Shown in pieces: positions 1-64,000 of a stretch of 64,000 nt of DNA (positions are counted from its first letter, which is position 1; each line of letters opens with the position of its first letter). Origin of the DNA: Flavobacteriaceae bacterium. Lineage in GTDB: Bacteria > Bacteroidota > Bacteroidia > Flavobacteriales > Flavobacteriaceae. The notes under the pieces were generated by a model. The model searched no databases. It had not been told where the DNA came from and saw only the letters and a list, made by a program, of their open reading frames with translations. Position numbers and translations under genes: made by a program. Where the stretch lies: assembly GCA_028284745.1 (NCBI GenBank), contig JANQRC010000017.1:124001-188000 (forward strand). Reading direction: 5' to 3'.

Positions 1-809
1 CGGTGCCCTTTGCCCAGTCTTCGCCAAACGTAACCCGCGCTTCACGTTCATTCAAATGATAGGAACTTGCCCGAGTATCTATGCTTTGAGCAAACAATGC
101 GATCCTTGTTTCATTCCACAGTTCTTTTCCCAACAACAAGGGCGAATTGGTACAGATGCTAAGCACGGGGCCTGAAATGGCTTGTGCCCAATTGTAGCTA
201 TTCACAAAATCGTCTGGGTCTATTTGCAAATGTATCTGAAAGCTTGTGTTGCATCCTTCATACAATACCGAATCATGCAATAAATTAACTTCGTCCGCGC
301 CTTTTATATGAAGAGAAAAATTCTGCCCTCTCAACGAGACCAGTGCCTCATTCAATGCGAAGTAGCGCTCAATAGGTGCCATGAAGTGCGCTTTTAAATG
401 TTTCGTTTGAATAGACGGCAAGATTCCCGTCAGAAGGATTCGGCTATCTTCTCTCTTTGCTGCGGCATCTGCTTTTCGTATCATTTCCTCTAGCTGGTGA
501 TGCATTGTAGAGAAACATTTCCCGTCAAGCACTAAAGGGTCCAGGTTTGCTTCTAGGTTGTATACCGCAATCTCTGTGGTGAAGTGGTCATCCTCTATCA
601 GATCGAGAACTTCTAAGGCTTTTGGCGAAGGCCTCCACTCCGTGTCTATCAAACACAATTCTTGTTCAGCACCTATCCGAATGGGCGACTTCTCAAAAAG
701 ATCGCTCGAGAACATTTGCTCAAGGGCAGTGATGTCGTTGATCAGGTGCCGGTTGTAGGCCACCCGCTCTGCTGCTCCAACTAGTTTTCGTACCCTGTGC
801 TCTCCCATC
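1..809 (-). CDS. Glutamate-cysteine ligase family (GCS2) protein, C-terminus cut by window edge
   Basis: The first 269 residues are present, from an ATG at 809, and the gene runs off the left edge. Near residue 40 there is an IRIGAEQELCLID stretch, the nucleotide/glutamate-binding signature of GCS2 ligases, followed by LTGILPS, LRGQNFSLHIKG and a TRASSYH segment that fit the same fold. The family joins glutamate to cysteine or another amine using ATP in the cytoplasm. In Flavobacteria such proteins are often long and may carry extra C-terminal domains, which cannot be seen here. The exact substrate is unknown. It is divergent from rnpA. Confidence 0.72.
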
Positions 810-918
810 GCTATGGCTGGTTTTAGTGAAATCTGTCGAAAATTAGAAGATCCCACGAGTAGGGGAAATGACAAAAATCAGTAAAGAGGATAAGACAACT
901 TTGCGAAAAGGTAGAAAA

Positions 919-952
919 CAAAAAAGGCTCCTCGTTGGGGGAAGCCTTTTTT
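919..952. terminator. Hairpin with T-runs on both strands in the 810-1176 gap
   Basis: AAAAAGGCT (ending at 928) pairs with AGCCTTTTT (from 943), giving a stem with a T-run on either strand. It lies between two divergent genes, so it is not the terminator of either. Nothing else in 810-1176 looks like a protein gene. A 10-bp direct repeat GTTGTGAAGG at 1065-1074 and 1086-1095 precedes rnpA. Confidence 0.6.
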
Positions 953-1176
953 ACATAGTAGGCAACGTTTAGATCTGGGGAACTAAATTGTTGTACTATC
1001 GTGTAACTATTAACCAATAACCAACAGCTAAATAACAGCACCTGGCCATTTGTGGCAATTTTTTGTTGTGAAGGCCGCCTTTTCTGTTGTGAAGGAAAAG
1101 CTGGTGTGCCGTTCGTCGATCTTCTGGTGTTGCTGTTGCATCGCTTTTGCCTATTTTTACTCTCTAAACCTTCTGC

Positions 1177-1569
1177 ATGCCGCGTTTCACTTTCAAAAAA
1201 GAAGAAAAGCTGAAAAGCAAGAGACTTATTGATGCTCTTTTTTCTGAAGGAAATTCGATCACGCGGTTTCCATTGAAGTTGATATACCTTCCGGCGAAAC
1301 TACCAGAGGATACTTTGATACAAGCAGGCGTGTCTGTTCCTAAACGTCGTTTTAAGCTTGCCGTGAAACGAAACCGCATCAAGCGCCTGATGCGGGAGGC
1401 CTATCGTTTGAACAAACACCTCGTTTTTAACAAGATGCAAACATCCTATGCCTTTATGTTTTTGTATCTTGCTAATGAAGAACCCGATCTTCATCAACTG
1501 AACAAGACCATGCAACAACTGTTGCATCAACTTCTAAAACGTACACATCATGAAAAGGAGAGTGGCTAA
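1177..1569 (+). CDS. rnpA: Ribonuclease P protein component
   Basis: This 130-residue basic protein has the RnpA signature: an early FKKEEKLKSKRLID segment, SVPKRRFKLAVKRN and the RNR-type motif RNRIKRLMREAYR at about residues 67-80. RnpA binds the catalytic RNase P RNA and helps mature the 5' ends of tRNAs. The length is usual for the family. The ATG at 1177 starts the conserved MPRFTFKKEE. Its last 20 bases overlap the next gene, so the two are probably cotranscribed. rpmH, a common upstream partner in other phyla, is not present. Confidence 0.95.
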   Translation: MPRFTFKKEEKLKSKRLIDALFSEGNSITRFPLKLIYLPAKLPEDTLIQAGVSVPKRRFKLAVKRNRIKRLMREAYRLNKHLVFNKMQTSYAFMFLYLANEEPDLHQLNKTMQQLLHQLLKRTHHEKESG

Positions 1570-3184
1570 GCGCATCTGGATACCCGCACTTGCGGTTACC
1601 TTTTTGTTTGTTGGAACTAGTTTCAAGAGTGATTTTTTCGAAATAGCAAAGCAGATCGAGATCTTTACTACTTTGTTCAAAGAACTGAACATGAATTATG
1701 TAGATGACACCAACCCTGCCGAGCTTATGGATACGGCCATCAAAGAGATGCTGGGCGAGTTGGATCCGTACACCCGCTACATGAACGAACAAGATGTAGA
1801 GGCCTATAAGATCAAGAATGCAGGCGAATACTCTGGTATCGGTGCTACGGTAAGGCGAGATGAAGATAGAATGGTCATCATAGAACCTTTTAAAGACTAT
1901 CCTGCGGACAACGCCGGTCTGAAAGCAGGTGACGAGATCATTAAAATTGGTGATATCGTCGTTGCTGATTTCAAAGAAGACACCGGAGAACTATTGAAAG
2001 GTGCCGTGGGCAGCGATGTAGACATCACCTACATGAGGCAAGGGAAGCAGCACACCACCACCCTTACGCGCGACGAGATAGATGTAGATGCCGTTCCTTT
2101 CTATGGAAAGATCAATGAAACAACAGGATACATCGCCTTGATAAAATTCAACAAGAAAGCGTTCATGCAGACCAAAGAGGCTTTTGAAGACTTGAAATCA
2201 CAGGGTATCGAGCATTTGGTCTTAGACCTTCGCGAAAATCGTGGTGGTTTGCTTTGGGAGGCCATCAATATTGTGAACATGTTCGTGCCGAAGAACCAGG
2301 TTGTCGTTACCACCCGTTCTAAAGTGAAGAAATTCAATCGCACCTACAAGACCAAGCAAGAGCCTGTTGATACAGAAATTCCACTCGTGGTGCTTACCAA
2401 TGGGTATAGCGCCTCTGCATCCGAGATCGTGGCTGGCGCATTGCAAGATTATGATCGCGCTGTAATCGTAGGCACCCGTAGTTTTGGCAAAGGGCTGGTA
2501 CAACGCCCAAAGAAGCTGACCTATGGCACACAACTAAAAGTTACCATATCGCGATATTATACGCCTTCGGGACGTTGCATTCAGGCCCTAGATTATTGGA
2601 ATCGCGACGAAAACGGAAAAGCAGTTCGTACCAATGTCAAAGACTACAAGGAGTTCAAGACAAAAAATGGCAGAACGGTATACGATGGCGGTGGTGTGAT
2701 GCCCGATGTCGAAATCGCTTCACAAAAGCAAAACACCTTTACAAGGTCTTTAATAGAACATATGGTGGTCTTTGATCATGCCACAGACTTCTATTATGCC
2801 AATCGCTTTGACAATGTGGGTGATTTCAAATTTGAGAGCAAGGATTTTCAGAATTTCAAGAACTATGTGAAACGGTCTAATTTTGATTTTGAGACCAAGA
2901 CTGAAAAAGCATTGAAGAAAGCGATGGATCAAGAGGAGGCCGAAGACTTTGGGGTGTCGGTGAAAACAGAATTCAATGAATTGTTGGCCTCGCTACAAGA
3001 CGAAAAAATTGCCTCGCTAGACCGATACCAAGTAGAGTTGACAAAAAGTCTGAAGGACGAAATCCTGAAGCGTTACTTCTATCGCGACGGTCTATACGAA
3101 TACAACATGCTGCACGATGAGGCGATCTTGAAGGCCAATGATGTATTGAACAATGACAATCTATATGCTGACCTTTTGAACTAG
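1550..3184 (+). CDS. S41 family C-terminal processing peptidase (CtpA/Tsp type)
   Basis: The protein has 544 residues: an N-terminal signal or anchor helix (about 9-26), a PDZ domain (about 90-185, with GIGATV and GLKAGDEI) and an S41 core. Counting from the start, Ser289 in the SASASE motif, Asp300 and Lys314 in SFGKG reproduce the Ser/Asp/Lys spacing known from E. coli Tsp. It should be a periplasmic protease that trims or degrades exported proteins. It overlaps rnpA by 20 bases, a pairing common in Bacteroidota. The long C-terminal helical part (about 400-544) may hold regulatory or substrate-binding functions. Confidence 0.92.
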   Translation: MKRRVAKRIWIPALAVTFLFVGTSFKSDFFEIAKQIEIFTTLFKELNMNYVDDTNPAELMDTAIKEMLGELDPYTRYMNEQDVEAYKIKNAGEYSGIGATVRRDEDRMVIIEPFKDYPADNAGLKAGDEIIKIGDIVVADFKEDTGELLKGAVGSDVDITYMRQGKQHTTTLTRDEIDVDAVPFYGKINETTGYIALIKFNKKAFMQTKEAFEDLKSQGIEHLVLDLRENRGGLLWEAINIVNMFVPKNQVVVTTRSKVKKFNRTYKTKQEPVDTEIPLVVLTNGYSASASEIVAGALQDYDRAVIVGTRSFGKGLVQRPKKLTYGTQLKVTISRYYTPSGRCIQALDYWNRDENGKAVRTNVKDYKEFKTKNGRTVYDGGGVMPDVEIASQKQNTFTRSLIEHMVVFDHATDFYYANRFDNVGDFKFESKDFQNFKNYVKRSNFDFETKTEKALKKAMDQEEAEDFGVSVKTEFNELLASLQDEKIASLDRYQVELTKSLKDEILKRYFYRDGLYEYNMLHDEAILKANDVLNNDNLYADLLN

Positions 3185-3188
3185 GCGC

Positions 3189-3361
3189 ATGACAGAAGCT
3201 TCTTGGACCAAGGCCGATTTTCAGGCTTACCTGCTGTTATATGTAGCGCAATCGGACTACGCCATCAAACCAACCGAAAAGACGTTTTCCTGGCCGATGA
3301 GAACTTCTCCACAATAGAGCAAAACCTTTTTATGGGATTGAAGCGGGTTTTGAAACAATAG
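3189..3361 (+). pseudogene. Internally deleted remnant of a small TerB-like protein
   Basis: Five bases after the protease stop an ATG opens MTEASWTKADFQAYLLLYVA...YAIKPTEK, which looks like the N-terminus of a roughly 110-residue flavobacterial tellurite-resistance-TerB-like family. The frame stops at 3317 after 42 codons. In another frame, from about 3281, the sequence reads VFLADENFSTIEQNLFMGLK and ends at TAG 3361, which looks like the C-terminus of the same family. The middle (perhaps 50-70 residues) is missing and the joint is out of frame, so this is read as a deletion-made pseudogene. The family assignment rests on recall of its typical ends. Confidence 0.6.
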
Positions 3362-3437
3362 TTTAAAAAGCTATCTTAGTTACCATCTAATCATTGCTTT
3401 TCGAGACTAACCAACTCTAGCGCAAAAACTTATTACA

Positions 3438-4127
3438 ATGAAAAAACTTGTTGCTGAATTCATCGGCACCCTTTGGCTGGTGCTTGGTGGTTGTGGAAGC
3501 GCTGTGCTGGCTGCCGCTTTCCCCGAATTAGGAATCGGCTTTGCTGGTGTGGCCTTGGCCTTTGGTCTAACGGTCGTGACCATGGCTTATGCCATTGGCC
3601 ACATCTCAGGATGCCACTTGAATCCTGCTGTGTCTATTGGTCTTTGGATGGGCGGGCGCTTTGATGCGAAAGACCTGCTACCTTACATCATTGCCCAAGT
3701 GTTGGGCGGTCTCGCTGGCGCTGCTATCTTGTATGCTATTGCTACAGGAAAGGCTGGTTTTGAGATTGGTGGATTTGCTTCTAACGGCTTTGGTGAACAC
3801 TCTCCGGGAGGGTATAGTATGACGGCCGCACTGGTCACAGAGATTGTGATGACCTTTATGTTCTTGATCATCATTTTGGGTGCCACCCACTCTAAAGCTC
3901 CCAAAGGTTTTGCTGGTTTGGCCATCGGTCTAGGCCTCACCCTGATCCACCTGATCAGTATTCCTGTGACGAATACTTCTGTGAATCCTGCTCGTAGTAC
4001 CAGTCAAGCAATTTTTGCTGGCGGTTGGGCTTTGGAGCAATTGTGGTTGTTCTGGGTCGCGCCGATCGTCGGTGCTATCATCGCCGGAATCGTCTACAAG
4101 TTCATGTCCCCCGAAACACACGCATAA
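3438..4127 (+). CDS. aqpZ: Aquaporin Z
   Basis: This 229-residue integral membrane protein has six predicted helices and both MIP half-helix motifs, NPAVS at about residue 62 and NPARS at about 188. The arginine after the second NPA, a phenylalanine near residue 42 and a histidine in the fifth helix fit the narrow selectivity filter of water-type channels rather than glycerol facilitators. It should let water cross the inner membrane. A strong hairpin follows its stop. The start is clear: [11 protein letters not shown], typical of AqpZ. Confidence 0.93.
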
Positions 4128-4160
4128 GTCTCTCTCAAGTTTTAGGGCTTTCTATATCAT

Positions 4161-4192
4161 AAAGGCAGGTAGTTAATGATTACCTGCCTTTA
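4161..4192. terminator. Bidirectional terminator between aqpZ and elaA
   Basis: AAAGGCAGGTA and TACCTGCCTTT form an 11-bp perfect stem around a 9-base loop. A T-rich tract follows on the plus strand. The hairpin overlaps the stop codon of the convergent elaA gene, so it probably ends both transcripts. Confidence 0.8.
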
Positions 4193-4642
4193 TTCTTTTA
4201 TCATGGCAACATGTGGAATTCCGTCTTCTAAATATTCTTCACCTACTTCTCGAAAACCATGTTGCTTGTAGAAGTTGATGAGGTACGTCTGCGCAGATAT
4301 CTTTATGGTCGCCGTACCGAAGCGTTCTGCTACAGCTTTGATGCTCTTTTGTATCAACTGATGCCCAACACCTCCTTTTCGAGCTTCTTTAGAAACTACC
4401 ACGCGGCCAATGCTTGCTTCTTCGAAATAGTCTCCCCTCTTGAATAAACGCGCGTAAGCGCGAATTTTCTCGCCGGAAACACAAAAGACATGTAATGCCA
4501 TCTGATCCTTACCATCGATGTCTTGATATACGCAATCTTGCTCTACCACAAATACTTCGCTACGCAGTTGGAGGATGTCATGAAGCTCTCGCTTGTTCAA
4601 AGCATCAAAAGTCTTAATATGCCATACTAGTGATGACTCCAT
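4190..4642 (-). CDS. elaA: GNAT family N-acetyltransferase, ElaA type
   Basis: The 150 residues match the ElaA subfamily of GNAT acetyltransferases: LRSEVFVVEQDCVYQDIDGKD near residue 30, then GRVVVSKEARKGGVGHQLI at about 80-98, which includes the acetyl-CoA-binding R/Q-x-x-G-x-G/A type loop. The family moves an acetyl group from acetyl-CoA to an amine, but the true acceptor of ElaA is not established. It lies 23 bases downstream of rpiB on the same strand, so the pair is likely one operon. Confidence 0.88.
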   Translation of the reverse strand: MESSLVWHIKTFDALNKRELHDILQLRSEVFVVEQDCVYQDIDGKDQMALHVFCVSGEKIRAYARLFKRGDYFEEASIGRVVVSKEARKGGVGHQLIQKSIKAVAERFGTATIKISAQTYLINFYKQHGFREVGEEYLEDGIPHVAMIKE

Positions 4643-4665
4643 CTATTGTCTATGTATGCTACTAT

Positions 4666-5097
4666 CTATATACAAGGAATCTTATCTACGCGCCTCTGGT
4701 GCCGTCCTCCTTCAAACTCGGTGTCGATAAAGGTCTCCACCATGGCTACTGCTTGTGGTATTGCTGTAAAGCGCGCAGGAATACTCAAAATATTAGCATC
4801 ATTGTGTTGCCTAGCCAAAGCTACCAGTTCTTTGTTCCAGCATAAAGCTGCACGAATCTGTTGGTGTTTATTGGCCGTCATGGCAGCGCCATTTCCACTA
4901 CCACATATGATGATCCCAACCACTGCTTTCCCTTTTTCTACATCGGTTGCCACTGGATGTATGAAATCTGGATAGTCTACACTATCTAATGTCTCTGTAC
5001 CATGATCTATTATTTGATATCCTCGTTCTTGAAGCATCCTAACGATCGCCTTCTTGTAATCTGGGCCAGCATGGTCGTTGCCAATAGAAATTGTCAT
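4666..5097 (-). CDS. rpiB: Ribose-5-phosphate isomerase B
   Basis: The 143-residue protein carries the RpiB/LacAB signature. GNDHAG at residues 6-11 binds the phosphate, the loop around GIIICGSGNGAAMTANK holds the active-site cysteine (residue ~66), and RAALCWN follows. It interconverts ribose 5-phosphate and ribulose 5-phosphate in the pentose phosphate pathway. The start MTISIGNDHAG fits the family exactly. It is probably cotranscribed with elaA, and an AT-rich gene-free stretch lies upstream. Confidence 0.93.
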   Translation of the reverse strand: MTISIGNDHAGPDYKKAIVRMLQERGYQIIDHGTETLDSVDYPDFIHPVATDVEKGKAVVGIIICGSGNGAAMTANKHQQIRAALCWNKELVALARQHNDANILSIPARFTAIPQAVAMVETFIDTEFEGGRHQRRVDKIPCI

Positions 5098-5681
5098 GTG
5101 TCAACTCTTTTTTGAATGACATAAAGGTACGAAATGGACATAAAACTTTTTTGAACATACCTTTTATCTAGGATGGCCAAACGTTTCCAATGGTCATAAA
5201 TTTTTAAATGGGTCTATTAGTGGTTAATTTCAGAATGGTGAGACTTTGGATCGTTGAAGACTTGTTGGAAAGGATCGTTAATAGTTCTTGATAACGTATG
5301 AAAAAAAGAATTGGAACTTTGTGATAATTTTTGAATCTGCTCGATCATTCGACATTTCAAAATTCTGAAGCACTTTTTTCCTGAGAAGTTTTCAATAAAG
5401 AAAACACATTTTTCAACACCGTTCTTCAAAAAAAATTTCAAGGATCCTGTGTTGATACTCTATTTGAATACTCTTGATCCTTTTCTAAATTATCTTCAAA
5501 ATCAACTACTTATAATGCAAATCTATTGTTAATTAGTTGTAAATAGAATGTTTGCTGACGCACTTCAAAATAAAATGGCATAAAGTTTTCCTAACGATCA
5601 ACACCCCACCATCATCATCATTTTTAATTTTTTAAAAAAGAAAAAGAAAGATGATTATAGATACAATTGTGAATAACTGAA
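5098..5681. other. AT-rich gene-free region, candidate replication origin
   Basis: About 580 bases hold no credible gene. The stretch is markedly AT-rich and contains one exact DnaA-box consensus (TTATNCACA, read on the minus strand as TTATTCACA) at 5668-5676. It also has weaker TTGATAACG-, TGTGATAAT-, TTTTCAACA-, TTTTCAATA- and TGTTGATAC-like nonamers between 5285 and 5460. A purine run at 5633-5650 follows a T-rich tract. Two parS-like sites 17-19 kb to the right and the mostly rightward genes beyond 6.8 kb agree with an origin here, but dnaA is not present. This is an inference from motifs, not a proven origin. Confidence 0.35.
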
Positions 5682-6179
5682 TTAATAGAAGACGTAACTG
5701 GAAGAACTTTTCCCGCAAGACCTTTTCTTTCCTTTTTTCGTGTAACAGAAATCCTCGGTCAAAGCACCGTCTGGCGTTAAGTGGTACGATCTTGTTAGGT
5801 TTCCTTCGCTATCGTAGAACTTGCAGTACCCATTGATGCCGTTGTTCTCATATTCTTTTGAAGAGATAAGTGAACCATCTACATCGTACTCGTACTGTTC
5901 ACCTTGTAGAATCCCGTTCTCGTAATAGCTTTTAAAGTGAACCCGACCATTTACATAATAGGTCTTTGCAACTCCATGAAGCCTGTCGTCTTGATAAGTC
6001 GCCTCGATAAAAAGCACATCGTTATTCAAATATTTTTTCCAGACGCCTTGCTTTAGACCGTCGTGCAGTGCCCCTTGATGGTAGGTACCATCATCTTCTG
6101 TGATGAGGGTCATCTCTTGTGCCTGTGCGTGGATGGCCAGCAAGAAGACTGCTAACGAGAAAAGTATGTTATTTTTCAT
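5682..6179 (-). CDS. Secreted MORN-like repeat protein (YwqK-type antitoxin fold)
   Basis: The 165-residue protein starts with a signal peptide (cut after about residue 20, at AQA-QE). Short repeats follow of the type G-x-x-x-G-x-W-K-x-Y and G-x-x-H-F-K-S-Y-Y-E-N-G, which resemble MORN/YwqK repeats and form a flat beta sheet. In Bacteroidota such proteins are common and mostly uncharacterised. The similarity to the antitoxin YwqK is structural only, and no toxin gene is adjacent. The C-terminus is rich in lysine, cysteine and serine. It lies 11 bases downstream of the DUF2007 gene on the same strand. Confidence 0.7.
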   Translation of the reverse strand: MKNNILFSLAVFLLAIHAQAQEMTLITEDDGTYHQGALHDGLKQGVWKKYLNNDVLFIEATYQDDRLHGVAKTYYVNGRVHFKSYYENGILQGEQYEYDVDGSLISSKEYENNGINGYCKFYDSEGNLTRSYHLTPDGALTEDFCYTKKGKKRSCGKSSSSYVFY

Positions 6180-6190
6180 GCCTATGACTT

Positions 6191-6433
6191 TTATACCACA
6201 CGAAGTGGTGATTCGTCTTTGTCTAATTGGTCCATCAAAGCCCGTGCTGAAGCCACATCGTTTCGGTGGACCTTGAGCCTGATGCCCCCAACTGCATACG
6301 AGTAGAAGGGGGAAACATGTACCATGGTTTCGTTCTCAAAGACATACCTGATGCCATCTTGTTCTAACAGCATCTTTAGCACCGCATATTCATGGGGATA
6401 GGTAAACGTGGCAACGACAACAAAGTTATCCAT
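6191..6433 (-). CDS. DUF2007 small signal-transducing-like protein
   Basis: This 80-residue protein matches the DUF2007 family: a beta strand with hydrophobic core (FVVVATFTYPHEYAVLKMLLEQ), then RYVFENE and a C-terminal GGIRLKVHRNDVASARALMDQL helix. The fold is a small ferredoxin-like domain sometimes called a putative signal-transducing protein, and the molecular function is unknown. It lacks a signal peptide, so it should be cytoplasmic. It is in one orientation with the small membrane protein upstream and the MORN-like gene downstream, spaced by 38 and 11 bases. Confidence 0.75.
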   Translation of the reverse strand: MDNFVVVATFTYPHEYAVLKMLLEQDGIRYVFENETMVHVSPFYSYAVGGIRLKVHRNDVASARALMDQLDKDESPLRVV

Positions 6434-6471
6434 TGATAATCAATTAAATACTTACTATAAAAATACAGAAT

Positions 6472-6642
6472 TTAACGAAAGGAATAAAAAACAGCACCCG
6501 TGGTTTCGGTGTGCTGCTCGATTGCATCGACAGACTTCACTTCACTGCTTTCGTAGGCGTTGTTGATGTAAACCACAGAAGAAAGGATTCCGACCAGGAA
6601 GATCAGAAGGAAGAAGGCAATGATCTTGTATGCTTTTCTCAT
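6472..6642 (-). CDS. Small single-pass membrane protein, 56 residues
   Basis: An ATG at 6642 opens a 56-residue frame, MRKAYKIIAFFLLIFLVG and so on. A basic N-terminus is followed by one clear transmembrane helix (about residues 6-25) and a polar, acidic tail rich in Ser, Glu and Thr that would face the periplasm. I do not recognise a named family. The gene is upstream of and collinear with the DUF2007 gene. Codon pattern and membrane topology make it plausible, but its shortness limits certainty. Confidence 0.5.
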   Translation of the reverse strand: MRKAYKIIAFFLLIFLVGILSSVVYINNAYESSEVKSVDAIEQHTETTGAVFYSFR

Positions 6643-6781
6643 TTCTTTATTAGTAGTTCAGTTACTATATAGACGAGGTAAAAACAAGATTGTTACATTT
6701 TTTTTAATAAAATTTTAACTTTTTAATCGAAAAGTGCCAACCTCTTTATTATTTGTACCTTTTCACCGAAATTGATTTTTG

Positions 6782-8986
6782 ATGAGCAAGAAGAAAAAGA
6801 TAAGTAAGAAACATAAGAGCCAAGGCATTACCAAAGGAATATTCTCTGTGCTAGAGAAAGCGCCTAAAGAAGCATTCAACTACAAACAAATAGCGTCTAA
6901 ACTAGGAATCACTGACACGAGTAGAAGAAACCTACTGATAAAACGCCTAGGGGAATTAGCTGCAAAAGACAAGATCGAAGAGGTTGCTAGGGGAAAATAC
7001 CAGATCATCCCATCGCAACACTACTTTTTTGGTGTAGTAGATATGACCACTCGCGGCAATGCATACGTGTCTGTCGAAGAGCTTGAAGACGACATCTTTG
7101 TACCTCATAACAAATTGAATAAAGCCTTGCACGGCGATGAGGTAGAGGTATACCTGTACCCAAGAAGGAAGAAGAAGAAGCCGGAAGGTGAGATTACCAA
7201 AATATTCAATCGGAAGAAGACCACCTTTGTTGGTGTGTTGCAGCTACAGAAGAACTTTGGGTTTGTAGTGGCATCAGACCCAAAGATGTATGCAGATATC
7301 TTTGTGCCAAAGGCCAAGATCAATGATGCGGCAGATGGTGACAAGGTGTTGGTAGCGATAAAGGATTGGCCTGAGAAGGCAGACTCGCCCTACGGAAAGA
7401 TACTAGAAAGCTTTGGTAGACCTGGAGAACATGATACGGAGATCCACGCCATTCTTGCCGAATACGGGTTACCTTATCGTTTCCCGGAAGATGTAGAGCA
7501 TGAGGCCAACCAATTGGATACAAGCATCAAACCCGAAGAGATCGCAAAACGTCGTGACATGCGGGATGTGCTCACTTTTACCATCGACCCAAAGGATGCC
7601 AAGGACTTTGACGATGCGCTTTCTTTTCAAGTATTGGAAAACGGTCTGTACCAAGTAGGTATTCATATTGCAGACGTATCGCATTATGTACAGCCAGGTA
7701 CGTTGCTAGAAGAAGAAGCGTTCAATCGGGCCACATCGGTGTATCTGGTAGACCGTGTAGTGCCCATGCTTCCGGAGATATTGTCTAACAATGCTTGTTC
7801 CCTACGCCCACATGAAGAAAAATATACCTTTTCGGCGGTTTTTCAACTAGACGATAATGCCAAGATCCACAACCAATGGTTTGGAAGAACGGTCATCTAT
7901 TCCGACCAACGGTTTGCCTACGAAGAGGCACAGCATATCATCGAGACCGAGGGAGATATCATTCCTGAAGACATTTCTCTTTCAGGGAAGGAATACAAAG
8001 TAGATGCTGCTATTGTCGAAGCTACACTAAAGCTAGATCAATTAGCAAAGACCATGCGAAAAGCACGTATGCAAAATGGTGCTATCTCATTTGATAAGGT
8101 AGAAGTGAAGTTCGATCTGGATGAAGAGAATGTTCCTACTGGTGTATACTTCAAGACCTCTAAAGATGCCAATAAGCTGATCGAAGAGTTTATGCTCTTG
8201 GCCAATAAGAAAGTGGCTGAATTCATAGGAAAACAAACACCTACCAAGACTTTCGTATATCGTGTTCACGACGAACCAGACCTAGACAAACTGTTCGCCC
8301 TACAAGGGATCATTGGTCGTTTTGGACATAAGTTAGATTTGAGAGATAAGAGTAGCATTACAAGCTCGCTCAACAAACTTCTAAAAGATGTACAAGGGGA
8401 AAAAGAGCAGAACCTTGTAGATACGCTCGCAATACGAAGCATGAGCAAGGCCAAGTACACTACAGAAAATATCGGCCACTATGGTCTAGCATTCGATCAT
8501 TACTCACACTTTACCTCACCGATCAGACGATATCCGGATGTCATGGCGCATCGGTTGTTGCAACAGTATTTAGATGGAGGAAGATCTCCCAACATGATGG
8601 AGTACGAAGAAAAGTGTAGGCACTCTTCAGAAATGGAAAACCTAGCTGCCAATGCAGAGCGCGATTCCATCAAGTACATGCAGATCAAGTTTATGGAAGA
8701 CCATAAAGACCAAGAGTTTGCTGGCGTCATCTCTGGGGTTACCGAATGGGGCATCTATGTAGAGATCATTGCCAATAAGTGCGAGGGCATGGTGCGGATC
8801 AGAGAGATAAAAGACGACTATTATGTCTTTGATGAAAAGCAATATGCCTTGGTGGGCGAAGTCACCAAGAACATCTACCAGCTAGGTGATGAGGTCATCG
8901 TGAAGGTGAAAGATACAGACCTGATCAAACGTCATCTAGACTTTGATCTGCTGGGGAAACGATCCGAATTGACGCCAATTACGTAG
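6782..8986 (+). CDS. rnr: Ribonuclease R
   Basis: The 734-residue exonuclease has an N-terminal winged-helix/HTH segment (about 15-75), two cold-shock-like OB domains (about 80-220), the RNB catalytic domain (about 250-590) and a C-terminal S1 domain (about 640-720). The RNB active site shows the aspartate cluster TIDPKDAKDFDDA, which binds Mg2+. It degrades structured RNA from the 3' end and takes part in rRNA and mRNA turnover. ATG at 6782 is preferred over the TTG one codon earlier. A near-consensus -7 box TACCTTTT lies at 6756-6763. The gap 6643-6781 is otherwise AT-rich and empty. Confidence 0.95.
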   Translation: MSKKKKISKKHKSQGITKGIFSVLEKAPKEAFNYKQIASKLGITDTSRRNLLIKRLGELAAKDKIEEVARGKYQIIPSQHYFFGVVDMTTRGNAYVSVEELEDDIFVPHNKLNKALHGDEVEVYLYPRRKKKKPEGEITKIFNRKKTTFVGVLQLQKNFGFVVASDPKMYADIFVPKAKINDAADGDKVLVAIKDWPEKADSPYGKILESFGRPGEHDTEIHAILAEYGLPYRFPEDVEHEANQLDTSIKPEEIAKRRDMRDVLTFTIDPKDAKDFDDALSFQVLENGLYQVGIHIADVSHYVQPGTLLEEEAFNRATSVYLVDRVVPMLPEILSNNACSLRPHEEKYTFSAVFQLDDNAKIHNQWFGRTVIYSDQRFAYEEAQHIIETEGDIIPEDISLSGKEYKVDAAIVEATLKLDQLAKTMRKARMQNGAISFDKVEVKFDLDEENVPTGVYFKTSKDANKLIEEFMLLANKKVAEFIGKQTPTKTFVYRVHDEPDLDKLFALQGIIGRFGHKLDLRDKSSITSSLNKLLKDVQGEKEQNLVDTLAIRSMSKAKYTTENIGHYGLAFDHYSHFTSPIRRYPDVMAHRLLQQYLDGGRSPNMMEYEEKCRHSSEMENLAANAERDSIKYMQIKFMEDHKDQEFAGVISGVTEWGIYVEIIANKCEGMVRIREIKDDYYVFDEKQYALVGEVTKNIYQLGDEVIVKVKDTDLIKRHLDFDLLGKRSELTPIT

Positions 8987-9044
8987 GGGGGATCCCACTT
9001 GAAATCATTTTCACCATTTTCTCTCAAACAAAGAACCAATACCC

Positions 9045-9389
9045 ATGAAAAAGGTATTAGCACCCTTTTTTCTATTGACCATTGCTCTTGCAAATGCACA
9101 AATTACTGAAATGTTGGACGAGTTCAGAGAAGTCAAGGTATTCGATGATATCTCAATGAACATGATCAGGTCTGATGACAATAAGGTGATCGTTACTGGA
9201 GAAGATGTGAAGGACGTGGCGATCGTGAACCGCAATGACCGTTTGAAGATTCAAAAGTATCAGACACCAAGAGATTGTTTGACGGCAAGATCCTTCGAAT
9301 GGATTGATGCAACTTTCATAGTAAACTACTTCGGTGCAAGTATGCGAGGCACTAGAACAAGATGGCCTAAAATCTCGATTATCGAGTAA
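9045..9389 (+). CDS. Secreted protein, apparently truncated head-GIN (DUF2807-like)
   Basis: The 114 residues begin with a signal peptide (ending near ANA-Q, residue 18). The next 60 residues, with EFREVKVFDDISMNMIRSD and then VIVTGEDVKDVAIVNRNDRLKI, resemble the first strands of flavobacterial head-GIN proteins, which are normally over 200 residues. After about residue 70 the similarity stops and the protein ends in an unusual basic tail. A neighbouring frame keeps a short LFDGK fragment. I read it as a frame-shifted and truncated relative, possibly not functional. An intact unknown small secreted protein is the alternative. Confidence 0.45.
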   Translation: MKKVLAPFFLLTIALANAQITEMLDEFREVKVFDDISMNMIRSDDNKVIVTGEDVKDVAIVNRNDRLKIQKYQTPRDCLTARSFEWIDATFIVNYFGASMRGTRTRWPKISIIE

Positions 9390-9431
9390 AAACAGCGCAT
9401 TGTTGATTACCTTTGAAAAAACCATTCACAA

Positions 9432-10127
9432 ATGCTCGAAAATTTACAGGTAGCCATTCCACTTGGCATCTTTCTTGCCTTTACGATCGGCCCTGTTTTT
9501 TTTGTACTTCTTGAAACGAGTGCTACCAAAGGCTTTAGAGCAGGCCTGATGTTCGACCTTGGTGTGATCATTGCAGATATCCTTTTCATTGCCATCGCGT
9601 TCTTCAGTACTACGCGGATTGTAGAAAAGGTGAAAAACGATCCCAACCTGTTGATATTTGGTGGTGTGGTGCTCATGATGTACGGAGCCATATCATATGT
9701 GAAGATCATGCGTTCGTTCAGAAAGATCGTTCGCGAGCATTATTCTGTCACGGTAAAGAAGCAGTACGGGCAACTTTTTGTAAAAGGGTTTTTGCTGAAC
9801 TTCATCAACATTGGTGTATTGGTGGGATGGATCGGTATCATCTTTATAGCGACCACGGTCTCAGAAAATGATATTCAAGTTGTTTGGTTTTTGGCTGCGG
9901 TCTTGGCATCATACCTTATCGTAGACCTTGTAAAGATCTACGCAGCCAAACATTTGCGTAGTAGATTAACACCACGCGTTACGATTCGCATCAAGCGGAT
10001 CATAAGTATCATTATCTTCATTTTTGGAGCGTTCTTATTGGTCGAAGGCCTGTTTCCCGAAGTCAAGGAAAAGACCCAAGAGCGCATCGAGAAGATCAGT
10101 CCCATAAAAAAAAGCAACCCGCATTAG
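9432..10127 (+). CDS. LysE family amino-acid exporter
   Basis: This 231-residue protein has about six hydrophobic helices and the N-terminal LysE signature. It starts with AIPLGIFLAFTIGPVFFVLL (the G-P-x-x-F/L-V type motif at about 17-30) and repeats the pattern GFLLNFINIGVLVGWIG around residue 118. LysE/RhtB proteins pump amino acids or related compounds out across the inner membrane; the substrate cannot be told from the sequence. The basic stretch between helices 3 and 4 is a cytoplasmic loop. Its stop lies inside the hairpin that ends the convergent tRNA-Cys transcript. Confidence 0.85.
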   Translation: MLENLQVAIPLGIFLAFTIGPVFFVLLETSATKGFRAGLMFDLGVIIADILFIAIAFFSTTRIVEKVKNDPNLLIFGGVVLMMYGAISYVKIMRSFRKIVREHYSVTVKKQYGQLFVKGFLLNFINIGVLVGWIGIIFIATTVSENDIQVVWFLAAVLASYLIVDLVKIYAAKHLRSRLTPRVTIRIKRIISIIIFIFGAFLLVEGLFPEVKEKTQERIEKISPIKKSNPH

Positions 10128-10140
10128 GTTGCTTTGCTGT
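10105..10140 (-). terminator. Terminator of the tRNA-Cys transcript
   Basis: AGCAACC (10113-10119) pairs with GGTTGCT (10127-10133). Read on the minus strand the hairpin is followed by a run of eight T, the classic factor-independent signal. It lies 3 bases beyond the tRNA-Cys 3' end region and overlaps the lysE-family stop codon. Confidence 0.75.
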
Positions 10141-10142
10141 TG

Positions 10143-10213
10143 AGGCGCCAAGCGGATTCGAACCGCTGTAAAAGGTTTTGCAGACCTCTGCCTAGCCGCT
10201 CGGCCATGGCGCC
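10143..10213 (-). tRNA. tRNA-Cys (anticodon GCA)
   Basis: On the minus strand GGCGCCA (from 10213) pairs with TGGCGCC to form the acceptor stem. The D arm is GCCGAGCGGCTAGGC, the anticodon arm GAGGT-CTGCAAA-ACCTT presents GCA, and the T arm contains GGTTCGAATCC. The discriminator base is U, as usual for cysteine tRNAs. CCA is not encoded. Confidence 0.95.
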
Positions 10214-10222
10214 ATCAGAGGG

Positions 10223-10230
10223 CAAAAATA
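10223..10230 (-). promoter_or_regulatory. -7 promoter box TATTTTTG for tRNA-Cys
   Basis: TATTTTTG on the minus strand matches the Bacteroidota -7 consensus TAnnTTTG and ends 10 bases upstream of the mature 5' end of tRNA-Cys. That predicts a very short leader. Confidence 0.55.
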
Positions 10231-10343
10231 CTAAAAAAGCTGAAGCCCGATCATTACTTGTCAGAAAATTTGTAGCCGACAAGAATCAAACCCCTCTCTA
10301 TCGGAACCCTAGTTTTTTAAAAGCCTCCTTGAATGTAAAAAAG

Positions 10344-10415
10344 TGGCCCCGCTAGGAATCGAACCTAGATCTAAAGTTTAGGAAACTTCTATTCTATCCA
10401 TTGAACTACGGGGCC
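10344..10415 (-). tRNA. tRNA-Arg (anticodon CCT)
   Basis: On the minus strand GGCCCCG (from 10415) pairs with CGGGGCC. The D arm is AGTTCAATGGATAGAAT, the anticodon arm GAAGT-TTCCTAA-ACTTT presents CCT (reads AGG), and the T loop is GGTTCGATTCC. The discriminator is A and CCA is not encoded. The mature 5' end begins only 3 bases after the folB stop codon, so the tRNA is likely cut out of a folB transcript. Confidence 0.93.
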
Positions 10416-10418
10416 AGA

Positions 10419-10775
10419 TCAACGCTTTTGGCTCATCTGTATAGTCACCTGCTCTACATTGCCACCAATGGGCGGATTGATCTTCGACACTTCGACAGTC
10501 GCCTCATCAGTAATCGCGATCTCATTGAAGATACGGTTCAAGATGCGCTTGGCCACATGTTCCAATAGCTTCGAACGGACGGCCATCTCTTCCTTCACAA
10601 TACGATTCAGATGCACATAATCGACAGTTTCCTTCAAGTTGTCACTTGCCGCTGAGGGCTGTAGGTCTGCCTTTACAGAGAGGTCGACACGATAGTCACT
10701 ACCGATCTTTCCCTCTTCTACTAAACAGCCATGGTAGGCATATACCTGAATGTTTGTAAGCTGGATGATTCCCAC
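10419..10775 (-). CDS. folB: Dihydroneopterin aldolase
   Basis: The 118-residue protein has the FolB signature: LTNIQVYAYHGCLVEEGKIGSDYRVDL at the N-terminus (with the substrate-binding Y-x-G-x-x-x-E-E pattern), VDYVHL in the middle and VEVSKINPPIGG near the end, whose lysine is the catalytic base. It converts dihydroneopterin to hydroxymethyl-dihydropterin in folate synthesis. It starts at ATG 10775 with a -7 box just upstream. tRNA-Arg follows its stop after only 3 bases. Confidence 0.92.
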   Translation of the reverse strand: MGIIQLTNIQVYAYHGCLVEEGKIGSDYRVDLSVKADLQPSAASDNLKETVDYVHLNRIVKEEMAVRSKLLEHVAKRILNRIFNEIAITDEATVEVSKINPPIGGNVEQVTIQMSQKR

Positions 10776-10793
10776 TCAAAAAACGTTTGCTTG

Positions 10794-10801
10794 CAAAGAT
10801 A
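10794..10801 (-). promoter_or_regulatory. -7 promoter box TATCTTTG for folB/tRNA-Arg
   Basis: TATCTTTG on the minus strand fits the TAnnTTTG consensus and lies 19-26 bases upstream of the folB ATG. No convincing -33 TTG is visible at the usual distance. Confidence 0.55.
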
Positions 10802-10830
10802 GTTTATTCCACAAATACTAGGCTATTTGT

Positions 10831-10838
10831 TACCTTTG
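10831..10838 (+). promoter_or_regulatory. -7 promoter box TACCTTTG for glnS
   Basis: This is an exact TAnnTTTG match about 100 bases upstream of the glnS ATG and divergent from the folB promoter. The leader it predicts would contain the REP-like hairpin at 10889-10913. Confidence 0.55.
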
Positions 10839-10888
10839 TGGCTTCAGACTCAAAGAAAGTTTTCTGTGAGAAAACATTTTTGAGACCA

Positions 10889-10913
10889 TCATTCCCGCGA
10901 AGGCGGGAATCTT
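10889..10913 (+). repeat. REP-like palindrome
   Basis: ATTCCCGC (10891-10898) and GCGGGAAT (10903-10910) form a perfect 8-bp stem with a 4-base loop, within TCATTCC...GGAATCTT. The same outer sequence recurs in diverged form at 17397-17422 and twice at 30704-30812, so it looks like a dispersed repeat family rather than a gene-specific element. Confidence 0.5.
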
Positions 10914-10938
10914 TTATATAAAGAAACAACAAGACACC

Positions 10939-12630
10939 ATGTCAGAAGAACGTTCGCTAAATTTCATCGAACAGATCATCGAAGAAGACCTAGCAAAGAA
11001 TGGCTACAAGAAAGAAGACCTGCGCTTTCGATTCCCACCAGAACCTAATGGGTATCTTCATGTAGGACATGCCAGTGCCATTTGCTTGAACTTTGGTCTG
11101 GGCGAAAAGTATGACGCGCCCGTAAACCTTCGGTTTGACGACACCAACCCGGCAAAAGAGGAACAAGAATATGTAGATGCCATCAAGCGTGATGTAGAGT
11201 GGTTGGGATTTCACTGGGATCAAGAATGCTATGCTTCTGACTATTTTCAAGAGCTGTACGATTGGGCCGTTCAGATGATCAAGGAAGGAAAGGCCTATGT
11301 AGATGGCCAAACGTCTGAAGAGATGGCACAACAGAAGGGGACCCCTACCGAACCTGGAGTGGCTAGCCCCTACCGAGATCGCACAGTCGAGGAAAACCTT
11401 GACCTTTTTGAACGGATGAGGAAGGGGGAATTCTCTGAGGGCGAACATGTGCTTCGAGCCAAGATCGACATGGCCTCACCCAACATGTTGCTTCGAGACC
11501 CCATCATGTATCGCGTGCTACACAAACACCACCATCGCACCGGAAACGATTGGTGTATTTACCCAATGTACGATTGGACACATGGAGAAAGCGATTATAT
11601 CGAACAGGTGTCACACTCACTGTGTACATTAGAGTTTAGGCCCCATAGAGATTTGTATAATTGGTTTTTGGACCACGTGGAAGACTATTCTCCCAAAGAT
11701 ATCCGAAGCAAACAACGCGAGTTTGCCAGACGAAACATTAGCCACACGGTGGTAAGCAAGCGAAAGCTATTGCGCTTGGTCGAAGATGGCGTCGTATCAG
11801 GCTGGGATGATCCACGTATGCCCACGATCTCCGGAATGCGTAGAAGAGGCTATCCACCACAAGCTATCCGAAATTTTGCTGATACTGTCGGTGTTGCAAA
11901 ACGAGAGAACTTGGTAGACGTATCCCTGTTGGAATTCCATGTCCGTGATGAGCTGAACAAGATGGCACCACGTGTCATGACCGTATTAGACCCATTGAAG
12001 GTGGTGATCACTAACCATCCGGAAGGCAAAGTAGAATGGTTAGAGACCGAGAACAACCCAGAGGACGAAAGTGCCGGCACAAGAGAAATTCCATTTTCAC
12101 GAGAGATCTACATAGAAAAGGCAGACTTCAGAGAACAAGCCAATCGCAAATTCTTCAGGTTGAAACTGGGTAGCGAAGTGCGTTTGAAAAGTGGTTACAT
12201 CATCAAAGCAGAGAGCTGCACCAAAGATGATGACGGTAACATCCTAGAAGTACAATGCACTTATGACCCAAAGAGTAAGAGTGGTAGTGGTACCGAAGAA
12301 TCCATGCGAAAGGTAAAAGGAACGTTGCACTGGGTGTCTATTCCGCACACGTATGCCGTCGAGGTACGCCAGTACGATCGCTTGTTCATGCACGAAGCAC
12401 CGGATTCGGACAAGGACAAGGATTTCATGGAATTCGTGAACCCGAACTCTTTGAGTGTGACGACAGCATATGCAGAACCCAGTTTGAAAGATGCTGAGAT
12501 AGGTGACCGGTTTCAGTTCCAACGACTAGGATATTTCTGCGTAGACCCAGATTCTACAGCAGATAAGCTGATCTTCAATAAGACGGTGGGGCTTCGAGAT
12601 ACTTGGGCGAAAGTACAAGACAAGTCCTAA
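10939..12630 (+). CDS. glnS: Glutaminyl-tRNA synthetase
   Basis: This 563-residue class I synthetase has the HIGH motif as PNGYLHVGHA (about 36-45), the KMSKS-type loop VVSKRKLL near 270, and the C-terminal two-barrel anticodon-binding region (about 340-560). The DDTNPAKEEQEY segment near residue 66 is specific to the Gln/Glu eukaryote-like GlnRS branch. It charges tRNA-Gln directly. A separate gltX at 15.8-17.4 kb carries the glutamate activity. The start is preceded by a purine-rich AAGAAACAACAAG stretch. Confidence 0.96.
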   Translation: MSEERSLNFIEQIIEEDLAKNGYKKEDLRFRFPPEPNGYLHVGHASAICLNFGLGEKYDAPVNLRFDDTNPAKEEQEYVDAIKRDVEWLGFHWDQECYASDYFQELYDWAVQMIKEGKAYVDGQTSEEMAQQKGTPTEPGVASPYRDRTVEENLDLFERMRKGEFSEGEHVLRAKIDMASPNMLLRDPIMYRVLHKHHHRTGNDWCIYPMYDWTHGESDYIEQVSHSLCTLEFRPHRDLYNWFLDHVEDYSPKDIRSKQREFARRNISHTVVSKRKLLRLVEDGVVSGWDDPRMPTISGMRRRGYPPQAIRNFADTVGVAKRENLVDVSLLEFHVRDELNKMAPRVMTVLDPLKVVITNHPEGKVEWLETENNPEDESAGTREIPFSREIYIEKADFREQANRKFFRLKLGSEVRLKSGYIIKAESCTKDDDGNILEVQCTYDPKSKSGSGTEESMRKVKGTLHWVSIPHTYAVEVRQYDRLFMHEAPDSDKDKDFMEFVNPNSLSVTTAYAEPSLKDAEIGDRFQFQRLGYFCVDPDSTADKLIFNKTVGLRDTWAKVQDKS

Positions 12631-12682
12631 AGAACTCGCGTGGGCTAGGATATTCTTACGTTATCTCTTTTTCAGGAGCAAA

Positions 12683-12700
12683 CGCCAACGAAAGCTGGCG
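12683..12700. repeat. REP-like hairpin downstream of glnS
   Basis: CGCCAAC-GAAA-GCTGGCG folds into a 7-bp stem with one A-C mismatch. No T-run follows on the plus strand, so it is not a standard terminator. It may protect the glnS 3' end or be another intergenic palindromic repeat. Confidence 0.4.
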
Positions 12701-12779
12701 GGACCACTTCAAAAAAAACACAGCACGAAATTGTATGTGCACCTTAGTTTTTACGTCATAACTAGAAACCAAGTTGGCT

Positions 12780-14057
12780 ATGATGAAGTTTTACCTATGC
12801 CTGATTGTGGCTTTGTCGACTTTTTGCGGGCTGCATGCACAGGTAGTCGAAAGCATAGAAATTGAAGGGCTTAGACGAACGAAAGAGTCGTTCCTTCGCA
12901 AGCTTATAAAAGTGAAACGTGGGATGACCTACGACTCGTTGTTGGTCGATGAGGATATCGATCGATTGAACCGTCTTCCGGGCATTGCTAAAGCACGAAA
13001 GGAAGTTCAGACCTCCGAAGGTGGGGTCCGCCTCACGTATGAAGTTGAAGAAAACTTCACTATTATTCCCGGCTTGCGCATTGCTACAGCCAACAATGGA
13101 GAGTTTGCCTATCGCATTTCCCTTTTCGAGTTTAACTTTTTGGGAAATGGCCAGTCGTTAGGAGGGTTCTATGAACGGAATGTTTTCGACTCCTACGGAT
13201 TCTTTTGGGAGCATCCATTCCTCTTCAGTGACAAGTTAGGTATAGGGCTCAGCTACCGAAACGAAACGACGCAAGAACCGATCTTTGTTCCAGGTCAGCG
13301 AAAGGATTACCGATTCAATGCCGAAACGGCTGAAGCTTACGCGATCTGGTCTATTGATTTTAAGAATGAGGTTGAAATTGGTGCGTCATACGTTCAAGAA
13401 GGCTATGATTTTCTGGATGGTGAACCCATAGCTGGGATTCCCTTTGCATTAGAGGCCAATAAGCTGATCTACCGAGGTCAGTATCGATATATAGACCTTG
13501 ATATCGACTATCAGTATTTTGAGGGACTTACCAATGAGTTTACAGCGCAATACAATCAATTTTTGAGTGGTAATGAAGGCGGTGAGGAGTTTCTACGAGA
13601 CTTTTTGGCGCTACGGAACGACCTCATCCACTATAGGAAAATAAAGGCGCGAGGCAACTGGGCGAGTCGTCTGCGCCTAGCTACCATCTTCGGAAATGAA
13701 GATTCACCATTCGCCCCGTTCACCTTAGACAACCAACTCAACATTCGCGGTGTGGGCAATACGGTAGACAGAGGCATCTCTGCCATTGTCCTGAATACAG
13801 AGTACCGACATACCCTCTACGAGAAAGGTTGGTTTGCATTACAGAGCAATGTGTTCATCGATGCGGGTACCTGGCAAAACCCAGGAGATGAGTTCTCAGC
13901 GCTCTTCGACGGGTCTAATGTCAAATTTCATCCAGGTGTAGGGGTACGATTCATACACAAGCGCATTTTCAATGCGGTGTTTCGCCTGGACTATGGCGTT
14001 GGGATTGGCGAGAATGCCACCAACGGGATCGTTTTTGGGATTGGTCAGTACTTTTAA
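12780..14057 (+). CDS. Omp85-superfamily outer membrane protein with one POTRA-like domain
   Basis: The 425-residue protein has a signal peptide (to about residue 20, LHA-Q), then a single POTRA-like domain (about 22-95: VESIEIEGLRRTKESFLRKLI and YEVEENF). A beta barrel follows, with short amphipathic strands and a C-terminal aromatic residue (QYF). Near 320 NIRGVGNTVDRG resembles the L6 RGF/RG loop of BamA-type barrels. It is shorter than BamA, so a role in assembly or secretion of a particular class of proteins or lipids is possible. The in-frame TTG at 12774 is discarded in favour of ATG 12780. Confidence 0.75.
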   Translation: MMKFYLCLIVALSTFCGLHAQVVESIEIEGLRRTKESFLRKLIKVKRGMTYDSLLVDEDIDRLNRLPGIAKARKEVQTSEGGVRLTYEVEENFTIIPGLRIATANNGEFAYRISLFEFNFLGNGQSLGGFYERNVFDSYGFFWEHPFLFSDKLGIGLSYRNETTQEPIFVPGQRKDYRFNAETAEAYAIWSIDFKNEVEIGASYVQEGYDFLDGEPIAGIPFALEANKLIYRGQYRYIDLDIDYQYFEGLTNEFTAQYNQFLSGNEGGEEFLRDFLALRNDLIHYRKIKARGNWASRLRLATIFGNEDSPFAPFTLDNQLNIRGVGNTVDRGISAIVLNTEYRHTLYEKGWFALQSNVFIDAGTWQNPGDEFSALFDGSNVKFHPGVGVRFIHKRIFNAVFRLDYGVGIGENATNGIVFGIGQYF

Positions 14058-14061
14058 TAAA

Positions 14062-14086
14062 AGAAGCGGGCAAAAGGCCCGCTGTA
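14062..14086 (-). terminator. Terminator of the SPFH gene
   Basis: AGCGGGC (14065-14071) pairs with GCCCGCT (14077-14083). Read on the minus strand the stem is followed by TTCTTTTATT, which suits the SPFH gene ending at 14106. The plus strand shows no T-run for the converging barrel gene. Confidence 0.65.
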
Positions 14087-14105
14087 AAAAGTCGCTATTC
14101 AGAGA

Positions 14106-15041
14106 CTATTGGTCTCCATCCTTCTTTCGATTTTGTTTTTTCATAGCCTCTCCGATCTGGTTGCTGGCCGTGAAACTGGCCACCATATTGTTCAGCATGT
14201 CGCTGCCCGCTTGTGGCGAGTTAGGCAATAGGATAAGGTTGCTATTCGTCTCTTCACCGATAGCTTGCAGGGTGTCATAGTGCTGTGTCACCACGATCAG
14301 GGCAGAAGCCTCTTGACTATTGATGCCTACTTTGTTCAAGACTTCAACGGACTCTTCCAGCCCGCGCGCGATCTCACGGCGCTGATCAGCAATACCTTGC
14401 CCTTGTAGGCGCTTGCTCTCAGCTTCTGCTTTTGCCTTTTCAACAATGAGAATACGTGCCGCATCTCCTTCAAACTGTGCCGCGATCTTTTCACGCTCGG
14501 AAGCGTTGATGCGGTTCATAGCTGCTTTTACCTGTGCATCAGGGTCAATATCGGTAACCAGCGTCTTGATGATATCGTATCCGTACTCGGACATGTATTC
14601 TTGAAGCTCACGCTTCACAGCAATGGCAATATCATCTTTTTTCACAAAAACGTCATCCAACTTCATCTTTGGCACTTCGGCGCGCACCACATCAAAGACA
14701 AACGAAGTGATCTGATCATGAGGGTATTCCAGCTTGTAAAAAGCATCATAGACCTTTTCCTTGATGACCAGATATTGCACGGACACTTTCAATTTGACGA
14801 ATACATCGTCTAGCGTCTTTGTTTCGACAATGACATCTAGCTGCTGGATCTTTAAGCTAAGCTTCCCTGAAATTCTGTCTACGATGGGAATTTTTAATTG
14901 CAAGCCCGAATGGCGAATGCTATGAAACTTGCCAAAGCGCTCGATCACTGCAGCTGTTTGTTGTTTCACGATAAAGAAAGAAGAGATCAGCAAGATGACC
15001 CCAAAAAAGATAAGAACAGGCAAAAAGATAGGAAACCCCAT
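14106..15041 (-). CDS. SPFH/band 7 stomatin-like membrane protein
   Basis: The 311-residue protein has one N-terminal transmembrane helix (about 5-25) followed by a band-7 domain (about 28-200, with ERFGKFHSIRHSGLQLKIPIVDRI) and a helical, Ala/Glu-rich oligomerisation tail (EKAKAEAESKRLQGQGIADQRREIARG at about 213-240). Stomatin/QmcA proteins form large rings on membranes and can control membrane proteases. No NfeD-type partner is adjacent. The last 20 residues are basic and polar. Its terminator lies directly downstream. Confidence 0.88.
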   Translation of the reverse strand: MGFPIFLPVLIFFGVILLISSFFIVKQQTAAVIERFGKFHSIRHSGLQLKIPIVDRISGKLSLKIQQLDVIVETKTLDDVFVKLKVSVQYLVIKEKVYDAFYKLEYPHDQITSFVFDVVRAEVPKMKLDDVFVKKDDIAIAVKRELQEYMSEYGYDIIKTLVTDIDPDAQVKAAMNRINASEREKIAAQFEGDAARILIVEKAKAEAESKRLQGQGIADQRREIARGLEESVEVLNKVGINSQEASALIVVTQHYDTLQAIGEETNSNLILLPNSPQAGSDMLNNMVASFTASNQIGEAMKKQNRKKDGDQ

Positions 15042-15109
15042 AGTTGTATGTTTTAAGGTTGATAATTAGTGAAAAGCAATGTATGACTTTCAAGTTATCA
15101 AAAAAAAGC

Positions 15110-15117
15110 TATTTTTG
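15110..15117 (+). promoter_or_regulatory. -7 promoter box TATTTTTG
   Basis: This exact TAnnTTTG match lies 24-31 bases before the ATG of the small outer-membrane barrel gene. Confidence 0.5.
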
Positions 15118-15140
15118 GCGGTAGCCAAAATCTAACCATT

Positions 15141-15824
15141 ATGAATTTTGACCGTTTATTACTATTAGTAGCATTTGCACTATGTTTTGTTACAAGCGGC
15201 TTTGCACAACGCCCCAGCTATCAGATTCGAAGCTCCTTGGGGATCACAGGAGGTATCACCAGCTTTGATATCAACACTGGCAATTTTGAAACCACTGCCA
15301 ACACGGGCATTATGGGAGGATTGATGGTGAAAGGAAACCTACCTCACAAATGGTATGACGTAAGTGGCGGCATCCAGTTTGCCCAAGGCAAGATGGGCAT
15401 GGAAGGAAGAAGCGCGCAAGATGCTACAGACATTCAAGAGATAGAGTACAACCTGCTCATGGTACAATTGTACATGCTCATGCACTGGAAACTAGTGCCA
15501 AATCACCTAGAAGTAGATTTTGGCCCAATGATTCAATTCAGTGATAAGCTGAAATTTGAAGACAATGGCCAAGAGGCCTTTTATATCAACGGTTACGATA
15601 ACATACAGGCAAGTGAGATCGTAGAACTTTCTCAGTTCAATGTGAACCTGGCGGTGGGGCTAACTACAGGCTTTAAGCCGTTTAGATTGCGTTTTCAGTA
15701 CCAATATGGCGTTACCAACATCTTAGGAAAGCTAGACGATGCTAACCTAGACACTACAGGCGGAGACGATGATTTTAAAGGGCACCAAGGAATGATCACC
15801 GGAACAGCGATCTTCTTCTTTTAG
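15141..15824 (+). CDS. Outer-membrane beta-barrel protein (PorT/OMP_b-brl family-like)
   Basis: The 227-residue protein has a signal peptide (about 1-22, SGFA-Q). Eight or so alternating amphipathic strands follow (SSLGITGGITSF, WYDVSGGIQFAQG, NHLEVDFGPMIQF, FRLRFQYQYGVTNI), and the C-terminal GTAIFFF ends in phenylalanine as outer membrane barrels do. This matches the broad 'outer membrane beta-barrel' family of Bacteroidota, to which PorT also belongs. The specific function is unknown. It converges with gltX, the stops being 22 bases apart. Confidence 0.7.
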   Translation: MNFDRLLLLVAFALCFVTSGFAQRPSYQIRSSLGITGGITSFDINTGNFETTANTGIMGGLMVKGNLPHKWYDVSGGIQFAQGKMGMEGRSAQDATDIQEIEYNLLMVQLYMLMHWKLVPNHLEVDFGPMIQFSDKLKFEDNGQEAFYINGYDNIQASEIVELSQFNVNLAVGLTTGFKPFRLRFQYQYGVTNILGKLDDANLDTTGGDDDFKGHQGMITGTAIFFF

Positions 15825-15845
15825 CGATCAATGTCAAAATAAATG

Positions 15846-17369
15846 CTATGGAGCCTGATCCAGAACGGATTGGGCTTTTTTAATTCTGGCAATGGTCTCT
15901 TCTTTGCCTAATATCGAAACGACCTCGAACACATCTGGGCCTTGTAAGGAACCTACCAATGCCAGGCGAAGCGGCATCATCACCTTGCCAAAACCGATTT
16001 CTTTGGAAGCGACCCACCCTTTGATGGCGGTTGAAAGACGTTCTTGTGAAAGATCTTCTAAAAGGTCGATTACCTTTACAAGTTCACTCATTAAGGCTGA
16101 AGTGCCTTCCTTCCACCCTTTTTTAGCAGCTTTTTCGTCAAAGGTCATTGGCGCTTCGAAGAAGAAACCACCAAGCTTCCAGAAGTCTTCTACAAAGGTG
16201 GCACGCTCTTTTAACGAAGAAACGATGGCTGTCAGGTCGCGCGTGGTCGAGACCCCTTTGGCTGCTAAGATCTCTTCAAAAGCAACAACAAGCTCAGCAT
16301 CACTTTTCTGTTGTAGATACTGCTGGTTGTACCATTGGATCTTTTCGGGATCGAAACGAGCGCCAGATCTGTTAACACGCTCTAGGCTGAAGACTTCGAT
16401 CAATTCTTCCAGCGAGAAGAGTTCTTGCTCCGTACCAGGATTCCAACCCAAAAAAGCCAAGAAGTTGATGACAGCCTCTGGAAAGTAGCCATCTTCGCGA
16501 TAGCCTCTAGAGACCCCTTGGGTCTTTGGGTCTTTCCATTCCAGCGGAAACACAGGGAAGCCTAGCTTTTCACCATCGCGCTTGCTCAATTTCCCTTTCC
16601 CGGTGGGCTTTAGGATCAATGGCAAATGAGCAAAGTCCGGGGTTTTCCAACCAAAGGCCTGATACAACAGCACATGCAACGCCAACGAGGGCAACCACTC
16701 TTCTCCTCTGATCACATGCGTGATCTCCATCAGGTGGTCGTCAACAATATTTGCCAGATGGTAGGTGGGCATGCCATCGCTCTTAAAGAGCACCTTGTCG
16801 TCTAGGATGTTGGTGTCGATGGTAATTTTACCGCGAACAGTATCCCTGAGAACCAACGTTTCACCTTTAGGGGATTTGAAGCGGATCACATAGTCTTCTC
16901 CAGCATCTAATTTGGCGTGTACTTCTTCTTCTGAAAGTGATAATGAGTTGGAAAGTTTCGATCGATTATGCCAATTGTAGATGAAGGTCTTCCCCTTGGC
17001 TTCATGGTCTTTTCTGTGAAAATCCAGTGTTTCGGCAGCATCAAAAGCATAATAAGCCTTTCCTTCGGCTACCAACCTATCGGCATACTGTTTGTACAAA
17101 TGCTTGCGTTCGCTTTGGCGATAGGGGCCAAGACCACCATCTTTTCCTGGGCCTTCGTCAAACGGAATGCCACACCAGTTCAGTGCTTCCACGATATAAT
17201 CTTCGGCACCCGCCACATAGCGATTTTGGTCAGTGTCTTCGATCCTGAGGACAAAATCACCGTCGTGCTTCTTGGCGAATAGATAATTGAACAAAGCGGT
17301 GCGAACACCACCAATATGTAGCGGCCCTGTAGGGCTTGGCGCAAAGCGGACACGAACGTTCTGTGACAT
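15846..17369 (-). CDS. gltX: Glutamyl-tRNA synthetase
   Basis: This 507-residue class I synthetase has the HIGH motif in PSPTGPLHIGGVRTALFN (about 9-26) and the KMSKS-type KGKLSKRDGEKLG near 258-270. It charges tRNA-Glu. The upstream in-frame extension to 17423 is rejected, because ATG 17369 gives the family start MSQNVRVRFAPSPTGP and the extension overlaps a REP-like repeat. The region around residue 290, with KTQGVSRGYREDGYFPEA, is a longer insert also seen in Bacteroidota GltX. Confidence 0.95.
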   Translation of the reverse strand: MSQNVRVRFAPSPTGPLHIGGVRTALFNYLFAKKHDGDFVLRIEDTDQNRYVAGAEDYIVEALNWCGIPFDEGPGKDGGLGPYRQSERKHLYKQYADRLVAEGKAYYAFDAAETLDFHRKDHEAKGKTFIYNWHNRSKLSNSLSLSEEEVHAKLDAGEDYVIRFKSPKGETLVLRDTVRGKITIDTNILDDKVLFKSDGMPTYHLANIVDDHLMEITHVIRGEEWLPSLALHVLLYQAFGWKTPDFAHLPLILKPTGKGKLSKRDGEKLGFPVFPLEWKDPKTQGVSRGYREDGYFPEAVINFLAFLGWNPGTEQELFSLEELIEVFSLERVNRSGARFDPEKIQWYNQQYLQQKSDAELVVAFEEILAAKGVSTTRDLTAIVSSLKERATFVEDFWKLGGFFFEAPMTFDEKAAKKGWKEGTSALMSELVKVIDLLEDLSQERLSTAIKGWVASKEIGFGKVMMPLRLALVGSLQGPDVFEVVSILGKEETIARIKKAQSVLDQAP

Positions 17370-17396
17370 AATGTCTTTATGATTTTTTTGAACTAA

Positions 17397-17422
17397 AGAT
17401 TCCCATCTACGCAGAAATGACA
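17397..17422 (-). repeat. REP-like element, diverged copy
   Basis: On the minus strand TGTCATTTCTGCGTAGATGGGAATCTT repeats the outer TGTCATT...GGAATCTT pattern of the elements at 10.9 and 30.7 kb. It lies between gltX and the alkB-like gene, where the rest of the gap (17370-17505) is empty. Confidence 0.4.
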
Positions 17423-17505
17423 ACTTCTACAATAGTTTCCTGAGGAAAACGATCGTAGAGTTCTGAAGCGCAAAGATACGCGCCTTCCACCTAAAGAAAA
17501 AAGGA

Positions 17506-18552
17506 TTAAGCAGCAGCGACCATTTCTTTTGGGATTCGCTTGTTCATTACCCAAAACCACAAGGGTGGAATCAACGAGATGACCATGGATGTAGGATAGC
17601 CGAAAGGCATTTGCGGGCTAATGTCATGGTACTCCAACACCTGATATTTCTTGTTCGACTTGTAATGGTGATCACTATGCCGTGTAAGCTCGTAGAGCAC
17701 CACTCTTCCCAATACATGGTTGCTGTTCCAGGAATGTACCTCGCGAACACGCTCGTAACGCCCTGATCTGGTCTTTAGGCGCAACAACCCATAATGCTCA
17801 ATGTAGTTGATGGTCTCTAACAACAAGAAGCCCATGACGCCTGCCGCAAAGGCAAGCAAAAGGCCCAAAGGCCCAAAAAAAAGGAATACGACCCCCAGGT
17901 AAGCAATTTGAAAGAGCGCATACCAAAGCATGTCATTTTTAACAGAGAAGAAGCTTCTGTGGGCCCTTTGCAAGAGGTTTCGCTGAATTTCCCATGCACT
18001 GAAATATTGTCTAAAAACGGAGGTGATATAGAACGAATACACATTTTGGTTGTAACGCGCAGTGGCCGGGTCTTCTTTGGTGGCAGCCCTTAGATGATGC
18101 CCAAAGTTGTGTTCGATATAGAAGTGCATGTAATGCGAAGGAAGCAGTAACAACTTCCCCATGAAGCGCTCGTAGGCTTTGTCGCGATGGCCCAGCTCGT
18201 GTGCCACATTGATGCCATTGGCGCCCAACAAGATTCCTAGCGAAACGATCAGACCAACAACCTCATAAGGTGCTAAACCATATGAAGCTACAGTAAAAAG
18301 GCTATAATAGAGCAGACCAAGAACAATGGGCACATTGAAGTACAGCAACCAATCGAACAGTCGTTTTTGTGATTTGGTCAACCTCTCTTCGTCTGAGAAA
18401 TTGGTATCATCCTCGGGCAGGATCAACTCTAGAACAGGCAAAACCCCAAAAGCAAAAATAGGCGTGGCATACAGCCAAAAGCCTTTCAAGTAAATGCCGA
18501 AGATGGCAACTAACGGTATCGAATAGGCAGATAGGTACTTTAGATCTCTCAT
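17506..18552 (-). CDS. alkB: AlkB-type membrane di-iron hydroxylase (alkane 1-monooxygenase family)
   Basis: The 348-residue integral membrane protein has all AlkB histidine boxes: HELGHR (about 118-123), EHNFGHH (about 146-152), RHSDHH near 290-295, and the NYIEHYG motif near 240. These histidines bind the two irons that insert oxygen at a terminal carbon. About six hydrophobic helices surround them. AlkB needs rubredoxin and a rubredoxin reductase for electrons, and neither gene is next to it. Substrates may be medium-chain alkanes or other terminal methyl compounds; the sequence does not decide this. Confidence 0.85.
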   Translation of the reverse strand: MRDLKYLSAYSIPLVAIFGIYLKGFWLYATPIFAFGVLPVLELILPEDDTNFSDEERLTKSQKRLFDWLLYFNVPIVLGLLYYSLFTVASYGLAPYEVVGLIVSLGILLGANGINVAHELGHRDKAYERFMGKLLLLPSHYMHFYIEHNFGHHLRAATKEDPATARYNQNVYSFYITSVFRQYFSAWEIQRNLLQRAHRSFFSVKNDMLWYALFQIAYLGVVFLFFGPLGLLLAFAAGVMGFLLLETINYIEHYGLLRLKTRSGRYERVREVHSWNSNHVLGRVVLYELTRHSDHHYKSNKKYQVLEYHDISPQMPFGYPTSMVISLIPPLWFWVMNKRIPKEMVAAA

Positions 18553-18627
18553 TGGGCAACTTTTAACAGAACCTTACCAAGGTAACTATTTTTCTAATTT
18601 TTAGAAAGTTGTAGTTTTATCTATTCC

Positions 18628-21600
18628 ATGAGCAACTTTCAGCACATACAGACCAAGCTGAGGCAATTCACCAAGAAATATTATGCCAATCAACTGATCA
18701 AAGGCATGATTCTTTTCTTTTCGCTCGGGATGCTGTATTTTTTGTTTACGCTGTTCATTGAACACTTCCTTTGGCTAGAGCCTAGAGCACGCACCGCATT
18801 GTTCTGGTTGTTCGTTTTGGTCGAAATAGGCCTCTTTATTTGGTTGATCGCCAACCCGACCTTGCGATTATTTCAGCTTAAGAAGGGCATCAACACGTCA
18901 CAGGCGGCACGAATTATCGGCAATCATTTCCCAGAAGTGAACGACAAGCTCCTGAATGTGTTGCAGTTGCAGGGGGAAAGCGAGAAAACGGACCTGTTGC
19001 TTGCCAGCATCGAACAGAAATCGGCCGCACTACGTCCCATACCGTTCCGCTCGGCCATCAACCTTGAGAAGAATGTAAAATATGCCAAATACGCCCTAAT
19101 TCCTTTGGGCGTTGTTGCATTGGTCTGGCTGTCGGGCAATGTTTCCCTATTCTCAGACAGCTACAAACGCGTAGTCAATTATAACACCGCCTATGAACCT
19201 CCGGCACCATTCAGCTTTGTTGTCATGAACCCAGAACTGACATCTCTAGAGGGGGTTCCCATTACCTTGAATGTTAGGACATCGGGCAAGGTCATTCCTG
19301 AGGAGGCGCAGATACACTTTAATAACGAAAGCTATTTTCTCAAGCATGAAGGCGTAGGAGGCTTCTCTTTTGAGATGCCAACATTGAAGGAACGCACCAC
19401 ATTCTTCCTATCGGCAAACGGTGTAAGTTCTGGCCGATATGCCATTGAAGTGATAGCAGTCCCAAAGACGACACAATTTTATATGTCTCTAGATTATCCA
19501 GGATATGTAGGCAGGCAGGATGAAGTTGTTACAAACACAGGGAACGCCACCATTCCCGAAGGCACTGAGGTGACATGGAAGCTAAGCACCCAAAACACAG
19601 ATGAGATAGTGCTGTATGCTCGAGATACCCTTCGATTTACTGAGAATGCACGACAATTCACACTAAGTAAGAGAATCTACGAAAATCTTGAGTACAAGGT
19701 TTCAGCCAGTAATGCACTACTAACCGATTACGAGCAATTGGGATATCGTCTTCAGGTCATCAAAGATCAACGACCAGAGATCAAGGTGAAGGCCAAGAGA
19801 GATTCATCGGAAATAGAAACACTGTTGTTCCAAGGACAGGTATCAGACGATTATGCAGTAAGCAAGTTGCAACTTCATTACTACCCAGTAGGGGACGAGA
19901 ACAACAAGAAAACCATTAGCATCCCAACAAGGCAACAAGGCTTCGACCTGTTCTACTATGCCTTTCCAAATGGCCTAGACATTCAAGCAGGAACAGCTTA
20001 TGAGATGTATTTTGCGGTGACAGACAACGATGCGCTACGCAACGGAAAGACCACCAAGAGCCAGGTGTTTCAATATCGAATGAAGACGGCAGAAGAGTTA
20101 CAAGAAGATCGTTTTGAAGAACAACGGGAGTCTATAGAAGGGTTCAACAAAGCAGTAGAGAAACTAGAAGACCAGCAGGAAAGGCTAAAGGAACTGTCAA
20201 AGACTCAAAAGGAACGAGAGCAGTTCAACTTCGACGAGCAACAAAAGCTGAAGGACTTTTTTAAGCGACAGCAAGAGCAAGAACAGCTGATGCAAAAGTT
20301 TACTGAGCAACTTCAAGAGAATCTTCAAAAAACAGCAGACCCACAGGACGAAGAGTTCAAAAAACTTTTGGAAGAACGGTTAGAGCGACAGAACAAAGAG
20401 TTTGAAAAGAATGAAAAGCTGTTGGAGGCGTTAGAGAAAATGGCCGAGAAACTAGACAAAGAAGAGTTGGCCAAGAAACTCGAAGAAATGGGGAAACGTC
20501 AGGCCAACGATAAGCGCAACTTACAGCAATTGTTAGAGCTCACCAAGAAATATTATGTGGCTGAAAGGACCCAAAAGATCGCCACCCAACTAAAGGAATT
20601 GGCAAAGAGACAAACCAAAGCATCTGAAGCACCTTCAAAAGAGAATACAAGCGAACAACAAAGACAGCTCAACGAAGAATTTGAAAAGCGGCTAAAAGAA
20701 CTGGAAGAACTGGCCAAGGAGAACGATCAGCTTAGAAACCCCATGAAGCTTCCAAAGGAGAAGAAGGCCAAGCAAGAGATACAGCAGCAGCAGCAGAGCG
20801 CCACAAAGCAACTTGAACAAAAAGAGCAGAGCAACGACGCCAACCAACAACAAGAATCCAACAAGGGGGCTCAAAAAAGCCAACAGCGAGCAGGAAAGAT
20901 GATGCAAAAGCTTGGAGAGAGGATGGAGGAGACACTAATGATGGGCGGTGGACAATCACAGGAAATGGAAGACGCGGAAATGCTTCGTCAAATCTTAGAC
21001 AACCTACTTGAGTTTAGCTTAGAGCAAGAAGCCTTGATGGAGGACTTCAACGATATTAGCGACGATAGCCCAAACTTTGCCAGAAGTCTTAAAAAACAGA
21101 ACAACCTTAGACAAGTATTTGAGCATGTAGACGACAGTCTGTTTGCACTATCCTTGCGACGGCCAGAGATAGGAGCGTTCGTCAACGAAGAGATCACAGA
21201 CGTGTACTTCAATATTGACAAATCATTGGAGAGGTTCAGCAACAATTTGATATATCAAGGTATTGGAAACCAACAATATGCGCTTACAGCATCGAATAAT
21301 TTGGCAAGTATGTTAAGCGACGTACTAGACAGGATGCAACAAAGCATGAGCGCAAGTTCTGGTGGTGGGCAAGGCCAGCAAGGATTCCAGCTGCCAGACA
21401 TTATCAAGAGCCAAGAGGAGCTTAATGGACAGATGCAACAAGGAATGCAACAAGGCGAACAAAAGGAAGGACAAGAACAGCAGGACGAAGAAGGAAGACC
21501 CAACCAACCAGGAGAAGACGGAAAAGAAAAACAATCGGGCCTGGGCAACGAACAACGATCCGAACAATTGTTCGAGATCTACAAGCAGCAGCAGCAACTT

Positions 21601-21969
21601 AGGCAGGCTTTAGAACGACAGCTCAAGAACATAAAGGGAGCCGGCAACAAGTCCAACACAGACCGATTGCTTCGTGATATGGAACGCGTGGAAAGAGAAT
21701 TGCTCGAGAAGGGATTCAATCAACAGACGCTTAGCAAGATGCTGCAATTGAAGCACGAATTGTTAAAGCTGGACAAGGCCACTTTTCAACAAGGGAAAAA
21801 GAAAGAACGCGAAAGCACCACAAACGAGAAAGAGCATCAGAGAAACACCATAAGCCCTTCAGCGATAAAAGAATACTTCAAACAGACAGAAATATTAAAC
21901 AGACAAGCCTTACCTTTGCGCCAGCAATATAAAGAACGCACACAACGATATTTCAAAGGCGAACAATGA
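18628..21969 (+). CDS. DUF4175 large membrane and coiled-coil protein
   Basis: The 1113-residue protein has two N-terminal transmembrane helices (about 27-48 and 58-76) and a third (about 150-167), then a mostly beta periplasmic region (about 190-480). A very long Glu/Lys/Gln-rich coiled coil follows (about 490-770) and a second Gln/Glu-rich part (about 900-1060) ends the protein. This is the layout of the Bacteroidota DUF4175 family, whose function is not established. It overlaps ybeY by 4 bases and begins the conserved DUF4175-ybeY-mnmG cluster. Low-complexity CAG/CAA codon runs occur around 20780 and 21585. Confidence 0.85.
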   Translation: MSNFQHIQTKLRQFTKKYYANQLIKGMILFFSLGMLYFLFTLFIEHFLWLEPRARTALFWLFVLVEIGLFIWLIANPTLRLFQLKKGINTSQAARIIGNHFPEVNDKLLNVLQLQGESEKTDLLLASIEQKSAALRPIPFRSAINLEKNVKYAKYALIPLGVVALVWLSGNVSLFSDSYKRVVNYNTAYEPPAPFSFVVMNPELTSLEGVPITLNVRTSGKVIPEEAQIHFNNESYFLKHEGVGGFSFEMPTLKERTTFFLSANGVSSGRYAIEVIAVPKTTQFYMSLDYPGYVGRQDEVVTNTGNATIPEGTEVTWKLSTQNTDEIVLYARDTLRFTENARQFTLSKRIYENLEYKVSASNALLTDYEQLGYRLQVIKDQRPEIKVKAKRDSSEIETLLFQGQVSDDYAVSKLQLHYYPVGDENNKKTISIPTRQQGFDLFYYAFPNGLDIQAGTAYEMYFAVTDNDALRNGKTTKSQVFQYRMKTAEELQEDRFEEQRESIEGFNKAVEKLEDQQERLKELSKTQKEREQFNFDEQQKLKDFFKRQQEQEQLMQKFTEQLQENLQKTADPQDEEFKKLLEERLERQNKEFEKNEKLLEALEKMAEKLDKEELAKKLEEMGKRQANDKRNLQQLLELTKKYYVAERTQKIATQLKELAKRQTKASEAPSKENTSEQQRQLNEEFEKRLKELEELAKENDQLRNPMKLPKEKKAKQEIQQQQQSATKQLEQKEQSNDANQQQESNKGAQKSQQRAGKMMQKLGERMEETLMMGGGQSQEMEDAEMLRQILDNLLEFSLEQEALMEDFNDISDDSPNFARSLKKQNNLRQVFEHVDDSLFALSLRRPEIGAFVNEEITDVYFNIDKSLERFSNNLIYQGIGNQQYALTASNNLASMLSDVLDRMQQSMSASSGGGQGQQGFQLPDIIKSQEELNGQMQQGMQQGEQKEGQEQQDEEGRPNQPGEDGKEKQSGLGNEQRSEQLFEIYKQQQQLRQALERQLKNIKGAGNKSNTDRLLRDMERVERELLEKGFNQQTLSKMLQLKHELLKLDKATFQQGKKKERESTTNEKEHQRNTISPSAIKEYFKQTEILNRQALPLRQQYKERTQRYFKGEQ

Positions 21970-22385
21970 TCAATTTCTTCTATGAAACTGCGTTTATCAT
22001 AAAAGAAGAAACCCGTTATGAAGCATGGGTGGAAGAGGTGGTTTCTTCTGAAGAAAAAACCTTGAAAGAGCTGAACTTCATCTTTTGCGATGATGAATAC
22101 TTGTTGAAGATCAATCAAGAATATCTGGGTCATGACGCGTACACTGACATTATCACGTTCGTCAACGATGAGGGAAAAAACCTACAATCCGATATTTTCA
22201 TTTCTGTTGAAAGGGTGAAAGACAACGCGGCCAAATATGAAGTCTCTTTCGAAGAAGAGTTGAAAAGAGTCATGGCTCATGGCATTTTACACTTGGTGGG
22301 ATATAATGACAAGGAAGAAGAAGAAAGACGTGTGATGCGCGAAAAAGAAGAAGAGAAAATCAACATGTTCCACGTGGAACAATAA
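21966..22385 (+). CDS. ybeY: Endoribonuclease YbeY
   Basis: This 139-residue protein carries the UPF0054 metal site as HGILHLVGYND (about 98-108). The first two histidines are kept, but the position of the third usual histidine is aspartate, a substitution I recall as common in Bacteroidota. YbeY helps mature the 3' end of 16S rRNA and in ribosome quality control. Its last codons, reading NMFHVEQ, are built from the parS-like palindrome 22366-22381, so the coding sequence and the chromosome-segregation site share bases. Confidence 0.92.
   Translation: MINFFYETAFIIKEETRYEAWVEEVVSSEEKTLKELNFIFCDDEYLLKINQEYLGHDAYTDIITFVNDEGKNLQSDIFISVERVKDNAAKYEVSFEEELKRVMAHGILHLVGYNDKEEEERRVMREKEEEKINMFHVEQ
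22366..22381. promoter_or_regulatory. parS: parS-like site 1
   Basis: TGTTCCACGTGGAACA is a perfect 16-base palindrome. It matches the ParB-binding parS family (TGTTTCACGTGAAACA in Bacillus, GTTCCACGTGGAAC core in Pseudomonas). It overlaps the last codons of ybeY, five residues before the stop. ParB bound here would load condensin and segregate the origin region. Confidence 0.85.
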
Positions 22386-22389
22386 GGAT

Positions 22390-24264
22390 ATGTTTGCGCA
22401 AAAATATGATGTTATAGTAGTGGGCGCAGGTCATGCTGGGTCAGAGGCCGCTGCCGCTGCGGCCAACATGGGTTGTAGTACGTTGTTGGTGACCATGAAC
22501 CTCCAGACAATTGGTCAGATGTCGTGCAATCCCGCCATGGGAGGCATCGCAAAAGGGCAGATCGTAAGAGAGATTGACGCTATGGGCGGTTATAGCGGGA
22601 TCATCACAGACAAGACCGCCATTCAATTCAAAATGCTGAACAAGTCCAAAGGACCGGCAATGTGGTCGCCAAGAGCGCAAAGCGACCGTATGCGCTTTGC
22701 CGAAACATGGCGACTTATGTTAGAACAAACGCCCAACCTAGACTTCTATCAAGAGATGGTGCGTAGCTTGTTGGTAGATTCAAAAGGCAAGGTGAAAGGT
22801 GTGCGAACATCGCTTGGTATAGAAATACGATCCAAGACAGTGGTGTTGACCAACGGAACATTCCTCAACGGGCTGATACATATAGGCGAAAAGCAATTTG
22901 GAGGCGGTAGGGCAGGTGAAAAAGCGGCCACAGGTATTACAGAGCAATTGGTCGAACTTGGATTTGATTCGGGAAGGATGAAGACAGGAACGCCTCCTCG
23001 AGTAGACGGACGCTCGTTGGATCACAGCAAGATGCTAGAACAACCAGGCGACGACACACCTCAAAAGTTTTCGTATTTAGACGAAACAAGCCCCCTAGCT
23101 CATCAACGATCTTGTCATATGAGCCACACAAGTCCTTTGGTGCATGACCTTTTGCGGGAAGGGTTCGAACGGTCACCGATGTTCAATGGGTCGATAAAGA
23201 GCATCGGGCCACGATATTGCCCATCGATCGAAGACAAGATCAATCGTTTTGCCGATAAAGAGCGACATCAACTTTTTGTAGAACCAGAGGGCTGGGATAC
23301 CGTTGAGGTGTATGTGAACGGGTTCTCTACATCACTACCAGAAGAGGTGCAATTCAAAGCACTCCGTTCGGTGGTTGGTTTTGAGAATGTGAAATTCTTT
23401 CGCCCCGGCTACGCAATAGAGTATGATTACTTCCCTCCTACTCAGTTGAAGCATACACTCGAGACAAAGCTGGTGAACGGTCTGTATTTCGCCGGACAGA
23501 TAAACGGCACCACAGGTTATGAAGAAGCAGCTTCACAGGGGCTCATGGCAGGAATCAATGCTGCATTGAAGGTGAAAGAAAAGGAAGCGTTCACCTTAAA
23601 ACGAAATGAGGCATATATTGGCGTCTTGATAGACGATCTGATCACGAAAGGAACTGAAGAGCCCTACAGGATGTTCACATCTCGCGCAGAGTACAGGACC
23701 CTTTTGCGCCAAGACAATGCAGATTTCAGGCTAACGCCTAGGTCACATGCATTAGGGCTGGCCTCTGATGCGCGCATGCGAAAGATGGAACAAAAACGAG
23801 CCAACGCCAACGCATTCATCAACTTTTTTAAGGAAACAAGCGTCAAGCCCAAAGAGGCGAATCCCATATTGGAGAAACGAGGATCCGCTGCAATGAAACA
23901 ATCAGATAAGATGTTCAAAATATTCTCCAGACCAAAGGTTCGTATGGAAGACATGATGCAGATAGGGGGTGTCAAGGAGTTTGTAAAAGAACATCAGCTA
24001 GATGACGAGGCGATGCAGCAGGCAGAGATCCAAGTGAAGTATGCGGGGTATATCGAAAAGGAAAAAGCAAACGCAGACAAGCTAAGTCGCCTTGAAGACA
24101 TCAAGATCCCAGATAGCTTCGATTATGGCAAGCTGAAATCGCTAAGTTATGAGGCAAAGGAAAAATTAGAGAACATTCGGCCAACAACCCTATCTCAGGC
24201 ATCACGTATCAGCGGAGTGTCACCAAGTGATATTAGTGTCATGCTTGTCTATATGGGCAGGTAA
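22390..24264 (+). CDS. mnmG: tRNA uridine-5-carboxymethylaminomethyl(34) synthesis enzyme MnmG (GidA)
   Basis: This 624-residue FAD enzyme starts with the dinucleotide-binding loop VVGAGHAGSEAA (about 9-20). It has the MnmG signatures SCNPAMGGIAKGQ (about 46-58) and GLYFAGQINGTTGYEEAA (about 363-380). With MnmE it modifies U34 of certain tRNAs. It starts 4 bases after the ybeY stop. The two flanking parS-like sites match the usual location of mnmG near the replication origin in many bacteria. Confidence 0.96.
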   Translation: MFAQKYDVIVVGAGHAGSEAAAAAANMGCSTLLVTMNLQTIGQMSCNPAMGGIAKGQIVREIDAMGGYSGIITDKTAIQFKMLNKSKGPAMWSPRAQSDRMRFAETWRLMLEQTPNLDFYQEMVRSLLVDSKGKVKGVRTSLGIEIRSKTVVLTNGTFLNGLIHIGEKQFGGGRAGEKAATGITEQLVELGFDSGRMKTGTPPRVDGRSLDHSKMLEQPGDDTPQKFSYLDETSPLAHQRSCHMSHTSPLVHDLLREGFERSPMFNGSIKSIGPRYCPSIEDKINRFADKERHQLFVEPEGWDTVEVYVNGFSTSLPEEVQFKALRSVVGFENVKFFRPGYAIEYDYFPPTQLKHTLETKLVNGLYFAGQINGTTGYEEAASQGLMAGINAALKVKEKEAFTLKRNEAYIGVLIDDLITKGTEEPYRMFTSRAEYRTLLRQDNADFRLTPRSHALGLASDARMRKMEQKRANANAFINFFKETSVKPKEANPILEKRGSAAMKQSDKMFKIFSRPKVRMEDMMQIGGVKEFVKEHQLDDEAMQQAEIQVKYAGYIEKEKANADKLSRLEDIKIPDSFDYGKLKSLSYEAKEKLENIRPTTLSQASRISGVSPSDISVMLVYMGR

Positions 24265-24272
24265 CAAACAAA

Positions 24273-24288
24273 GGTTCCACGTGGAACA
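24273..24288. promoter_or_regulatory. parS: parS-like site 2
   Basis: GGTTCCACGTGGAACA contains the perfect 14-base core GTTCCACGTGGAAC (24274-24287), which differs from site 1 only at the first outer base. It lies just after the mnmG stop and over the probable start of the methyltransferase. Two such sites 1.9 kb apart are unlikely by chance. Confidence 0.85.
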
Positions 24289-25153
24289 TTCACCCAAAAC
24301 ACATAAAGTTCACCTAAGCTGTAAGGACCATTCGGTTACTGGAGAATCGTTTCAATTGCTGTATGATGATGCCTACGACATGCTTGTGACCTTTCCGAAG
24401 CCGAGCGAAGAAGACCTAGGCAGCTATTACGAGACAGAAGATTATATCTCTCATACAGACGGAAAGAGGAACCTGCTAGAGAAGACATACCAATGGGTGA
24501 AACGGATTTCCTTAAAGCAAAAACGAAAGACGATGAACAGCTATTTTCCAAATAAAGGAAAGGTGCTAGACATTGGTGCTGGCACAGGCGATTTTTTAGC
24601 CTTCATGAAACGTGGAGGATGGAGCGTTTTCGGAGCGGAACCAAATTCTAGGGCTGCTACCCTGGCAAAAGCAAAGGGAATTGACTTAGACGAGGACACT
24701 TCAGAATTTGAGGATAACACTTTTGACGTGATAACGATGTGGCATGTCTTAGAACATGTCTATGACCCCAAGCACCAGATCGAAGAACTTAGAAGGCTAG
24801 TGGCAGAAGGCGGCAAGATCTTGGTAGGAGTCCCTAATTACAGGTCACATGATGCTGAGATCTACAAGGAGTTTTGGGCTGCGTATGATGTGCCGAGACA
24901 CTTGTACCATTTTTCTAAAAGAAGCTTGATCCTTCTTTTCGGTGAAGCCGGGTTCCAACTTGATGAAATACTGCCCATGAAGTTTGATGCTTTTTATGTG
25001 AGCCTCTTGTCTGAGAAATATAGGTCCGGAAACATTGATCATGTTGCCGCATTTTTGAATGGGCTCAAATCCAATTTGAAAGCCCGCGCTACAGGCGAAT
25101 ATTCTTCCTTGACCTACGTGTTTTCGCCTCAGAGGCCAAATAAGGCGGTTTAA
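24281..25153 (+). CDS. Class I SAM-dependent methyltransferase
   Basis: About 290 residues contain the SAM-binding motif I VLDIGAGTGDFLAFM (near residue 95), motif II FDVITMWHVLEHVYDP (near 150) and a C-terminal helical domain. The protein resembles a widespread Bacteroidota methyltransferase encoded next to mnmG, whose substrate is unknown. The start is uncertain. Relatives begin MFHVEH at a parS copy, but here the ATG position reads AGG, so translation may begin at GTG 24281 (inside the parS core) or at GTG/TTG codons overlapping mnmG back to 24227. Confidence 0.8.
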   Translation: MEHSPKTHKVHLSCKDHSVTGESFQLLYDDAYDMLVTFPKPSEEDLGSYYETEDYISHTDGKRNLLEKTYQWVKRISLKQKRKTMNSYFPNKGKVLDIGAGTGDFLAFMKRGGWSVFGAEPNSRAATLAKAKGIDLDEDTSEFEDNTFDVITMWHVLEHVYDPKHQIEELRRLVAEGGKILVGVPNYRSHDAEIYKEFWAAYDVPRHLYHFSKRSLILLFGEAGFQLDEILPMKFDAFYVSLLSEKYRSGNIDHVAAFLNGLKSNLKARATGEYSSLTYVFSPQRPNKAV

Positions 25154-25163
25154 GCGCCTTTTT
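25142..25163 (+). terminator. Terminator after the methyltransferase
   Basis: AAGGCG (25142-25147) pairs with CGCCTT (25155-25160) and is followed by TTT on the plus strand. It overlaps the stop codon, so it ends the DUF4175-ybeY-mnmG-methyltransferase operon. The following 25164-25354 hold only the OmpH promoter. Confidence 0.65.
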
Positions 25164-25324
25164 CACATGAAGCCGAGACAGGCGTGCCGAAAAGATGAAT
25201 CGGGCCTAGCGCTTAGCAAAACGCACAGAACACCAAAGGATTTCTTTATCGATGAAGATGAAAACGATAAGAAAAACTTATGGTTAATTTTTACGAGCCC
25301 GATGCATTCAAAGCGATAGGATGT

Positions 25325-25332
25325 TACCTTTG
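25325..25332 (+). promoter_or_regulatory. -7 promoter box TACCTTTG
   Basis: This exact TAnnTTTG match lies 23-30 bases upstream of the OmpH-like gene. Confidence 0.55.
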
Positions 25333-25354
25333 CGCAATTCAAAATTTTTAGAAA

Positions 25355-25870
25355 ATGAGAAAAGGAATTATCGCAGTGATGGCATTGATCGGATTGGTTG
25401 GTTGCCAACAGCAGAAAATAGGTTTTGTAGACAATTCTGAATTGATCAACGAATACCAGGAGAAAAAAGATATCGAGGCAAAGTACAAGACACAGATCGA
25501 AGCTTTTCAAAAAAAGACAGACAGTTTGTCCAAAGCATTTCAGCTCGAGTATCAAAAGGCAAGCATTGATGCACAACGCATGTCAAAGTCCAAGGCAGAA
25601 AAATTGGCATTAGAGCTTCAAGCAAAGGGCCAACAACTACAGCAACAACTTCAAGCAGAAGAACAAGCCATAGCAAAGAGCAGCCAAACGGAGATAGACT
25701 CTTTGATCGGCAAGGTGAAAGACTTCGTGAAAGACTACGGAAAGAACAACGGATATACCTACATATTGGGCAGCAACGAAGGGGGAAGCGTACTGTACGG
25801 AGCAGAGGCCAATGATCTAACACAAGCGTTGTTAGGGGCATTGAATGCTGACTATAAAAAAGCTGAATAG
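25355..25870 (+). CDS. OmpH/Skp family chaperone, lipoprotein form
   Basis: The 171-residue protein opens with a lipoprotein signal (MALIGLVGC, lipobox Cys at residue 18). An OmpH/Skp body follows: KIGFVDNSELINEYQEKKDIEAKYKTQIEAF, then a long Gln/Lys-rich coiled coil (about 50-125) and a small beta cap (YTYILGSNEGGSVLYG). Skp-type trimers hold unfolded outer membrane proteins in the periplasm. A lipid anchor is unusual compared with the soluble E. coli Skp, but I have seen such forms in Bacteroidota. A strong terminator follows. Confidence 0.85.
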   Translation: MRKGIIAVMALIGLVGCQQQKIGFVDNSELINEYQEKKDIEAKYKTQIEAFQKKTDSLSKAFQLEYQKASIDAQRMSKSKAEKLALELQAKGQQLQQQLQAEEQAIAKSSQTEIDSLIGKVKDFVKDYGKNNGYTYILGSNEGGSVLYGAEANDLTQALLGALNADYKKAE

Positions 25871-25891
25871 CAATAAGGTCACAAACGAATT

Positions 25892-25920
25892 AAAAAGCAC
25901 CCTGAGTGGTGCTTTTTTTA
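25892..25920 (+). terminator. Strong terminator after the OmpH-like gene
   Basis: AAAAAGCACC pairs with GGTGCTTTTT around a CTGAGT loop, with a seven-T run on the plus strand. The remaining gap to 26060 holds no gene I can support. Confidence 0.85.
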
Positions 25921-26060
25921 TTGAACCATGGTTTACCGCTTTTTCGATCGCTGAAGCTTTAGCACGAGTACAAGAGAGCAGTTGATCTGTCTGAAGTTCT
26001 CCCTTGAGGAAGAAGAGGGCGTTCATTGAAAACTCTTTTAGAGTTTGATCAAAACCACCA

Positions 26061-26468
26061 CTAAGAGTGGTGAGCAGAAAGCAGAAATACCGCAGAGACC
26101 GCAGCAATAAAGTAAACAGCAATGGTCTTGGCTCCTTCATAATCTTTGGCCATACGCTGGCCAAATAGCAACATCAACAAGGCCACACTAGACAAGATGG
26201 CACCCCAAAGGCCCCAGATCGTGTTGCCAGTTACCAAAAGCTGAAAGATCCCGACAACAGAAAGAAACCCAGCAACCAACTCTATGATGGTAATGACCCC
26301 AAGCAATAACGGCACCAGGTTTTTTAACGGGGATTTCGAAAAATGTTCTTTTAGCCAGCCAAGGTTTCCCTTCCAGTCGAAAACCTTGTCGATCCCTGAC
26401 TGTAAAAAAGTAATTGCCAGAAAGGCCAACAAGAGCATTGCAGGGGCATTGTCAATAAATGTTTTCAT
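26061..26468 (-). CDS. DoxX-like small membrane protein
   Basis: The 135-residue protein has four hydrophobic helices, and the pattern of its first half (FLQSGIDKVFDWKGNLGWLKEHF) fits the DoxX-like superfamily. Such proteins are often linked with redox or quinone chemistry, but this branch has no assigned role. It begins one base after the holB stop on the same strand, so the pair is probably cotranscribed. The C-terminal HHS tail is polar. Confidence 0.7.
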   Translation of the reverse strand: MKTFIDNAPAMLLLAFLAITFLQSGIDKVFDWKGNLGWLKEHFSKSPLKNLVPLLLGVITIIELVAGFLSVVGIFQLLVTGNTIWGLWGAILSSVALLMLLFGQRMAKDYEGAKTIAVYFIAAVSAVFLLSAHHS

Positions 26469-26469
26469 G

Positions 26470-27624
26470 TTATACAGCGGTTTTTCGGTGAAGAAGACGC
26501 GTCAGTTTAATAGAAAGGTCTGTCAGAACGATCTTTGCGTTTGCATTTCGCTCTATGTGATACATGGCGTCTTGCAACTCCTTCGTGATGTCCATAATGT
26601 TGTTGTCGTGCACAAAAGGCGCAAATTTTTCAAGTTCAAAGCCTGTAACCGAAGGCTCAAAATAGACCAAATCCTCTGCCTTGTAGTTGAGAAGCAGCGC
26701 CTGTCGAAACGTATTGATGCAGAAGGACAAAAACTTTTTTTGAGTCTCTCTCCCCGTTTTAGCAACTTCCTCTCCCCAAGAGATCAGGTCGCGAATGGCA
26801 GTCTTGTTGCCTTTGGCCTTAAAGGCACTTCGAACCCAAGAGACAAACCACTCTTCAAAGATCAAGTCTTCGCTGTCGCGATTCACAAGGTCTAAGGCCT
26901 TGTTGAAGTTTCCGTTGCTTTGGTGCGCAATACGCTGCGCCTCAGATTCATTGACCCCTTTTTCTACAAGCGCCATTTTGATAGCAGCCTCGCTTAGCGG
27001 GGGAAAGTGTACGATCTGGCAACGTGATCGTATCGTATTGATGATCTGATCCTCTTGTTCTGCAATTAGCACGAACAGGGTTTTCTGCTCAGGCTCTTCA
27101 ATGAGCTTCAACAGTTTGTTGGCCGCTGCAGTGTTAAGCTTTTCAGCCATCCAGAAGATCATCACCTTGTAGCCACCTTCATACGATTTTAAGGAGAGCG
27201 ATCTTACAATTTCAGCGGCCTCGTCTACTCCTATTTGTCCTTGTTTGTTGTCTATTCCAAGCAAACGGTACCAGTCAAAAAGATTCCCGTAAGGTTGCTC
27301 GACGATAAATTGGCGCCACTCCTCTAAGAAAAGCTTAGACACGGGGTGTTTCTTTACTTTGTCATTCGTAGCAACAGGATACACGAAATGGAGGTCTGGG
27401 TGAGCCCCGTGCTCAAACTTCAGATTGCACGCCTGGTTTCCCCCTTCGTTTTCTCCCCCAACGTTTTTGCAAAGCACATATTGGGCATACGCCAGGGCCA
27501 TGGGCAAAGTGCCACAACCTTCTGGACCAATAAAGAGCTGTGCATGTGGTATTCTACCATTATCGGCACTTTGCGATAAATGCTTTTTGATATGTTCTAA
27601 TCCCAAGATGTTTTTGAACAGCAT
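26470..27624 (-). CDS. holB: DNA polymerase III subunit delta' (clamp loader)
   Basis: The 384-residue protein has an AAA+ fold typical of delta': AQLFIGPEGCGTLPMALAYAQ in place of a full Walker A (residues about 27-45), KVMIFWMAEKLNTAAANKLLKLIEEP (about 140-165) and an SRC motif in TIRSRCQ. These match the clamp-loader delta' subunit, which normally does not hydrolyse ATP. The ORF is open to 27789, but ATG 27624 gives the family start MLFKNILGLEHIK. It is divergent from pgk. Confidence 0.88.
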   Translation of the reverse strand: MLFKNILGLEHIKKHLSQSADNGRIPHAQLFIGPEGCGTLPMALAYAQYVLCKNVGGENEGGNQACNLKFEHGAHPDLHFVYPVATNDKVKKHPVSKLFLEEWRQFIVEQPYGNLFDWYRLLGIDNKQGQIGVDEAAEIVRSLSLKSYEGGYKVMIFWMAEKLNTAAANKLLKLIEEPEQKTLFVLIAEQEDQIINTIRSRCQIVHFPPLSEAAIKMALVEKGVNESEAQRIAHQSNGNFNKALDLVNRDSEDLIFEEWFVSWVRSAFKAKGNKTAIRDLISWGEEVAKTGRETQKKFLSFCINTFRQALLLNYKAEDLVYFEPSVTGFELEKFAPFVHDNNIMDITKELQDAMYHIERNANAKIVLTDLSIKLTRLLHRKTAV

Positions 27625-27802
27625 ATCACAAAGGAACGTAATTTTTATGGGGTTTCCTATTATGCATTTCGCATAACAGGCGGGGCTTTTCGCTACGATC
27701 TTTTTCTGTGAAAAAGGATTTCCACGGCAATCCCTAACCCAAAACTTTTTAACGATAACGTTTTCAAAACAAAAGATACTTCGTCGCATCTGGAGAAAAC
27801 CC

Positions 27803-27810
27803 TATTTTTG
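27803..27810 (+). promoter_or_regulatory. -7 promoter box TATTTTTG for pgk
   Basis: This exact TAnnTTTG match lies 25-32 bases before the pgk ATG. The rest of the 27625-27834 gap shows no gene. Confidence 0.55.
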
Positions 27811-27834
27811 CCTTCATTCGACATACGACGCCTT

Positions 27835-29025
27835 ATGATAACGATAGACAACTTCAACTTCGAAAATAAAAAAGCCTTGATTCGCGTAGACTTTAACGTG
27901 CCACTCAATGATGACTTCGAGGTCACGGATGCAACAAGGATACATGCTGCAAGACCGACCATCATCAAAGTATTGGAAGACGGAGGAAGCTGTGTGCTAA
28001 TGAGCCACATGGGGCGACCAAAAGGCGAAGTGAGACCAGGACTCTCATTGAAACATATCGAAAAGGCTGTTGATGATATCCTGGGGGTAGATGTAAGGTT
28101 CATCGACGCTACTGTTGGGCCTAAAGCCGAAGAGGCCGCTGCCAGCTTAAAACCAGGCGAAGTGCTAATGTTAGAGAACCTTCGCTTTCACGCTGAAGAA
28201 ACCAAAGGAGATGAGCACTTTGCCAAACAGCTTTCAAAGCTGGGCGATATCTATGTAAATGATGCTTTCGGAACAGCACATAGAGCACATGCTTCTACTA
28301 CGATTGCCGCTAAGTTCTTCCTAGAGAACAAATGCTTTGGGTACCTTCTTGCAAAAGAGATAGAGAGTATCAAAAAAGTGATGGAGTCTGGAGAAAAACC
28401 AGTACTTGCCGTACTTGGTGGTGCCAAGGTGTCATCCAAGATCACCATTATCGAAAACATCTTGGACAAAGTAGACCATATGATCATCGGCGGCGGAATG
28501 ACCTATACCTTTGTAAAGGCGCAAGGAGGACAGATAGGCGACTCTATTTGCGAGGACGACAAGCAAGAGCTGGCCTTAGAGATCCTTCAAAAGGCAAAAG
28601 AAAAGAATGTACAGATTCACTTGCCAGTAGATGTAAAGGCTGCGGATGACTTTAGCAATGGTGCCAACACACAAATTGTTGCAGTAGACCAGATCCCTGA
28701 GGGATGGCAAGGCTTGGATGCGGGACCACGGTCATTCGAGAACTTCAAGCAGGTAGTTTTAGAAAGCAAGACCATTCTTTGGAACGGGCCCATGGGTGTT
28801 TTTGAGTTTGAAAATTTTGCCGATGGCACCATTGCACTAGGCAATTTTATCGCCGAAGCCACAGAAAAAGGAGCCTTCTCTCTTGTTGGCGGTGGCGACT
28901 CTGTGGCTGCTGTGAAGCAGTTTGGCTTTCAAGATAAGGTTAGCTATGTATCTACAGGCGGTGGCGCCATGTTAGAGAGTCTGGAAGGAAAGACCCTGCC
29001 AGGAATTGCGGCGATATTGGGCTAA
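27835..29025 (+). CDS. pgk: Phosphoglycerate kinase
   Basis: The 396-residue protein has the PGK signature [14 protein letters not shown] (about 12-25), the SHMGRPKG loop and the C-terminal nucleotide-binding [13 protein letters not shown]. It transfers phosphate between 1,3-bisphosphoglycerate and ADP in glycolysis. An in-frame TTG at 27808 is discarded in favour of ATG 27835, which gives [15 protein letters not shown] and lies at a suitable distance from the -7 box. Confidence 0.97.
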
Positions 29026-29112
29026 ACCCTTTTTAAAAGCTTTAACAGGCTCACATTGTGGGATTCAACAAAAAACACGATTTTAGCGCTCTTAGCTGAA
29101 GTTGAAATCGTC

Positions 29113-30642
29113 ATGGTGTTCCCAAAACCCCTATTTTTAAGTGTATTCTTTTTGACGTTTGCGGCACTTGCACAAGATTCGTTGACAGTGCAGCAGCGCG
29201 ATACCATTGTCGCGACACCTGTAGTTTCAACAGGTGATGCACAACTTCAAGCAGAGATCGTACAACCTGACACAGCACTGTTCAGAGACGAAGACCGCAT
29301 GGCTGAGATAGATAGTCTTTGGCTTCAAGAACTGTACAGTTCTTCACTATTCGATTCCATTTACAGGTCCGTCACGGACATTCAATACGAAACGATCGAC
29401 TATCCAGAACTTTCCACAGAAACGTTGAAACAACGTCTAAAGACATTGGACGCGAAAACACCTTTCAATGTAGAATACAACCCATCGTTAGAAAGTGTCA
29501 TCAAACGGTTCTTGAAGAGCCGCCAAAAGTCGCTGACGCGCTTGATGGAAGTGAGTCAATTCTACTTCCCCATGTTTGAGGAAAAGCTAGACAAGTATGA
29601 CATTCCGTTGGAAATGAAATATTTGGCCATCGTAGAATCGGCGTTGAACCCACGTGCTAGGTCACGTGTGGGTGCCACCGGTCTTTGGCAGTTCATGTTC
29701 GCCACTGGCAAACAGTTTGGGCTAGAGGTGAATAGTTATGTAGATGAGCGCAGTGACCCCGAGCGGGCCACAGAAGCGGCATGCCAATATCTGTCCAGCC
29801 TCTACAGAACTTTTGGCGATTGGGACCTGGCGTTGGCGGCATACAATTCAGGCCCAGGCAATGTTTCTAAGGCCATGCGCAGGTCAGGCGGCCATAAGAA
29901 CTACTGGAACATTCGCCAGCATCTTCCACGAGAAACAGCAGGCTATGTGCCGATATTTTTGGCAACCATGTATGTGTTTGAATTTGCTGAAGAACATGGC
30001 TACAAGCCAAGGCATTTCGACAAACCTTATTTCGTTTCGGACACTGTAAGGGTGAAGGAACTCATCACTTTTGACCAGGTGGCCGAAAAACTAGAGATGA
30101 AGCTCGAAGCGTTGGAGTTCTACAATCCACAATACAAGCTGAACATTGTCCCAAAGATCGAGGGCAAGAACTATGGACTTCGTCTCCCAAAAGATAAATT
30201 GGGGATTTTCGTGAATAATGAGGATCAAATATACGCATTGGCGAAAGCCGAGAACGAAAGTCGAGAGAAGCCACTTCCCCGGCTATTTGCTATCGATTCT
30301 AAGGTGCGTTATCGCGTGAAGAGTGGTGACTATCTGGGCAAGATCGCCCAGAAATACGGAGTTACGGTCAGTCAATTAAAACGATGGAACGGCCTGCGAA
30401 GCAACAACCTTCGCATTGGGCAACGCCTTACGGTGTTTCCACGCAAATTACCTAAGAATGCGGTGAGCGCGACGACAACGCAAATTCCGCCAAACGCAAA
30501 GACGTATACGGTACGATCGGGTGATTCGCTGTGGAGCATTGCCCAAAAATTCCCGGGGGTAACGGTATCGAACCTAAGGTCATGGAATAACATGAACGGT
30601 GATCGGCTAAAGCCTGGTATGAAACTTGTGGTTGGTAAATAG
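29113..30642 (+). CDS. Lytic transglycosylase with two LysM domains (MltD type)
   Basis: The 509-residue protein has a signal peptide (about 1-20), an SLT/GH23 transglycosylase domain (about 150-290) with the catalytic-glutamate motif AIVESALNPRARS, followed by GATGLWQFM and AAYNSGPGNV, and two C-terminal LysM repeats (about 400-445, YRVKSGDYLGKIAQKYGV, and 464-508, YTVRSGDSLWSIAQKF). It should cut peptidoglycan in the periplasm to form anhydromuramic ends. ATG 29113 is chosen because it opens the signal peptide; the ORF extends to 29056. Confidence 0.92.
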   Translation: MVFPKPLFLSVFFLTFAALAQDSLTVQQRDTIVATPVVSTGDAQLQAEIVQPDTALFRDEDRMAEIDSLWLQELYSSSLFDSIYRSVTDIQYETIDYPELSTETLKQRLKTLDAKTPFNVEYNPSLESVIKRFLKSRQKSLTRLMEVSQFYFPMFEEKLDKYDIPLEMKYLAIVESALNPRARSRVGATGLWQFMFATGKQFGLEVNSYVDERSDPERATEAACQYLSSLYRTFGDWDLALAAYNSGPGNVSKAMRRSGGHKNYWNIRQHLPRETAGYVPIFLATMYVFEFAEEHGYKPRHFDKPYFVSDTVRVKELITFDQVAEKLEMKLEALEFYNPQYKLNIVPKIEGKNYGLRLPKDKLGIFVNNEDQIYALAKAENESREKPLPRLFAIDSKVRYRVKSGDYLGKIAQKYGVTVSQLKRWNGLRSNNLRIGQRLTVFPRKLPKNAVSATTTQIPPNAKTYTVRSGDSLWSIAQKFPGVTVSNLRSWNNMNGDRLKPGMKLVVGK

Positions 30643-30703
30643 ATCACTATGGGCTTTACATCCATAGCTTTCATACAAGAATGAAGCTCTTGTTCGAGTA
30701 CAA

Positions 30704-30812
30704 TGTCATTCCGACAGAGCGGAGCGACGAGGAATCTTATAGCATCGAATCTGTAATGAGATTTCTCTCTTTTGATCGTCACCTAAAAACAGTCGAAGGA
30801 CTCGAAATGACA
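30704..30812. repeat. Inverted pair of REP-like palindromes (BIME-like)
   Basis: Element 1 (30704-30738) reads TGTCATTCCGAC...GAGGAATCTT. Element 2 (30758-30812) is the reverse complement of a TGTCATTTCGAG...GAGAAATCTC version. They lie head to head between the transglycosylase and DUF4837 genes. The rest of the 30643-30871 gap holds no gene. Such pairs resemble the REP/BIME elements mobilised by RAYT transposases, but no RAYT gene is in the window. Confidence 0.55.
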
Positions 30813-30871
30813 AAGCACTTTTGAAATCTTATAATTAACTTATTGCCAAATAATCACTAAAACTTGAACGT

Positions 30872-31849
30872 GTGAAAAAAGCAACCTTCCTCTTGCTCAT
30901 CTTTCTAGCAACCCTTTCTTGTAAAGATGATAAAACAACCTATGCAGAGACAGCCGTTACGGCACAAAGTAGAATGAATCATGTAGTCGTGGTGATCGAA
31001 AACGAAGACTGGACAGGAACCATCGGTGATGCGATACGCAACGCATTGGCCGACCCCTTTCTTGGTGTGATCAACGAAGAGCCGGCGTTCTCACTCAATC
31101 AAATACAGCCGAAAAACTTCAATGGATTCGCCACAAAAAGTAGAAACATCGTGATCGTTGACAAAGACAAGCCAAAGGGCCATGCACATAAGAAAAATGT
31201 ATACGCCCGACCACAAAGCGTTTTTTACTTTGCAGGGACACAAGAGGATGTCATTTCTGAAATTGAAGCAAATGCTGAAAAGATAAAACAGCTGATCAGC
31301 AAGAATGAGATCACGGAAAAGGGAAGGCAGATCGCCAACAGCACGCTAAGTGAAGACAAAAGCCTAGAAGAGAACCTAGGCATCAAGATGAACTTGCCGG
31401 CCATCTATAAAACAGCCAGGGAGGAAGATAATTTCCTTTGGATAGAACGCCCGACACCCAACGGTACGATGAACATATTGGCATATGCTGTTCCGGCAGG
31501 CACCATCACGAACGACTCCACACAAGTACAAAGCATTATTGACACTCGCGATAAGATTGGCAGAAAATACGTTCATGGACGCTTGGAAGGCAGTTATATG
31601 GTCACTGAAAATGTCTTTGCGCCGTATGTCAAAGAGGAGATTATTGATAACAAACCCGCTTTAGAAGCGCGCGGCAGATGGGATCTAAAGAATGGCTTTA
31701 TGGCAGGCCCGTTTGTGAACTACATCATAGAAGATGAGGTAAACGAACGGCAAGTGGTGGTTGAAGGTTTTGTGTTTGCCCCGCAAAAGAACAAGCGAGA
31801 CCTGCTCTTTGAGCTGGAGGCCATATTGCGCTCGACAAAGATCTTGTAG
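30872..31849 (+). CDS. DUF4837 family lipoprotein
   Basis: The 325-residue protein begins with a lipoprotein signal ending in the lipobox TLSC (Cys at residue 17). The body matches the Bacteroidota DUF4837 family: NHVVVVIENEDWTGTIGDAIR near residue 36, NVYARPQSVFYFAG near 110, and a C-terminal GFVFAPQKNKRDLL segment. The function is unknown. It likely sits on the inner face of the outer membrane. The start is GTG 30872, the only codon that keeps the signal peptide complete. Confidence 0.85.
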   Translation: MKKATFLLLIFLATLSCKDDKTTYAETAVTAQSRMNHVVVVIENEDWTGTIGDAIRNALADPFLGVINEEPAFSLNQIQPKNFNGFATKSRNIVIVDKDKPKGHAHKKNVYARPQSVFYFAGTQEDVISEIEANAEKIKQLISKNEITEKGRQIANSTLSEDKSLEENLGIKMNLPAIYKTAREEDNFLWIERPTPNGTMNILAYAVPAGTITNDSTQVQSIIDTRDKIGRKYVHGRLEGSYMVTENVFAPYVKEEIIDNKPALEARGRWDLKNGFMAGPFVNYIIEDEVNERQVVVEGFVFAPQKNKRDLLFELEAILRSTKIL

Positions 31850-31853
31850 AAAA

Positions 31854-31883
31854 GAAGCCGGGAACTCATCTGCCCGGCTTCCT
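31854..31883. terminator. Terminator between DUF4837 and DUF6607 genes
   Basis: GAAGCCGGG (31854-31862) pairs perfectly with CCCGGCTTC (31873-31881). T-rich sequence follows on the minus strand, so it probably ends the DUF6607 transcript, and perhaps both. Confidence 0.65.
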
Positions 31884-31915
31884 GCACTCAACTAAAATTC
31901 AAATAAAGAACTATG

Positions 31916-32824
31916 TTACCTTACAAAAGCGGTGATGATCTTCTTGATGTCTTTCTTTTTCGCGGCATTAGCATCTAATGCAAAAAGATGCTCATAAAGA
32001 CGCTTGTCATCTACTTTGCCATTCAAAGAAAGGTCTTTTGACCTTGAGAAGACCTTTTCCCATTGCTTGCGCACCGTTCCCCACATTTTGCGGTTTGTTG
32101 CCCACCAATCTTGTGCAGCTTTGCAACGTGCAGCGTCCACCTTGTTGTAATAATTGATTCCTTTTTCTTCTGCTAAGACGACATCTTGCTGTCCTGCTTT
32201 TCGAATAACCTTTTTGTTGTCTTGGTCATGCACCCAGCCCTCTTCAGTGATCTCATGACGGTTTCCTCTTACAGTCACATTATAGTCGTTTCGTTTTGTG
32301 TACTCCCTTCGAGGAAGCGGTGCGTCAGTCGTGTTTTCCCAGAAACTTCTACCATCTGCATGAACCCAGGAGGCAGAACCTTCATAGCGGGGACTATCAT
32401 CCACCTGATAGACCTTTTGTGTCCACTGGCCTTGTACTGATTCCACTGGCATAGAAGCATATTTCCAGTTATTGTCCCCATTGAACATGTAAAAGTCCGT
32501 GTTCTCAAATATCCAATCCTGACGCCAATGCTTTACGATGTGTGGCGCATCCGGATTTCCAACGATCAATAGGTGCTGCATTACGACCTTGTTATCTTCA
32601 TCTTCCACCAGCTGAACCCACTCTAGTCCTTCATCATGCTTTTCTTTGGAAGGAACATAGTTTTCATCTTCTGAATATGAGAAGGTTTCCGCAAAGTTGA
32701 AGCTGACCTCATAGCAGCCACACATGTCTTTGATGGCTTTTTGGTCTTTCTCTTTTTTGGTCTGCGAGAAAGACATGATTCCTAATAAGCTTAAAATCAA
32801 TGTATTGAACAATGTTCTTTTCAT
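31916..32824 (-). CDS. DUF6607 family secreted protein
   Basis: The 302-residue protein has a signal peptide (about 1-20, SFS-Q) and the DUF6607 features MCGCYEV at about 34-40, VKHWRQDWIFENTDFYMF (about 97-114), GQWTQKVYQVDDSPRYEG and PLPRREYTKRNDYNV. Function is not known. The gene is divergent from the heme-receptor operon and shares its Fur-like operator region, so it is probably iron regulated and part of the same uptake system. Two close cysteines near the mature N-terminus could bind a metal or form a disulfide. Confidence 0.8.
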   Translation of the reverse strand: MKRTLFNTLILSLLGIMSFSQTKKEKDQKAIKDMCGCYEVSFNFAETFSYSEDENYVPSKEKHDEGLEWVQLVEDEDNKVVMQHLLIVGNPDAPHIVKHWRQDWIFENTDFYMFNGDNNWKYASMPVESVQGQWTQKVYQVDDSPRYEGSASWVHADGRSFWENTTDAPLPRREYTKRNDYNVTVRGNRHEITEEGWVHDQDNKKVIRKAGQQDVVLAEEKGINYYNKVDAARCKAAQDWWATNRKMWGTVRKQWEKVFSRSKDLSLNGKVDDKRLYEHLFALDANAAKKKDIKKIITAFVR

Positions 32825-32854
32825 GGTCTTATAGTTTGTAATTCATATTCGAAA

Positions 32855-32862
32855 CAAAAATA
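32855..32862 (-). promoter_or_regulatory. -7 promoter box TATTTTTG for DUF6607
   Basis: On the minus strand TATTTTTG matches TAnnTTTG and lies 31-38 bases upstream of the DUF6607 ATG. Fur-like box 1 lies immediately upstream of it. Confidence 0.55.
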
Positions 32863-32870
32863 TTATTTTT

Positions 32871-32889
32871 ATTTAGAATAATTAAAAAT
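32871..32889. promoter_or_regulatory. Fur-like operator 1
   Basis: ATTTAGAAT-A-ATTAAAAAT is a 19-base imperfect palindrome (7 of 9 half-site positions fit ATTTAGAAT-N-ATTCTAAAT). It lies just upstream of both divergent -7 boxes, over the likely -33 region of the receptor promoter. Confidence 0.45.
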
Positions 32890-32896
32890 AGTAGAA

Positions 32897-32904
32897 TATA
32901 TTTG
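32897..32904 (+). promoter_or_regulatory. -7 promoter box TATATTTG for the heme-receptor operon
   Basis: This exact TAnnTTTG match lies between the two Fur-like boxes, 29-36 bases before the receptor ATG. Confidence 0.6.
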
Positions 32905-32912
32905 TGCTGATT

Positions 32913-32931
32913 ATTTTGAATAATTCTAAAT
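32913..32931. promoter_or_regulatory. Fur-like operator 2
   Basis: ATTTTGAAT-A-ATTCTAAAT is a 19-base palindrome with one mismatch between half-sites. It covers the expected transcription start and the ribosome-binding region of the receptor gene and ends 1 base before its ATG. The centre-to-centre distance to box 1 is 42 bases, about four helical turns. Confidence 0.5.
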
Positions 32932-32932
32932 A

Positions 32933-35056
32933 ATGAGACCACCCCTTTTTATCTTCTTTTCGCTCTTGTGGTTCGTTTGTCATTCGCAAATCGTAGAGGC
33001 GCAAAAAGACAGTGCCAAGGTTGAGGACCTAGATGAAGTGATCGTCACCGCCACCAGAACTGAGCGCCAACTCTCCTCGTTGCCACTGCCCGTTACCTTG
33101 GTAGGAAAAGAGCAACTGCAACAAACGGGTGTCATTCGTTTAAATGAGATTCTTAGCGAGCAAACAGGGATTATTATGGTGCCTGACTTTACGGTAGGTG
33201 GGCAGGAAGGTGTACAGATACAGGGCATCTCATCTGACTATGTGCTGGTATTGATAGATGGCGTTCCTGTTGTGGGCAGGAGTTCAGGGAATCTAGATTT
33301 GAGTCGCCTAGCGGTTGGTAATATCAAACAAATCGAAGTAGTTAAGGGGCCATCTTCAAGCCTATTTGGTTCTGAAGCCTTGGGCGGAGTCATCAACATC
33401 ATTACCGAAAAACCTTCTTCTGATAGTATCTCGGGAAATGCTTCGCATCGCGCAGAATCGTTCAACGGGCAAAATACAACGGTGAGTTTGGGCCAACAGC
33501 TCAACAGGGTGGGCTACTCCTTTTTTGCAGACCGCCTGAGTACGGATGGCTTTGATCTGTCCCCTGTTTTGGAAGGACAGACCAATGCACCATTTTCAAG
33601 CTATACGCTTCACGGACGGGTGTTCTTCGATGCTTCAGAGAAACTGTCATTCTTTGGGTCAGCCCGCTATTTCCAAAGAGACTTTGATGTAGACCCGAAC
33701 ACGAGTGCCGAGGAGGAGGGGAACCTTCATATTAGAGCAGACCATGACCCGTCGGACAAGGTAACATTTCAATACGAGCTCTATTACACCAATTACGTGA
33801 CCGACGAACTCTCGGTAGACCCGATCGACGATACGGTACTTTTTCAAAATGACTTTGACCAACGACTGCTCAGGCCAGAAGTGCGCTTTAGCTATCAGTT
33901 GAGCCGCAAGGGGACCTTAACTTCGGGAGTTGGAGTGAATTTTGAAAAACTATCTCGTACGTTGTTTGCCGATGATGTTTCATTCGATTCGCAATATGCG
34001 TTCACACAGTACGATTATCAACCGACAAAGAAGTTGAATGTCATAGTCGGCGCACGCTTTGACAACCACAGCGAATATAATTCACAGTTTAGCCCCAAGT
34101 TATCGGTGCGCTATCAGGTCACCGATGAACTGGCCTTAAAAGGGTCGGTGGGCTCTGGCTTCAAGGCTCCAGACTTTAGACAACTGTACTTAGATTTCAC
34201 CAATGCTTTGGGCGGAGGGTATTCCGTATTTGGAAAGGAAGTAGAAGTTGTGGGGATTCAACGTTTGGCAGATGCAGGAAACATCCTTACCGACAGCAAT
34301 GGCGATCTTGCGCTCCAAGTACCACCGGAAGACCTTGGAGAACCCTTGAGCGCAGAGAGTTCAGTGGGTTACAACCTAGGACTTTCTTGTACCGCCGGAG
34401 GCTTTAAAGGAAGTGTCAATGCTTTTAGAAATGACTTCAAAGACCTGATCGACACGCAGGTCATTGCCACCAAAAGCAATGGTGCCAATGTCTTTGGGTA
34501 CATCAACAGGGCACGCGTTTATTTTCAGGGAGTGGAGCTGGATATGAGTTATCGACTGCTCGAAAATCTACGTGTCTCGGCAGGCTACCAGCTGCTTTAT
34601 GCCTACGACAAGGATATAGAAGACCAAGTAGAAGCAGGGGCATTTGCCAGAGACCCTGTCACCAACGAATCGATCAGGATCTCTTCTTCGGAATACTTTG
34701 GTCTAGAGAATCGCTCAAGGCACACAATTAACGGGAAGCTCTTTTTGGAGGCTCCCAAATGGCAAGCTAACGCCAACTTAAGAGTGATCTATCGAAGCAA
34801 GTATGGCCTTACAGATACGAATGGAAATGGCTTTTTGGACGATTACGACACTTCCTTTGCAGATGGTTTTGCCATTGCCAACTTTTCCGCAGCAAAGACA
34901 CTGTTTAAGAACTATCAATTACAAATAGGCGCTAATAACCTTTTCAACTTTAAAGGCACTAACCCTATCTCGAGCACTTTGAATGATGGCACATTCAACA
35001 GGACCCTACTCGATCCTGGAAGACGATTATTTACCCGATTAACCATTCAATTCTAA
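32933..35056 (+). CDS. TonB-dependent outer membrane receptor, probably for heme
   Basis: The 707-residue protein has a signal peptide (about 1-24), a TonB box and plug (about 30-160: DEVIVTATRTERQLSSLPLP, LIDGVPVVGRSSG, VVKGPSSSLFGSEALGGVIN) and a 22-strand-type barrel ending in LTIQF. The FKAPDFRQLY segment (about 418-427) resembles the FRAP-box region of heme receptors. The next gene encodes an HmuY-like lipoprotein, and Fur-like boxes flank the promoter, so heme is the likeliest ligand. A cobalamin or siderophore ligand is the alternative. Confidence 0.85.
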   Translation: MRPPLFIFFSLLWFVCHSQIVEAQKDSAKVEDLDEVIVTATRTERQLSSLPLPVTLVGKEQLQQTGVIRLNEILSEQTGIIMVPDFTVGGQEGVQIQGISSDYVLVLIDGVPVVGRSSGNLDLSRLAVGNIKQIEVVKGPSSSLFGSEALGGVINIITEKPSSDSISGNASHRAESFNGQNTTVSLGQQLNRVGYSFFADRLSTDGFDLSPVLEGQTNAPFSSYTLHGRVFFDASEKLSFFGSARYFQRDFDVDPNTSAEEEGNLHIRADHDPSDKVTFQYELYYTNYVTDELSVDPIDDTVLFQNDFDQRLLRPEVRFSYQLSRKGTLTSGVGVNFEKLSRTLFADDVSFDSQYAFTQYDYQPTKKLNVIVGARFDNHSEYNSQFSPKLSVRYQVTDELALKGSVGSGFKAPDFRQLYLDFTNALGGGYSVFGKEVEVVGIQRLADAGNILTDSNGDLALQVPPEDLGEPLSAESSVGYNLGLSCTAGGFKGSVNAFRNDFKDLIDTQVIATKSNGANVFGYINRARVYFQGVELDMSYRLLENLRVSAGYQLLYAYDKDIEDQVEAGAFARDPVTNESIRISSSEYFGLENRSRHTINGKLFLEAPKWQANANLRVIYRSKYGLTDTNGNGFLDDYDTSFADGFAIANFSAAKTLFKNYQLQIGANNLFNFKGTNPISSTLNDGTFNRTLLDPGRRLFTRLTIQF

Positions 35057-35068
35057 CTAAATACAAAC

Positions 35069-35944
35069 ATGATGAAAACAATCAAGTTACTCGCACTTTT
35101 TGGCTTTGCGCTTTTTTTGGCTAGCTGTAATAACGACGATGATGGTTTGGCAGAGTTCACCATAACGAGCATCAACCCAACCTCGGGCACAGTTGGCACA
35201 GAGGTGATCATCACAGGAGCAGACTTTCCTATGGATGCTTCTGCCATTGACATTAGCTTTGGCGGAGTTTCAGCCACGATCACTTCGACATCGGCTACGC
35301 AGATTGTCACAAGTGTACCATCAGGGGCAACTTCTGGAGAGGTGGAAATCGTTGCCAACGGATTTACGAGGTCTGCAACGAATGACTTTACCGTATTGTC
35401 TGAGCGAGTCTCTGCAACGGTTTCAAATTTACATGCGCCCGCAACGGGAGGTTTTGGTGCTGACACGACCGGACCCTTCACGAAGTTTGACTTTGAGACC
35501 GGCATGAAGACCGATAGCGACACGGAATGGGACATTGCCTTTAGAACTACACAGATCATCGTTAATGGAGGCACTTCTTTGGGCACCGATAGTGAGCCGG
35601 AGCGCAATGGAAATGCCGCAGCGGTGATCATCGATGGTTTATTTGACGAGGTCGCCGTTGCGCCTGCAGTATCCGAGTTTGCGCAAGATAGTGCTGAAGG
35701 ATGGGCGATCACGGCATCAAGCGACCAAGGTTGGTACAATTACAATTTCATGACGAACGTCGTATCACCGCTTCCGGGTAAAGTCTTGGTTTTCAGAACT
35801 AGAGATGGCAAATATGCCAAAGTAGAGATTCTTAGCTACTATAAAGATGCTCCAGTCCAGCCAGATGGTTTTGTAGATGAGGCAAGGTATTACACGTTCA
35901 AATATGTGTACAACCCAAATGATGGAGAAACAAGCTTGCAATAG
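35069..35944 (+). CDS. IPT/TIG-HmuY fusion heme-binding lipoprotein
   Basis: The 291-residue protein starts with a lipoprotein signal (lipobox LASC, Cys near residue 20) and a polar NNDDDG linker. A TIG/IPT immunoglobulin-like domain follows (about 32-112, TSINPTSGTVGTEVIITGADF), then an HmuY-type domain (about 120-288, with TEWDIAFRTTQIIVNGG and GKVLVFRTRDGKYAKVEILSYY). HmuY takes heme from host or environmental proteins and passes it to the receptor. The added TIG domain may extend it from the cell surface. It is 12 bases after the receptor gene. Confidence 0.82.
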   Translation: MMKTIKLLALFGFALFLASCNNDDDGLAEFTITSINPTSGTVGTEVIITGADFPMDASAIDISFGGVSATITSTSATQIVTSVPSGATSGEVEIVANGFTRSATNDFTVLSERVSATVSNLHAPATGGFGADTTGPFTKFDFETGMKTDSDTEWDIAFRTTQIIVNGGTSLGTDSEPERNGNAAAVIIDGLFDEVAVAPAVSEFAQDSAEGWAITASSDQGWYNYNFMTNVVSPLPGKVLVFRTRDGKYAKVEILSYYKDAPVQPDGFVDEARYYTFKYVYNPNDGETSLQ

Positions 35945-36394
35945 ATGAACAAGGCGGTATCAATTCTGTTTATCATTCTTCGCCTGTTTCTTGGTGGAAT
36001 GATGGTCTATGGAGGGGTTGAAAAGTTTCAGAGACCTATCCCAAAACCTACGGAGGTTGTAGAAAAGGCCCAAAAATTCCGGGAACCCGAAAAAGAAAAT
36101 ACGCTCCAGAAAATATTGTATATCAGTGGAGCAAAGCAAACAGGGTACTTTTGGCAAGTACTAGGGGTTTGCGAACTGTTGTTCGGGTTGCTGGTGATCT
36201 TTCAAGGCACAGGATTTATTGGCGCGTTGCTCTTGCTGCCAGTTACATTGCATATCTTTTTGTTCCATGTCTTCTTAGAAGCAGACGAAGCTGGGGAGTT
36301 GCTGCTTGCCGCAGCGTTACTGGCCATCAATATCTTGTTGGTGCTAAAAGAGTACCCGAGATGGAGACACCTGCTTTGGATTCGGCCTCTTTGA
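35945..36394 (+). CDS. DoxX family membrane protein of the heme operon
   Basis: The 149-residue protein has four hydrophobic helices (about 5-22, 60-80, 88-106, 118-136) and the DoxX-type start LFIILRLFLGGMMVYGGVEKF. Its ATG follows the HmuY-like stop directly, so it is in the same operon. DoxX-type proteins are often found with HmuY operons in Flavobacteria, but their role there is unknown. A redox or membrane-anchoring role is only a guess. Confidence 0.78.
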   Translation: MNKAVSILFIILRLFLGGMMVYGGVEKFQRPIPKPTEVVEKAQKFREPEKENTLQKILYISGAKQTGYFWQVLGVCELLFGLLVIFQGTGFIGALLLLPVTLHIFLFHVFLEADEAGELLLAAALLAINILLVLKEYPRWRHLLWIRPL

Positions 36395-36414
36395 ATTAGT
36401 TTGTTGTATAGTAG

Positions 36415-36442
36415 AAAAGGCGGGGAAACACCTCGCCTTTTC
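36415..36442. terminator. Terminator between the heme operon and tatA
   Basis: AAAAGGCG and CGCCTTTT form the stem of a hairpin with T-runs on both strands. It lies between two convergent genes and likely serves both. Confidence 0.7.
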
Positions 36443-36468
36443 AATTCATATGTAACTTAAAAAAAGAA

Positions 36469-36660
36469 CTATTCGTTCTTGTCTTCAACTTGCTTTGGCT
36501 CATCATCGTCCTTCGTGGCATTCTTGAATTCTTTGATCCCACTTCCTAGGCCACGCATCAATTCAGGAATCTTTCTTCCTCCAAACAACAACAGCACGAC
36601 CACAACAATAAGGATAATCTGTGGTGCTCCGATGGCCAAAAACATACTTGCTAAAATCAT
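36469..36660 (-). CDS. tatA: Twin-arginine translocase subunit TatA/TatE
   Basis: The 63-residue protein has a short N-terminal transmembrane helix (about 8-25), the [21 protein letters not shown] amphipathic helix typical of TatA and an acidic tail. TatA forms the channel that moves folded proteins across the inner membrane. ATG 36660 is chosen; the ORF continues upstream to a TTG at 36669, which is less likely. A -7 box lies 21-28 bases upstream. tatC is not in the window. Confidence 0.92.
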
Positions 36661-36680
36661 TACGTTCAAACTTTATGTTG

Positions 36681-36688
36681 CAAAGGTA
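36681..36688 (-). promoter_or_regulatory. -7 promoter box TACCTTTG for tatA
   Basis: On the minus strand TACCTTTG is an exact TAnnTTTG match at a normal distance (about 21 bases) from the tatA start. Confidence 0.55.
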
Positions 36689-36763
36689 ACAAGAAAACGC
36701 ATAATGCATCGTTAAACAGTTAAAAATACCAAAAGCCCTCAATAGGCCTCAAACCTATTTAGC

Positions 36764-36771
36764 TATATTTG
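36764..36771 (+). promoter_or_regulatory. -7 promoter box TATATTTG ending at the M23 start codons
   Basis: This exact TAnnTTTG match ends 2-5 bases before the candidate ATGs 36774 and 36777. Transcription would begin at or after the start codon, so the mRNA would be leaderless or begin within the ATG. Confidence 0.45.
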
Positions 36772-36776
36772 TGATG

Positions 36777-37646
36777 ATGGCAAAACGAACAAACAAACGA
36801 AAACAGATCAAAAAGAAGCTACTGCACCAGTATCGCCTAGTAGTGCTGAACGAAGAGACTTTTGAAGAGCGCTTTTCATTTAAGCTATCAAGGCTCAATG
36901 TCTTCGTGGTGGGCTCTTTGTTTGCCATTTTTTTGATAGTTAGCACCATTTTGCTGATTGCCTTTACGCCCTTGCGCGAATACATCCCGGGCTACTCTTC
37001 CACCTCTTTGCGCTTGAAAGCGATGGCTTTGAACGAAAAAACAGACTCGTTGGCAAATCAACTGGCCTACAACGAGCAACTATACGGTAGCATCAAAAAG
37101 GCATTGTTGGGAGATATCGAAGACCTTCCGGCCAACAACGACTCTATCATGAATGCCATTCGCCTGGAACAGCTAGAGCTAAACATGGCCCCAAGCAGGC
37201 AAGATTCGCTGCTAAGGGCAGAAGTAGCTCAAGAAGACAAGTACAACCTGCTGGAATCTGCTACCAGAGGCACCAACTTTGTGTTGTTCCCGCCTGTCTC
37301 TGGGAAACTCTCGGACGGGTATGACCCTGAGGAAAAACATTATGCCGTAGACGTAGCGGTAGACGAAAATACACCAGTAAAGGCAGTTGCCGATGGCACA
37401 GTGATCTTTTCTGAATGGACGGCCGAAACAGGCAACGTCATCATTTTAGAACACAATTTCGGGTTGATCTCTATATACAAGCACAACGCATCCTTGACCA
37501 AACAGCAAGGGGATCTGGTAAAGGCCGGAGAAGTGATCGCCATTGCAGGAAGCACAGGCAAATACAGCACAGGGCATCATCTTCATTTTGAGTTGTGGAG
37601 CGATGGCTACCCGGTAAACCCAACGAACTTCATAGACTTTGAATAG
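36777..37646 (+). CDS. M23 family metallopeptidase, membrane anchored
   Basis: The 289-residue protein has a basic cytoplasmic start, one transmembrane helix (about 43-63), a helical linker (about 70-155) and a LytM/M23 domain (about 170-285). The zinc site is visible as HYAVDVA and GHHLHFEL. It should cut cross-links of peptidoglycan or activate amidases in the periplasm. GTG 36771 and ATG 36774 are also in frame. It is 3 bases from the following GH3 gene, so the two are likely one operon. Confidence 0.88.
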   Translation: MAKRTNKRKQIKKKLLHQYRLVVLNEETFEERFSFKLSRLNVFVVGSLFAIFLIVSTILLIAFTPLREYIPGYSSTSLRLKAMALNEKTDSLANQLAYNEQLYGSIKKALLGDIEDLPANNDSIMNAIRLEQLELNMAPSRQDSLLRAEVAQEDKYNLLESATRGTNFVLFPPVSGKLSDGYDPEEKHYAVDVAVDENTPVKAVADGTVIFSEWTAETGNVIILEHNFGLISIYKHNASLTKQQGDLVKAGEVIAIAGSTGKYSTGHHLHFELWSDGYPVNPTNFIDFE

Positions 37647-37649
37647 CCG

Positions 37650-39140
37650 ATGTCATTAAAGTCCTTTGCCGCAAAGATCTTTGCCAAGCGCATCAAGAAG
37701 AAGATAGACAAATGGGCCAATGACCCCATTGCCACACAAGAAAAGGTCTTTCAGCACTTGATCTCGGAAGCAACGAGCACTTCCTTCGGAAAGGACCACG
37801 ACTTCATAAGCATCAACGACCACGATGGTTTTAAAAGACGGGTGCCAATACGCGATTACGAAGGCCTTAGACCTTATGTAGAAAGAGTTGTGGCAGGTGA
37901 AGAAAATGTGCTTTGGAAAGGAAGACCACTATATTTTGCCAAAACCTCAGGAACCACTTCTGGCGCCAAGTATATCCCGATCACTCGAGAGTCGATGCCT
38001 GCCCATGTCGATGCTGCCAGGAACGCTATTCTCTGCTACATACACGAAACGGGGAAAACTCGCTTTGTTGATGGAAAAATGATTTTCCTTCAAGGAAGCC
38101 CTATGCTCGACGAGAAGAACGGCGTAAAGCTTGGCAGGCTTTCAGGAATCGTGGCACACTATGTCCCAAAATACCTTCAAAAGAACCGGATGCCTAGTTG
38201 GGAGACCAATTGCATCGAAGATTGGGAAGCCAAGGTAGACGCCATTGTTGGAGAGACCGTGAACGAGAATATGGCCGTGATCAGCGGTATCCCCTCTTGG
38301 GTACAGATGTATTTCGAGAGACTTCAACAAAGGACAGGAAAGAAAATAGGCGAGATCTTCCCAAACTTCGACCTATTCATCTTTGGTGGTGTGAATTACG
38401 AACCCTATCGCGCCAAATTCGAAAACCTGATCGGAAGAAAGGTAGATGGCATAGAGCTGTATCCTGCTTCCGAAGGGTTCTTCGCCTTTCAGGACACCCA
38501 AAAGGAAAAAGGGATGTTGCTACAATTAGACTCGGGGATCTTCTATGAATTTGTGAGAGCTGACGACTTTTTCAACGAAGATCCAGAGCGGATGACCCTA
38601 GAAGAAGTTGAGGTCGGAGTAAATTACGTAATGATCATCAGCACTACAGCAGGCCTTTGGGCCTACAATTTGGGAGATACGGTACAGTTCACAGCTACGA
38701 AACCCTACAGAGTGGTCGTGTCAGGACGCATCAAGCATTTCATTTCGGCTTTCGGAGAGCATGTCATTAGCAAGGAAGTTGAACAAGCCATGAAAGAAGC
38801 CATCGATGAGACAGGAGCAAGCATCAATGAATTTACGGTAGCACCACAGATCACGCCCAGCGAAGGACTTCCTTATCACGAATGGTTGATAGAGTTTGAA
38901 GTGGCCCCAATCGATGAAAGACAATTCATAGCTGCCTTAGAGGCTTCGCTTAGAAGTCAGAACTCATATTATGATGACTTAATTACAGGAAAGGTGCTTC
39001 AGGAGCTCAAGATCACAAAGCTTCGACAGAACGCTTTCAATTCGTACATGAGGTCCATCGGAAAGTTGGGCGGCCAAAACAAGGTGCCCAGACTCTGTAA
39101 CGATCGTACCATTGCTAATGGTCTGAAGCCTTATTCGTGA
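37650..39140 (+). CDS. GH3 family acyl-adenylating enzyme
   Basis: The 496-residue protein belongs to the GH3 auxin-responsive family: the ATP-binding loop KTSGTTSGAKYIPIT at about residues 95-110, IFGGVNYEPY near 245, YPASEGFFAF near 270, and the C-terminal domain. In plants GH3 enzymes join amino acids to hormones via acyl adenylates. In Bacteroidota such proteins are common but uncharacterised. The neighbours suggest a housekeeping envelope or lipid role rather than hormone conjugation, which is an inference. Confidence 0.88.
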   Translation: MSLKSFAAKIFAKRIKKKIDKWANDPIATQEKVFQHLISEATSTSFGKDHDFISINDHDGFKRRVPIRDYEGLRPYVERVVAGEENVLWKGRPLYFAKTSGTTSGAKYIPITRESMPAHVDAARNAILCYIHETGKTRFVDGKMIFLQGSPMLDEKNGVKLGRLSGIVAHYVPKYLQKNRMPSWETNCIEDWEAKVDAIVGETVNENMAVISGIPSWVQMYFERLQQRTGKKIGEIFPNFDLFIFGGVNYEPYRAKFENLIGRKVDGIELYPASEGFFAFQDTQKEKGMLLQLDSGIFYEFVRADDFFNEDPERMTLEEVEVGVNYVMIISTTAGLWAYNLGDTVQFTATKPYRVVVSGRIKHFISAFGEHVISKEVEQAMKEAIDETGASINEFTVAPQITPSEGLPYHEWLIEFEVAPIDERQFIAALEASLRSQNSYYDDLITGKVLQELKITKLRQNAFNSYMRSIGKLGGQNKVPRLCNDRTIANGLKPYS

Positions 39141-39162
39141 CATCAGGTTAACAAAATCCTTG

Positions 39163-39170
39163 TATCTTTG
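39163..39170 (+). promoter_or_regulatory. -7 promoter box TATCTTTG for the DUF6909 gene
   Basis: This exact TAnnTTTG match lies 17-24 bases before ATG 39187. It supports that start over the in-frame TTG at 39160. Confidence 0.55.
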
Positions 39171-39186
39171 CCAGCTAAACAAATTG

Positions 39187-40872
39187 ATGATAAACACAAG
39201 GACACACGTACGGACAAGAGCTCAAGAATCTTCGGCGGCCATAGAGCGCATGTACATCACCATGCGCCACCTTTTCAATCGCGGCTTTTACAAGCCGATG
39301 GGTGTTTCAGGGGAAACGCTCAAAAATGCGCTTTTGGTGCTACGCCCAGAGATCTATGGGACAGTTGCCGAAGAGAAGACCGAGCTTAGCGGGCTGGTGT
39401 ACGTGCTAGACAGGCTTCCAGAAGGAATAGAAGAGTGCCGGTTCATCAATCTAACTTCTGACGAGGGCTACAAAGACTCTCACTTTGAGCCGATCATACC
39501 TCCAAAGAGAAGAAGAAACTGCTACCGCATCGACGATGAGCAGATGAATATCGAGATCACTCGAGGTCGCTCGGACATCTATGACGTGTTGACGCACCTA
39601 ACCTTCTTGTTCATCGAATCACATAAGATCTGCGAGAAAGTGCTGGTCGATGAAGATGGCGAGACTACGCGCGATTGGGACAAGTTGTCCCAAGCGGTCA
39701 ACAAGACGAAGAAGCTGGCCATAGAAGAACGGGAAGTGGCCATTTCGCATGCGGCACATATACTGGGAAGAACCTTTGATGAGGTCAGGGACATTCATCA
39801 GAGCTTTTCTACCAAGACAAATCCAGAACGTTTTCTGAAGATCATCTATTGGTTAGGGAAACTGGCCATAGAAGAGCGAGTTAACGACAACAAGAGGAGT
39901 ATTACATTCAGTCCTTTGCTAAGGGAGCGCATCGGACATCACATCTATGGTGAGATATGGGCCAATAACATCAAAGCATTCTTGAAGAAAGAAAAGCTAA
40001 TGGAAAGGCCGCTGCACATCATAAGCGCCAACATGCACAGCGTGATGAACGCGTTGTTCGCAGGAGAAGCCCTTAAAAACGAATTGAAGGGATTAGGCCC
40101 TATGAAGGTGTATGAGCGATTGAGCACCGATCAGAGCAACACGCTGCGCAACAAGGTCGAAAAACTTGCCATTAGCCAAGGGATGACCCATATCAAAGAT
40201 ACATCCGGGACCAACATTGATGTTCAGATCTTCGATACGGCTAAGATGACAAAAGGAGCTTTCAAAGATACAATTCATGACGAGAAGAACGCTCCTGTAC
40301 TGTTCGTGATGGACTATGCGTTTGGCGAACAGGCATATGAGACCATTGACGAACTTTTGAAGCCGTACAGAGAAAATAACAGCGATCCCTTATATTTGAA
40401 TGTAGAATCTGTATCTGTGATGGGCAAAGCTGGCATATTGGAAGGAGGCAAGGGAGATATCATGATACCTTCGGCACATATCTTTGAAGGAACGGCAGAC
40501 AACTACCCCTTTGAGAACGAACTCTGCAAGGAAGACTTTAATGGCTATGGGCCAAAAGTGTACGAAGGAACAATGGTAACCGTCTTGGGCACATCACTTC
40601 AGAATAAGGACATTTTGAAATTCTTTCACGACTCTACATGGAATGTCATAGGGCTAGAGATGGAAGGAGCACACTACCAGAAAGCTATCCAATCTTCATC
40701 AAGGATACGCGGAAGCATTTCAAAGGATGTAAAAGTAAGATATGCGTACTACGCCTCTGACAATCCCTTAGAAACCGGAAGCACATTGGCATCGGGAGGA
40801 TTAGGGACCACAGGGGTGGTGCCTACGTATTTGATCACAGAAAAAATATTGAAGCAAATATTCAACAAGTAG
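39187..40872 (+). CDS. DUF6909 family protein with phosphorylase-like C-terminus
   Basis: The 561-residue cytoplasmic protein matches what I recall as the flavobacterial DUF6909 family: MRHLFNRGFYKPMGVSGETL near the N-terminus, FLFIESHKICEKV, EREVAISHAAHILGRTFDEV near 180, NMHSVMNALFAGEAL near 280 and DYAFGEQAYETIDELLKPY near 375. The C-terminal 200 residues carry GTSLQNKDILKFFHDSTW, GLEMEGAHYQKAI and GGLGTTGVVPTYL. The EMEGA motif recalls the nucleobase/ribose site of nucleoside phosphorylases and nucleosidases. A nucleosidase-like enzyme is possible but unproven. Six bases separate it from the polysaccharide locus. Confidence 0.75.
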   Translation: MINTRTHVRTRAQESSAAIERMYITMRHLFNRGFYKPMGVSGETLKNALLVLRPEIYGTVAEEKTELSGLVYVLDRLPEGIEECRFINLTSDEGYKDSHFEPIIPPKRRRNCYRIDDEQMNIEITRGRSDIYDVLTHLTFLFIESHKICEKVLVDEDGETTRDWDKLSQAVNKTKKLAIEEREVAISHAAHILGRTFDEVRDIHQSFSTKTNPERFLKIIYWLGKLAIEERVNDNKRSITFSPLLRERIGHHIYGEIWANNIKAFLKKEKLMERPLHIISANMHSVMNALFAGEALKNELKGLGPMKVYERLSTDQSNTLRNKVEKLAISQGMTHIKDTSGTNIDVQIFDTAKMTKGAFKDTIHDEKNAPVLFVMDYAFGEQAYETIDELLKPYRENNSDPLYLNVESVSVMGKAGILEGGKGDIMIPSAHIFEGTADNYPFENELCKEDFNGYGPKVYEGTMVTVLGTSLQNKDILKFFHDSTWNVIGLEMEGAHYQKAIQSSSRIRGSISKDVKVRYAYYASDNPLETGSTLASGGLGTTGVVPTYLITEKILKQIFNK

Positions 40873-40878
40873 CAAACC

Positions 40879-41955
40879 ATGAGTGAGCAACCACAACAAC
40901 CGCAACAGTCAGAAGAAATAGATTTGGGCCAATTGTTCAAGATGATTGGAGACATGTTCAATCGCTTCTTTGCTTTTCTAGGCAAGGTAGCTACAATCAT
41001 ATTTAACTTTTTATTGTTGGTGTTGGTGTTCTTGAGAAGACATGTCATCAAGATAGCCATTACAGCAATTATTGGTCTAGTCATTGGCTTTTTCTATGAA
41101 ATCACCAGTCCTCCAATTTATGGAGCTCAATTGATGGTAGAGACCAAATTTGACAGCGCGTACCAATTATATAACAACATAAGATATTACGACGCGCTGG
41201 CTAAAGACAGAGACAGTATTCGCCTGGCACAACTCTTTAATATCACGCAGAGAGAGGCAGCACAATTAGAGGGCTTCTACATAGAAGCTGATGACAACAA
41301 GAACAAAAGGTTGTTGGAATATGCAGGGATCATGGAAACGCTCGATACCGCATCGCAAAAACAGTTCAAGTTCATCGACTTTGATAACAATTTAGAACCG
41401 ACAGATTATAAATTTCATAAAATAAGCGTAGGCTCGTACAACAAATATATTTTCCCAAAAATTCAGAACACGATCATCAATTCAATAGAAAATAATGAAT
41501 ATTTTAAGTCGCAACAAGAAGTTAGCTTAATGAATTTGAAAAGAAGTGATTCTCTATACAAGATTGCGATAGTTCAAGCTGATGAGATGAGAGATAATTA
41601 CATGGAGATCAGAACTATTGAAGCGAACAGGGACGAACAGGAAATAGGAACCTCTATCTATATGAGACCTCAAGCTGAAGAAAACCCTGAGGTAGCACTA
41701 TTGCAAAGAAAATTGGAACTTAACGATTCTATTACCGATATAGCAAAGGCGAGGGTAGACAACCATAAGATCCTTAAAGTGATCTCAGCTTTTCCTGAAG
41801 AAGGGTTTATCTCTAGAAGCCTTACAGAAAGCCATATATTCAGGATCCCCATATATCTGGTCTGCCTTTTGGTCCTAATATTGCTTTTAAGGCACTTTAA
41901 TACGTTTTTGAAGAGCAAAGAAGCATCATTAAAAGAATATTGGAACCTTAACTAA
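40879..41955 (+). CDS. Wzz-like chain-length regulator
   Basis: The 358-residue protein has a Gln-rich N-terminus and two or three closely spaced hydrophobic segments (about 38-52 and 56-74). A large helical periplasmic region (about 80-310, with Gln- and Asn-rich stretches) and a C-terminal transmembrane helix (about 322-342) follow. That layout fits Wzz/polysaccharide co-polymerases, which set O-antigen or capsule length. There is no kinase domain. It opens the polysaccharide locus, 6 bases after the DUF6909 gene. Sequence identity to known Wzz proteins appears low. Confidence 0.6.
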   Translation: MSEQPQQPQQSEEIDLGQLFKMIGDMFNRFFAFLGKVATIIFNFLLLVLVFLRRHVIKIAITAIIGLVIGFFYEITSPPIYGAQLMVETKFDSAYQLYNNIRYYDALAKDRDSIRLAQLFNITQREAAQLEGFYIEADDNKNKRLLEYAGIMETLDTASQKQFKFIDFDNNLEPTDYKFHKISVGSYNKYIFPKIQNTIINSIENNEYFKSQQEVSLMNLKRSDSLYKIAIVQADEMRDNYMEIRTIEANRDEQEIGTSIYMRPQAEENPEVALLQRKLELNDSITDIAKARVDNHKILKVISAFPEEGFISRSLTESHIFRIPIYLVCLLVLILLLRHFNTFLKSKEASLKEYWNLN

Positions 41956-41964
41956 ACCCCTCAT

Positions 41965-43227
41965 TTGCAGCTTGAAGAAAAAATAGCAGTCATTGGCCTG
42001 GGATACGTTGGCCTTCCCTTGGCGGTTGAGTTTTCTCGGCAAGGGTTTCAGGTTGTGGGGTTTGATATAGACCTAGAGCGAATACGCGATTTAGAGAACA
42101 ATAACGACAGAACTGGAGAAGTCACTTCTGAGTCGCTAGAACAAGCCAATTCGATCACATTCACCACCGACCCAGGATTATTAGATGTCGCAGCGATATT
42201 TATAGTTACCGTCCCTACACCTATTGATAGGGCCAAAAAACCCGATCTAGGGCCCTTAAAAAGCGCTTGCACAACAGTTGGCAAGGCGCTATCGAAAGGC
42301 AACATAGTGATTTTCGAGTCTACCGTTTACCCAGGCTGCACGGAGGAGATCTGTGTTCCCATACTTGAAGCAGAAAGTAGCTTGGCATTTAACAAAGGCT
42401 TCTTTTGTGGATATTCGCCAGAAAGGATCAATCCGGGAGATAAGAATAGGACCATTTCAGACATTGTGAAGGTCACTTCTGGAAGCACCCCAGCAATAGC
42501 AAATAAAATAGATGCGCTGTATGGGTCCATCATCAAAGCGGGCACACACAAGGCGTCTTCTATAAAAGTCGCCGAGGCAGCAAAAGTCATTGAGAATGCA
42601 CAACGGGATATAAACATCGCTTTTGTGAACGAACTTTCCTTGATCTTCGAAAGATTAGATATAGACACCAAAGAAGTTCTGGATGCCGCAGGCACAAAGT
42701 GGAACTTCTTGCCGTTCACACCGGGACTTGTAGGAGGCCACTGCATTGGGGTAGACCCATATTATCTTACGCACAAGGCACAAAGTGAAGGCTATCATCC
42801 TGAGGTGATTCTTGCGGGCAGGCGCATTAACGACAATATGAGCACTCATGTTGCACAGCGTGTAGTAAAGGCAATGGTGAAGCACGATAGGCCTATAAAG
42901 CAAAGCGTCGTTACGATCTTAGGAATCACCTTTAAAGAAAATTGCCCAGATATACGCAACTCCAAGGTCATAGATGTCATCAAAGAACTAGAAAGCTATG
43001 GCGTTGATATAGAGGTCATAGACCCTCTTGCAAACCCACAAGAGGTAAAAGAAGTGTATGGAATCGAATTGTCTCAAAAGATATCTGAAAATAGCCAAGC
43101 ATTAGTGCTTGCAGTACCACACAAGCTTTTTGAAGGTGTTGACTGGAAATCATTCCATGACAAAGGCACGGTGATCTTCGACGTAAAGAATTTCATAGAC
43201 GGCAAGTATGTTTCAGACAGGCTTTGA
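41965..43227 (+). CDS. UDP-N-acetyl-hexosamine 6-dehydrogenase (TviB/WbpA type)
   Basis: The 420-residue protein has the NAD-binding start IAVIGLGYVGLPLAVEF (about 7-23), the FESTVYPGCTEE motif (about 115-126) and the active-site cysteine motif GLVGGHCIGVDPYYL (about 254-268). These mark dehydrogenases of UDP-N-acetyl sugars (Vi-antigen TviB) rather than UDP-glucose. It makes UDP-HexNAcA, a uronic acid precursor. Start TTG 41965 is the first plausible codon; no in-frame ATG precedes the conserved core. It is followed after 3 bases by the epimerase. Confidence 0.88.
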   Translation: MQLEEKIAVIGLGYVGLPLAVEFSRQGFQVVGFDIDLERIRDLENNNDRTGEVTSESLEQANSITFTTDPGLLDVAAIFIVTVPTPIDRAKKPDLGPLKSACTTVGKALSKGNIVIFESTVYPGCTEEICVPILEAESSLAFNKGFFCGYSPERINPGDKNRTISDIVKVTSGSTPAIANKIDALYGSIIKAGTHKASSIKVAEAAKVIENAQRDINIAFVNELSLIFERLDIDTKEVLDAAGTKWNFLPFTPGLVGGHCIGVDPYYLTHKAQSEGYHPEVILAGRRINDNMSTHVAQRVVKAMVKHDRPIKQSVVTILGITFKENCPDIRNSKVIDVIKELESYGVDIEVIDPLANPQEVKEVYGIELSQKISENSQALVLAVPHKLFEGVDWKSFHDKGTVIFDVKNFIDGKYVSDRL

Positions 43228-43230
43228 GAA

Positions 43231-44235
43231 ATGAATAGAAGACAGATTTCACATGCCAAAGTTTTGGTCACAGGAGGTGCAGGATTCATTGGGTCAAACC
43301 TAATTGAGAGATTGCTTCAACAAGGAAATAGTGTTGCTTGCCTAGACAATTTCTCTACCGGCAAGAAACAAAACATCCAACACTTTCTAAACGACGAGAA
43401 TTTCAAGCTAATAGAAGGCGACATCGCTGAATATGACACTTGCGAAGAAGCTGTCGATGGCATTGATTATGTGTTGCATCAGGCGGCCCTTGGGTCGGTA
43501 CCACGGTCCATCAACGACCCGATCACCAGCAACAGGGCAAACGTCACAGGCTTTTTGAATATGCTACAAGCCTCGACACAAGCCAAGGTTAAACGTTTTG
43601 TATACGCAGCAAGCTCTTCTACTTACGGAGACCACCAAGCATTGCCAAAGGTAGAAGATAAGATAGGAAGCCCCTTGTCGCCATATGCGGTCACCAAGTA
43701 TGTCAATGAACTGTATGCAAACGTTTTTTCACGAACGTACGGCATAGAGACCATTGGGCTTCGGTATTTCAATGTGTTTGGAAAACGTCAAGACCCTGAT
43801 GGCGCGTATGCGGCTGTCATACCAAAATTTATAGGCCAACTCATGAATCTAGAGCCACCAACAATAAATGGCGATGGGACAAACTCTAGAGACTTCACAC
43901 ACATAGAGAACGTGATCCAGGTGAATCAATTAGCAGCGCTCACCGAAAACCCAGCAGCATTGAATACGGTCTACAATGTGGCTTGTGGAGAAAACACCAG
44001 CTTGAATGAGCTCTCACAAGAGATAAAAAACAAGTTAGGCGATCTGGTGCCCAAGATAAGCGACATAGAGTTTAAGTATGGCCCCGAACGTAAAGGAGAT
44101 GTGAGACACTCGCTGGCAGAGATCAGCAAGGCCAGGAAATTGTTGGGATACGCTCCAGAAGTGTATTTTAAAGAAGGGCTTAGAAAAACGGTTGAATGGT
44201 TTTATGACCAAAGACAGAAGGAATATGAATCATAA
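43231..44235 (+). CDS. UDP-N-acetylglucosamine(uronate) 4-epimerase (TviC/WbpP type)
   Basis: The 334-residue extended SDR has GGAGFIGSNL (about 15-24), the catalytic ASSSTYG and the YxxxK motif in YAVTKYVNE, followed by GLRYFNVFGKRQDPDGAYAAVIP, typical of WbpP/TviC. Together with the preceding dehydrogenase it should supply UDP-GalNAcA (or UDP-GlcNAcA/UDP-GalNAc). Its end overlaps rfbB by 11 bases. Confidence 0.88.
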   Translation: MNRRQISHAKVLVTGGAGFIGSNLIERLLQQGNSVACLDNFSTGKKQNIQHFLNDENFKLIEGDIAEYDTCEEAVDGIDYVLHQAALGSVPRSINDPITSNRANVTGFLNMLQASTQAKVKRFVYAASSSTYGDHQALPKVEDKIGSPLSPYAVTKYVNELYANVFSRTYGIETIGLRYFNVFGKRQDPDGAYAAVIPKFIGQLMNLEPPTINGDGTNSRDFTHIENVIQVNQLAALTENPAALNTVYNVACGENTSLNELSQEIKNKLGDLVPKISDIEFKYGPERKGDVRHSLAEISKARKLLGYAPEVYFKEGLRKTVEWFYDQRQKEYES

Positions 44236-45247
44236 AAACATTTTAGTGACAGGGGGAGCAGGATTCATAGGATCTAACTTCATCATTCACCTTTTACAGC
44301 AAAACAAAGACGCAAAGATCTTCAACCTAGACAGGCTAACCTATGCTGCCGATCTGGACAATCTCTTGGAAGCAAAGCAAAGTCCGGATCACAAATTGAT
44401 AGTGGGTGATATTTGTGATAAAAAACTAGTTGCCGAACTTTTTGACAAGCACAAATTTGATGCAGTGTACCATTTTGCAGCAGAATCCCATGTGGACAAC
44501 TCGATCCTTGGGCCAGAAGCATTCATTAACACAAACATTGTAGGCACGTTTAATTTATTGCATGCCGCATATACCTTATGGATGGATGGTCCCTCTCAAG
44601 TGAAGCCAGCATATCAGCACGCACGATTCTTACATGTTTCAACCGATGAAGTCTATGGTAGTTTAGGAAAAACAGGGCTGTTCACAGAAAAGACCGCATA
44701 CGCACCCAACAGCCCGTATAGTGCTTCTAAAGCATCTTCAGACCTGTTAGTGAGAAGCTACCACCACACATATGGAATGAATGTAGTGACGACCAACTGT
44801 AGCAACAATTATGGCCCAAGACAACATCAAGAAAAACTGATACCCACGATCATTCGCAACGCGGTCGACCATGATCCGGTCCCTATTTATGGTGACGGCA
44901 GCAACATAAGAGATTGGCTCTATGTAGAGGATCATTGCAGAGGTATTGAGATAGCATTTGCCGATGGACAATCGGGAGAGACCTACAACATTGGTGGTGG
45001 CAACGAGAAGACAAACCTTGAGATAGCAAGAACAATATGTGGTATTCTAGATAGATTGAAACCGTCGGAACAGGTTAAAAGCTACCACGAGCTCATCACA
45101 TTTGTAAAAGACCGCCCAGGGCATGATTTCAGATATGCCATAGATGCCACCAAGATCCGGTCTGAATTAGCTTGGGAAGCTCAAGAGACCTTTGAAACTG
45201 CGATTGAAAAAACCGTATCTTGGTATCTTAACAAACACACTTCATAG
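44225..45247 (+). CDS. rfbB: dTDP-glucose 4,6-dehydratase
   Basis: The 340-residue SDR enzyme has NILVTGGAGFIGSNFIIHL (about 5-23), the STDEVYG motif (about 140-146) and YSASKASSD (about 169-177). In the latter, Tyr and Lys with the STDE acid residues are the RmlB catalytic set. It starts the dTDP-L-rhamnose pathway. ATG 44225 gives the family start MNHKNILVTGG and overlaps the epimerase; the ORF is open upstream to 44192 but that would cut into the neighbour more. Confidence 0.95.
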   Translation: MNHKNILVTGGAGFIGSNFIIHLLQQNKDAKIFNLDRLTYAADLDNLLEAKQSPDHKLIVGDICDKKLVAELFDKHKFDAVYHFAAESHVDNSILGPEAFINTNIVGTFNLLHAAYTLWMDGPSQVKPAYQHARFLHVSTDEVYGSLGKTGLFTEKTAYAPNSPYSASKASSDLLVRSYHHTYGMNVVTTNCSNNYGPRQHQEKLIPTIIRNAVDHDPVPIYGDGSNIRDWLYVEDHCRGIEIAFADGQSGETYNIGGGNEKTNLEIARTICGILDRLKPSEQVKSYHELITFVKDRPGHDFRYAIDATKIRSELAWEAQETFETAIEKTVSWYLNKHTS

Positions 45248-45250
45248 CAT

Positions 45251-46108
45251 ATGAAAGGAATTGTCCTTGCCGGAGGTTCTGGGACAAGGCTTCACCCCTT
45301 GACACTAGCTGTTAGCAAGCAGTTGATGCCCATTTATGACAAACCGATGATCTATTACCCGCTGTCAACACTTATGATGGCCGGGATACGAGAGGTCTTG
45401 ATCATCACCACCCCGCAAGACCAGCCGATCTTTAAAAAGCTATTGGGCGATGGGAGTAAGATAGGGTGCGATTTTCAATATGAAATACAAGAACACCCGA
45501 ACGGTCTTGCCGAAGCGTTCATTATCGGCGAAAAGTTTATCGGCATAGACAAAGTGGCCCTGATCCTAGGAGATAATATTTTCTATGGTTCTGGCTTGGG
45601 AGAGTTGCTGAAGAGCAATAACGACCCCGACGGAGGAACCATATTTGCTTACCATGTTCAAGACCCCGAAAGATACGGGGTTGTTGAGTTTGGCGATGAC
45701 GGCAAGGTGATCTCTATAGAGGAAAAGCCTAGCAACCCCAAGTCTAACTATGCGGTGCCAGGAATATATTTTTACGACAATGACGTGATAGACATTGCTA
45801 AGAATATAAGACCTAGCGACAGAGGCGAATTGGAGATAACTGACGTGAACAAGGCCTATTTAGAGTGCGGAAGCCTCGGCGTGGGCATATTGGACAAGGG
45901 GACCGCCTGGCTAGACACAGGCACGTTCAATTCACTAATGCAAGCATCACAATTCGTGCAAGTGATCGAAGAGCGCCAAGGTTTGAAAATAGGAGCGATC
46001 GAAGAGACGGCATATAAAATGGGGTACATCAATAGCGAGCAGCTGGCAAAGATCGCAACCCCATTGATCAAAAGCGGTTATGGAAAATACTTAATGCAAT
46101 TGATCTAA
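45251..46108 (+). CDS. rfbA: Glucose-1-phosphate thymidylyltransferase
   Basis: The 285-residue nucleotidyltransferase begins with the RmlA signature [17 protein letters not shown], followed by [19 protein letters not shown] and [10 protein letters not shown]. It joins dTTP and glucose 1-phosphate to dTDP-glucose, the first substrate of the rhamnose pathway. It is 3 bases after rfbB and 2 before rfbC. The short 285-residue form is the usual one. Confidence 0.96.
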
Positions 46109-46110
46109 CA

Positions 46111-46662
46111 ATGGAATTGCTTCAGGTCGAAAGAACCGCCCTTTACGGATGCTTGGTCATAACGGCCAAGGTCTTTGAAGACGATAGAGGGTACTTTTAT
46201 GAAACCTTCAACAGAAAGTCTTTTGAAGATCAACTGAACTTGAATGTGGAGTTTGTCCAAGACAACGAATCTCTTTCAACAAAAGGCGTATTGCGGGGGC
46301 TTCACTTTCAGAAAGGAGAACATGCCCAGGCAAAGCTTGTTAGGGTCGTTCATGGAAGTATCGTGGATGCGGTGGTCGATTGCCGAACAGGCTCCCCAAC
46401 TTTTGGGCAGCACCTTACCGTAGAACTTTCTTCTGAAAACAAGAAACAACTCTTCATCCCAAAAGGGTTCGCACATGGCTTTTATACATTGTCCGAGTCG
46501 GCTATTGTGAACTACAAGTGTGATACGTATTACAATGAGCACGCTGAAGGAGGCATTCGTTACGACGACCCTTTTCTAGGAATCGATTGGCAGCTTCAAG
46601 GCAAGCCTATCATTTCTGAGAAAGATGCGGAGCTGCCAAACTTCAAAAAGGTCTTCCCATGA
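46111..46662 (+). CDS. rfbC: dTDP-4-dehydrorhamnose 3,5-epimerase
   Basis: This 183-residue cupin has the RmlC catalytic segment GVLRGLHFQKGEHAQAKLVRV (about 57-77) with the catalytic histidine, and the motifs GSIVDAVVDCR and IPKGFAHGFYTLSE. It inverts two carbons of the 4-keto sugar. Its last 4 bases overlap rfbD (ATGA), which shows translational coupling. Confidence 0.96.
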   Translation: MELLQVERTALYGCLVITAKVFEDDRGYFYETFNRKSFEDQLNLNVEFVQDNESLSTKGVLRGLHFQKGEHAQAKLVRVVHGSIVDAVVDCRTGSPTFGQHLTVELSSENKKQLFIPKGFAHGFYTLSESAIVNYKCDTYYNEHAEGGIRYDDPFLGIDWQLQGKPIISEKDAELPNFKKVFP

Positions 46663-47510
46663 AGAAAGTCTTGGTAACAGGAGCAAACGGACAGTTAGGA
46701 CAAACGATCAAGAAGCTAGCGCGCGCGTTTACTGATGCCGAGCTCATTTGCCTGAGTTCAGAAGAACTGGACATTACCAGCCAAGACGAGGTCGACCGAT
46801 ACTTTTCCAACCATGAATTGACACATTGCATAAACTGTGCTGCCTATACCAATGTAGATAAGGCAGAAGAACACTCTTCAGAAGCCATGAATGTCAACGC
46901 CAATGGAGTATCGAATTTGGCAACTGCATGTAAAGATAACGCCGTTGTACTGATTCACATCTCCACAGATTATGTGTTTGACGGCAAGAAGCGCGCACCC
47001 TATACCGAAGAAGACACCCCCAACCCCCTTAATCTTTATGGCAGATCGAAGCTGGCAGGCGAAGAAACTGTGAGAACGACACTGAAAGAGCACTTCATCA
47101 TTAGAACTTCCTGGCTTTACAGCCAATATGGCAAGAACTTCCTGAAGACCATGTTGCGACTTTCCGAAGAAAAAGAATCGATACAGGTTGTAAACGACCA
47201 AGTTGGCTCACCAACAAGTGCGGCCGATCTTGTAACAGCCCTTTCGATACTTCTGAATGCAGACTCGAAAGACTTTGGCACGTACCATATTTCAAGCAGC
47301 GGAGACACTTCATGGCATGAGTTTGCACAGGAAATTCTCAAGCTGAAGGACAGGCACATGACTGTTATAGGGGTATCTTCGGAGCAATATGCATCGATTG
47401 CAGAGCGGTCCAAATACGCTGTTTTGGATTGTTCAAAGTTTGAAAAAAAATTTAAACACATACTTCCATTTTGGAAAGATGGCCTCAAACGCATCATGAC
47501 CAATCTATAA
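46659..47510 (+). CDS. rfbD: dTDP-4-dehydrorhamnose reductase
   Basis: The 283-residue SDR protein has the N-terminal VLVTGANGQLGQTIK, the HISTDYVFDGKK loop and the YGRSKLAGEE segment with the catalytic YxxxK. It completes dTDP-L-rhamnose. A gap of 96 bases with a -7 box precedes cysQ, so the next group may have its own transcript. Confidence 0.95.
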   Translation: MKKVLVTGANGQLGQTIKKLARAFTDAELICLSSEELDITSQDEVDRYFSNHELTHCINCAAYTNVDKAEEHSSEAMNVNANGVSNLATACKDNAVVLIHISTDYVFDGKKRAPYTEEDTPNPLNLYGRSKLAGEETVRTTLKEHFIIRTSWLYSQYGKNFLKTMLRLSEEKESIQVVNDQVGSPTSAADLVTALSILLNADSKDFGTYHISSSGDTSWHEFAQEILKLKDRHMTVIGVSSEQYASIAERSKYAVLDCSKFEKKFKHILPFWKDGLKRIMTNL

Positions 47511-47547
47511 TCTCTGCTACAAAAAGCATTTATTGCCTGTAAACACA

Positions 47548-47555
47548 TACTTTTG
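47548..47555 (+). promoter_or_regulatory. -7 promoter box TACTTTTG upstream of cysQ
   Basis: This TAnnTTTG match lies 52-59 bases before the cysQ ATG in a gap between rfbD and cysQ. It may drive the cysQ-DUF2061-cysC-cysD group separately from the sugar genes. Confidence 0.45.
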
Positions 47556-47606
47556 TGGCCTGGGACATGTAATTTTTTATTGAATCGTTGACTGCTTCCA
47601 ATTACT

Positions 47607-48395
47607 ATGAAAAACAATCTAACAATCGCCGTAGAAGCTGCCATAAGTGCAGGCAAAGCGATTCTAAAAGTGTATGAAGGCGACTTTTCGATAGAGGAAA
47701 AGGAGGACAAAAGTCCATTGACAGATGCCGACAAGGCTTCCAATGAGGTGATCATGCGCTTCTTGTCGGACACAAAAACCCCGGTGATAAGCGAGGAAAA
47801 CAAGCAGATCGACTATCAAGACCGCAAGAATTGGCAAGAATGCTGGATCGTAGACCCACTTGACGGCACCAAGGAGTTCATCAAGAGAAATGGTGAATTC
47901 ACAGTGAATATTGCCCTGGCGCAAAACAATCAACCCCGACTGGGCGTGATCTATGTGCCAGTAACCAGGGAGCTATACTATGGCGATGTTCTCCACAAGG
48001 CAGCTTACAAAGCTTTGGTAGCTGCTAGCGACTCGGCCGAGGAGGTTTTTGAGAAGGCAGAAAAGATAGCTCCCAACAAAACAAGGCACGACACGGTGAA
48101 AGTTGTCGGCAGTCGTTCGCATATGAATCCCGAAACAAAAGCCTTTGTAGAAAACTTGAAGCACGAAGGAAAACTAGTAGAACTGGTTTCGGTAGGAAGC
48201 TCCTTGAAGTTCTGTTGGGTCGCCGAAGGCAAGGCCGACATGTACCCAAGATATGCCCCAACGATGGAATGGGACACTGCTGCGGGTCAGGCGATTTGCG
48301 AAGCAGTTGGGCTTGCCGTGACCTCTAAAGAGACCGACCGACCACTTCTTTACAACAAGAAAGACCTAAGAAATCCAATGTTTCTCTGTAAGTAA
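47607..48395 (+). CDS. cysQ: 3'(2'),5'-bisphosphate nucleotidase
   Basis: The 262-residue member of the inositol-monophosphatase superfamily shows the metal motifs SPLTDADKASNEVI, the signature WIVDPLDGTKEFIKRNGEFTVNIAL (about 87-110) and a C-terminal PTMEWDTAAGQAI. It hydrolyses 3'-phosphoadenosine 5'-phosphate (PAP), the by-product of PAPS-using sulfotransferases or reductases. It opens the PAPS group, whose other members (cysC, cysD, cysN) make the sulfate donor. Confidence 0.94.
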   Translation: MKNNLTIAVEAAISAGKAILKVYEGDFSIEEKEDKSPLTDADKASNEVIMRFLSDTKTPVISEENKQIDYQDRKNWQECWIVDPLDGTKEFIKRNGEFTVNIALAQNNQPRLGVIYVPVTRELYYGDVLHKAAYKALVAASDSAEEVFEKAEKIAPNKTRHDTVKVVGSRSHMNPETKAFVENLKHEGKLVELVSVGSSLKFCWVAEGKADMYPRYAPTMEWDTAAGQAICEAVGLAVTSKETDRPLLYNKKDLRNPMFLCK

Positions 48396-48403
48396 TATAT
48401 ACG

Positions 48404-48643
48404 ATGGATATTTCAAAAAAAAGACACATAGCAAAAACGATAACCTGGAGAGTTATAGCATCATTGACAACATTTCTCTTAGCCCTGATCTTCTTTCGGG
48501 AAGACCCTGAAGCAGCACAAAAAGCAACTTGGGTAGCTATTACAGAAAGTGGCCTGAAAATGATCTTTTATTACCTACACGAGCGCGCGTGGTATAAATC
48601 TAACTTTGGGCTAACATCAAGAAAATCAAAAGAAATAAAGTGA
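48404..48643 (+). CDS. DUF2061 small membrane protein
   Basis: The 79-residue protein has the DUF2061 pattern: SKKRHIAKTITWRVIASLTTFLLALIFF at the N-terminus (one membrane helix) and a second helix around ESGLKMIFYYLHERAW. Genes of this family often lie with cysC/cysD/cysN in marine bacteria, so a role in sulfate activation or in a transport complex is likely, though unproven. Its stop overlaps the cysC start. Confidence 0.85.
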   Translation: MDISKKRHIAKTITWRVIASLTTFLLALIFFREDPEAAQKATWVAITESGLKMIFYYLHERAWYKSNFGLTSRKSKEIK

Positions 48644-49224
48644 GTAATGTCTCCTACCAAAATTTTAAGATAAAACGACCAGACCGCAACCAAAGGAACA
48701 AGCACAACTCTTTTGTGATCTGGTTTACCGGGCTGTCCGGGTCGGGCAAGTCTACACTTGCCAATGCAGTAGAGCGCGCACTTTTTGATAAAGGGGTCTC
48801 GACCTACACTTTAGACGGAGACAATATTAGACTGGGCCTGAACAAAGACCTGGGGTTTTCTGCAGAAGACCGCTCAGAGAACATCAGGCGCATTGCCGAG
48901 GCAGCCAACCTTCTGATAGATGCGGGACTCGTTGTGTGTGCGTCTTTCATATCACCCTACAAAAAAGATAGACTTTATGTAGAAAAGACGGTCAAATCTG
49001 ATAAATTTGTCGAAGTTTATGTAAAAGCGAGTGTAGAGGCGTGTGAAGAGCGTGACGTGAAAGGACTATACAAACGCGCAAGAGAGGGAGAGATCAAAGA
49101 CTTCACAGGCATTTCTGCACCTTATGAGATTCCTGAGAACCCTTCGATCGTTGTAGACACAGAAAAACTCTCGATCAAAGAAGCCACTGCGCTCGTAATT
49201 GATAATGTAGAAAAGATGTTGTGA
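48640..49224 (+). CDS. cysC: Adenylyl-sulfate kinase
   Basis: The 194-residue P-loop kinase has Walker A GLSGSGKST (about 31-39), DGDNIRLGLNKDLGFSAEDRSENIRRI (about 60-86) and the C-terminal FTGISAPYEIPENP. It phosphorylates APS to PAPS. The GTG start at 48640 overlaps the DUF2061 stop. It is a separate protein, not fused to cysN as in some Proteobacteria. Confidence 0.95.
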   Translation: MSNVSYQNFKIKRPDRNQRNKHNSFVIWFTGLSGSGKSTLANAVERALFDKGVSTYTLDGDNIRLGLNKDLGFSAEDRSENIRRIAEAANLLIDAGLVVCASFISPYKKDRLYVEKTVKSDKFVEVYVKASVEACEERDVKGLYKRAREGEIKDFTGISAPYEIPENPSIVVDTEKLSIKEATALVIDNVEKML

Positions 49225-50129
49225 TGAGAAAATACTATTTGAATTACATCGATGAGCTAGAGTCCGAGGCGATATATGTACTTCGCGAAGTATATGCACA
49301 ATTTCAGAACCCAGTGATCCTATTTTCTGGCGGAAAGGATTCCATCGTGCTTACCCACCTTGCTAAAAAAGCATTCTATCCTTGCAAGGTCCCCTTTGCA
49401 TTGATGCATGTAGACACCGGGCATAATTTCCCCGAGACCATTCAATTTAGAGACGATTTGATACAAAGCCTTGGGGCTCGCTTAATTGTCGGGTCTGTTC
49501 AAGAATCGATAGACCAAGGGCGCGTCGCTGAAGAGCGAGGTAAGAACGCAACAAGGAACGCCCTGCAGATCACCACACTTCTAGATGCGATAGAAGAACA
49601 CAATGTAGATTGTGCGATCGGTGGAGGAAGAAGAGATGAAGAAAAAGCGAGGGCCAAGGAACGCTTCTTCTCCCATCGCGATGATTTTGGGCAATGGGAC
49701 CCTAAGAATCAGCGTCCAGAGCTATGGAACCTTTTCAACGGAAAACATTTCGAAGGGGAGCATTTTAGGGTTTTCCCGATCAGCAACTGGACAGAAATGG
49801 ATGTTTGGAATTACATAAAGCGGGAGAACATCCAAATACCATCATTGTACTTTGCCCACTCAAGAAAAGTGATCTGGAGGAATAATTCCTGGATCCCGTA
49901 TTCAGAGCACCTCAAGCTAGACGAAAGAGACGAGATCGTGAGCAAGAAAGTTCGCTTTCGCACACTTGGGGACATTACCATCACTGGGGGCATAGAGTCT
50001 GATGCAGACACCTTAGAGAAGATCGTTCAGGAAGTAGCGGCAATGAGGCAGACCGAAAGAGGCAACAGAGCAGATGACAAGCGCTCAGAAACGGCGATGG
50101 AAGATAGAAAGAGACAAGGATATTTTTAA
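49224..50129 (+). CDS. cysD: Sulfate adenylyltransferase subunit 2
   Basis: The 301-residue ATP-PP-loop protein has the SGGKDSIVL motif (about 35-43), HVDTGHNFPET and the C-terminal GNRADDKRSETAMEDRKRQGYF, which is characteristic of CysD. With CysN it makes APS from sulfate and ATP. The start ATG 49224 overlaps the cysC stop. Unlike in most genomes, cysN does not follow at once; a gene remnant of about 300 bases separates them. Confidence 0.95.
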   Translation: MRKYYLNYIDELESEAIYVLREVYAQFQNPVILFSGGKDSIVLTHLAKKAFYPCKVPFALMHVDTGHNFPETIQFRDDLIQSLGARLIVGSVQESIDQGRVAEERGKNATRNALQITTLLDAIEEHNVDCAIGGGRRDEEKARAKERFFSHRDDFGQWDPKNQRPELWNLFNGKHFEGEHFRVFPISNWTEMDVWNYIKRENIQIPSLYFAHSRKVIWRNNSWIPYSEHLKLDERDEIVSKKVRFRTLGDITITGGIESDADTLEKIVQEVAAMRQTERGNRADDKRSETAMEDRKRQGYF

Positions 50130-50167
50130 AGTATGTAAAGCAGATTGATCGTAAAGCTGTAAAGTCG

Positions 50168-50463
50168 ATGACAGGTTACGAGTTCTATTTTGAAAAGCTA
50201 GACGTTTGGAAGAATACTAGGCAACTAATAATAATTGTCTAAAGAATTTCGAAAAACTTTCCTAATGAAGAAAAATATGGGATCACCTCTCAGATAAGAA
50301 GAGCTGTGGTTAGCATTCATATAGCTCTACATGGGAGGCTATGAGTCTTTTGATTTTGGCATTAGACCTAGGCTATGTCCAAGAAGAGGAATATTCAAGA
50401 GCAAGAAGGCAAATAGGGTTGATTACCAACCAGTTGAATGCATTTCACAAAAAGCTGATCTAA
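50168..50463 (+). pseudogene. Remnant of a four-helix-bundle (23S rRNA IVS-type) protein
   Basis: ATG 50168 opens MTGYEFYFEKLDVWKNTRQL, which fits the start of the small four-helix-bundle family. A TAA interrupts it at 50234-50236; the same frame continues with RISKNFPNEEKYGITSQIRRAVVSIHI and stops near 50341. The end of the family, ALDLGYVQEEEYSRARRQIG and ITNQLNAFHKKLI, is read in another frame and ends at TAA 50461-50463. The middle (around NIAEGTSR...) is missing, so at least one stop and one out-of-frame deletion have killed it. It splits cysD from cysN. Confidence 0.8.
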
Positions 50464-50501
50464 ATCAACTTTACAACTCATCAACTTAACAAAACAAAAA
50501 G

Positions 50502-51758
50502 ATGTCATTAGATAATAGTCAATTATTAAGGTTCACAACGGCAGGAAGCGTTGATGACGGCAAAAGCACATTGATAGGAAGATTGCTATACGATTCAAAG
50601 TCAATTTTTGAAGATCAGTTAGATGCGGTCGAAGCGACCAGCAAACGCAAAGGACACGATGGGGTAGACATGGCGCTGTTTACCGATGGCCTTCGTGACG
50701 AGCGTGAACAAGGCATTACTATAGATGTGGCCTATCGATACTTCACAACGCCCAAGCGAAAGTTCATCATAGCAGACACCCCAGGGCACATCCAGTATAC
50801 CCGGAACATGGTAACAGGAGCGTCAACTGCCAACGCTGCATTGATATTAGTCGATGCACGGCACGGGGTTATCGAGCAGACCAAACGACATTCATTTATC
50901 GCATCGCTGCTTCAGATACCACATGTTATTGTCTGTGTGAACAAAATGGACTTGGTCGACTTTTCAGAAGAAGCGTTCAACAAGATCGTATACCAGTTCG
51001 AGGAGTTCTCCTCAAAGCTATTGGTGAAAGACATTCGGTTCATACCGATAAGCGCATTGTTGGGCGACAATGTCGTAAATCGCTCAGAGAACATGGGTTG
51101 GTATCAAGGTGCACCGCTGTTGCACACCTTGGAAACCCTTCATATCAGCAGCGACATCAACAAGATCGATGCTCGTTTTCCTGTGCAAACGGTGTTGAGG
51201 CCTCAGACCGAAGCCTACCATGACTATAGAGCATACGCAGGCAGAATGGCAAGCGGGGTGCTAAGGCAGGGAGATGACATCACCGTTCTCCCATCTGGCT
51301 TCACCTCTAAGATAAAAGAGATACACGCTTCTGAGACCCGACTTGATGAGGCATATGCGCCCATGTCTATCTCGATCACCCTAGAAGATGACATCGATGT
51401 GAGCCGAGGCGACATGATCGTTAGGTCCAATAACAAGCCCGAAGCAACGCAAGACATCGATGTGATGTTATGCTGGTTGCATGACCAAACCGCTCAACCA
51501 AGAGCAAAGTACATCATTCGCCACACTTCTAATGATCAAAGGGCGATGATCAAAGAGATCGTCTACAAGATCAACATCAACAACCTTGAGCGAGATTCAG
51601 AAGATAAGCACATAAACATGAATGATATTTGTCGAGTGAAGATCAGGACCACAAAACCATTGCTGTTAGATGCTTATCGAGAGAACAGGACCACGGGAAG
51701 CATCATTCTGATCAACGAGGCAACCAACGAGACAGTAGCGGCCGGGATGGTGGTTTAG
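50502..51758 (+). CDS. cysN: Sulfate adenylyltransferase subunit 1
   Basis: The 418-residue GTPase has G1 GSVDDGKSTLIGRL (about 12-25), DTPGHIQYTRNM (about 92-103) and NKMDL (about 147-151), followed by two beta barrels as in EF-Tu-like proteins. GTP hydrolysis drives sulfate activation by CysD. No C-terminal APS-kinase domain is attached, consistent with the separate cysC. It is separated from cysD by the broken gene. Confidence 0.95.
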   Translation: MSLDNSQLLRFTTAGSVDDGKSTLIGRLLYDSKSIFEDQLDAVEATSKRKGHDGVDMALFTDGLRDEREQGITIDVAYRYFTTPKRKFIIADTPGHIQYTRNMVTGASTANAALILVDARHGVIEQTKRHSFIASLLQIPHVIVCVNKMDLVDFSEEAFNKIVYQFEEFSSKLLVKDIRFIPISALLGDNVVNRSENMGWYQGAPLLHTLETLHISSDINKIDARFPVQTVLRPQTEAYHDYRAYAGRMASGVLRQGDDITVLPSGFTSKIKEIHASETRLDEAYAPMSISITLEDDIDVSRGDMIVRSNNKPEATQDIDVMLCWLHDQTAQPRAKYIIRHTSNDQRAMIKEIVYKININNLERDSEDKHINMNDICRVKIRTTKPLLLDAYRENRTTGSIILINEATNETVAAGMVV

Positions 51759-51853
51759 GGGCTTTGTATACAGTAAACACACATACTCAATAATTGTATG
51801 TGAAGTTTAACAAGTGTCACGTAAAAACATATCTTTACGTCTGCATTGTAAAT

Positions 51854-53158
51854 ATGTCGAAAAGCATGCGTGACATCAAGCAATTCATGAAGAGCAACCT
51901 TCATAAGGCCTATTTCGTATTACTCGGGATGGTTGCATTTTTCCCAATCTTTGACAGTGATGGGATTTCTAAATTAGTTGGTGTTTTTCTCGGCGCCTCA
52001 TTCTTGTTATGGATGCTTTTTTCGAGGAAATTAAATAAGAACTTTGGCCACATTTGGTTGATAAATGTGGCATTTTATTTACTACTACTACTCTCTGTTC
52101 TGTATTCTTCCAATTTCAGTAAAGGTATAGACAACGCAGTCAAAGCAATAGGAATCCTTCTGTTTCCTTTAGTGATGTGGGGCTTGATGCCGCAGTTAGA
52201 TACTAAGAAAAAAGATCGGATCTTACTACTATTCTCCTATTTGAACTTTGTTTTAATACTTTATTTCTGCTGGGTTTTTTATGATTACTTTGAATTGAGT
52301 AGCATGCGAAACATCCGAAGGGCTTTTAAAAATCTAGACTTTCGATTTGCGATCAAGTACGGGCTTAATGACTATTTTCACACTACTTACCTCTCAGCAT
52401 CTATACTACTAAGCCTATGTATTCTTCTGAGACATTGGTTCCAAATGAGCAAGAGAGGACTAAGAAAGACAATCTTTATTGTCATTATGATGGTAAGTTT
52501 TGCTGCCTTCATTTTGTTACTGCGAGTTCGCATAGTGTTTTTGGCGTTTTTCTTTATTGTTCCGTTGCAGCTAATATTCTCGATCAGACACCAGAAATAT
52601 CGCAAGATGGTAGGTTTCGGGGTTCTTTCCATATTCATGCTTTTGTTTGTGGGAAGCTTTGCAAATGAGAGAATTAGAAACTATATCTTAACTCCATTAA
52701 TTCAAATGATCAAACCAGAACCCGCCACAAACGGAAAAGCACTACACAAAGAATTCCGAATAGAGATAAATGTGTGCAATTTTGAGGTGATTAAAGCTAA
52801 CTGGCTGATAGGAGCTGGTTGGGGAGATGCCAATGAAGCGCTGATCGAATGTTTTAAGGAAAAGGAACTTTTCAAACTTTCAAGAGGCAGGTACAACTCA
52901 CATAATCAATATGCATATCTTTGGATGTCTTCTGGGGTATTTTGCCTTTTGTTTTTTATAATCATGATGGGCTACAATGCTTGGAGAGCGATACAGTCTG
53001 GAAACATCTTGTACTTAGCCTTTATGCTACTGGTACTCTCGTTGATGCTTACAGAAAATATTTTATATAGGATCTATGGAGTTACTTTTTATGCGTTTTT
53101 CAATGCACTATTGCATTCCTTCACAATTCAAACACTAAATAGAAAAGGTGAGAAATAA
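51854..53158 (+). CDS. O-antigen ligase/polymerase-like membrane protein A
   Basis: The roughly 434-residue protein has about 11 hydrophobic helices. The late segment RYNSHNQYAYLWMSSGVFCLLF (about 363-384) matches the NSHN-x-Y...W...G motif of the WaaL/Wzy O-antigen ligase superfamily. It may link or polymerise glycan repeats in the periplasm. Start ATG 51854 (MSKSMRD) is preferred; the ORF is open to 51794. Its end overlaps the flippase gene by 11 bases. Confidence 0.75.
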   Translation: MSKSMRDIKQFMKSNLHKAYFVLLGMVAFFPIFDSDGISKLVGVFLGASFLLWMLFSRKLNKNFGHIWLINVAFYLLLLLSVLYSSNFSKGIDNAVKAIGILLFPLVMWGLMPQLDTKKKDRILLLFSYLNFVLILYFCWVFYDYFELSSMRNIRRAFKNLDFRFAIKYGLNDYFHTTYLSASILLSLCILLRHWFQMSKRGLRKTIFIVIMMVSFAAFILLLRVRIVFLAFFFIVPLQLIFSIRHQKYRKMVGFGVLSIFMLLFVGSFANERIRNYILTPLIQMIKPEPATNGKALHKEFRIEINVCNFEVIKANWLIGAGWGDANEALIECFKEKELFKLSRGRYNSHNQYAYLWMSSGVFCLLFFIIMMGYNAWRAIQSGNILYLAFMLLVLSLMLTENILYRIYGVTFYAFFNALLHSFTIQTLNRKGEK

Positions 53159-54623
53159 TTTTTACAATCTTTTTGGAGGGGCTGGAAGAATGGCAGTGTC
53201 GTTGGCAACTATACCACTCTTGGTGGGGCTTATGGGCCCAGAAAAATATGGTATATGGATGCTTATTGTTTCTGCAGGAAATACTGCCATGCTATTAGAT
53301 GTCGGCATGTCCGGAACTACGATGCACTTTGTCTCTAGAGCGTTAGCACTACGCAGCAAGGATCATAAAAACTCTGAACTTGAGCAGACGATGCTGCTGC
53401 TGCTGCTGCTTACAGGCATCATCGCATTATCAATAGTATGTCTTTTTGTGGCAATGACAAGTGCTTTAGCTAGCTTTTTCTTTGATAAAGAGCATATGGG
53501 GCTGGATATTTTCATTGCCTTAAAATGGATAGGAGCCTATGTCGCCCTGCTTTTCTCGCACAATTTTTTTGTTGGCGTGATTCAAGGATATGATGATTTC
53601 AAAACGGTGAACATCATAAAGTTCTTCTTTATGCTATTTTCAAATTTGGGCCTCTTGTCTTTAGCGAGTAAGAATGCGCCATTAAGCCAAATGGCTATTT
53701 GGATTTCAATTGTGGCAGGTCTTACCTTGCTTTCATACATCATCAAAACATTTTATGTTCTAAAACCAGAAAACCTGATCAAACCTTCTTTCAACAAGAG
53801 TATTGTTAGAGAAGTGCTGACTTATTGCGGGAATACCTGGCTGGGGTTTTCAGGAAACATTTTGTTCGGGCAAATGGACAAAATTGTGCTCGGCTGGGTT
53901 TGCGACCCGAAGATAGTAGGAATTTATGCTGCAATTGTCGGCATCTCTACCTATATCAACTCCATAGCAACTGTTGGGCTACAACCTCTGATCACCAAGA
54001 TGTCAGAGTTGTCGGCCAAGATGATTGAAAACATGCAAAGCATTCAAAAAAAGTTTGAAGAATCGTTGATGTTCAATGCACTGCTTATTTTCTTTCTTGG
54101 CTTAGCCAGCTTTCCAATTTTAGCGCTGTTGCTAGAAGGGGTTATGAAAATCGATATAGACGACCCGACAAAGCCTCTACTTGCATTTAAACTTGCAATT
54201 GTGATTTATTGTGTGAACTCATTGTATGTGCCAGGATTTTACACCTTAATGGCTTTCAAGGAAACAAAACATTTAGGGATAATACAGTTGCTGGCTGCAC
54301 TGACAAGTCTAGGGCTAATATACTTATTGTCGGCACAATATGGACTGTTGGGGGGCATAATAGCTAATATTGGCTTTATAATTAGTTGGAGTTTGAATTC
54401 CTTGGCGTCTCATAGAATTTATAACAACCCTTTTTGGTGGGTCAAGAAGATAATCCCATTTCTAAGTGTTTTCTTGGTGTTCTCGGTAGTGCAAATGGCT
54501 GCAGATCTGTCATTCTTCTATCACATTCTTCTATCATTTTTTGGGATTTTGGGAACCTTTCTACTTCTAGCGAAAACCTACCCGACCATAGTACAACAGG
54601 CAAAAAACCGATTCAGGCCATGA
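53148..54623 (+). CDS. Polysaccharide flippase (Wzx-type)
   Basis: The 491-residue protein has about 12-14 hydrophobic helices, with the MATE/Wzx-like opening FGGAGRMAVSLATIPLLVGLMGPEKYGIWML and LGWVCDPKIVGIYAAIVGI near 245. Wzx flips lipid-linked repeat units to the periplasmic side. Start is GTG 53148, overlapping the preceding gene. A run of CTG codons (53393-53411) encodes six leucines at about residues 82-87. Its end overlaps the next gene by 4 bases. Confidence 0.85.
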   Translation: MRNNFYNLFGGAGRMAVSLATIPLLVGLMGPEKYGIWMLIVSAGNTAMLLDVGMSGTTMHFVSRALALRSKDHKNSELEQTMLLLLLLTGIIALSIVCLFVAMTSALASFFFDKEHMGLDIFIALKWIGAYVALLFSHNFFVGVIQGYDDFKTVNIIKFFFMLFSNLGLLSLASKNAPLSQMAIWISIVAGLTLLSYIIKTFYVLKPENLIKPSFNKSIVREVLTYCGNTWLGFSGNILFGQMDKIVLGWVCDPKIVGIYAAIVGISTYINSIATVGLQPLITKMSELSAKMIENMQSIQKKFEESLMFNALLIFFLGLASFPILALLLEGVMKIDIDDPTKPLLAFKLAIVIYCVNSLYVPGFYTLMAFKETKHLGIIQLLAALTSLGLIYLLSAQYGLLGGIIANIGFIISWSLNSLASHRIYNNPFWWVKKIIPFLSVFLVFSVVQMAADLSFFYHILLSFFGILGTFLLLAKTYPTIVQQAKNRFRP

Positions 54624-55759
54624 TGTTGAATTGGATATTTAAAACTGGGAAATCACACGCATTTATCTGGATCTTTCTGACAACGTTCATTCTTTATGGC
54701 TTGTCTTCAAGATTTCCGGCGGTTGTCTATCTCATCCCGACTGTGATTCTCTTGCTTTTTATCATATTACATACGAAAACACTCCAAGTCGGATTTGACA
54801 CCTTAACATCCATGCTTCTTATCATGTTACTGGTCTATGTCTTTTTCCTCTTGATTGGAGGCGTCGCTTTTTTTCAATATGAGCATAAGGTCAAACTTGC
54901 GCTTTACTACTTGCTTGATATTATTCCCTTGGCTATTTTATTGCGCCTCATTTACCTCAGATATGGCGAATACTCATTCATCAATGGACTTTACTTATCC
55001 TTTGTGCTCGTTGGCCTGTTGCTCTTTGTCTTACTTTATGTGGGATATTTTCCAAGTAATCGGTATCAGCATGTAGGCAATATACTTGGGGCAACAGCAA
55101 TACTTTCGTTTTCTCTAAGCATCTCTAAGCAGAAACAATCCATTCTTTTTATTATTTTTCTATTCCTTTTGCTCACAACAGGCTCTAGACAAGCATTGGC
55201 AGGGATTCTTTTTGCCGGGTTGGTTTATCTTATCTTGAATGGTTGGAGGTGGTTTTTACTGCTCTTGGCACTATCCATATTGATACTGATCTTCAAGGAT
55301 CAGTTGCTCGAATGGCTGATTGATCTATCAGATAAATATGACCTCAGGACACTTCACCGAACTTTTCATGCCTTCACCGCAAAGGGCGGAGGTTCGAGTG
55401 TTAGTACACGAATGGAAATATATACCAATTTGTTCAACTCGTTGCACTTTTTCCCAGACCCCTCGTTTATAGCAGACATCAAGGCTAGATTCCCTCACAA
55501 CTACTTTCTAGAGTATGCGCTTACCGCTGGAGCAATACTGGGAGTATTTTTTATCATTTTCATCGGATACATTCTGCTTAAGGTGTGTTCAACACTGCGA
55601 AGACAACCAATCCTATATTTCGTCCTCATGTATTTTGTTCCCTTCAACATTAGCTCGGGAATTGCAGCAGCCAAATACTTTTTGATCTTTCTTTTTGTGT
55701 TAATTGCATTCATGGAATTCAGAAGAGTTCCGGCAAAAAGAATTAAAGCTTTGGAATGA
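54620..55759 (+). CDS. O-antigen polymerase-like membrane protein B
   Basis: The 379-residue protein is a chain of about 10-11 hydrophobic helices with TTGSRQALAGILFAGLVYLIL near 188 and a large periplasmic loop (about 225-300, GGGSSVSTRMEIYTNLF and RFPHNYFLEYALTAGAILG). The PHNYFLEYAL..G segment is the WaaL/Wzy signature (H-N-x-x-L-x-x-x-x-x-G). It is probably a Wzy-type polymerase. ATG 54620 is chosen because the upstream reading frame overlaps the flippase. Confidence 0.72.
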   Translation: MMLNWIFKTGKSHAFIWIFLTTFILYGLSSRFPAVVYLIPTVILLLFIILHTKTLQVGFDTLTSMLLIMLLVYVFFLLIGGVAFFQYEHKVKLALYYLLDIIPLAILLRLIYLRYGEYSFINGLYLSFVLVGLLLFVLLYVGYFPSNRYQHVGNILGATAILSFSLSISKQKQSILFIIFLFLLLTTGSRQALAGILFAGLVYLILNGWRWFLLLLALSILILIFKDQLLEWLIDLSDKYDLRTLHRTFHAFTAKGGGSSVSTRMEIYTNLFNSLHFFPDPSFIADIKARFPHNYFLEYALTAGAILGVFFIIFIGYILLKVCSTLRRQPILYFVLMYFVPFNISSGIAAAKYFLIFLFVLIAFMEFRRVPAKRIKALE

Positions 55760-56937
55760 TGAGGCCGAAAACCTTGGGACCAAATATCTCAAACTTGCTT
55801 TTGTCCTGGGGGCTTGTCTTGTTCTTTTCGTATGACTTTATGGCGAAAATCATGTCACTTCATGAAATTTCCCATGTCCCTTATCAATGGGCCACAGGAG
55901 TGAAATACTGTTGGTTGGCATTGATGCTCTCTTTTCGGAAAAACAGGTCGATTGAGAATAAAATCATTTGGATTCCCATAGCCATTGGCCTCTGTGTGAC
56001 AATTGGTATGTGGAGCTTACACAAGATACTTACACCTGATGATTTCCTTTTCAATGGCTATTACTACCTGGCCCATTCGTTCCCAATGTTACTATTGGCA
56101 TTTTTCGCATATTTTGAAAATGATCAAGTCATAAACAGGTTCATTAAAGTTTTCAAAATATTCCTGGCCCTGAACTCAGTGCTCATCCTGCTAAACCTGA
56201 TGACAGATTTTGCCTGGGCACTCACGTATTTTAAAGGGTCAAGATTTGGGCACCAAGGGGTTCTGTTGTACCATGCAGAGTCGGCATATATTTATTTTCT
56301 TGGAGTTGCCCTATTCCTTTTCGAATTTCGGAGAAACCAGAGCAAGGTTAACCTCCTTTTATTGATATTGAATATAGCGGCAGCGCTTCTATTAGGAACC
56401 AAGAAGAGCTACATGCTTATTGGGCTATTAACTCTTTATGTTTTGTACCAATACAGGAGAAGTGTTACCATGTACATTATCTCAGCGGTAACTGCAGTTA
56501 TGGTTTTTGTATCTAGAGAGGTTATTGATCGATTATTGTCTGAACAGTTTAAAGTGTTATACAGAGTCTATGAAAACGACGGTCTTCTTTCAATGCTGTT
56601 ATCCTATCGCAATGAACTTTTCTTAAACAACACATTACCATTTATTAGATCTGAATGGAAAATTCTCAATGTTCTATTTGGGGGTCCCAAACTTCACGAA
56701 TACAGAAGCGAGATGGAATTGGTAGACCTATTCCTCTTTGTTGGTATTGCAGGAATTCTACTTTACGCAATCTGGTTTTATTGGCTAAATAAACTGCTTG
56801 TTAAAACAGTGTACGGCAAGTATTTATTGCTTTGCCTTATAGCAACGGCATTATTATCTGGAAACCTCTTGGCAAGCATAAATACCAGCATCATTTTTTT
56901 CTTCGTTCAGAAACGGCTAAATAAAGAGGCTCTTTAA
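55756..56937 (+). CDS. O-antigen polymerase-like membrane protein C
   Basis: The 393-residue protein has about 10 hydrophobic helices and a periplasmic loop at about 255-330 (LLSEQFKVLYRVYENDGLLSML and SYRNELFLNNTLPFI, which resembles the R-x-x-L loop of Wzy proteins). GTKKSYMLIGLL near 214 resembles the G-T/S-R/K-x motif of polymerases and the WaaL family. No clear H-N-x-x-L motif is seen. It overlaps protein B by 4 bases. Whether it is the polymerase, a ligase or an acyltransferase cannot be decided. Confidence 0.6.
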   Translation: MMRPKTLGPNISNLLLSWGLVLFFSYDFMAKIMSLHEISHVPYQWATGVKYCWLALMLSFRKNRSIENKIIWIPIAIGLCVTIGMWSLHKILTPDDFLFNGYYYLAHSFPMLLLAFFAYFENDQVINRFIKVFKIFLALNSVLILLNLMTDFAWALTYFKGSRFGHQGVLLYHAESAYIYFLGVALFLFEFRRNQSKVNLLLLILNIAAALLLGTKKSYMLIGLLTLYVLYQYRRSVTMYIISAVTAVMVFVSREVIDRLLSEQFKVLYRVYENDGLLSMLLSYRNELFLNNTLPFIRSEWKILNVLFGGPKLHEYRSEMELVDLFLFVGIAGILLYAIWFYWLNKLLVKTVYGKYLLLCLIATALLSGNLLASINTSIIFFFVQKRLNKEAL

Positions 56938-56943
56938 AATAGA

Positions 56944-57690
56944 CTAGAAATCCGCGAGCTCCTGAACCTCGTCACTAGTTAAAGCAAAGCGGAATAATTG
57001 CAAGTTTGCATATGTGCCGGGAGCAGACCAATCATATTTATAATGTTTTGCAATAAACACAGGTTGGTCAGAAGAAGAGATCACACCCTCAATAGCCTTA
57101 CGAGCTTGTAAATTGCCATTGACATAAAGGGAAGCCTGCTGGCCATCATAAGAAGCAGTTACATTATACCATCTACCAGGGGTCCATGACATTAAACTAC
57201 CTAAGGTAACCAGTTTGTTGTTAATACTCAACCAAAAGATAAAAGTGTTAGGATTTACGCTGTAATCCTTACCTCTAACCCCCAATAGAAATTGGTAATA
57301 GGGAGAATTTAGCGACCCATCAACAGACCTATTTACAATAGGATAGAACTTGTCTCCAGAGACATCATCAGGGCTGAACCAAACCGATACCGTAAAGGCA
57401 TCTTTAACGTTAAAGCTAGAGGCCTCGAGAACGGCATGCGAAACACCACTATCAAACTGTAGTGCAGTATTAGGTCGATCGCTTGGGTCTGAAGCCAAAA
57501 CCCCCCCTGTGTTGGTCAGTGATTTTGGAGCGTCTTTCCCAAAAGAGACAAAAGTTTCATCAACATTCTTTGACTCTGAAACAGGCTTTAAGATCGTAAC
57601 GCCATTATTCTTATTTGCATCCTTAACTTTGTCTTCACCACATGAGGCAATCGTTAACAAAACAACGGAGAGAATTGATAATTTTTTCAA
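56944..57690 (-). CDS. LamG-like (concanavalin A-like) lipoprotein
   Basis: The 248-residue protein begins with a lipoprotein signal (lipobox IASC, Cys at residue 17) and a polar linker. A LamG/laminin-G type jelly roll (about 75-245) follows, with ALQFDSGVSHAVLEASSFNVKDAFTVSVWF and WYNVTASYDGQQASLYVNG. Such domains bind or cleave sugars or hold proteins together. It is the only minus-strand gene in the locus and lies beside the PL8 lyase, so it may bind the locus's own glycan. No catalytic residues can be assigned. Confidence 0.72.
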   Translation of the reverse strand: MKKLSILSVVLLTIASCGEDKVKDANKNNGVTILKPVSESKNVDETFVSFGKDAPKSLTNTGGVLASDPSDRPNTALQFDSGVSHAVLEASSFNVKDAFTVSVWFSPDDVSGDKFYPIVNRSVDGSLNSPYYQFLLGVRGKDYSVNPNTFIFWLSINNKLVTLGSLMSWTPGRWYNVTASYDGQQASLYVNGNLQARKAIEGVISSSDQPVFIAKHYKYDWSAPGTYANLQLFRFALTSDEVQELADF

Positions 57691-57759
57691 ACTAATCTTA
57701 TTTAGTGTACAAAATTAATAAAATTAGAGCATCAGAAAGGTATAACATTAACCACATAC

Positions 57760-60513
57760 ATGCTAAGTATGCATTTTATTTATTTATTATCTAGCACCCT
57801 ACTTTTTATGTTGGGAAAAACCAGTCAGGGAATTGTTATTCGCTCGGTTGAAAATACGAACACCAGGCATGCAATAGCGGTCAGTGAAAACCAAGACAAA
57901 ATATTTTGGAACAAAACAGCATCAGACACCCTGAAGCTAAACATAGATCCCATCTCGTACAAAGACCTTATTAATTATAGCCAAGACACATTCGAATTTT
58001 TTATAAGCAGTGAAAAACAAGCGGCAGGCACTATAGAGATCGTATTTGTAGATCAGGATGGGCATAGTGTATTGTCGAGCAATATTTCGACCAATTATGT
58101 GGGCTTAAGGAGATTTACCATTAGTTGCCGATATGACATGCAACGTTATGATAGCACGGGAGATGTAAAAGGCATTTATTTTGTAGCAAAAGGGCAAGAT
58201 TCCAAGCTCACCCTCCATCTTCCGTTGAACCATGCGGCTCGACGCAACAAACGGATCAAGAATATATATTTAAAAGAAGTGAAGGGTTTTTTCAGTGATA
58301 CCACATATAATCATTTCTATGGCATACCCCCCCCAAGCGCATATGATACCTTGAATGCAAAGACAGTATCAAGACTGAAGCTTGCTAAAGAGTCGTATCA
58401 AGATTTCCTATTAAAATATAAGGCTGGCCAAAATTGCCAAGGAGAATATTTGTACGAAAAAGAAATGAAAGAATTAGACAGCAATAAAGTTCGCCTTAAG
58501 CGGCAGTTGCGGTCACAACGGTTGATAAATATTACACCGGAGAGTGCAGGAGTCGCACTCCTATCAGTGGTCAAGCATTTGGTGCAAAACAATACCTCGA
58601 AAGATATAAAACTAGTCAATGAAGTAGTTGGACAAGTGTATCAAAAGGGGTTTGCTGAAAACTCTGAAATTACGTACAACCAATACTTCCTTAGAGAATA
58701 TTTTCAAGCGCTGTTGCTATCATATCCATATCTATCAGAGGAAAACAAATTAAGGGTCGACAATACACTTGTCTGGTATTTGAAGGTGAATAAGATTTTT
58801 GACCCAACGTACAAACCCGAACCCTACTTTTCTGACTTAGTGCGTAACCAGTACATTTTTATAATGGGATGGATATTTAACTTGGCACCACAAAAGAGAG
58901 CCCAATACTTGGAGGCTTTAAGGAGACACCTAGACAGGGTTTTTGCTAACTCGAGCATAAAATCGGGATGGATAAAGCCCGACGGCACTTCTTTTCATCA
59001 CAATAGTCAATATATCGCGTATATGTACTCTTTCAATGAAATGATAGACCTCATAGGCTTTCTTGAAGAAAGTGGCTTTCCGCTGGAAGATAAAAGCGCA
59101 GAAACCTTTAGAGATGCAGTATCAGCTATTTTAATTGTTTCAAATAAGGGCAGGTATACAAACAATTTAGGAGGCAGACATCCTTTCAGAACAGAAAACC
59201 CGATTTGTCAAAAAGGCTTGGTAAAATTATCAAAAATATTAGCGAAGCGACAGTTAAAATCCAATCTAGATGTTGAAGACTTATTTTACAACAGATATTC
59301 TAGCATCCAAGGATTTTGGCAATTTAATTATGGAAATATGGGAGTATACCGAACCGATGGATACGTAATGGTAGCAAAGGGGTTCTCTAAGAATTTTTGG
59401 GGTTCTGAGATCTATGCTCGAGAGAATAGATTTGGCAAGTATCAAGGATATGGGACTCTCGAGATCATTGATTCGACAGGGTTTCATGCCAGTGGATTTG
59501 AAGAGCATGGATGGAATTGGAATCGTCCCCCGGGGAGCACAACCATTAACCTCCCAGATAACAAGCTTAATCCACCAAAAGCTCGGGTAGATGAATACAC
59601 TAACACAAATTTTTCAGGATCACTTAGCATAGGTCGAATTGAAGATGGCACTCAGTTAAATAGAGGAAGAGGGGGTGTTTTTGCGATGAACTTCATTGAG
59701 CAAAAGAACTCTCCAAATCACGACGAGTCATTTGGTTTTCGTAAAAGCTACCATTTCTACAAAGGCAAAGCGCTTTGCTTGGGTTCTGGCATCAGCAAAG
59801 AAAGGTCACCATATGAAGTCACCACCAATATTGTTCAAGTAAAAAGCAACAAAGAAGAAAGCACTAGCCTCGAGGGTAATAATTTTAGGTTTGTAATAAA
59901 CGAGAAAGAAATACTTAAAGAAGACTTACCTTTTGTTTTTGCCAGAGGGGCACTGTACTATTGTGTATATGATGCTACGAACGTTCAAGTAAATCGAAAA
60001 GTTCAAAGGAATCGTAATAGCACTGACACCAGAGAGTATTCGGGTCGTTTTACGAATGTTTTTATTAATCACGGCACTGCGCCTGAGAACGAAACTTATG
60101 AGTATTTGATTTCAACGAAACAATGTGATATAAATCAAAAGCCATATGTTGTAAAGCAACAGGATGACCTCGCTCATGTTGTTATGTTTGAGGACGGTCG
60201 CGAGGATTATGTGATTTATAAGCCAAAAAGATCTGCTGGCGAAATGACCCTTTTAGAATCAACGATAGGCATCTTGTCGCTGAAAGAAACGAATGATACG
60301 CTAACCATTAACTTTACGAACCCAGGCTTAGAGTTTGATGATAAGGGAGTGGCCATAGGACAATCACATGAAGTCAAAATTAAAGGGGCTTATCAATTGA
60401 TAAGAGCCACACAGCCAGTAGTCATAGAGCCTGACTCCATGTCAACCAAAATTCTGTTTGAAGCTGGTCACGGAAAAATGTTGGAAATACAGTTGAGAAG
60501 GCATAAAAAATAG
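57760..60513 (+). CDS. Polysaccharide lyase family 8, chondroitin-ABC-type
   Basis: The 917-residue protein has a signal peptide (about 1-25), an N-terminal jelly-roll domain (to about 200), an alpha/alpha toroid and C-terminal beta domains. His414, Tyr421 and Arg473 (in GGRHPF) repeat exactly the 7- and 52-residue spacing of His501, Tyr508 and Arg560 of Proteus vulgaris chondroitinase ABC, and Glu568 is near the place of its Glu653. It should cleave uronic-acid glycans by beta elimination in the periplasm or outside. A run of eight C at 58327-58334 lies in the coding sequence. Confidence 0.82.
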   Translation: MLSMHFIYLLSSTLLFMLGKTSQGIVIRSVENTNTRHAIAVSENQDKIFWNKTASDTLKLNIDPISYKDLINYSQDTFEFFISSEKQAAGTIEIVFVDQDGHSVLSSNISTNYVGLRRFTISCRYDMQRYDSTGDVKGIYFVAKGQDSKLTLHLPLNHAARRNKRIKNIYLKEVKGFFSDTTYNHFYGIPPPSAYDTLNAKTVSRLKLAKESYQDFLLKYKAGQNCQGEYLYEKEMKELDSNKVRLKRQLRSQRLINITPESAGVALLSVVKHLVQNNTSKDIKLVNEVVGQVYQKGFAENSEITYNQYFLREYFQALLLSYPYLSEENKLRVDNTLVWYLKVNKIFDPTYKPEPYFSDLVRNQYIFIMGWIFNLAPQKRAQYLEALRRHLDRVFANSSIKSGWIKPDGTSFHHNSQYIAYMYSFNEMIDLIGFLEESGFPLEDKSAETFRDAVSAILIVSNKGRYTNNLGGRHPFRTENPICQKGLVKLSKILAKRQLKSNLDVEDLFYNRYSSIQGFWQFNYGNMGVYRTDGYVMVAKGFSKNFWGSEIYARENRFGKYQGYGTLEIIDSTGFHASGFEEHGWNWNRPPGSTTINLPDNKLNPPKARVDEYTNTNFSGSLSIGRIEDGTQLNRGRGGVFAMNFIEQKNSPNHDESFGFRKSYHFYKGKALCLGSGISKERSPYEVTTNIVQVKSNKEESTSLEGNNFRFVINEKEILKEDLPFVFARGALYYCVYDATNVQVNRKVQRNRNSTDTREYSGRFTNVFINHGTAPENETYEYLISTKQCDINQKPYVVKQQDDLAHVVMFEDGREDYVIYKPKRSAGEMTLLESTIGILSLKETNDTLTINFTNPGLEFDDKGVAIGQSHEVKIKGAYQLIRATQPVVIEPDSMSTKILFEAGHGKMLEIQLRRHKK

Positions 60514-60546
60514 CAAAGCTGCGGGGGTTTCTATGAATCAAGATCC

Positions 60547-60554
60547 TATATTTG
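60547..60554 (+). promoter_or_regulatory. -7 promoter box TATATTTG before the GT4 gene
   Basis: This exact TAnnTTTG match lies 17-24 bases before the GT4 start, in the gap after the PL8 gene. It suggests that the glycosyltransferase and the Pgl-like genes are transcribed separately from the lyase. Confidence 0.5.
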
Positions 60555-60570
60555 CACTGAATCTTAAGAA

Positions 60571-61779
60571 ATGCACATACTTTATATCCATCAGTACTTC
60601 AAAAAGCCAATCGAAGCTGGCGGCACTCGCTCGCACTGGATCGCGCAACAGTTCCTAAAGGAGGGCCATAAAGTTACCATGCTGACATCAAAGAATAATA
60701 TGCAGCAATCCATGGCGAAGGAAAATTTTGAAGGAGTCGACCTGATATATTTGAATACACCATACGATAACAAGATGAGTATCCTAAAAAGGGCAAAGGC
60801 TTTTTTTAGCTTCATGATCAGAGCGACAAGCAGAAGTTTCAAGATCAAGGATGTTGACTTGGTCTATGCCACATCTACCCCGCTAACTATTGGAATCCCT
60901 GCGCTATTCTTAAAAAGATTTAAAAAGACGCCTTTCATTTTTGAAGTTCGTGATCTGTGGCCTGAAGTTCCAATTCAGATGGGAGGATTAAAAAACCCAA
61001 TACTCAAGAAGGTAGCAATCCTTCTAGAGAAAAGGATCTACAAGAAGGCAATTCATATCATAGCATTGTCGCCAGGTATGGAGGCAGGAGTGAAACGCTT
61101 TCAATTCGCTGAACCTAAAGTGAGCATGGTTCCTAACATGGCCAAGATCGATAAGTTTTACAAGCGCACACCCTCGCAAGAAGATATTTCGTTTGCAAAA
61201 TCTGTAGGGCTTCAGACAGATAAATTCAATATTGTTCATTTCGGTGCCATGGGCCTAGCCAATGGTCTTGAGTATGTGATTGAAGCTGCCAAGGTCGCCC
61301 AAGACCGAAAACTCGATGATTTTCATTTTGTGTTTTTGGGAGAAGGGAGTACCATGCCTGCACTTAAGGAAATGGTTGAAAAGCATACATTAAAGAATGT
61401 GTCCTTCCTTGGGAAATTTTCTATGAGAGAGACCTCATTGCTGGTGAATCTTTGTGCAGTTTCTGTAGTGTCTTTCAAAAACCTACCCATTTTAAGGACC
61501 AATTCCCCCAACAAGTTGTTCGACTCCCTGGCTGCGGGGATACCAATCATAGTAAACTCAAGTGGATGGACAAAAGACCTTGTCGAGCAGTACGAATGTG
61601 GCCTTTATGCCAGCCCGGAACAGCCAAAGGAACTAGTCGACCAATTGAAGAGACTCTATCAAGACCCCTCTCTTAGAGAAAAGTATAGCATTAATGGACG
61701 CAAACTGGCAGAAACGGTTTATGACAAATCTATACTAACACCGAAGATTGCTAATATTGTGGCGTCAATAGAAAAATAG
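60571..61779 (+). CDS. GT4 family glycosyltransferase (WbuB-like)
   Basis: The 402-residue protein has the N-terminal [21 protein letters not shown] and RDLWPEVP typical of WbuB-like GT4 enzymes, and the C-terminal donor-binding region [16 protein letters not shown] and [17 protein letters not shown] (about 313-329). It adds a sugar to a lipid-linked acceptor in the cytoplasm. It is the only clear glycosyltransferase of the locus inside the window. The donor (for example a HexNAc or rhamnose) is not known. Confidence 0.88.
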
Positions 61780-61781
61780 CC

Positions 61782-62387
61782 ATGTCATACAGAAACTTCA
61801 AACGTATTGCAGATTTTGGATTTTCGTTACTCGCATTGATCTTATTATCTCCTATTATTTTGTTGGTGATATTGTGTCTTTCTATAGTAAATCAAGGAAC
61901 GCCATTTTTTTTACAAGATAGGCCAGGTAAAGACGAAAAGATCTTCAAGGTGATAAAATTCAAGACAATGAATGACAAGAAAGACCCTGAAGGCAACCTT
62001 CTTTCTGACGAACAAAGAATGACGCGAGTTGGTAAAACCATAAGAAAGACATCAGTTGATGAGATCCCACAGCTTATTAACGTTGTCTTAGGTCAAATGA
62101 GTTTTGTGGGGCCAAGACCTTTGCTTCCAGAATACCTAGACCTTTACAGCGACGAACAGAAACTACGCCACCAAGTGAGACCCGGAATAACGGGTTGGGC
62201 GCAGGTAAACGGCCGCAATGCTATTAGCTGGACCAAGAAACTTGAATTGGATGTTTGGTATGTAAAAAATAAAAGTTTTGGTCTAGACCTAAGAATTCTA
62301 TTCAAAACAGTCATCAAGATCATTCAAGCTTCAGACATAAATACAGAAGGCATGGCAACCACTGAACGATTCACAGGATTTAATTGA
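61782..62387 (+). CDS. Phosphoglycosyl transferase of the PglC type
   Basis: The 201-residue protein has one hydrophobic re-entrant helix (about 14-36) and the bacterial sugar-transferase signature: [48 protein letters not shown] and [16 protein letters not shown]. As in PglC, the D-E pair in VDEIPQ is the active site. It moves a phospho-sugar to undecaprenyl phosphate, starting the repeat unit. It lies 2 bases after the GT4 gene. Confidence 0.9.
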
Positions 62388-62402
62388 GCTTTACGAGAGA
62401 AG

Positions 62403-63032
62403 ATGGATACTAAAGAAATCTATTTATATGGGGCAAGTGGCCATGCCAAGGTAGTCATAGATATTTTGGAATCTATGGGCAGACATGCCATTAAAGGCAT
62501 ATACGATGATTACAGTAATAAGGAAAAACTGTTGGGAGTTCCCGTTCTAAGAGACAAGTCGAGTATCAAAGCAAAAGACACCTTGGTCATAAGTATTGGC
62601 AATAATCTCCATAGAAAGGATGTGGTTGATATGCTTTCTTGCCAATACGATACTTTAGTGCATAAAGAGGCATACGTGTCTAACCTGGTCTTCAGCATCG
62701 ATGAAGGCACAGTTGTCATGGCTAAGGGCATTGTGAATCCAAATGTAAAAATCGGGAAACATTGTATAATAAACACCGGGAGCATCGTAGAGCATGATTG
62801 CGTACTAGAAAATTTTGTGCACATAAGCCCCAATGCCACGATACTAGGGGGGGCATTCATTGGTAGTGGAACTCAAATAGGAGCAGGAGCTACCGTATTG
62901 CCCAATGTAAAAATAGGAAAATGGGCTACCATTGGGGCAGGCAGTGTGATCCATCGTGATGTTCCAGATTACGCTGTTGTGGTCGGAGTTCCAGGTAAAA
63001 TAATAAAAACTAATCATGAGCGAAAAGTCTAA
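62403..63032 (+). CDS. Sugar O/N-acyltransferase of the NeuD/PglD type
   Basis: The 209-residue protein has a Rossmann-like N-terminus (YLYGASGHAKVVIDIL) and a left-handed beta helix with hexapeptide repeats (GKHCIINTGSIVEHDCVLENFVHIS, GSGTQIGAGATVLPNVKIGKWATIGAGSV). The H-D-C pair around residue 125 fits the catalytic histidine of PglD. It should acetylate the 4-amino sugar made by the following aminotransferase. A run of seven G (62847-62853) lies in the coding sequence. Confidence 0.88.
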   Translation: MDTKEIYLYGASGHAKVVIDILESMGRHAIKGIYDDYSNKEKLLGVPVLRDKSSIKAKDTLVISIGNNLHRKDVVDMLSCQYDTLVHKEAYVSNLVFSIDEGTVVMAKGIVNPNVKIGKHCIINTGSIVEHDCVLENFVHISPNATILGGAFIGSGTQIGAGATVLPNVKIGKWATIGAGSVIHRDVPDYAVVVGVPGKIIKTNHERKV

Positions 63033-64000
63033 GATCTGGCTCTCTTCCCCTCATATGGGAGGAGAAGAGATGTTTTTTGTAGAAGAAGCATTTAGAACCA
63101 ATTGGATCGCTCCTTTAGGTCCAAATGTTGAAGGATTTGAGGAAGATTTGAAGTCTTTTTTGAAACAAGATATTCAAATTGCGGCGTTAAGTTCTGGCAC
63201 TGCCGCACTGCATCTTGCATTAGTGCTTTTAGGAGTAGGAAGAGGAGACGAGGTAATCTGTCAAAGTATGACTTTTTCAGCCTCAGCCAATCCTATTGTA
63301 TACCAAGGGGCTACCCCAGTATTCGTTGATAGCGAACCCGAAACGTGGAATATTTGCCCTGATAGCCTAGAGAATGCGATAAAAGATCGATTGAGCAAGG
63401 GCAAACGCATCAAAGCAATAATCGCTGTCAATCTGTATGGGATGCCATATAAGGCCGATGCTATTAGACAAATTGCCGATCAGTATGAAATACCAATTGT
63501 TGAAGATGCCGCAGAATCACTTGGGAGCAAATACAAAGGACAAAGAGCCGGCACTTTTGGAGATCTAGGGATATTGTCATTCAATGGTAATAAGATCATT
63601 ACCACATCGGGTGGAGGAGCATTGATTTGCCCTTCTAAAGCCAAAAAGAAGAAAGCGATTTTTCTAGCCACTCAAGCTCGTGATGATGCCCCTCATTACC
63701 AACATAGCCATATAGGATATAACTACCGGATGAGTAACGTCACGGCAGGTATTGGACGAGGTCAGATGAAGGTGTTGGAGGGACATATTGACAAGCGTCG
63801 CAAAATGAATCAATTCTACAGAAACCAGTTCAGTACTATTGATGGGGTGTCTGTTTTTGAGGAACCCACCCAGGATTATTTTTCTAATCACTGGCTTTCT
63901 TGCATACAGCTAGAGCAGACCGCTCTTCCGATGGGTCGAGAAGAAGTGAGACAAATTTTTCTACGAGAAAATATTGAGACCAGACCTCTTTGGAAGCCAA
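63016..64000 (+). CDS. DegT/DnrJ/EryC1 (PglE-like) sugar aminotransferase, 3' end outside window
   Basis: About 328 residues are present. The start MSEKSKIWLSSPHMGGEEM overlaps the acyltransferase gene by 17 bases. The PLP enzyme signature includes NWIAPLGPNVEGFE, ALSSGTAALHLAL, EDAAESLGSKYKGQRAGTFGD, SFNGNKIITTSGGG with the Schiff-base lysine, and HSHIGYNYRMSNV. Such enzymes put the 4-amino group on UDP-4-keto-6-deoxy-GlcNAc in the bacillosamine pathway. The expected dehydratase PglF would be to the right of the window. Confidence 0.88.
   Translation, partial: MSEKSKIWLSSPHMGGEEMFFVEEAFRTNWIAPLGPNVEGFEEDLKSFLKQDIQIAALSSGTAALHLALVLLGVGRGDEVICQSMTFSASANPIVYQGATPVFVDSEPETWNICPDSLENAIKDRLSKGKRIKAIIAVNLYGMPYKADAIRQIADQYEIPIVEDAAESLGSKYKGQRAGTFGDLGILSFNGNKIITTSGGGALICPSKAKKKKAIFLATQARDDAPHYQHSHIGYNYRMSNVTAGIGRGQMKVLEGHIDKRRKMNQFYRNQFSTIDGVSVFEEPTQDYFSNHWLSCIQLEQTALPMGREEVRQIFLRENIETRPLWKP

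Follow-up and report, generated by a model that had tools for sequence, protein, structure and literature searches.

The synthesis loci of alginate and the sphingans are known to encode polysaccharide lyases, whose role there is still debated. The gene for AlgL of Pseudomonas lies inside the locus for a uronic-acid polymer, and the product is a lyase, free in the periplasm, that lowers the yield of alginate by its activity and, when overproduced, disturbs chain length (PMC5099689). The gene for the Sphingomonas welan lyase, WelR, likewise belongs to the cluster that directs synthesis of the enzyme's substrate, and WelR lowers the viscosity of welan; its host is an Alphaproteobacterium, and the enzyme has been modelled on a PL6 alginate lyase rather than on PL8 (PMC7899989). 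The best comparisons among PL8 enzymes are chondroitin ABC lyase I of Proteus vulgaris (1hn0/7eip) and the chondroitinase of Bacteroides thetaiotaomicron (2q1f), which belong to degradation loci.

We have analyzed a stretch of 64,000 nucleotides from a Flavobacteriaceae genome, called the window below, in which a PL8 lyase gene is instead found among polysaccharide synthesis genes. Such a location for a lyase gene has precedents, but the alginate pathway is synthase-dependent, whereas the locus described here is of the Wzx/Wzy type. Furthermore, a PL8 enzyme in this position is new among the loci and the open-access literature that were searched, the latter yielding no report of a PL8 lyase in a synthesis locus.

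The lyase and its predicted fold

The lyase gene (57760..60513, + strand) is an uninterrupted reading frame of 917 codons, and Pfam matches, a structure match and the catalytic tetrad assign its 917-aa product to the PL8 polysaccharide lyases of the chondroitinase-ABC (ChABC) type. The Pfam set is the one found in chondroitin ABC lyase I and 2q1f: Lyase_8 scores 78.1 bits (cut-off 27), Lyase_catalyt (PF09093) 74.1 bits (cut-off 25.1) and Lyase_N (PF09092) 24.2 bits, slightly under its cut-off of 26, and the N-terminal domain is covered by the structural alignment to ChABC. The closest solved structure by sequence is chondroitin ABC lyase I (E 1e-39), with the B. thetaiotaomicron chondroitinase also among the closest and chondroitinase AC reaching only 1e-5.

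The original prediction matched the spacing of His414, Tyr421 and Arg473 to that in chondroitinase ABC and deduced that the enzyme is probably active. In a sequence alignment to chondroitin ABC lyase I, on which the numbering was counted and the residues then checked, these three align with His501, Tyr508 and Arg560, and Glu550, which had not been mentioned, aligns with Glu653 and completes the tetrad; the alignment with PL8 structures, which had been proposed as a check, therefore places the expected residues at the catalytic positions. The complete tetrad is present in 93 of 94 aligned PL8 sequences. A PL8 homologue at L098:4015-7116 (- strand) carries Asn, Phe, Lys and Glu at the four catalytic positions, three of them being replacements, and, judging from these residues, is likely not a standard lyase.

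An AlphaFold model of the window lyase, built with 37 relatives, has a mean pLDDT of 79 and predicts the alpha/alpha toroid and beta-sandwich that define PL8. Over residues 21-916 the model superimposes on the full-length chondroitinases with Z scores of 40.7 (2q1f) and 40.5 (1hn0), at about 20% identity in the structural alignment. The predicted layout comprises an N-terminal beta domain (residues ~23-160), the toroid (~200-515) and the beta-sandwich domains (518-917). Because the tetrad is complete and the predicted fold matches, the enzyme is probably catalytically active, as had been proposed.

The protein is likely exported. Residues 1-22 form a putative signal sequence, with a hydrophobic N-terminus that is missing the usual positive charge. 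The T9SS sorting tail that is present in 14 of 38 aligned sequences is absent from the window lyase, and a Pfam search detected no attachment modules on it. The G+C content of the gene is 39.0%, compared with 43.7% for the window; a foreign origin inferred from base composition was considered and set aside, since values just as low (36.5-39.5%) are found in the adjoining Wzy and sugar-transferase genes and the lyase is not singled out.

The surrounding synthesis locus

The locus is of the Wzx/Wzy surface-polysaccharide type and extends from 40.9 kb in the window to 6 kb beyond its end. It begins with a Wzz-like chain-length determinant (40879..41955, +), assigned from a weak Pfam match and a position that is kept in relatives, followed by a TviB-like nucleotide-sugar dehydrogenase for UDP-HexNAc uronate (41965..43227, +), a TviC-like UDP-HexNAc-uronate epimerase (43231..44235, +), RmlB, RmlA, RmlC and RmlD for dTDP-L-rhamnose synthesis (44192..47510, +), and CysQ, CysC, CysD and CysN for sulfate activation to PAPS (47607..51758, +). 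Next come a Wzy-type membrane protein, the Wzx flippase, a second Wzy-type protein and P0002, a membrane protein without a Pfam family (together 51794..56937, +). Downstream of the lyase are a GT4-type glycosyltransferase (60571..61779, +), an initiating sugar-phosphate transferase (Bac_transf; 61782..62387, +), a PglD/NeuD-type sugar acetyltransferase (62403..63032, +) and a PglE-like, DegT-type sugar aminotransferase (63016..63999, +) that runs on beyond the window, where a PglF-like dehydratase, a TuaD-like UDP-glucose dehydrogenase (Ugd), a WcaJ-like transferase, a GT2 and then purD are found (L010). The single Wzx is thus accompanied by three membrane proteins of Wzy- or ligase-like type, and the whole locus has two initiating transferases; possibly it makes two polymers.

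Given this gene content, the polymer precursors probably include rhamnose and a diamino sugar as well as uronic acids, which we infer to be suited to attack by a beta-eliminating lyase. As with AlgL, the lyase gene thus lies inside a synthesis locus for a uronic-acid polymer, to the extent that the precursor genes point to uronic acid. Sulfation of the polymer is only a possibility, suggested by the presence of CysQ/C/D/N; no sulfotransferase to pair with these enzymes was found in the locus. The single genome-wide match to Sulfotransfer_3, at a sub-threshold 15 bits, adjoins a ribosomal-protein-S1-like frame elsewhere and is unlikely to be a polysaccharide sulfotransferase. The O-polysaccharide locus of Flavobacterium psychrophilum resembles this one in its Wzx/Wzy, rhamnose and PglE/PglF/PglD-type genes, but the parts of the published description consulted mention no lyase, uronate or sulfate-activation genes (PMC6519341).

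The earlier description of the lyase as embedded with synthesis genes needs one amendment: these genes do surround it, but they do not form one unbroken operon. A gene for a LamG/concanavalin-like lectin lipoprotein (P0003; 56944..57690, - strand), divergent from the lyase, parts it from the upstream synthesis genes, and the lyase therefore heads a second gene run that continues with GT4, the sugar transferase, PglD, PglE, PglF, Ugd, WcaJ and GT2. The gap between lyase and GT4 is 57 bases, with no terminator-like site on the + strand; promoter-like sites are no more frequent than in shuffled sequence. The lipoprotein has two strong full-length homologues (L181 and L182) among 289 family genomes. 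Both are in synthesis loci, one of them (G197, L181) at a comparable position, and the lipoprotein may therefore accompany such loci regularly. The G197 locus also encodes, between TviB and Wzx, an exported protein of 432 aa that could be assigned to no family (L181:2547-3845).

As had been noted, SusC and SusD are missing from the surroundings of the lyase. Searches with the genome's own SusC/D and sulfatases as markers found none of these in the window or in its flanks (20 kb upstream and ~39 kb downstream), and the lyase is thus not part of a polysaccharide utilisation locus, as defined by an adjacent SusC/SusD pair. The 2.8 Mb genome, which is 97.8% complete, encodes four SusD proteins and several sulfatases, all on other contigs, and the window lyase is its sole PL8. 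No GH88 or GH105 enzyme, of the kind that processes lyase products, was found in this genome, which argues against a complete pathway of glycosaminoglycan degradation.

Related loci and recurrent lyases

The site is conserved in the Flavobacteriaceae, with the order DUF6909-Wzz-RmlBACD-(often CysQ/C/D/N)-variable part-WcaJ-purD in most of the ~20 relatives examined; CysQ/C/D/N are kept at the equivalent site in G008, G024, G028 and G029. None of these ~20 relatives has a PL8 gene at that site. A search for the same gene order in related genomes, which had been proposed as a check, found it with a PL8 in none of them, and neither that order nor a closer homologue turned up in overlapping draws of 149 relatives and of 397 family, 395 phylum and 395 order genomes. 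A collection of named genomes gave no match when scanned with the window lyase alone and 49 distant loci when scanned with an alignment, and plasmids and phages gave only matches below 28% identity to the window lyase. The nearest PL8 sequences are 24-35% identical, and in a tree of PL8 sequences the window lyase is a lone long branch among those of Bacteroidota. The general expectation that PL8 enzymes of Bacteroidota occur mostly in utilisation loci was upheld: among 67 distinct other PL8 loci, SusC/D accompany the lyase in 35, a sulfatase only in 13 and neither in 19, and not one of the 67 contains the three or more synthesis genes taken to mark a synthesis locus.

Exported lyases of an unrelated family do occur in equivalent loci. 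Screening of relatives' synthesis loci for exported proteins revealed, in the genome with the most similar PurD (G028; 76%), a secreted 297-aa polysaccharide lyase of PF14099 (77.7 bits; L111:10000-10893, -), its gene tightly flanked by those for an asparagine synthase and a Wzy-like protein. When PF14099 was then searched for in 296 relatives, matches were found in 31 genomes, and of 20 further places examined with their flanks, three lie in synthesis loci. In G177 (L215:9606-10418, -) and G073 (L216:9477-10337, +) the exported lyase is inside rhamnose/TviB synthesis loci, that of G177 also containing a sulfotransferase and an MBOAT acyltransferase, while in G185 (L227:9570-11069, -) a weaker match, to a larger exported protein, is found beside TviB and Ugd. 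By a rough random-placement estimate that assumes synthesis loci to make up 1.5% of the genome, about 0.3 of the 20 would be expected in such loci against the three observed (p ~0.003), or two of 20 (p ~0.04) if the weak G185 match is omitted. The most economical account of these data is that loci of this kind acquire an exported lyase again and again, with a ChABC-type PL8 filling the slot in the window. A broader proposal, put forward only tentatively, is that the surface-polysaccharide loci of Flavobacteriaceae have a recurring slot for a dedicated exported lyase, filled by unrelated families in different species, and that the PL8 would here be matched to a self-made, glycosaminoglycan-like, possibly sulfated uronic-acid polymer.

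Possible roles of the lyase

The reading toward which we lean, by analogy with WelR and with AlgL, which itself belongs to a lyase family other than PL8, is that the enzyme is self-directed, its target being the uronic-acid polymer of the cell itself, which it would trim, clear or release. A PL8 lyase would have been recruited into the cell's own surface-polysaccharide pathway; once exported to the periplasm or the cell surface, it would cleave the product of the surrounding genes through beta-elimination, with Tyr and His as base and acid and Arg and Glu as helpers. Such cleavage might clear stray polymer, limit chain length or release chains. The complete tetrad and predicted fold, the uronate precursor enzymes (TviB/TviC-like and Ugd) in the locus, the position at the head of a tightly spaced run of synthesis genes, and the hydrophobic N-terminus without a T9SS tail all speak for this role, as do the distance from any SusC/D or sulfatase, the lack of GH88/GH105, the single PL8 in the genome and the independent recurrence of exported PF14099 lyases in equivalent loci (G028, G073 and G177, with G185 weak). 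Against it are the absence of an orthologue at the same site in the other genomes searched, the ready turnover of genes in the variable part of such loci, the divergent lipoprotein gene upstream, the atypical charge of the presumed signal sequence, and the fact that PL8 specificity is not readable from sequence.

The strongest competing explanation, in our judgment an unlikely one, is that a catabolic lyase that scavenges a foreign glycosaminoglycan-like polymer landed by chance in the variable part and has no role in synthesis. Most relatives with informative neighbors do sit in utilisation clusters, the site is a hot spot of gene exchange, and SusD and sulfatase genes exist elsewhere in the genome. 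However, a scavenging enzyme is hard to reconcile with the lack of nearby SusC/D or sulfatase genes and of GH88/GH105, with the close spacing to the synthesis genes that follow, and with the recurrence of unrelated lyases in equivalent loci; the long divergent branch also argues that the enzyme is not a recent copy of a utilisation enzyme. It is more doubtful still that the lyase is released or displayed for use on neighbors, hosts or algae, perhaps to break through a foreign matrix, and is simply co-expressed with the coat of the cell itself. External acidic polymers are the typical substrates of PL8 enzymes, and export is likely, but secretion tail, attachment modules and associated uptake genes are all missing.

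Two further explanations call on the divergence of the sequence. Lyases and epimerases have proton-abstraction chemistry in common, and the very long lone branch suggests changed constraints, so that a PL8 scaffold might no longer cut chains but instead act on the nascent polymer as a modifying enzyme such as a uronyl C5-epimerase; this is quite improbable, given that the whole lyase tetrad is retained and that we know of no PL8 epimerase. A decaying or inactive remnant, which a lone and fast-evolving sequence might suggest, is very improbable for a gene with an intact 917-codon frame and every invariant catalytic residue in place.

The original proposal of a self-directed lyase is thus plausible and has been strengthened, and the case provides a caution that not every PL8 enzyme is a chondroitin degrader. 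This PL8 lyase in a synthesis locus is genetically defined and open to testing, and the organism may possibly be a bacterial source of both a glycosaminoglycan-like polymer and the enzyme that cuts it. Together with the unrelated lyases in equivalent loci, it would suggest that the making of Wzx/Wzy polymers by Bacteroidota generally calls for a self-cutting enzyme.
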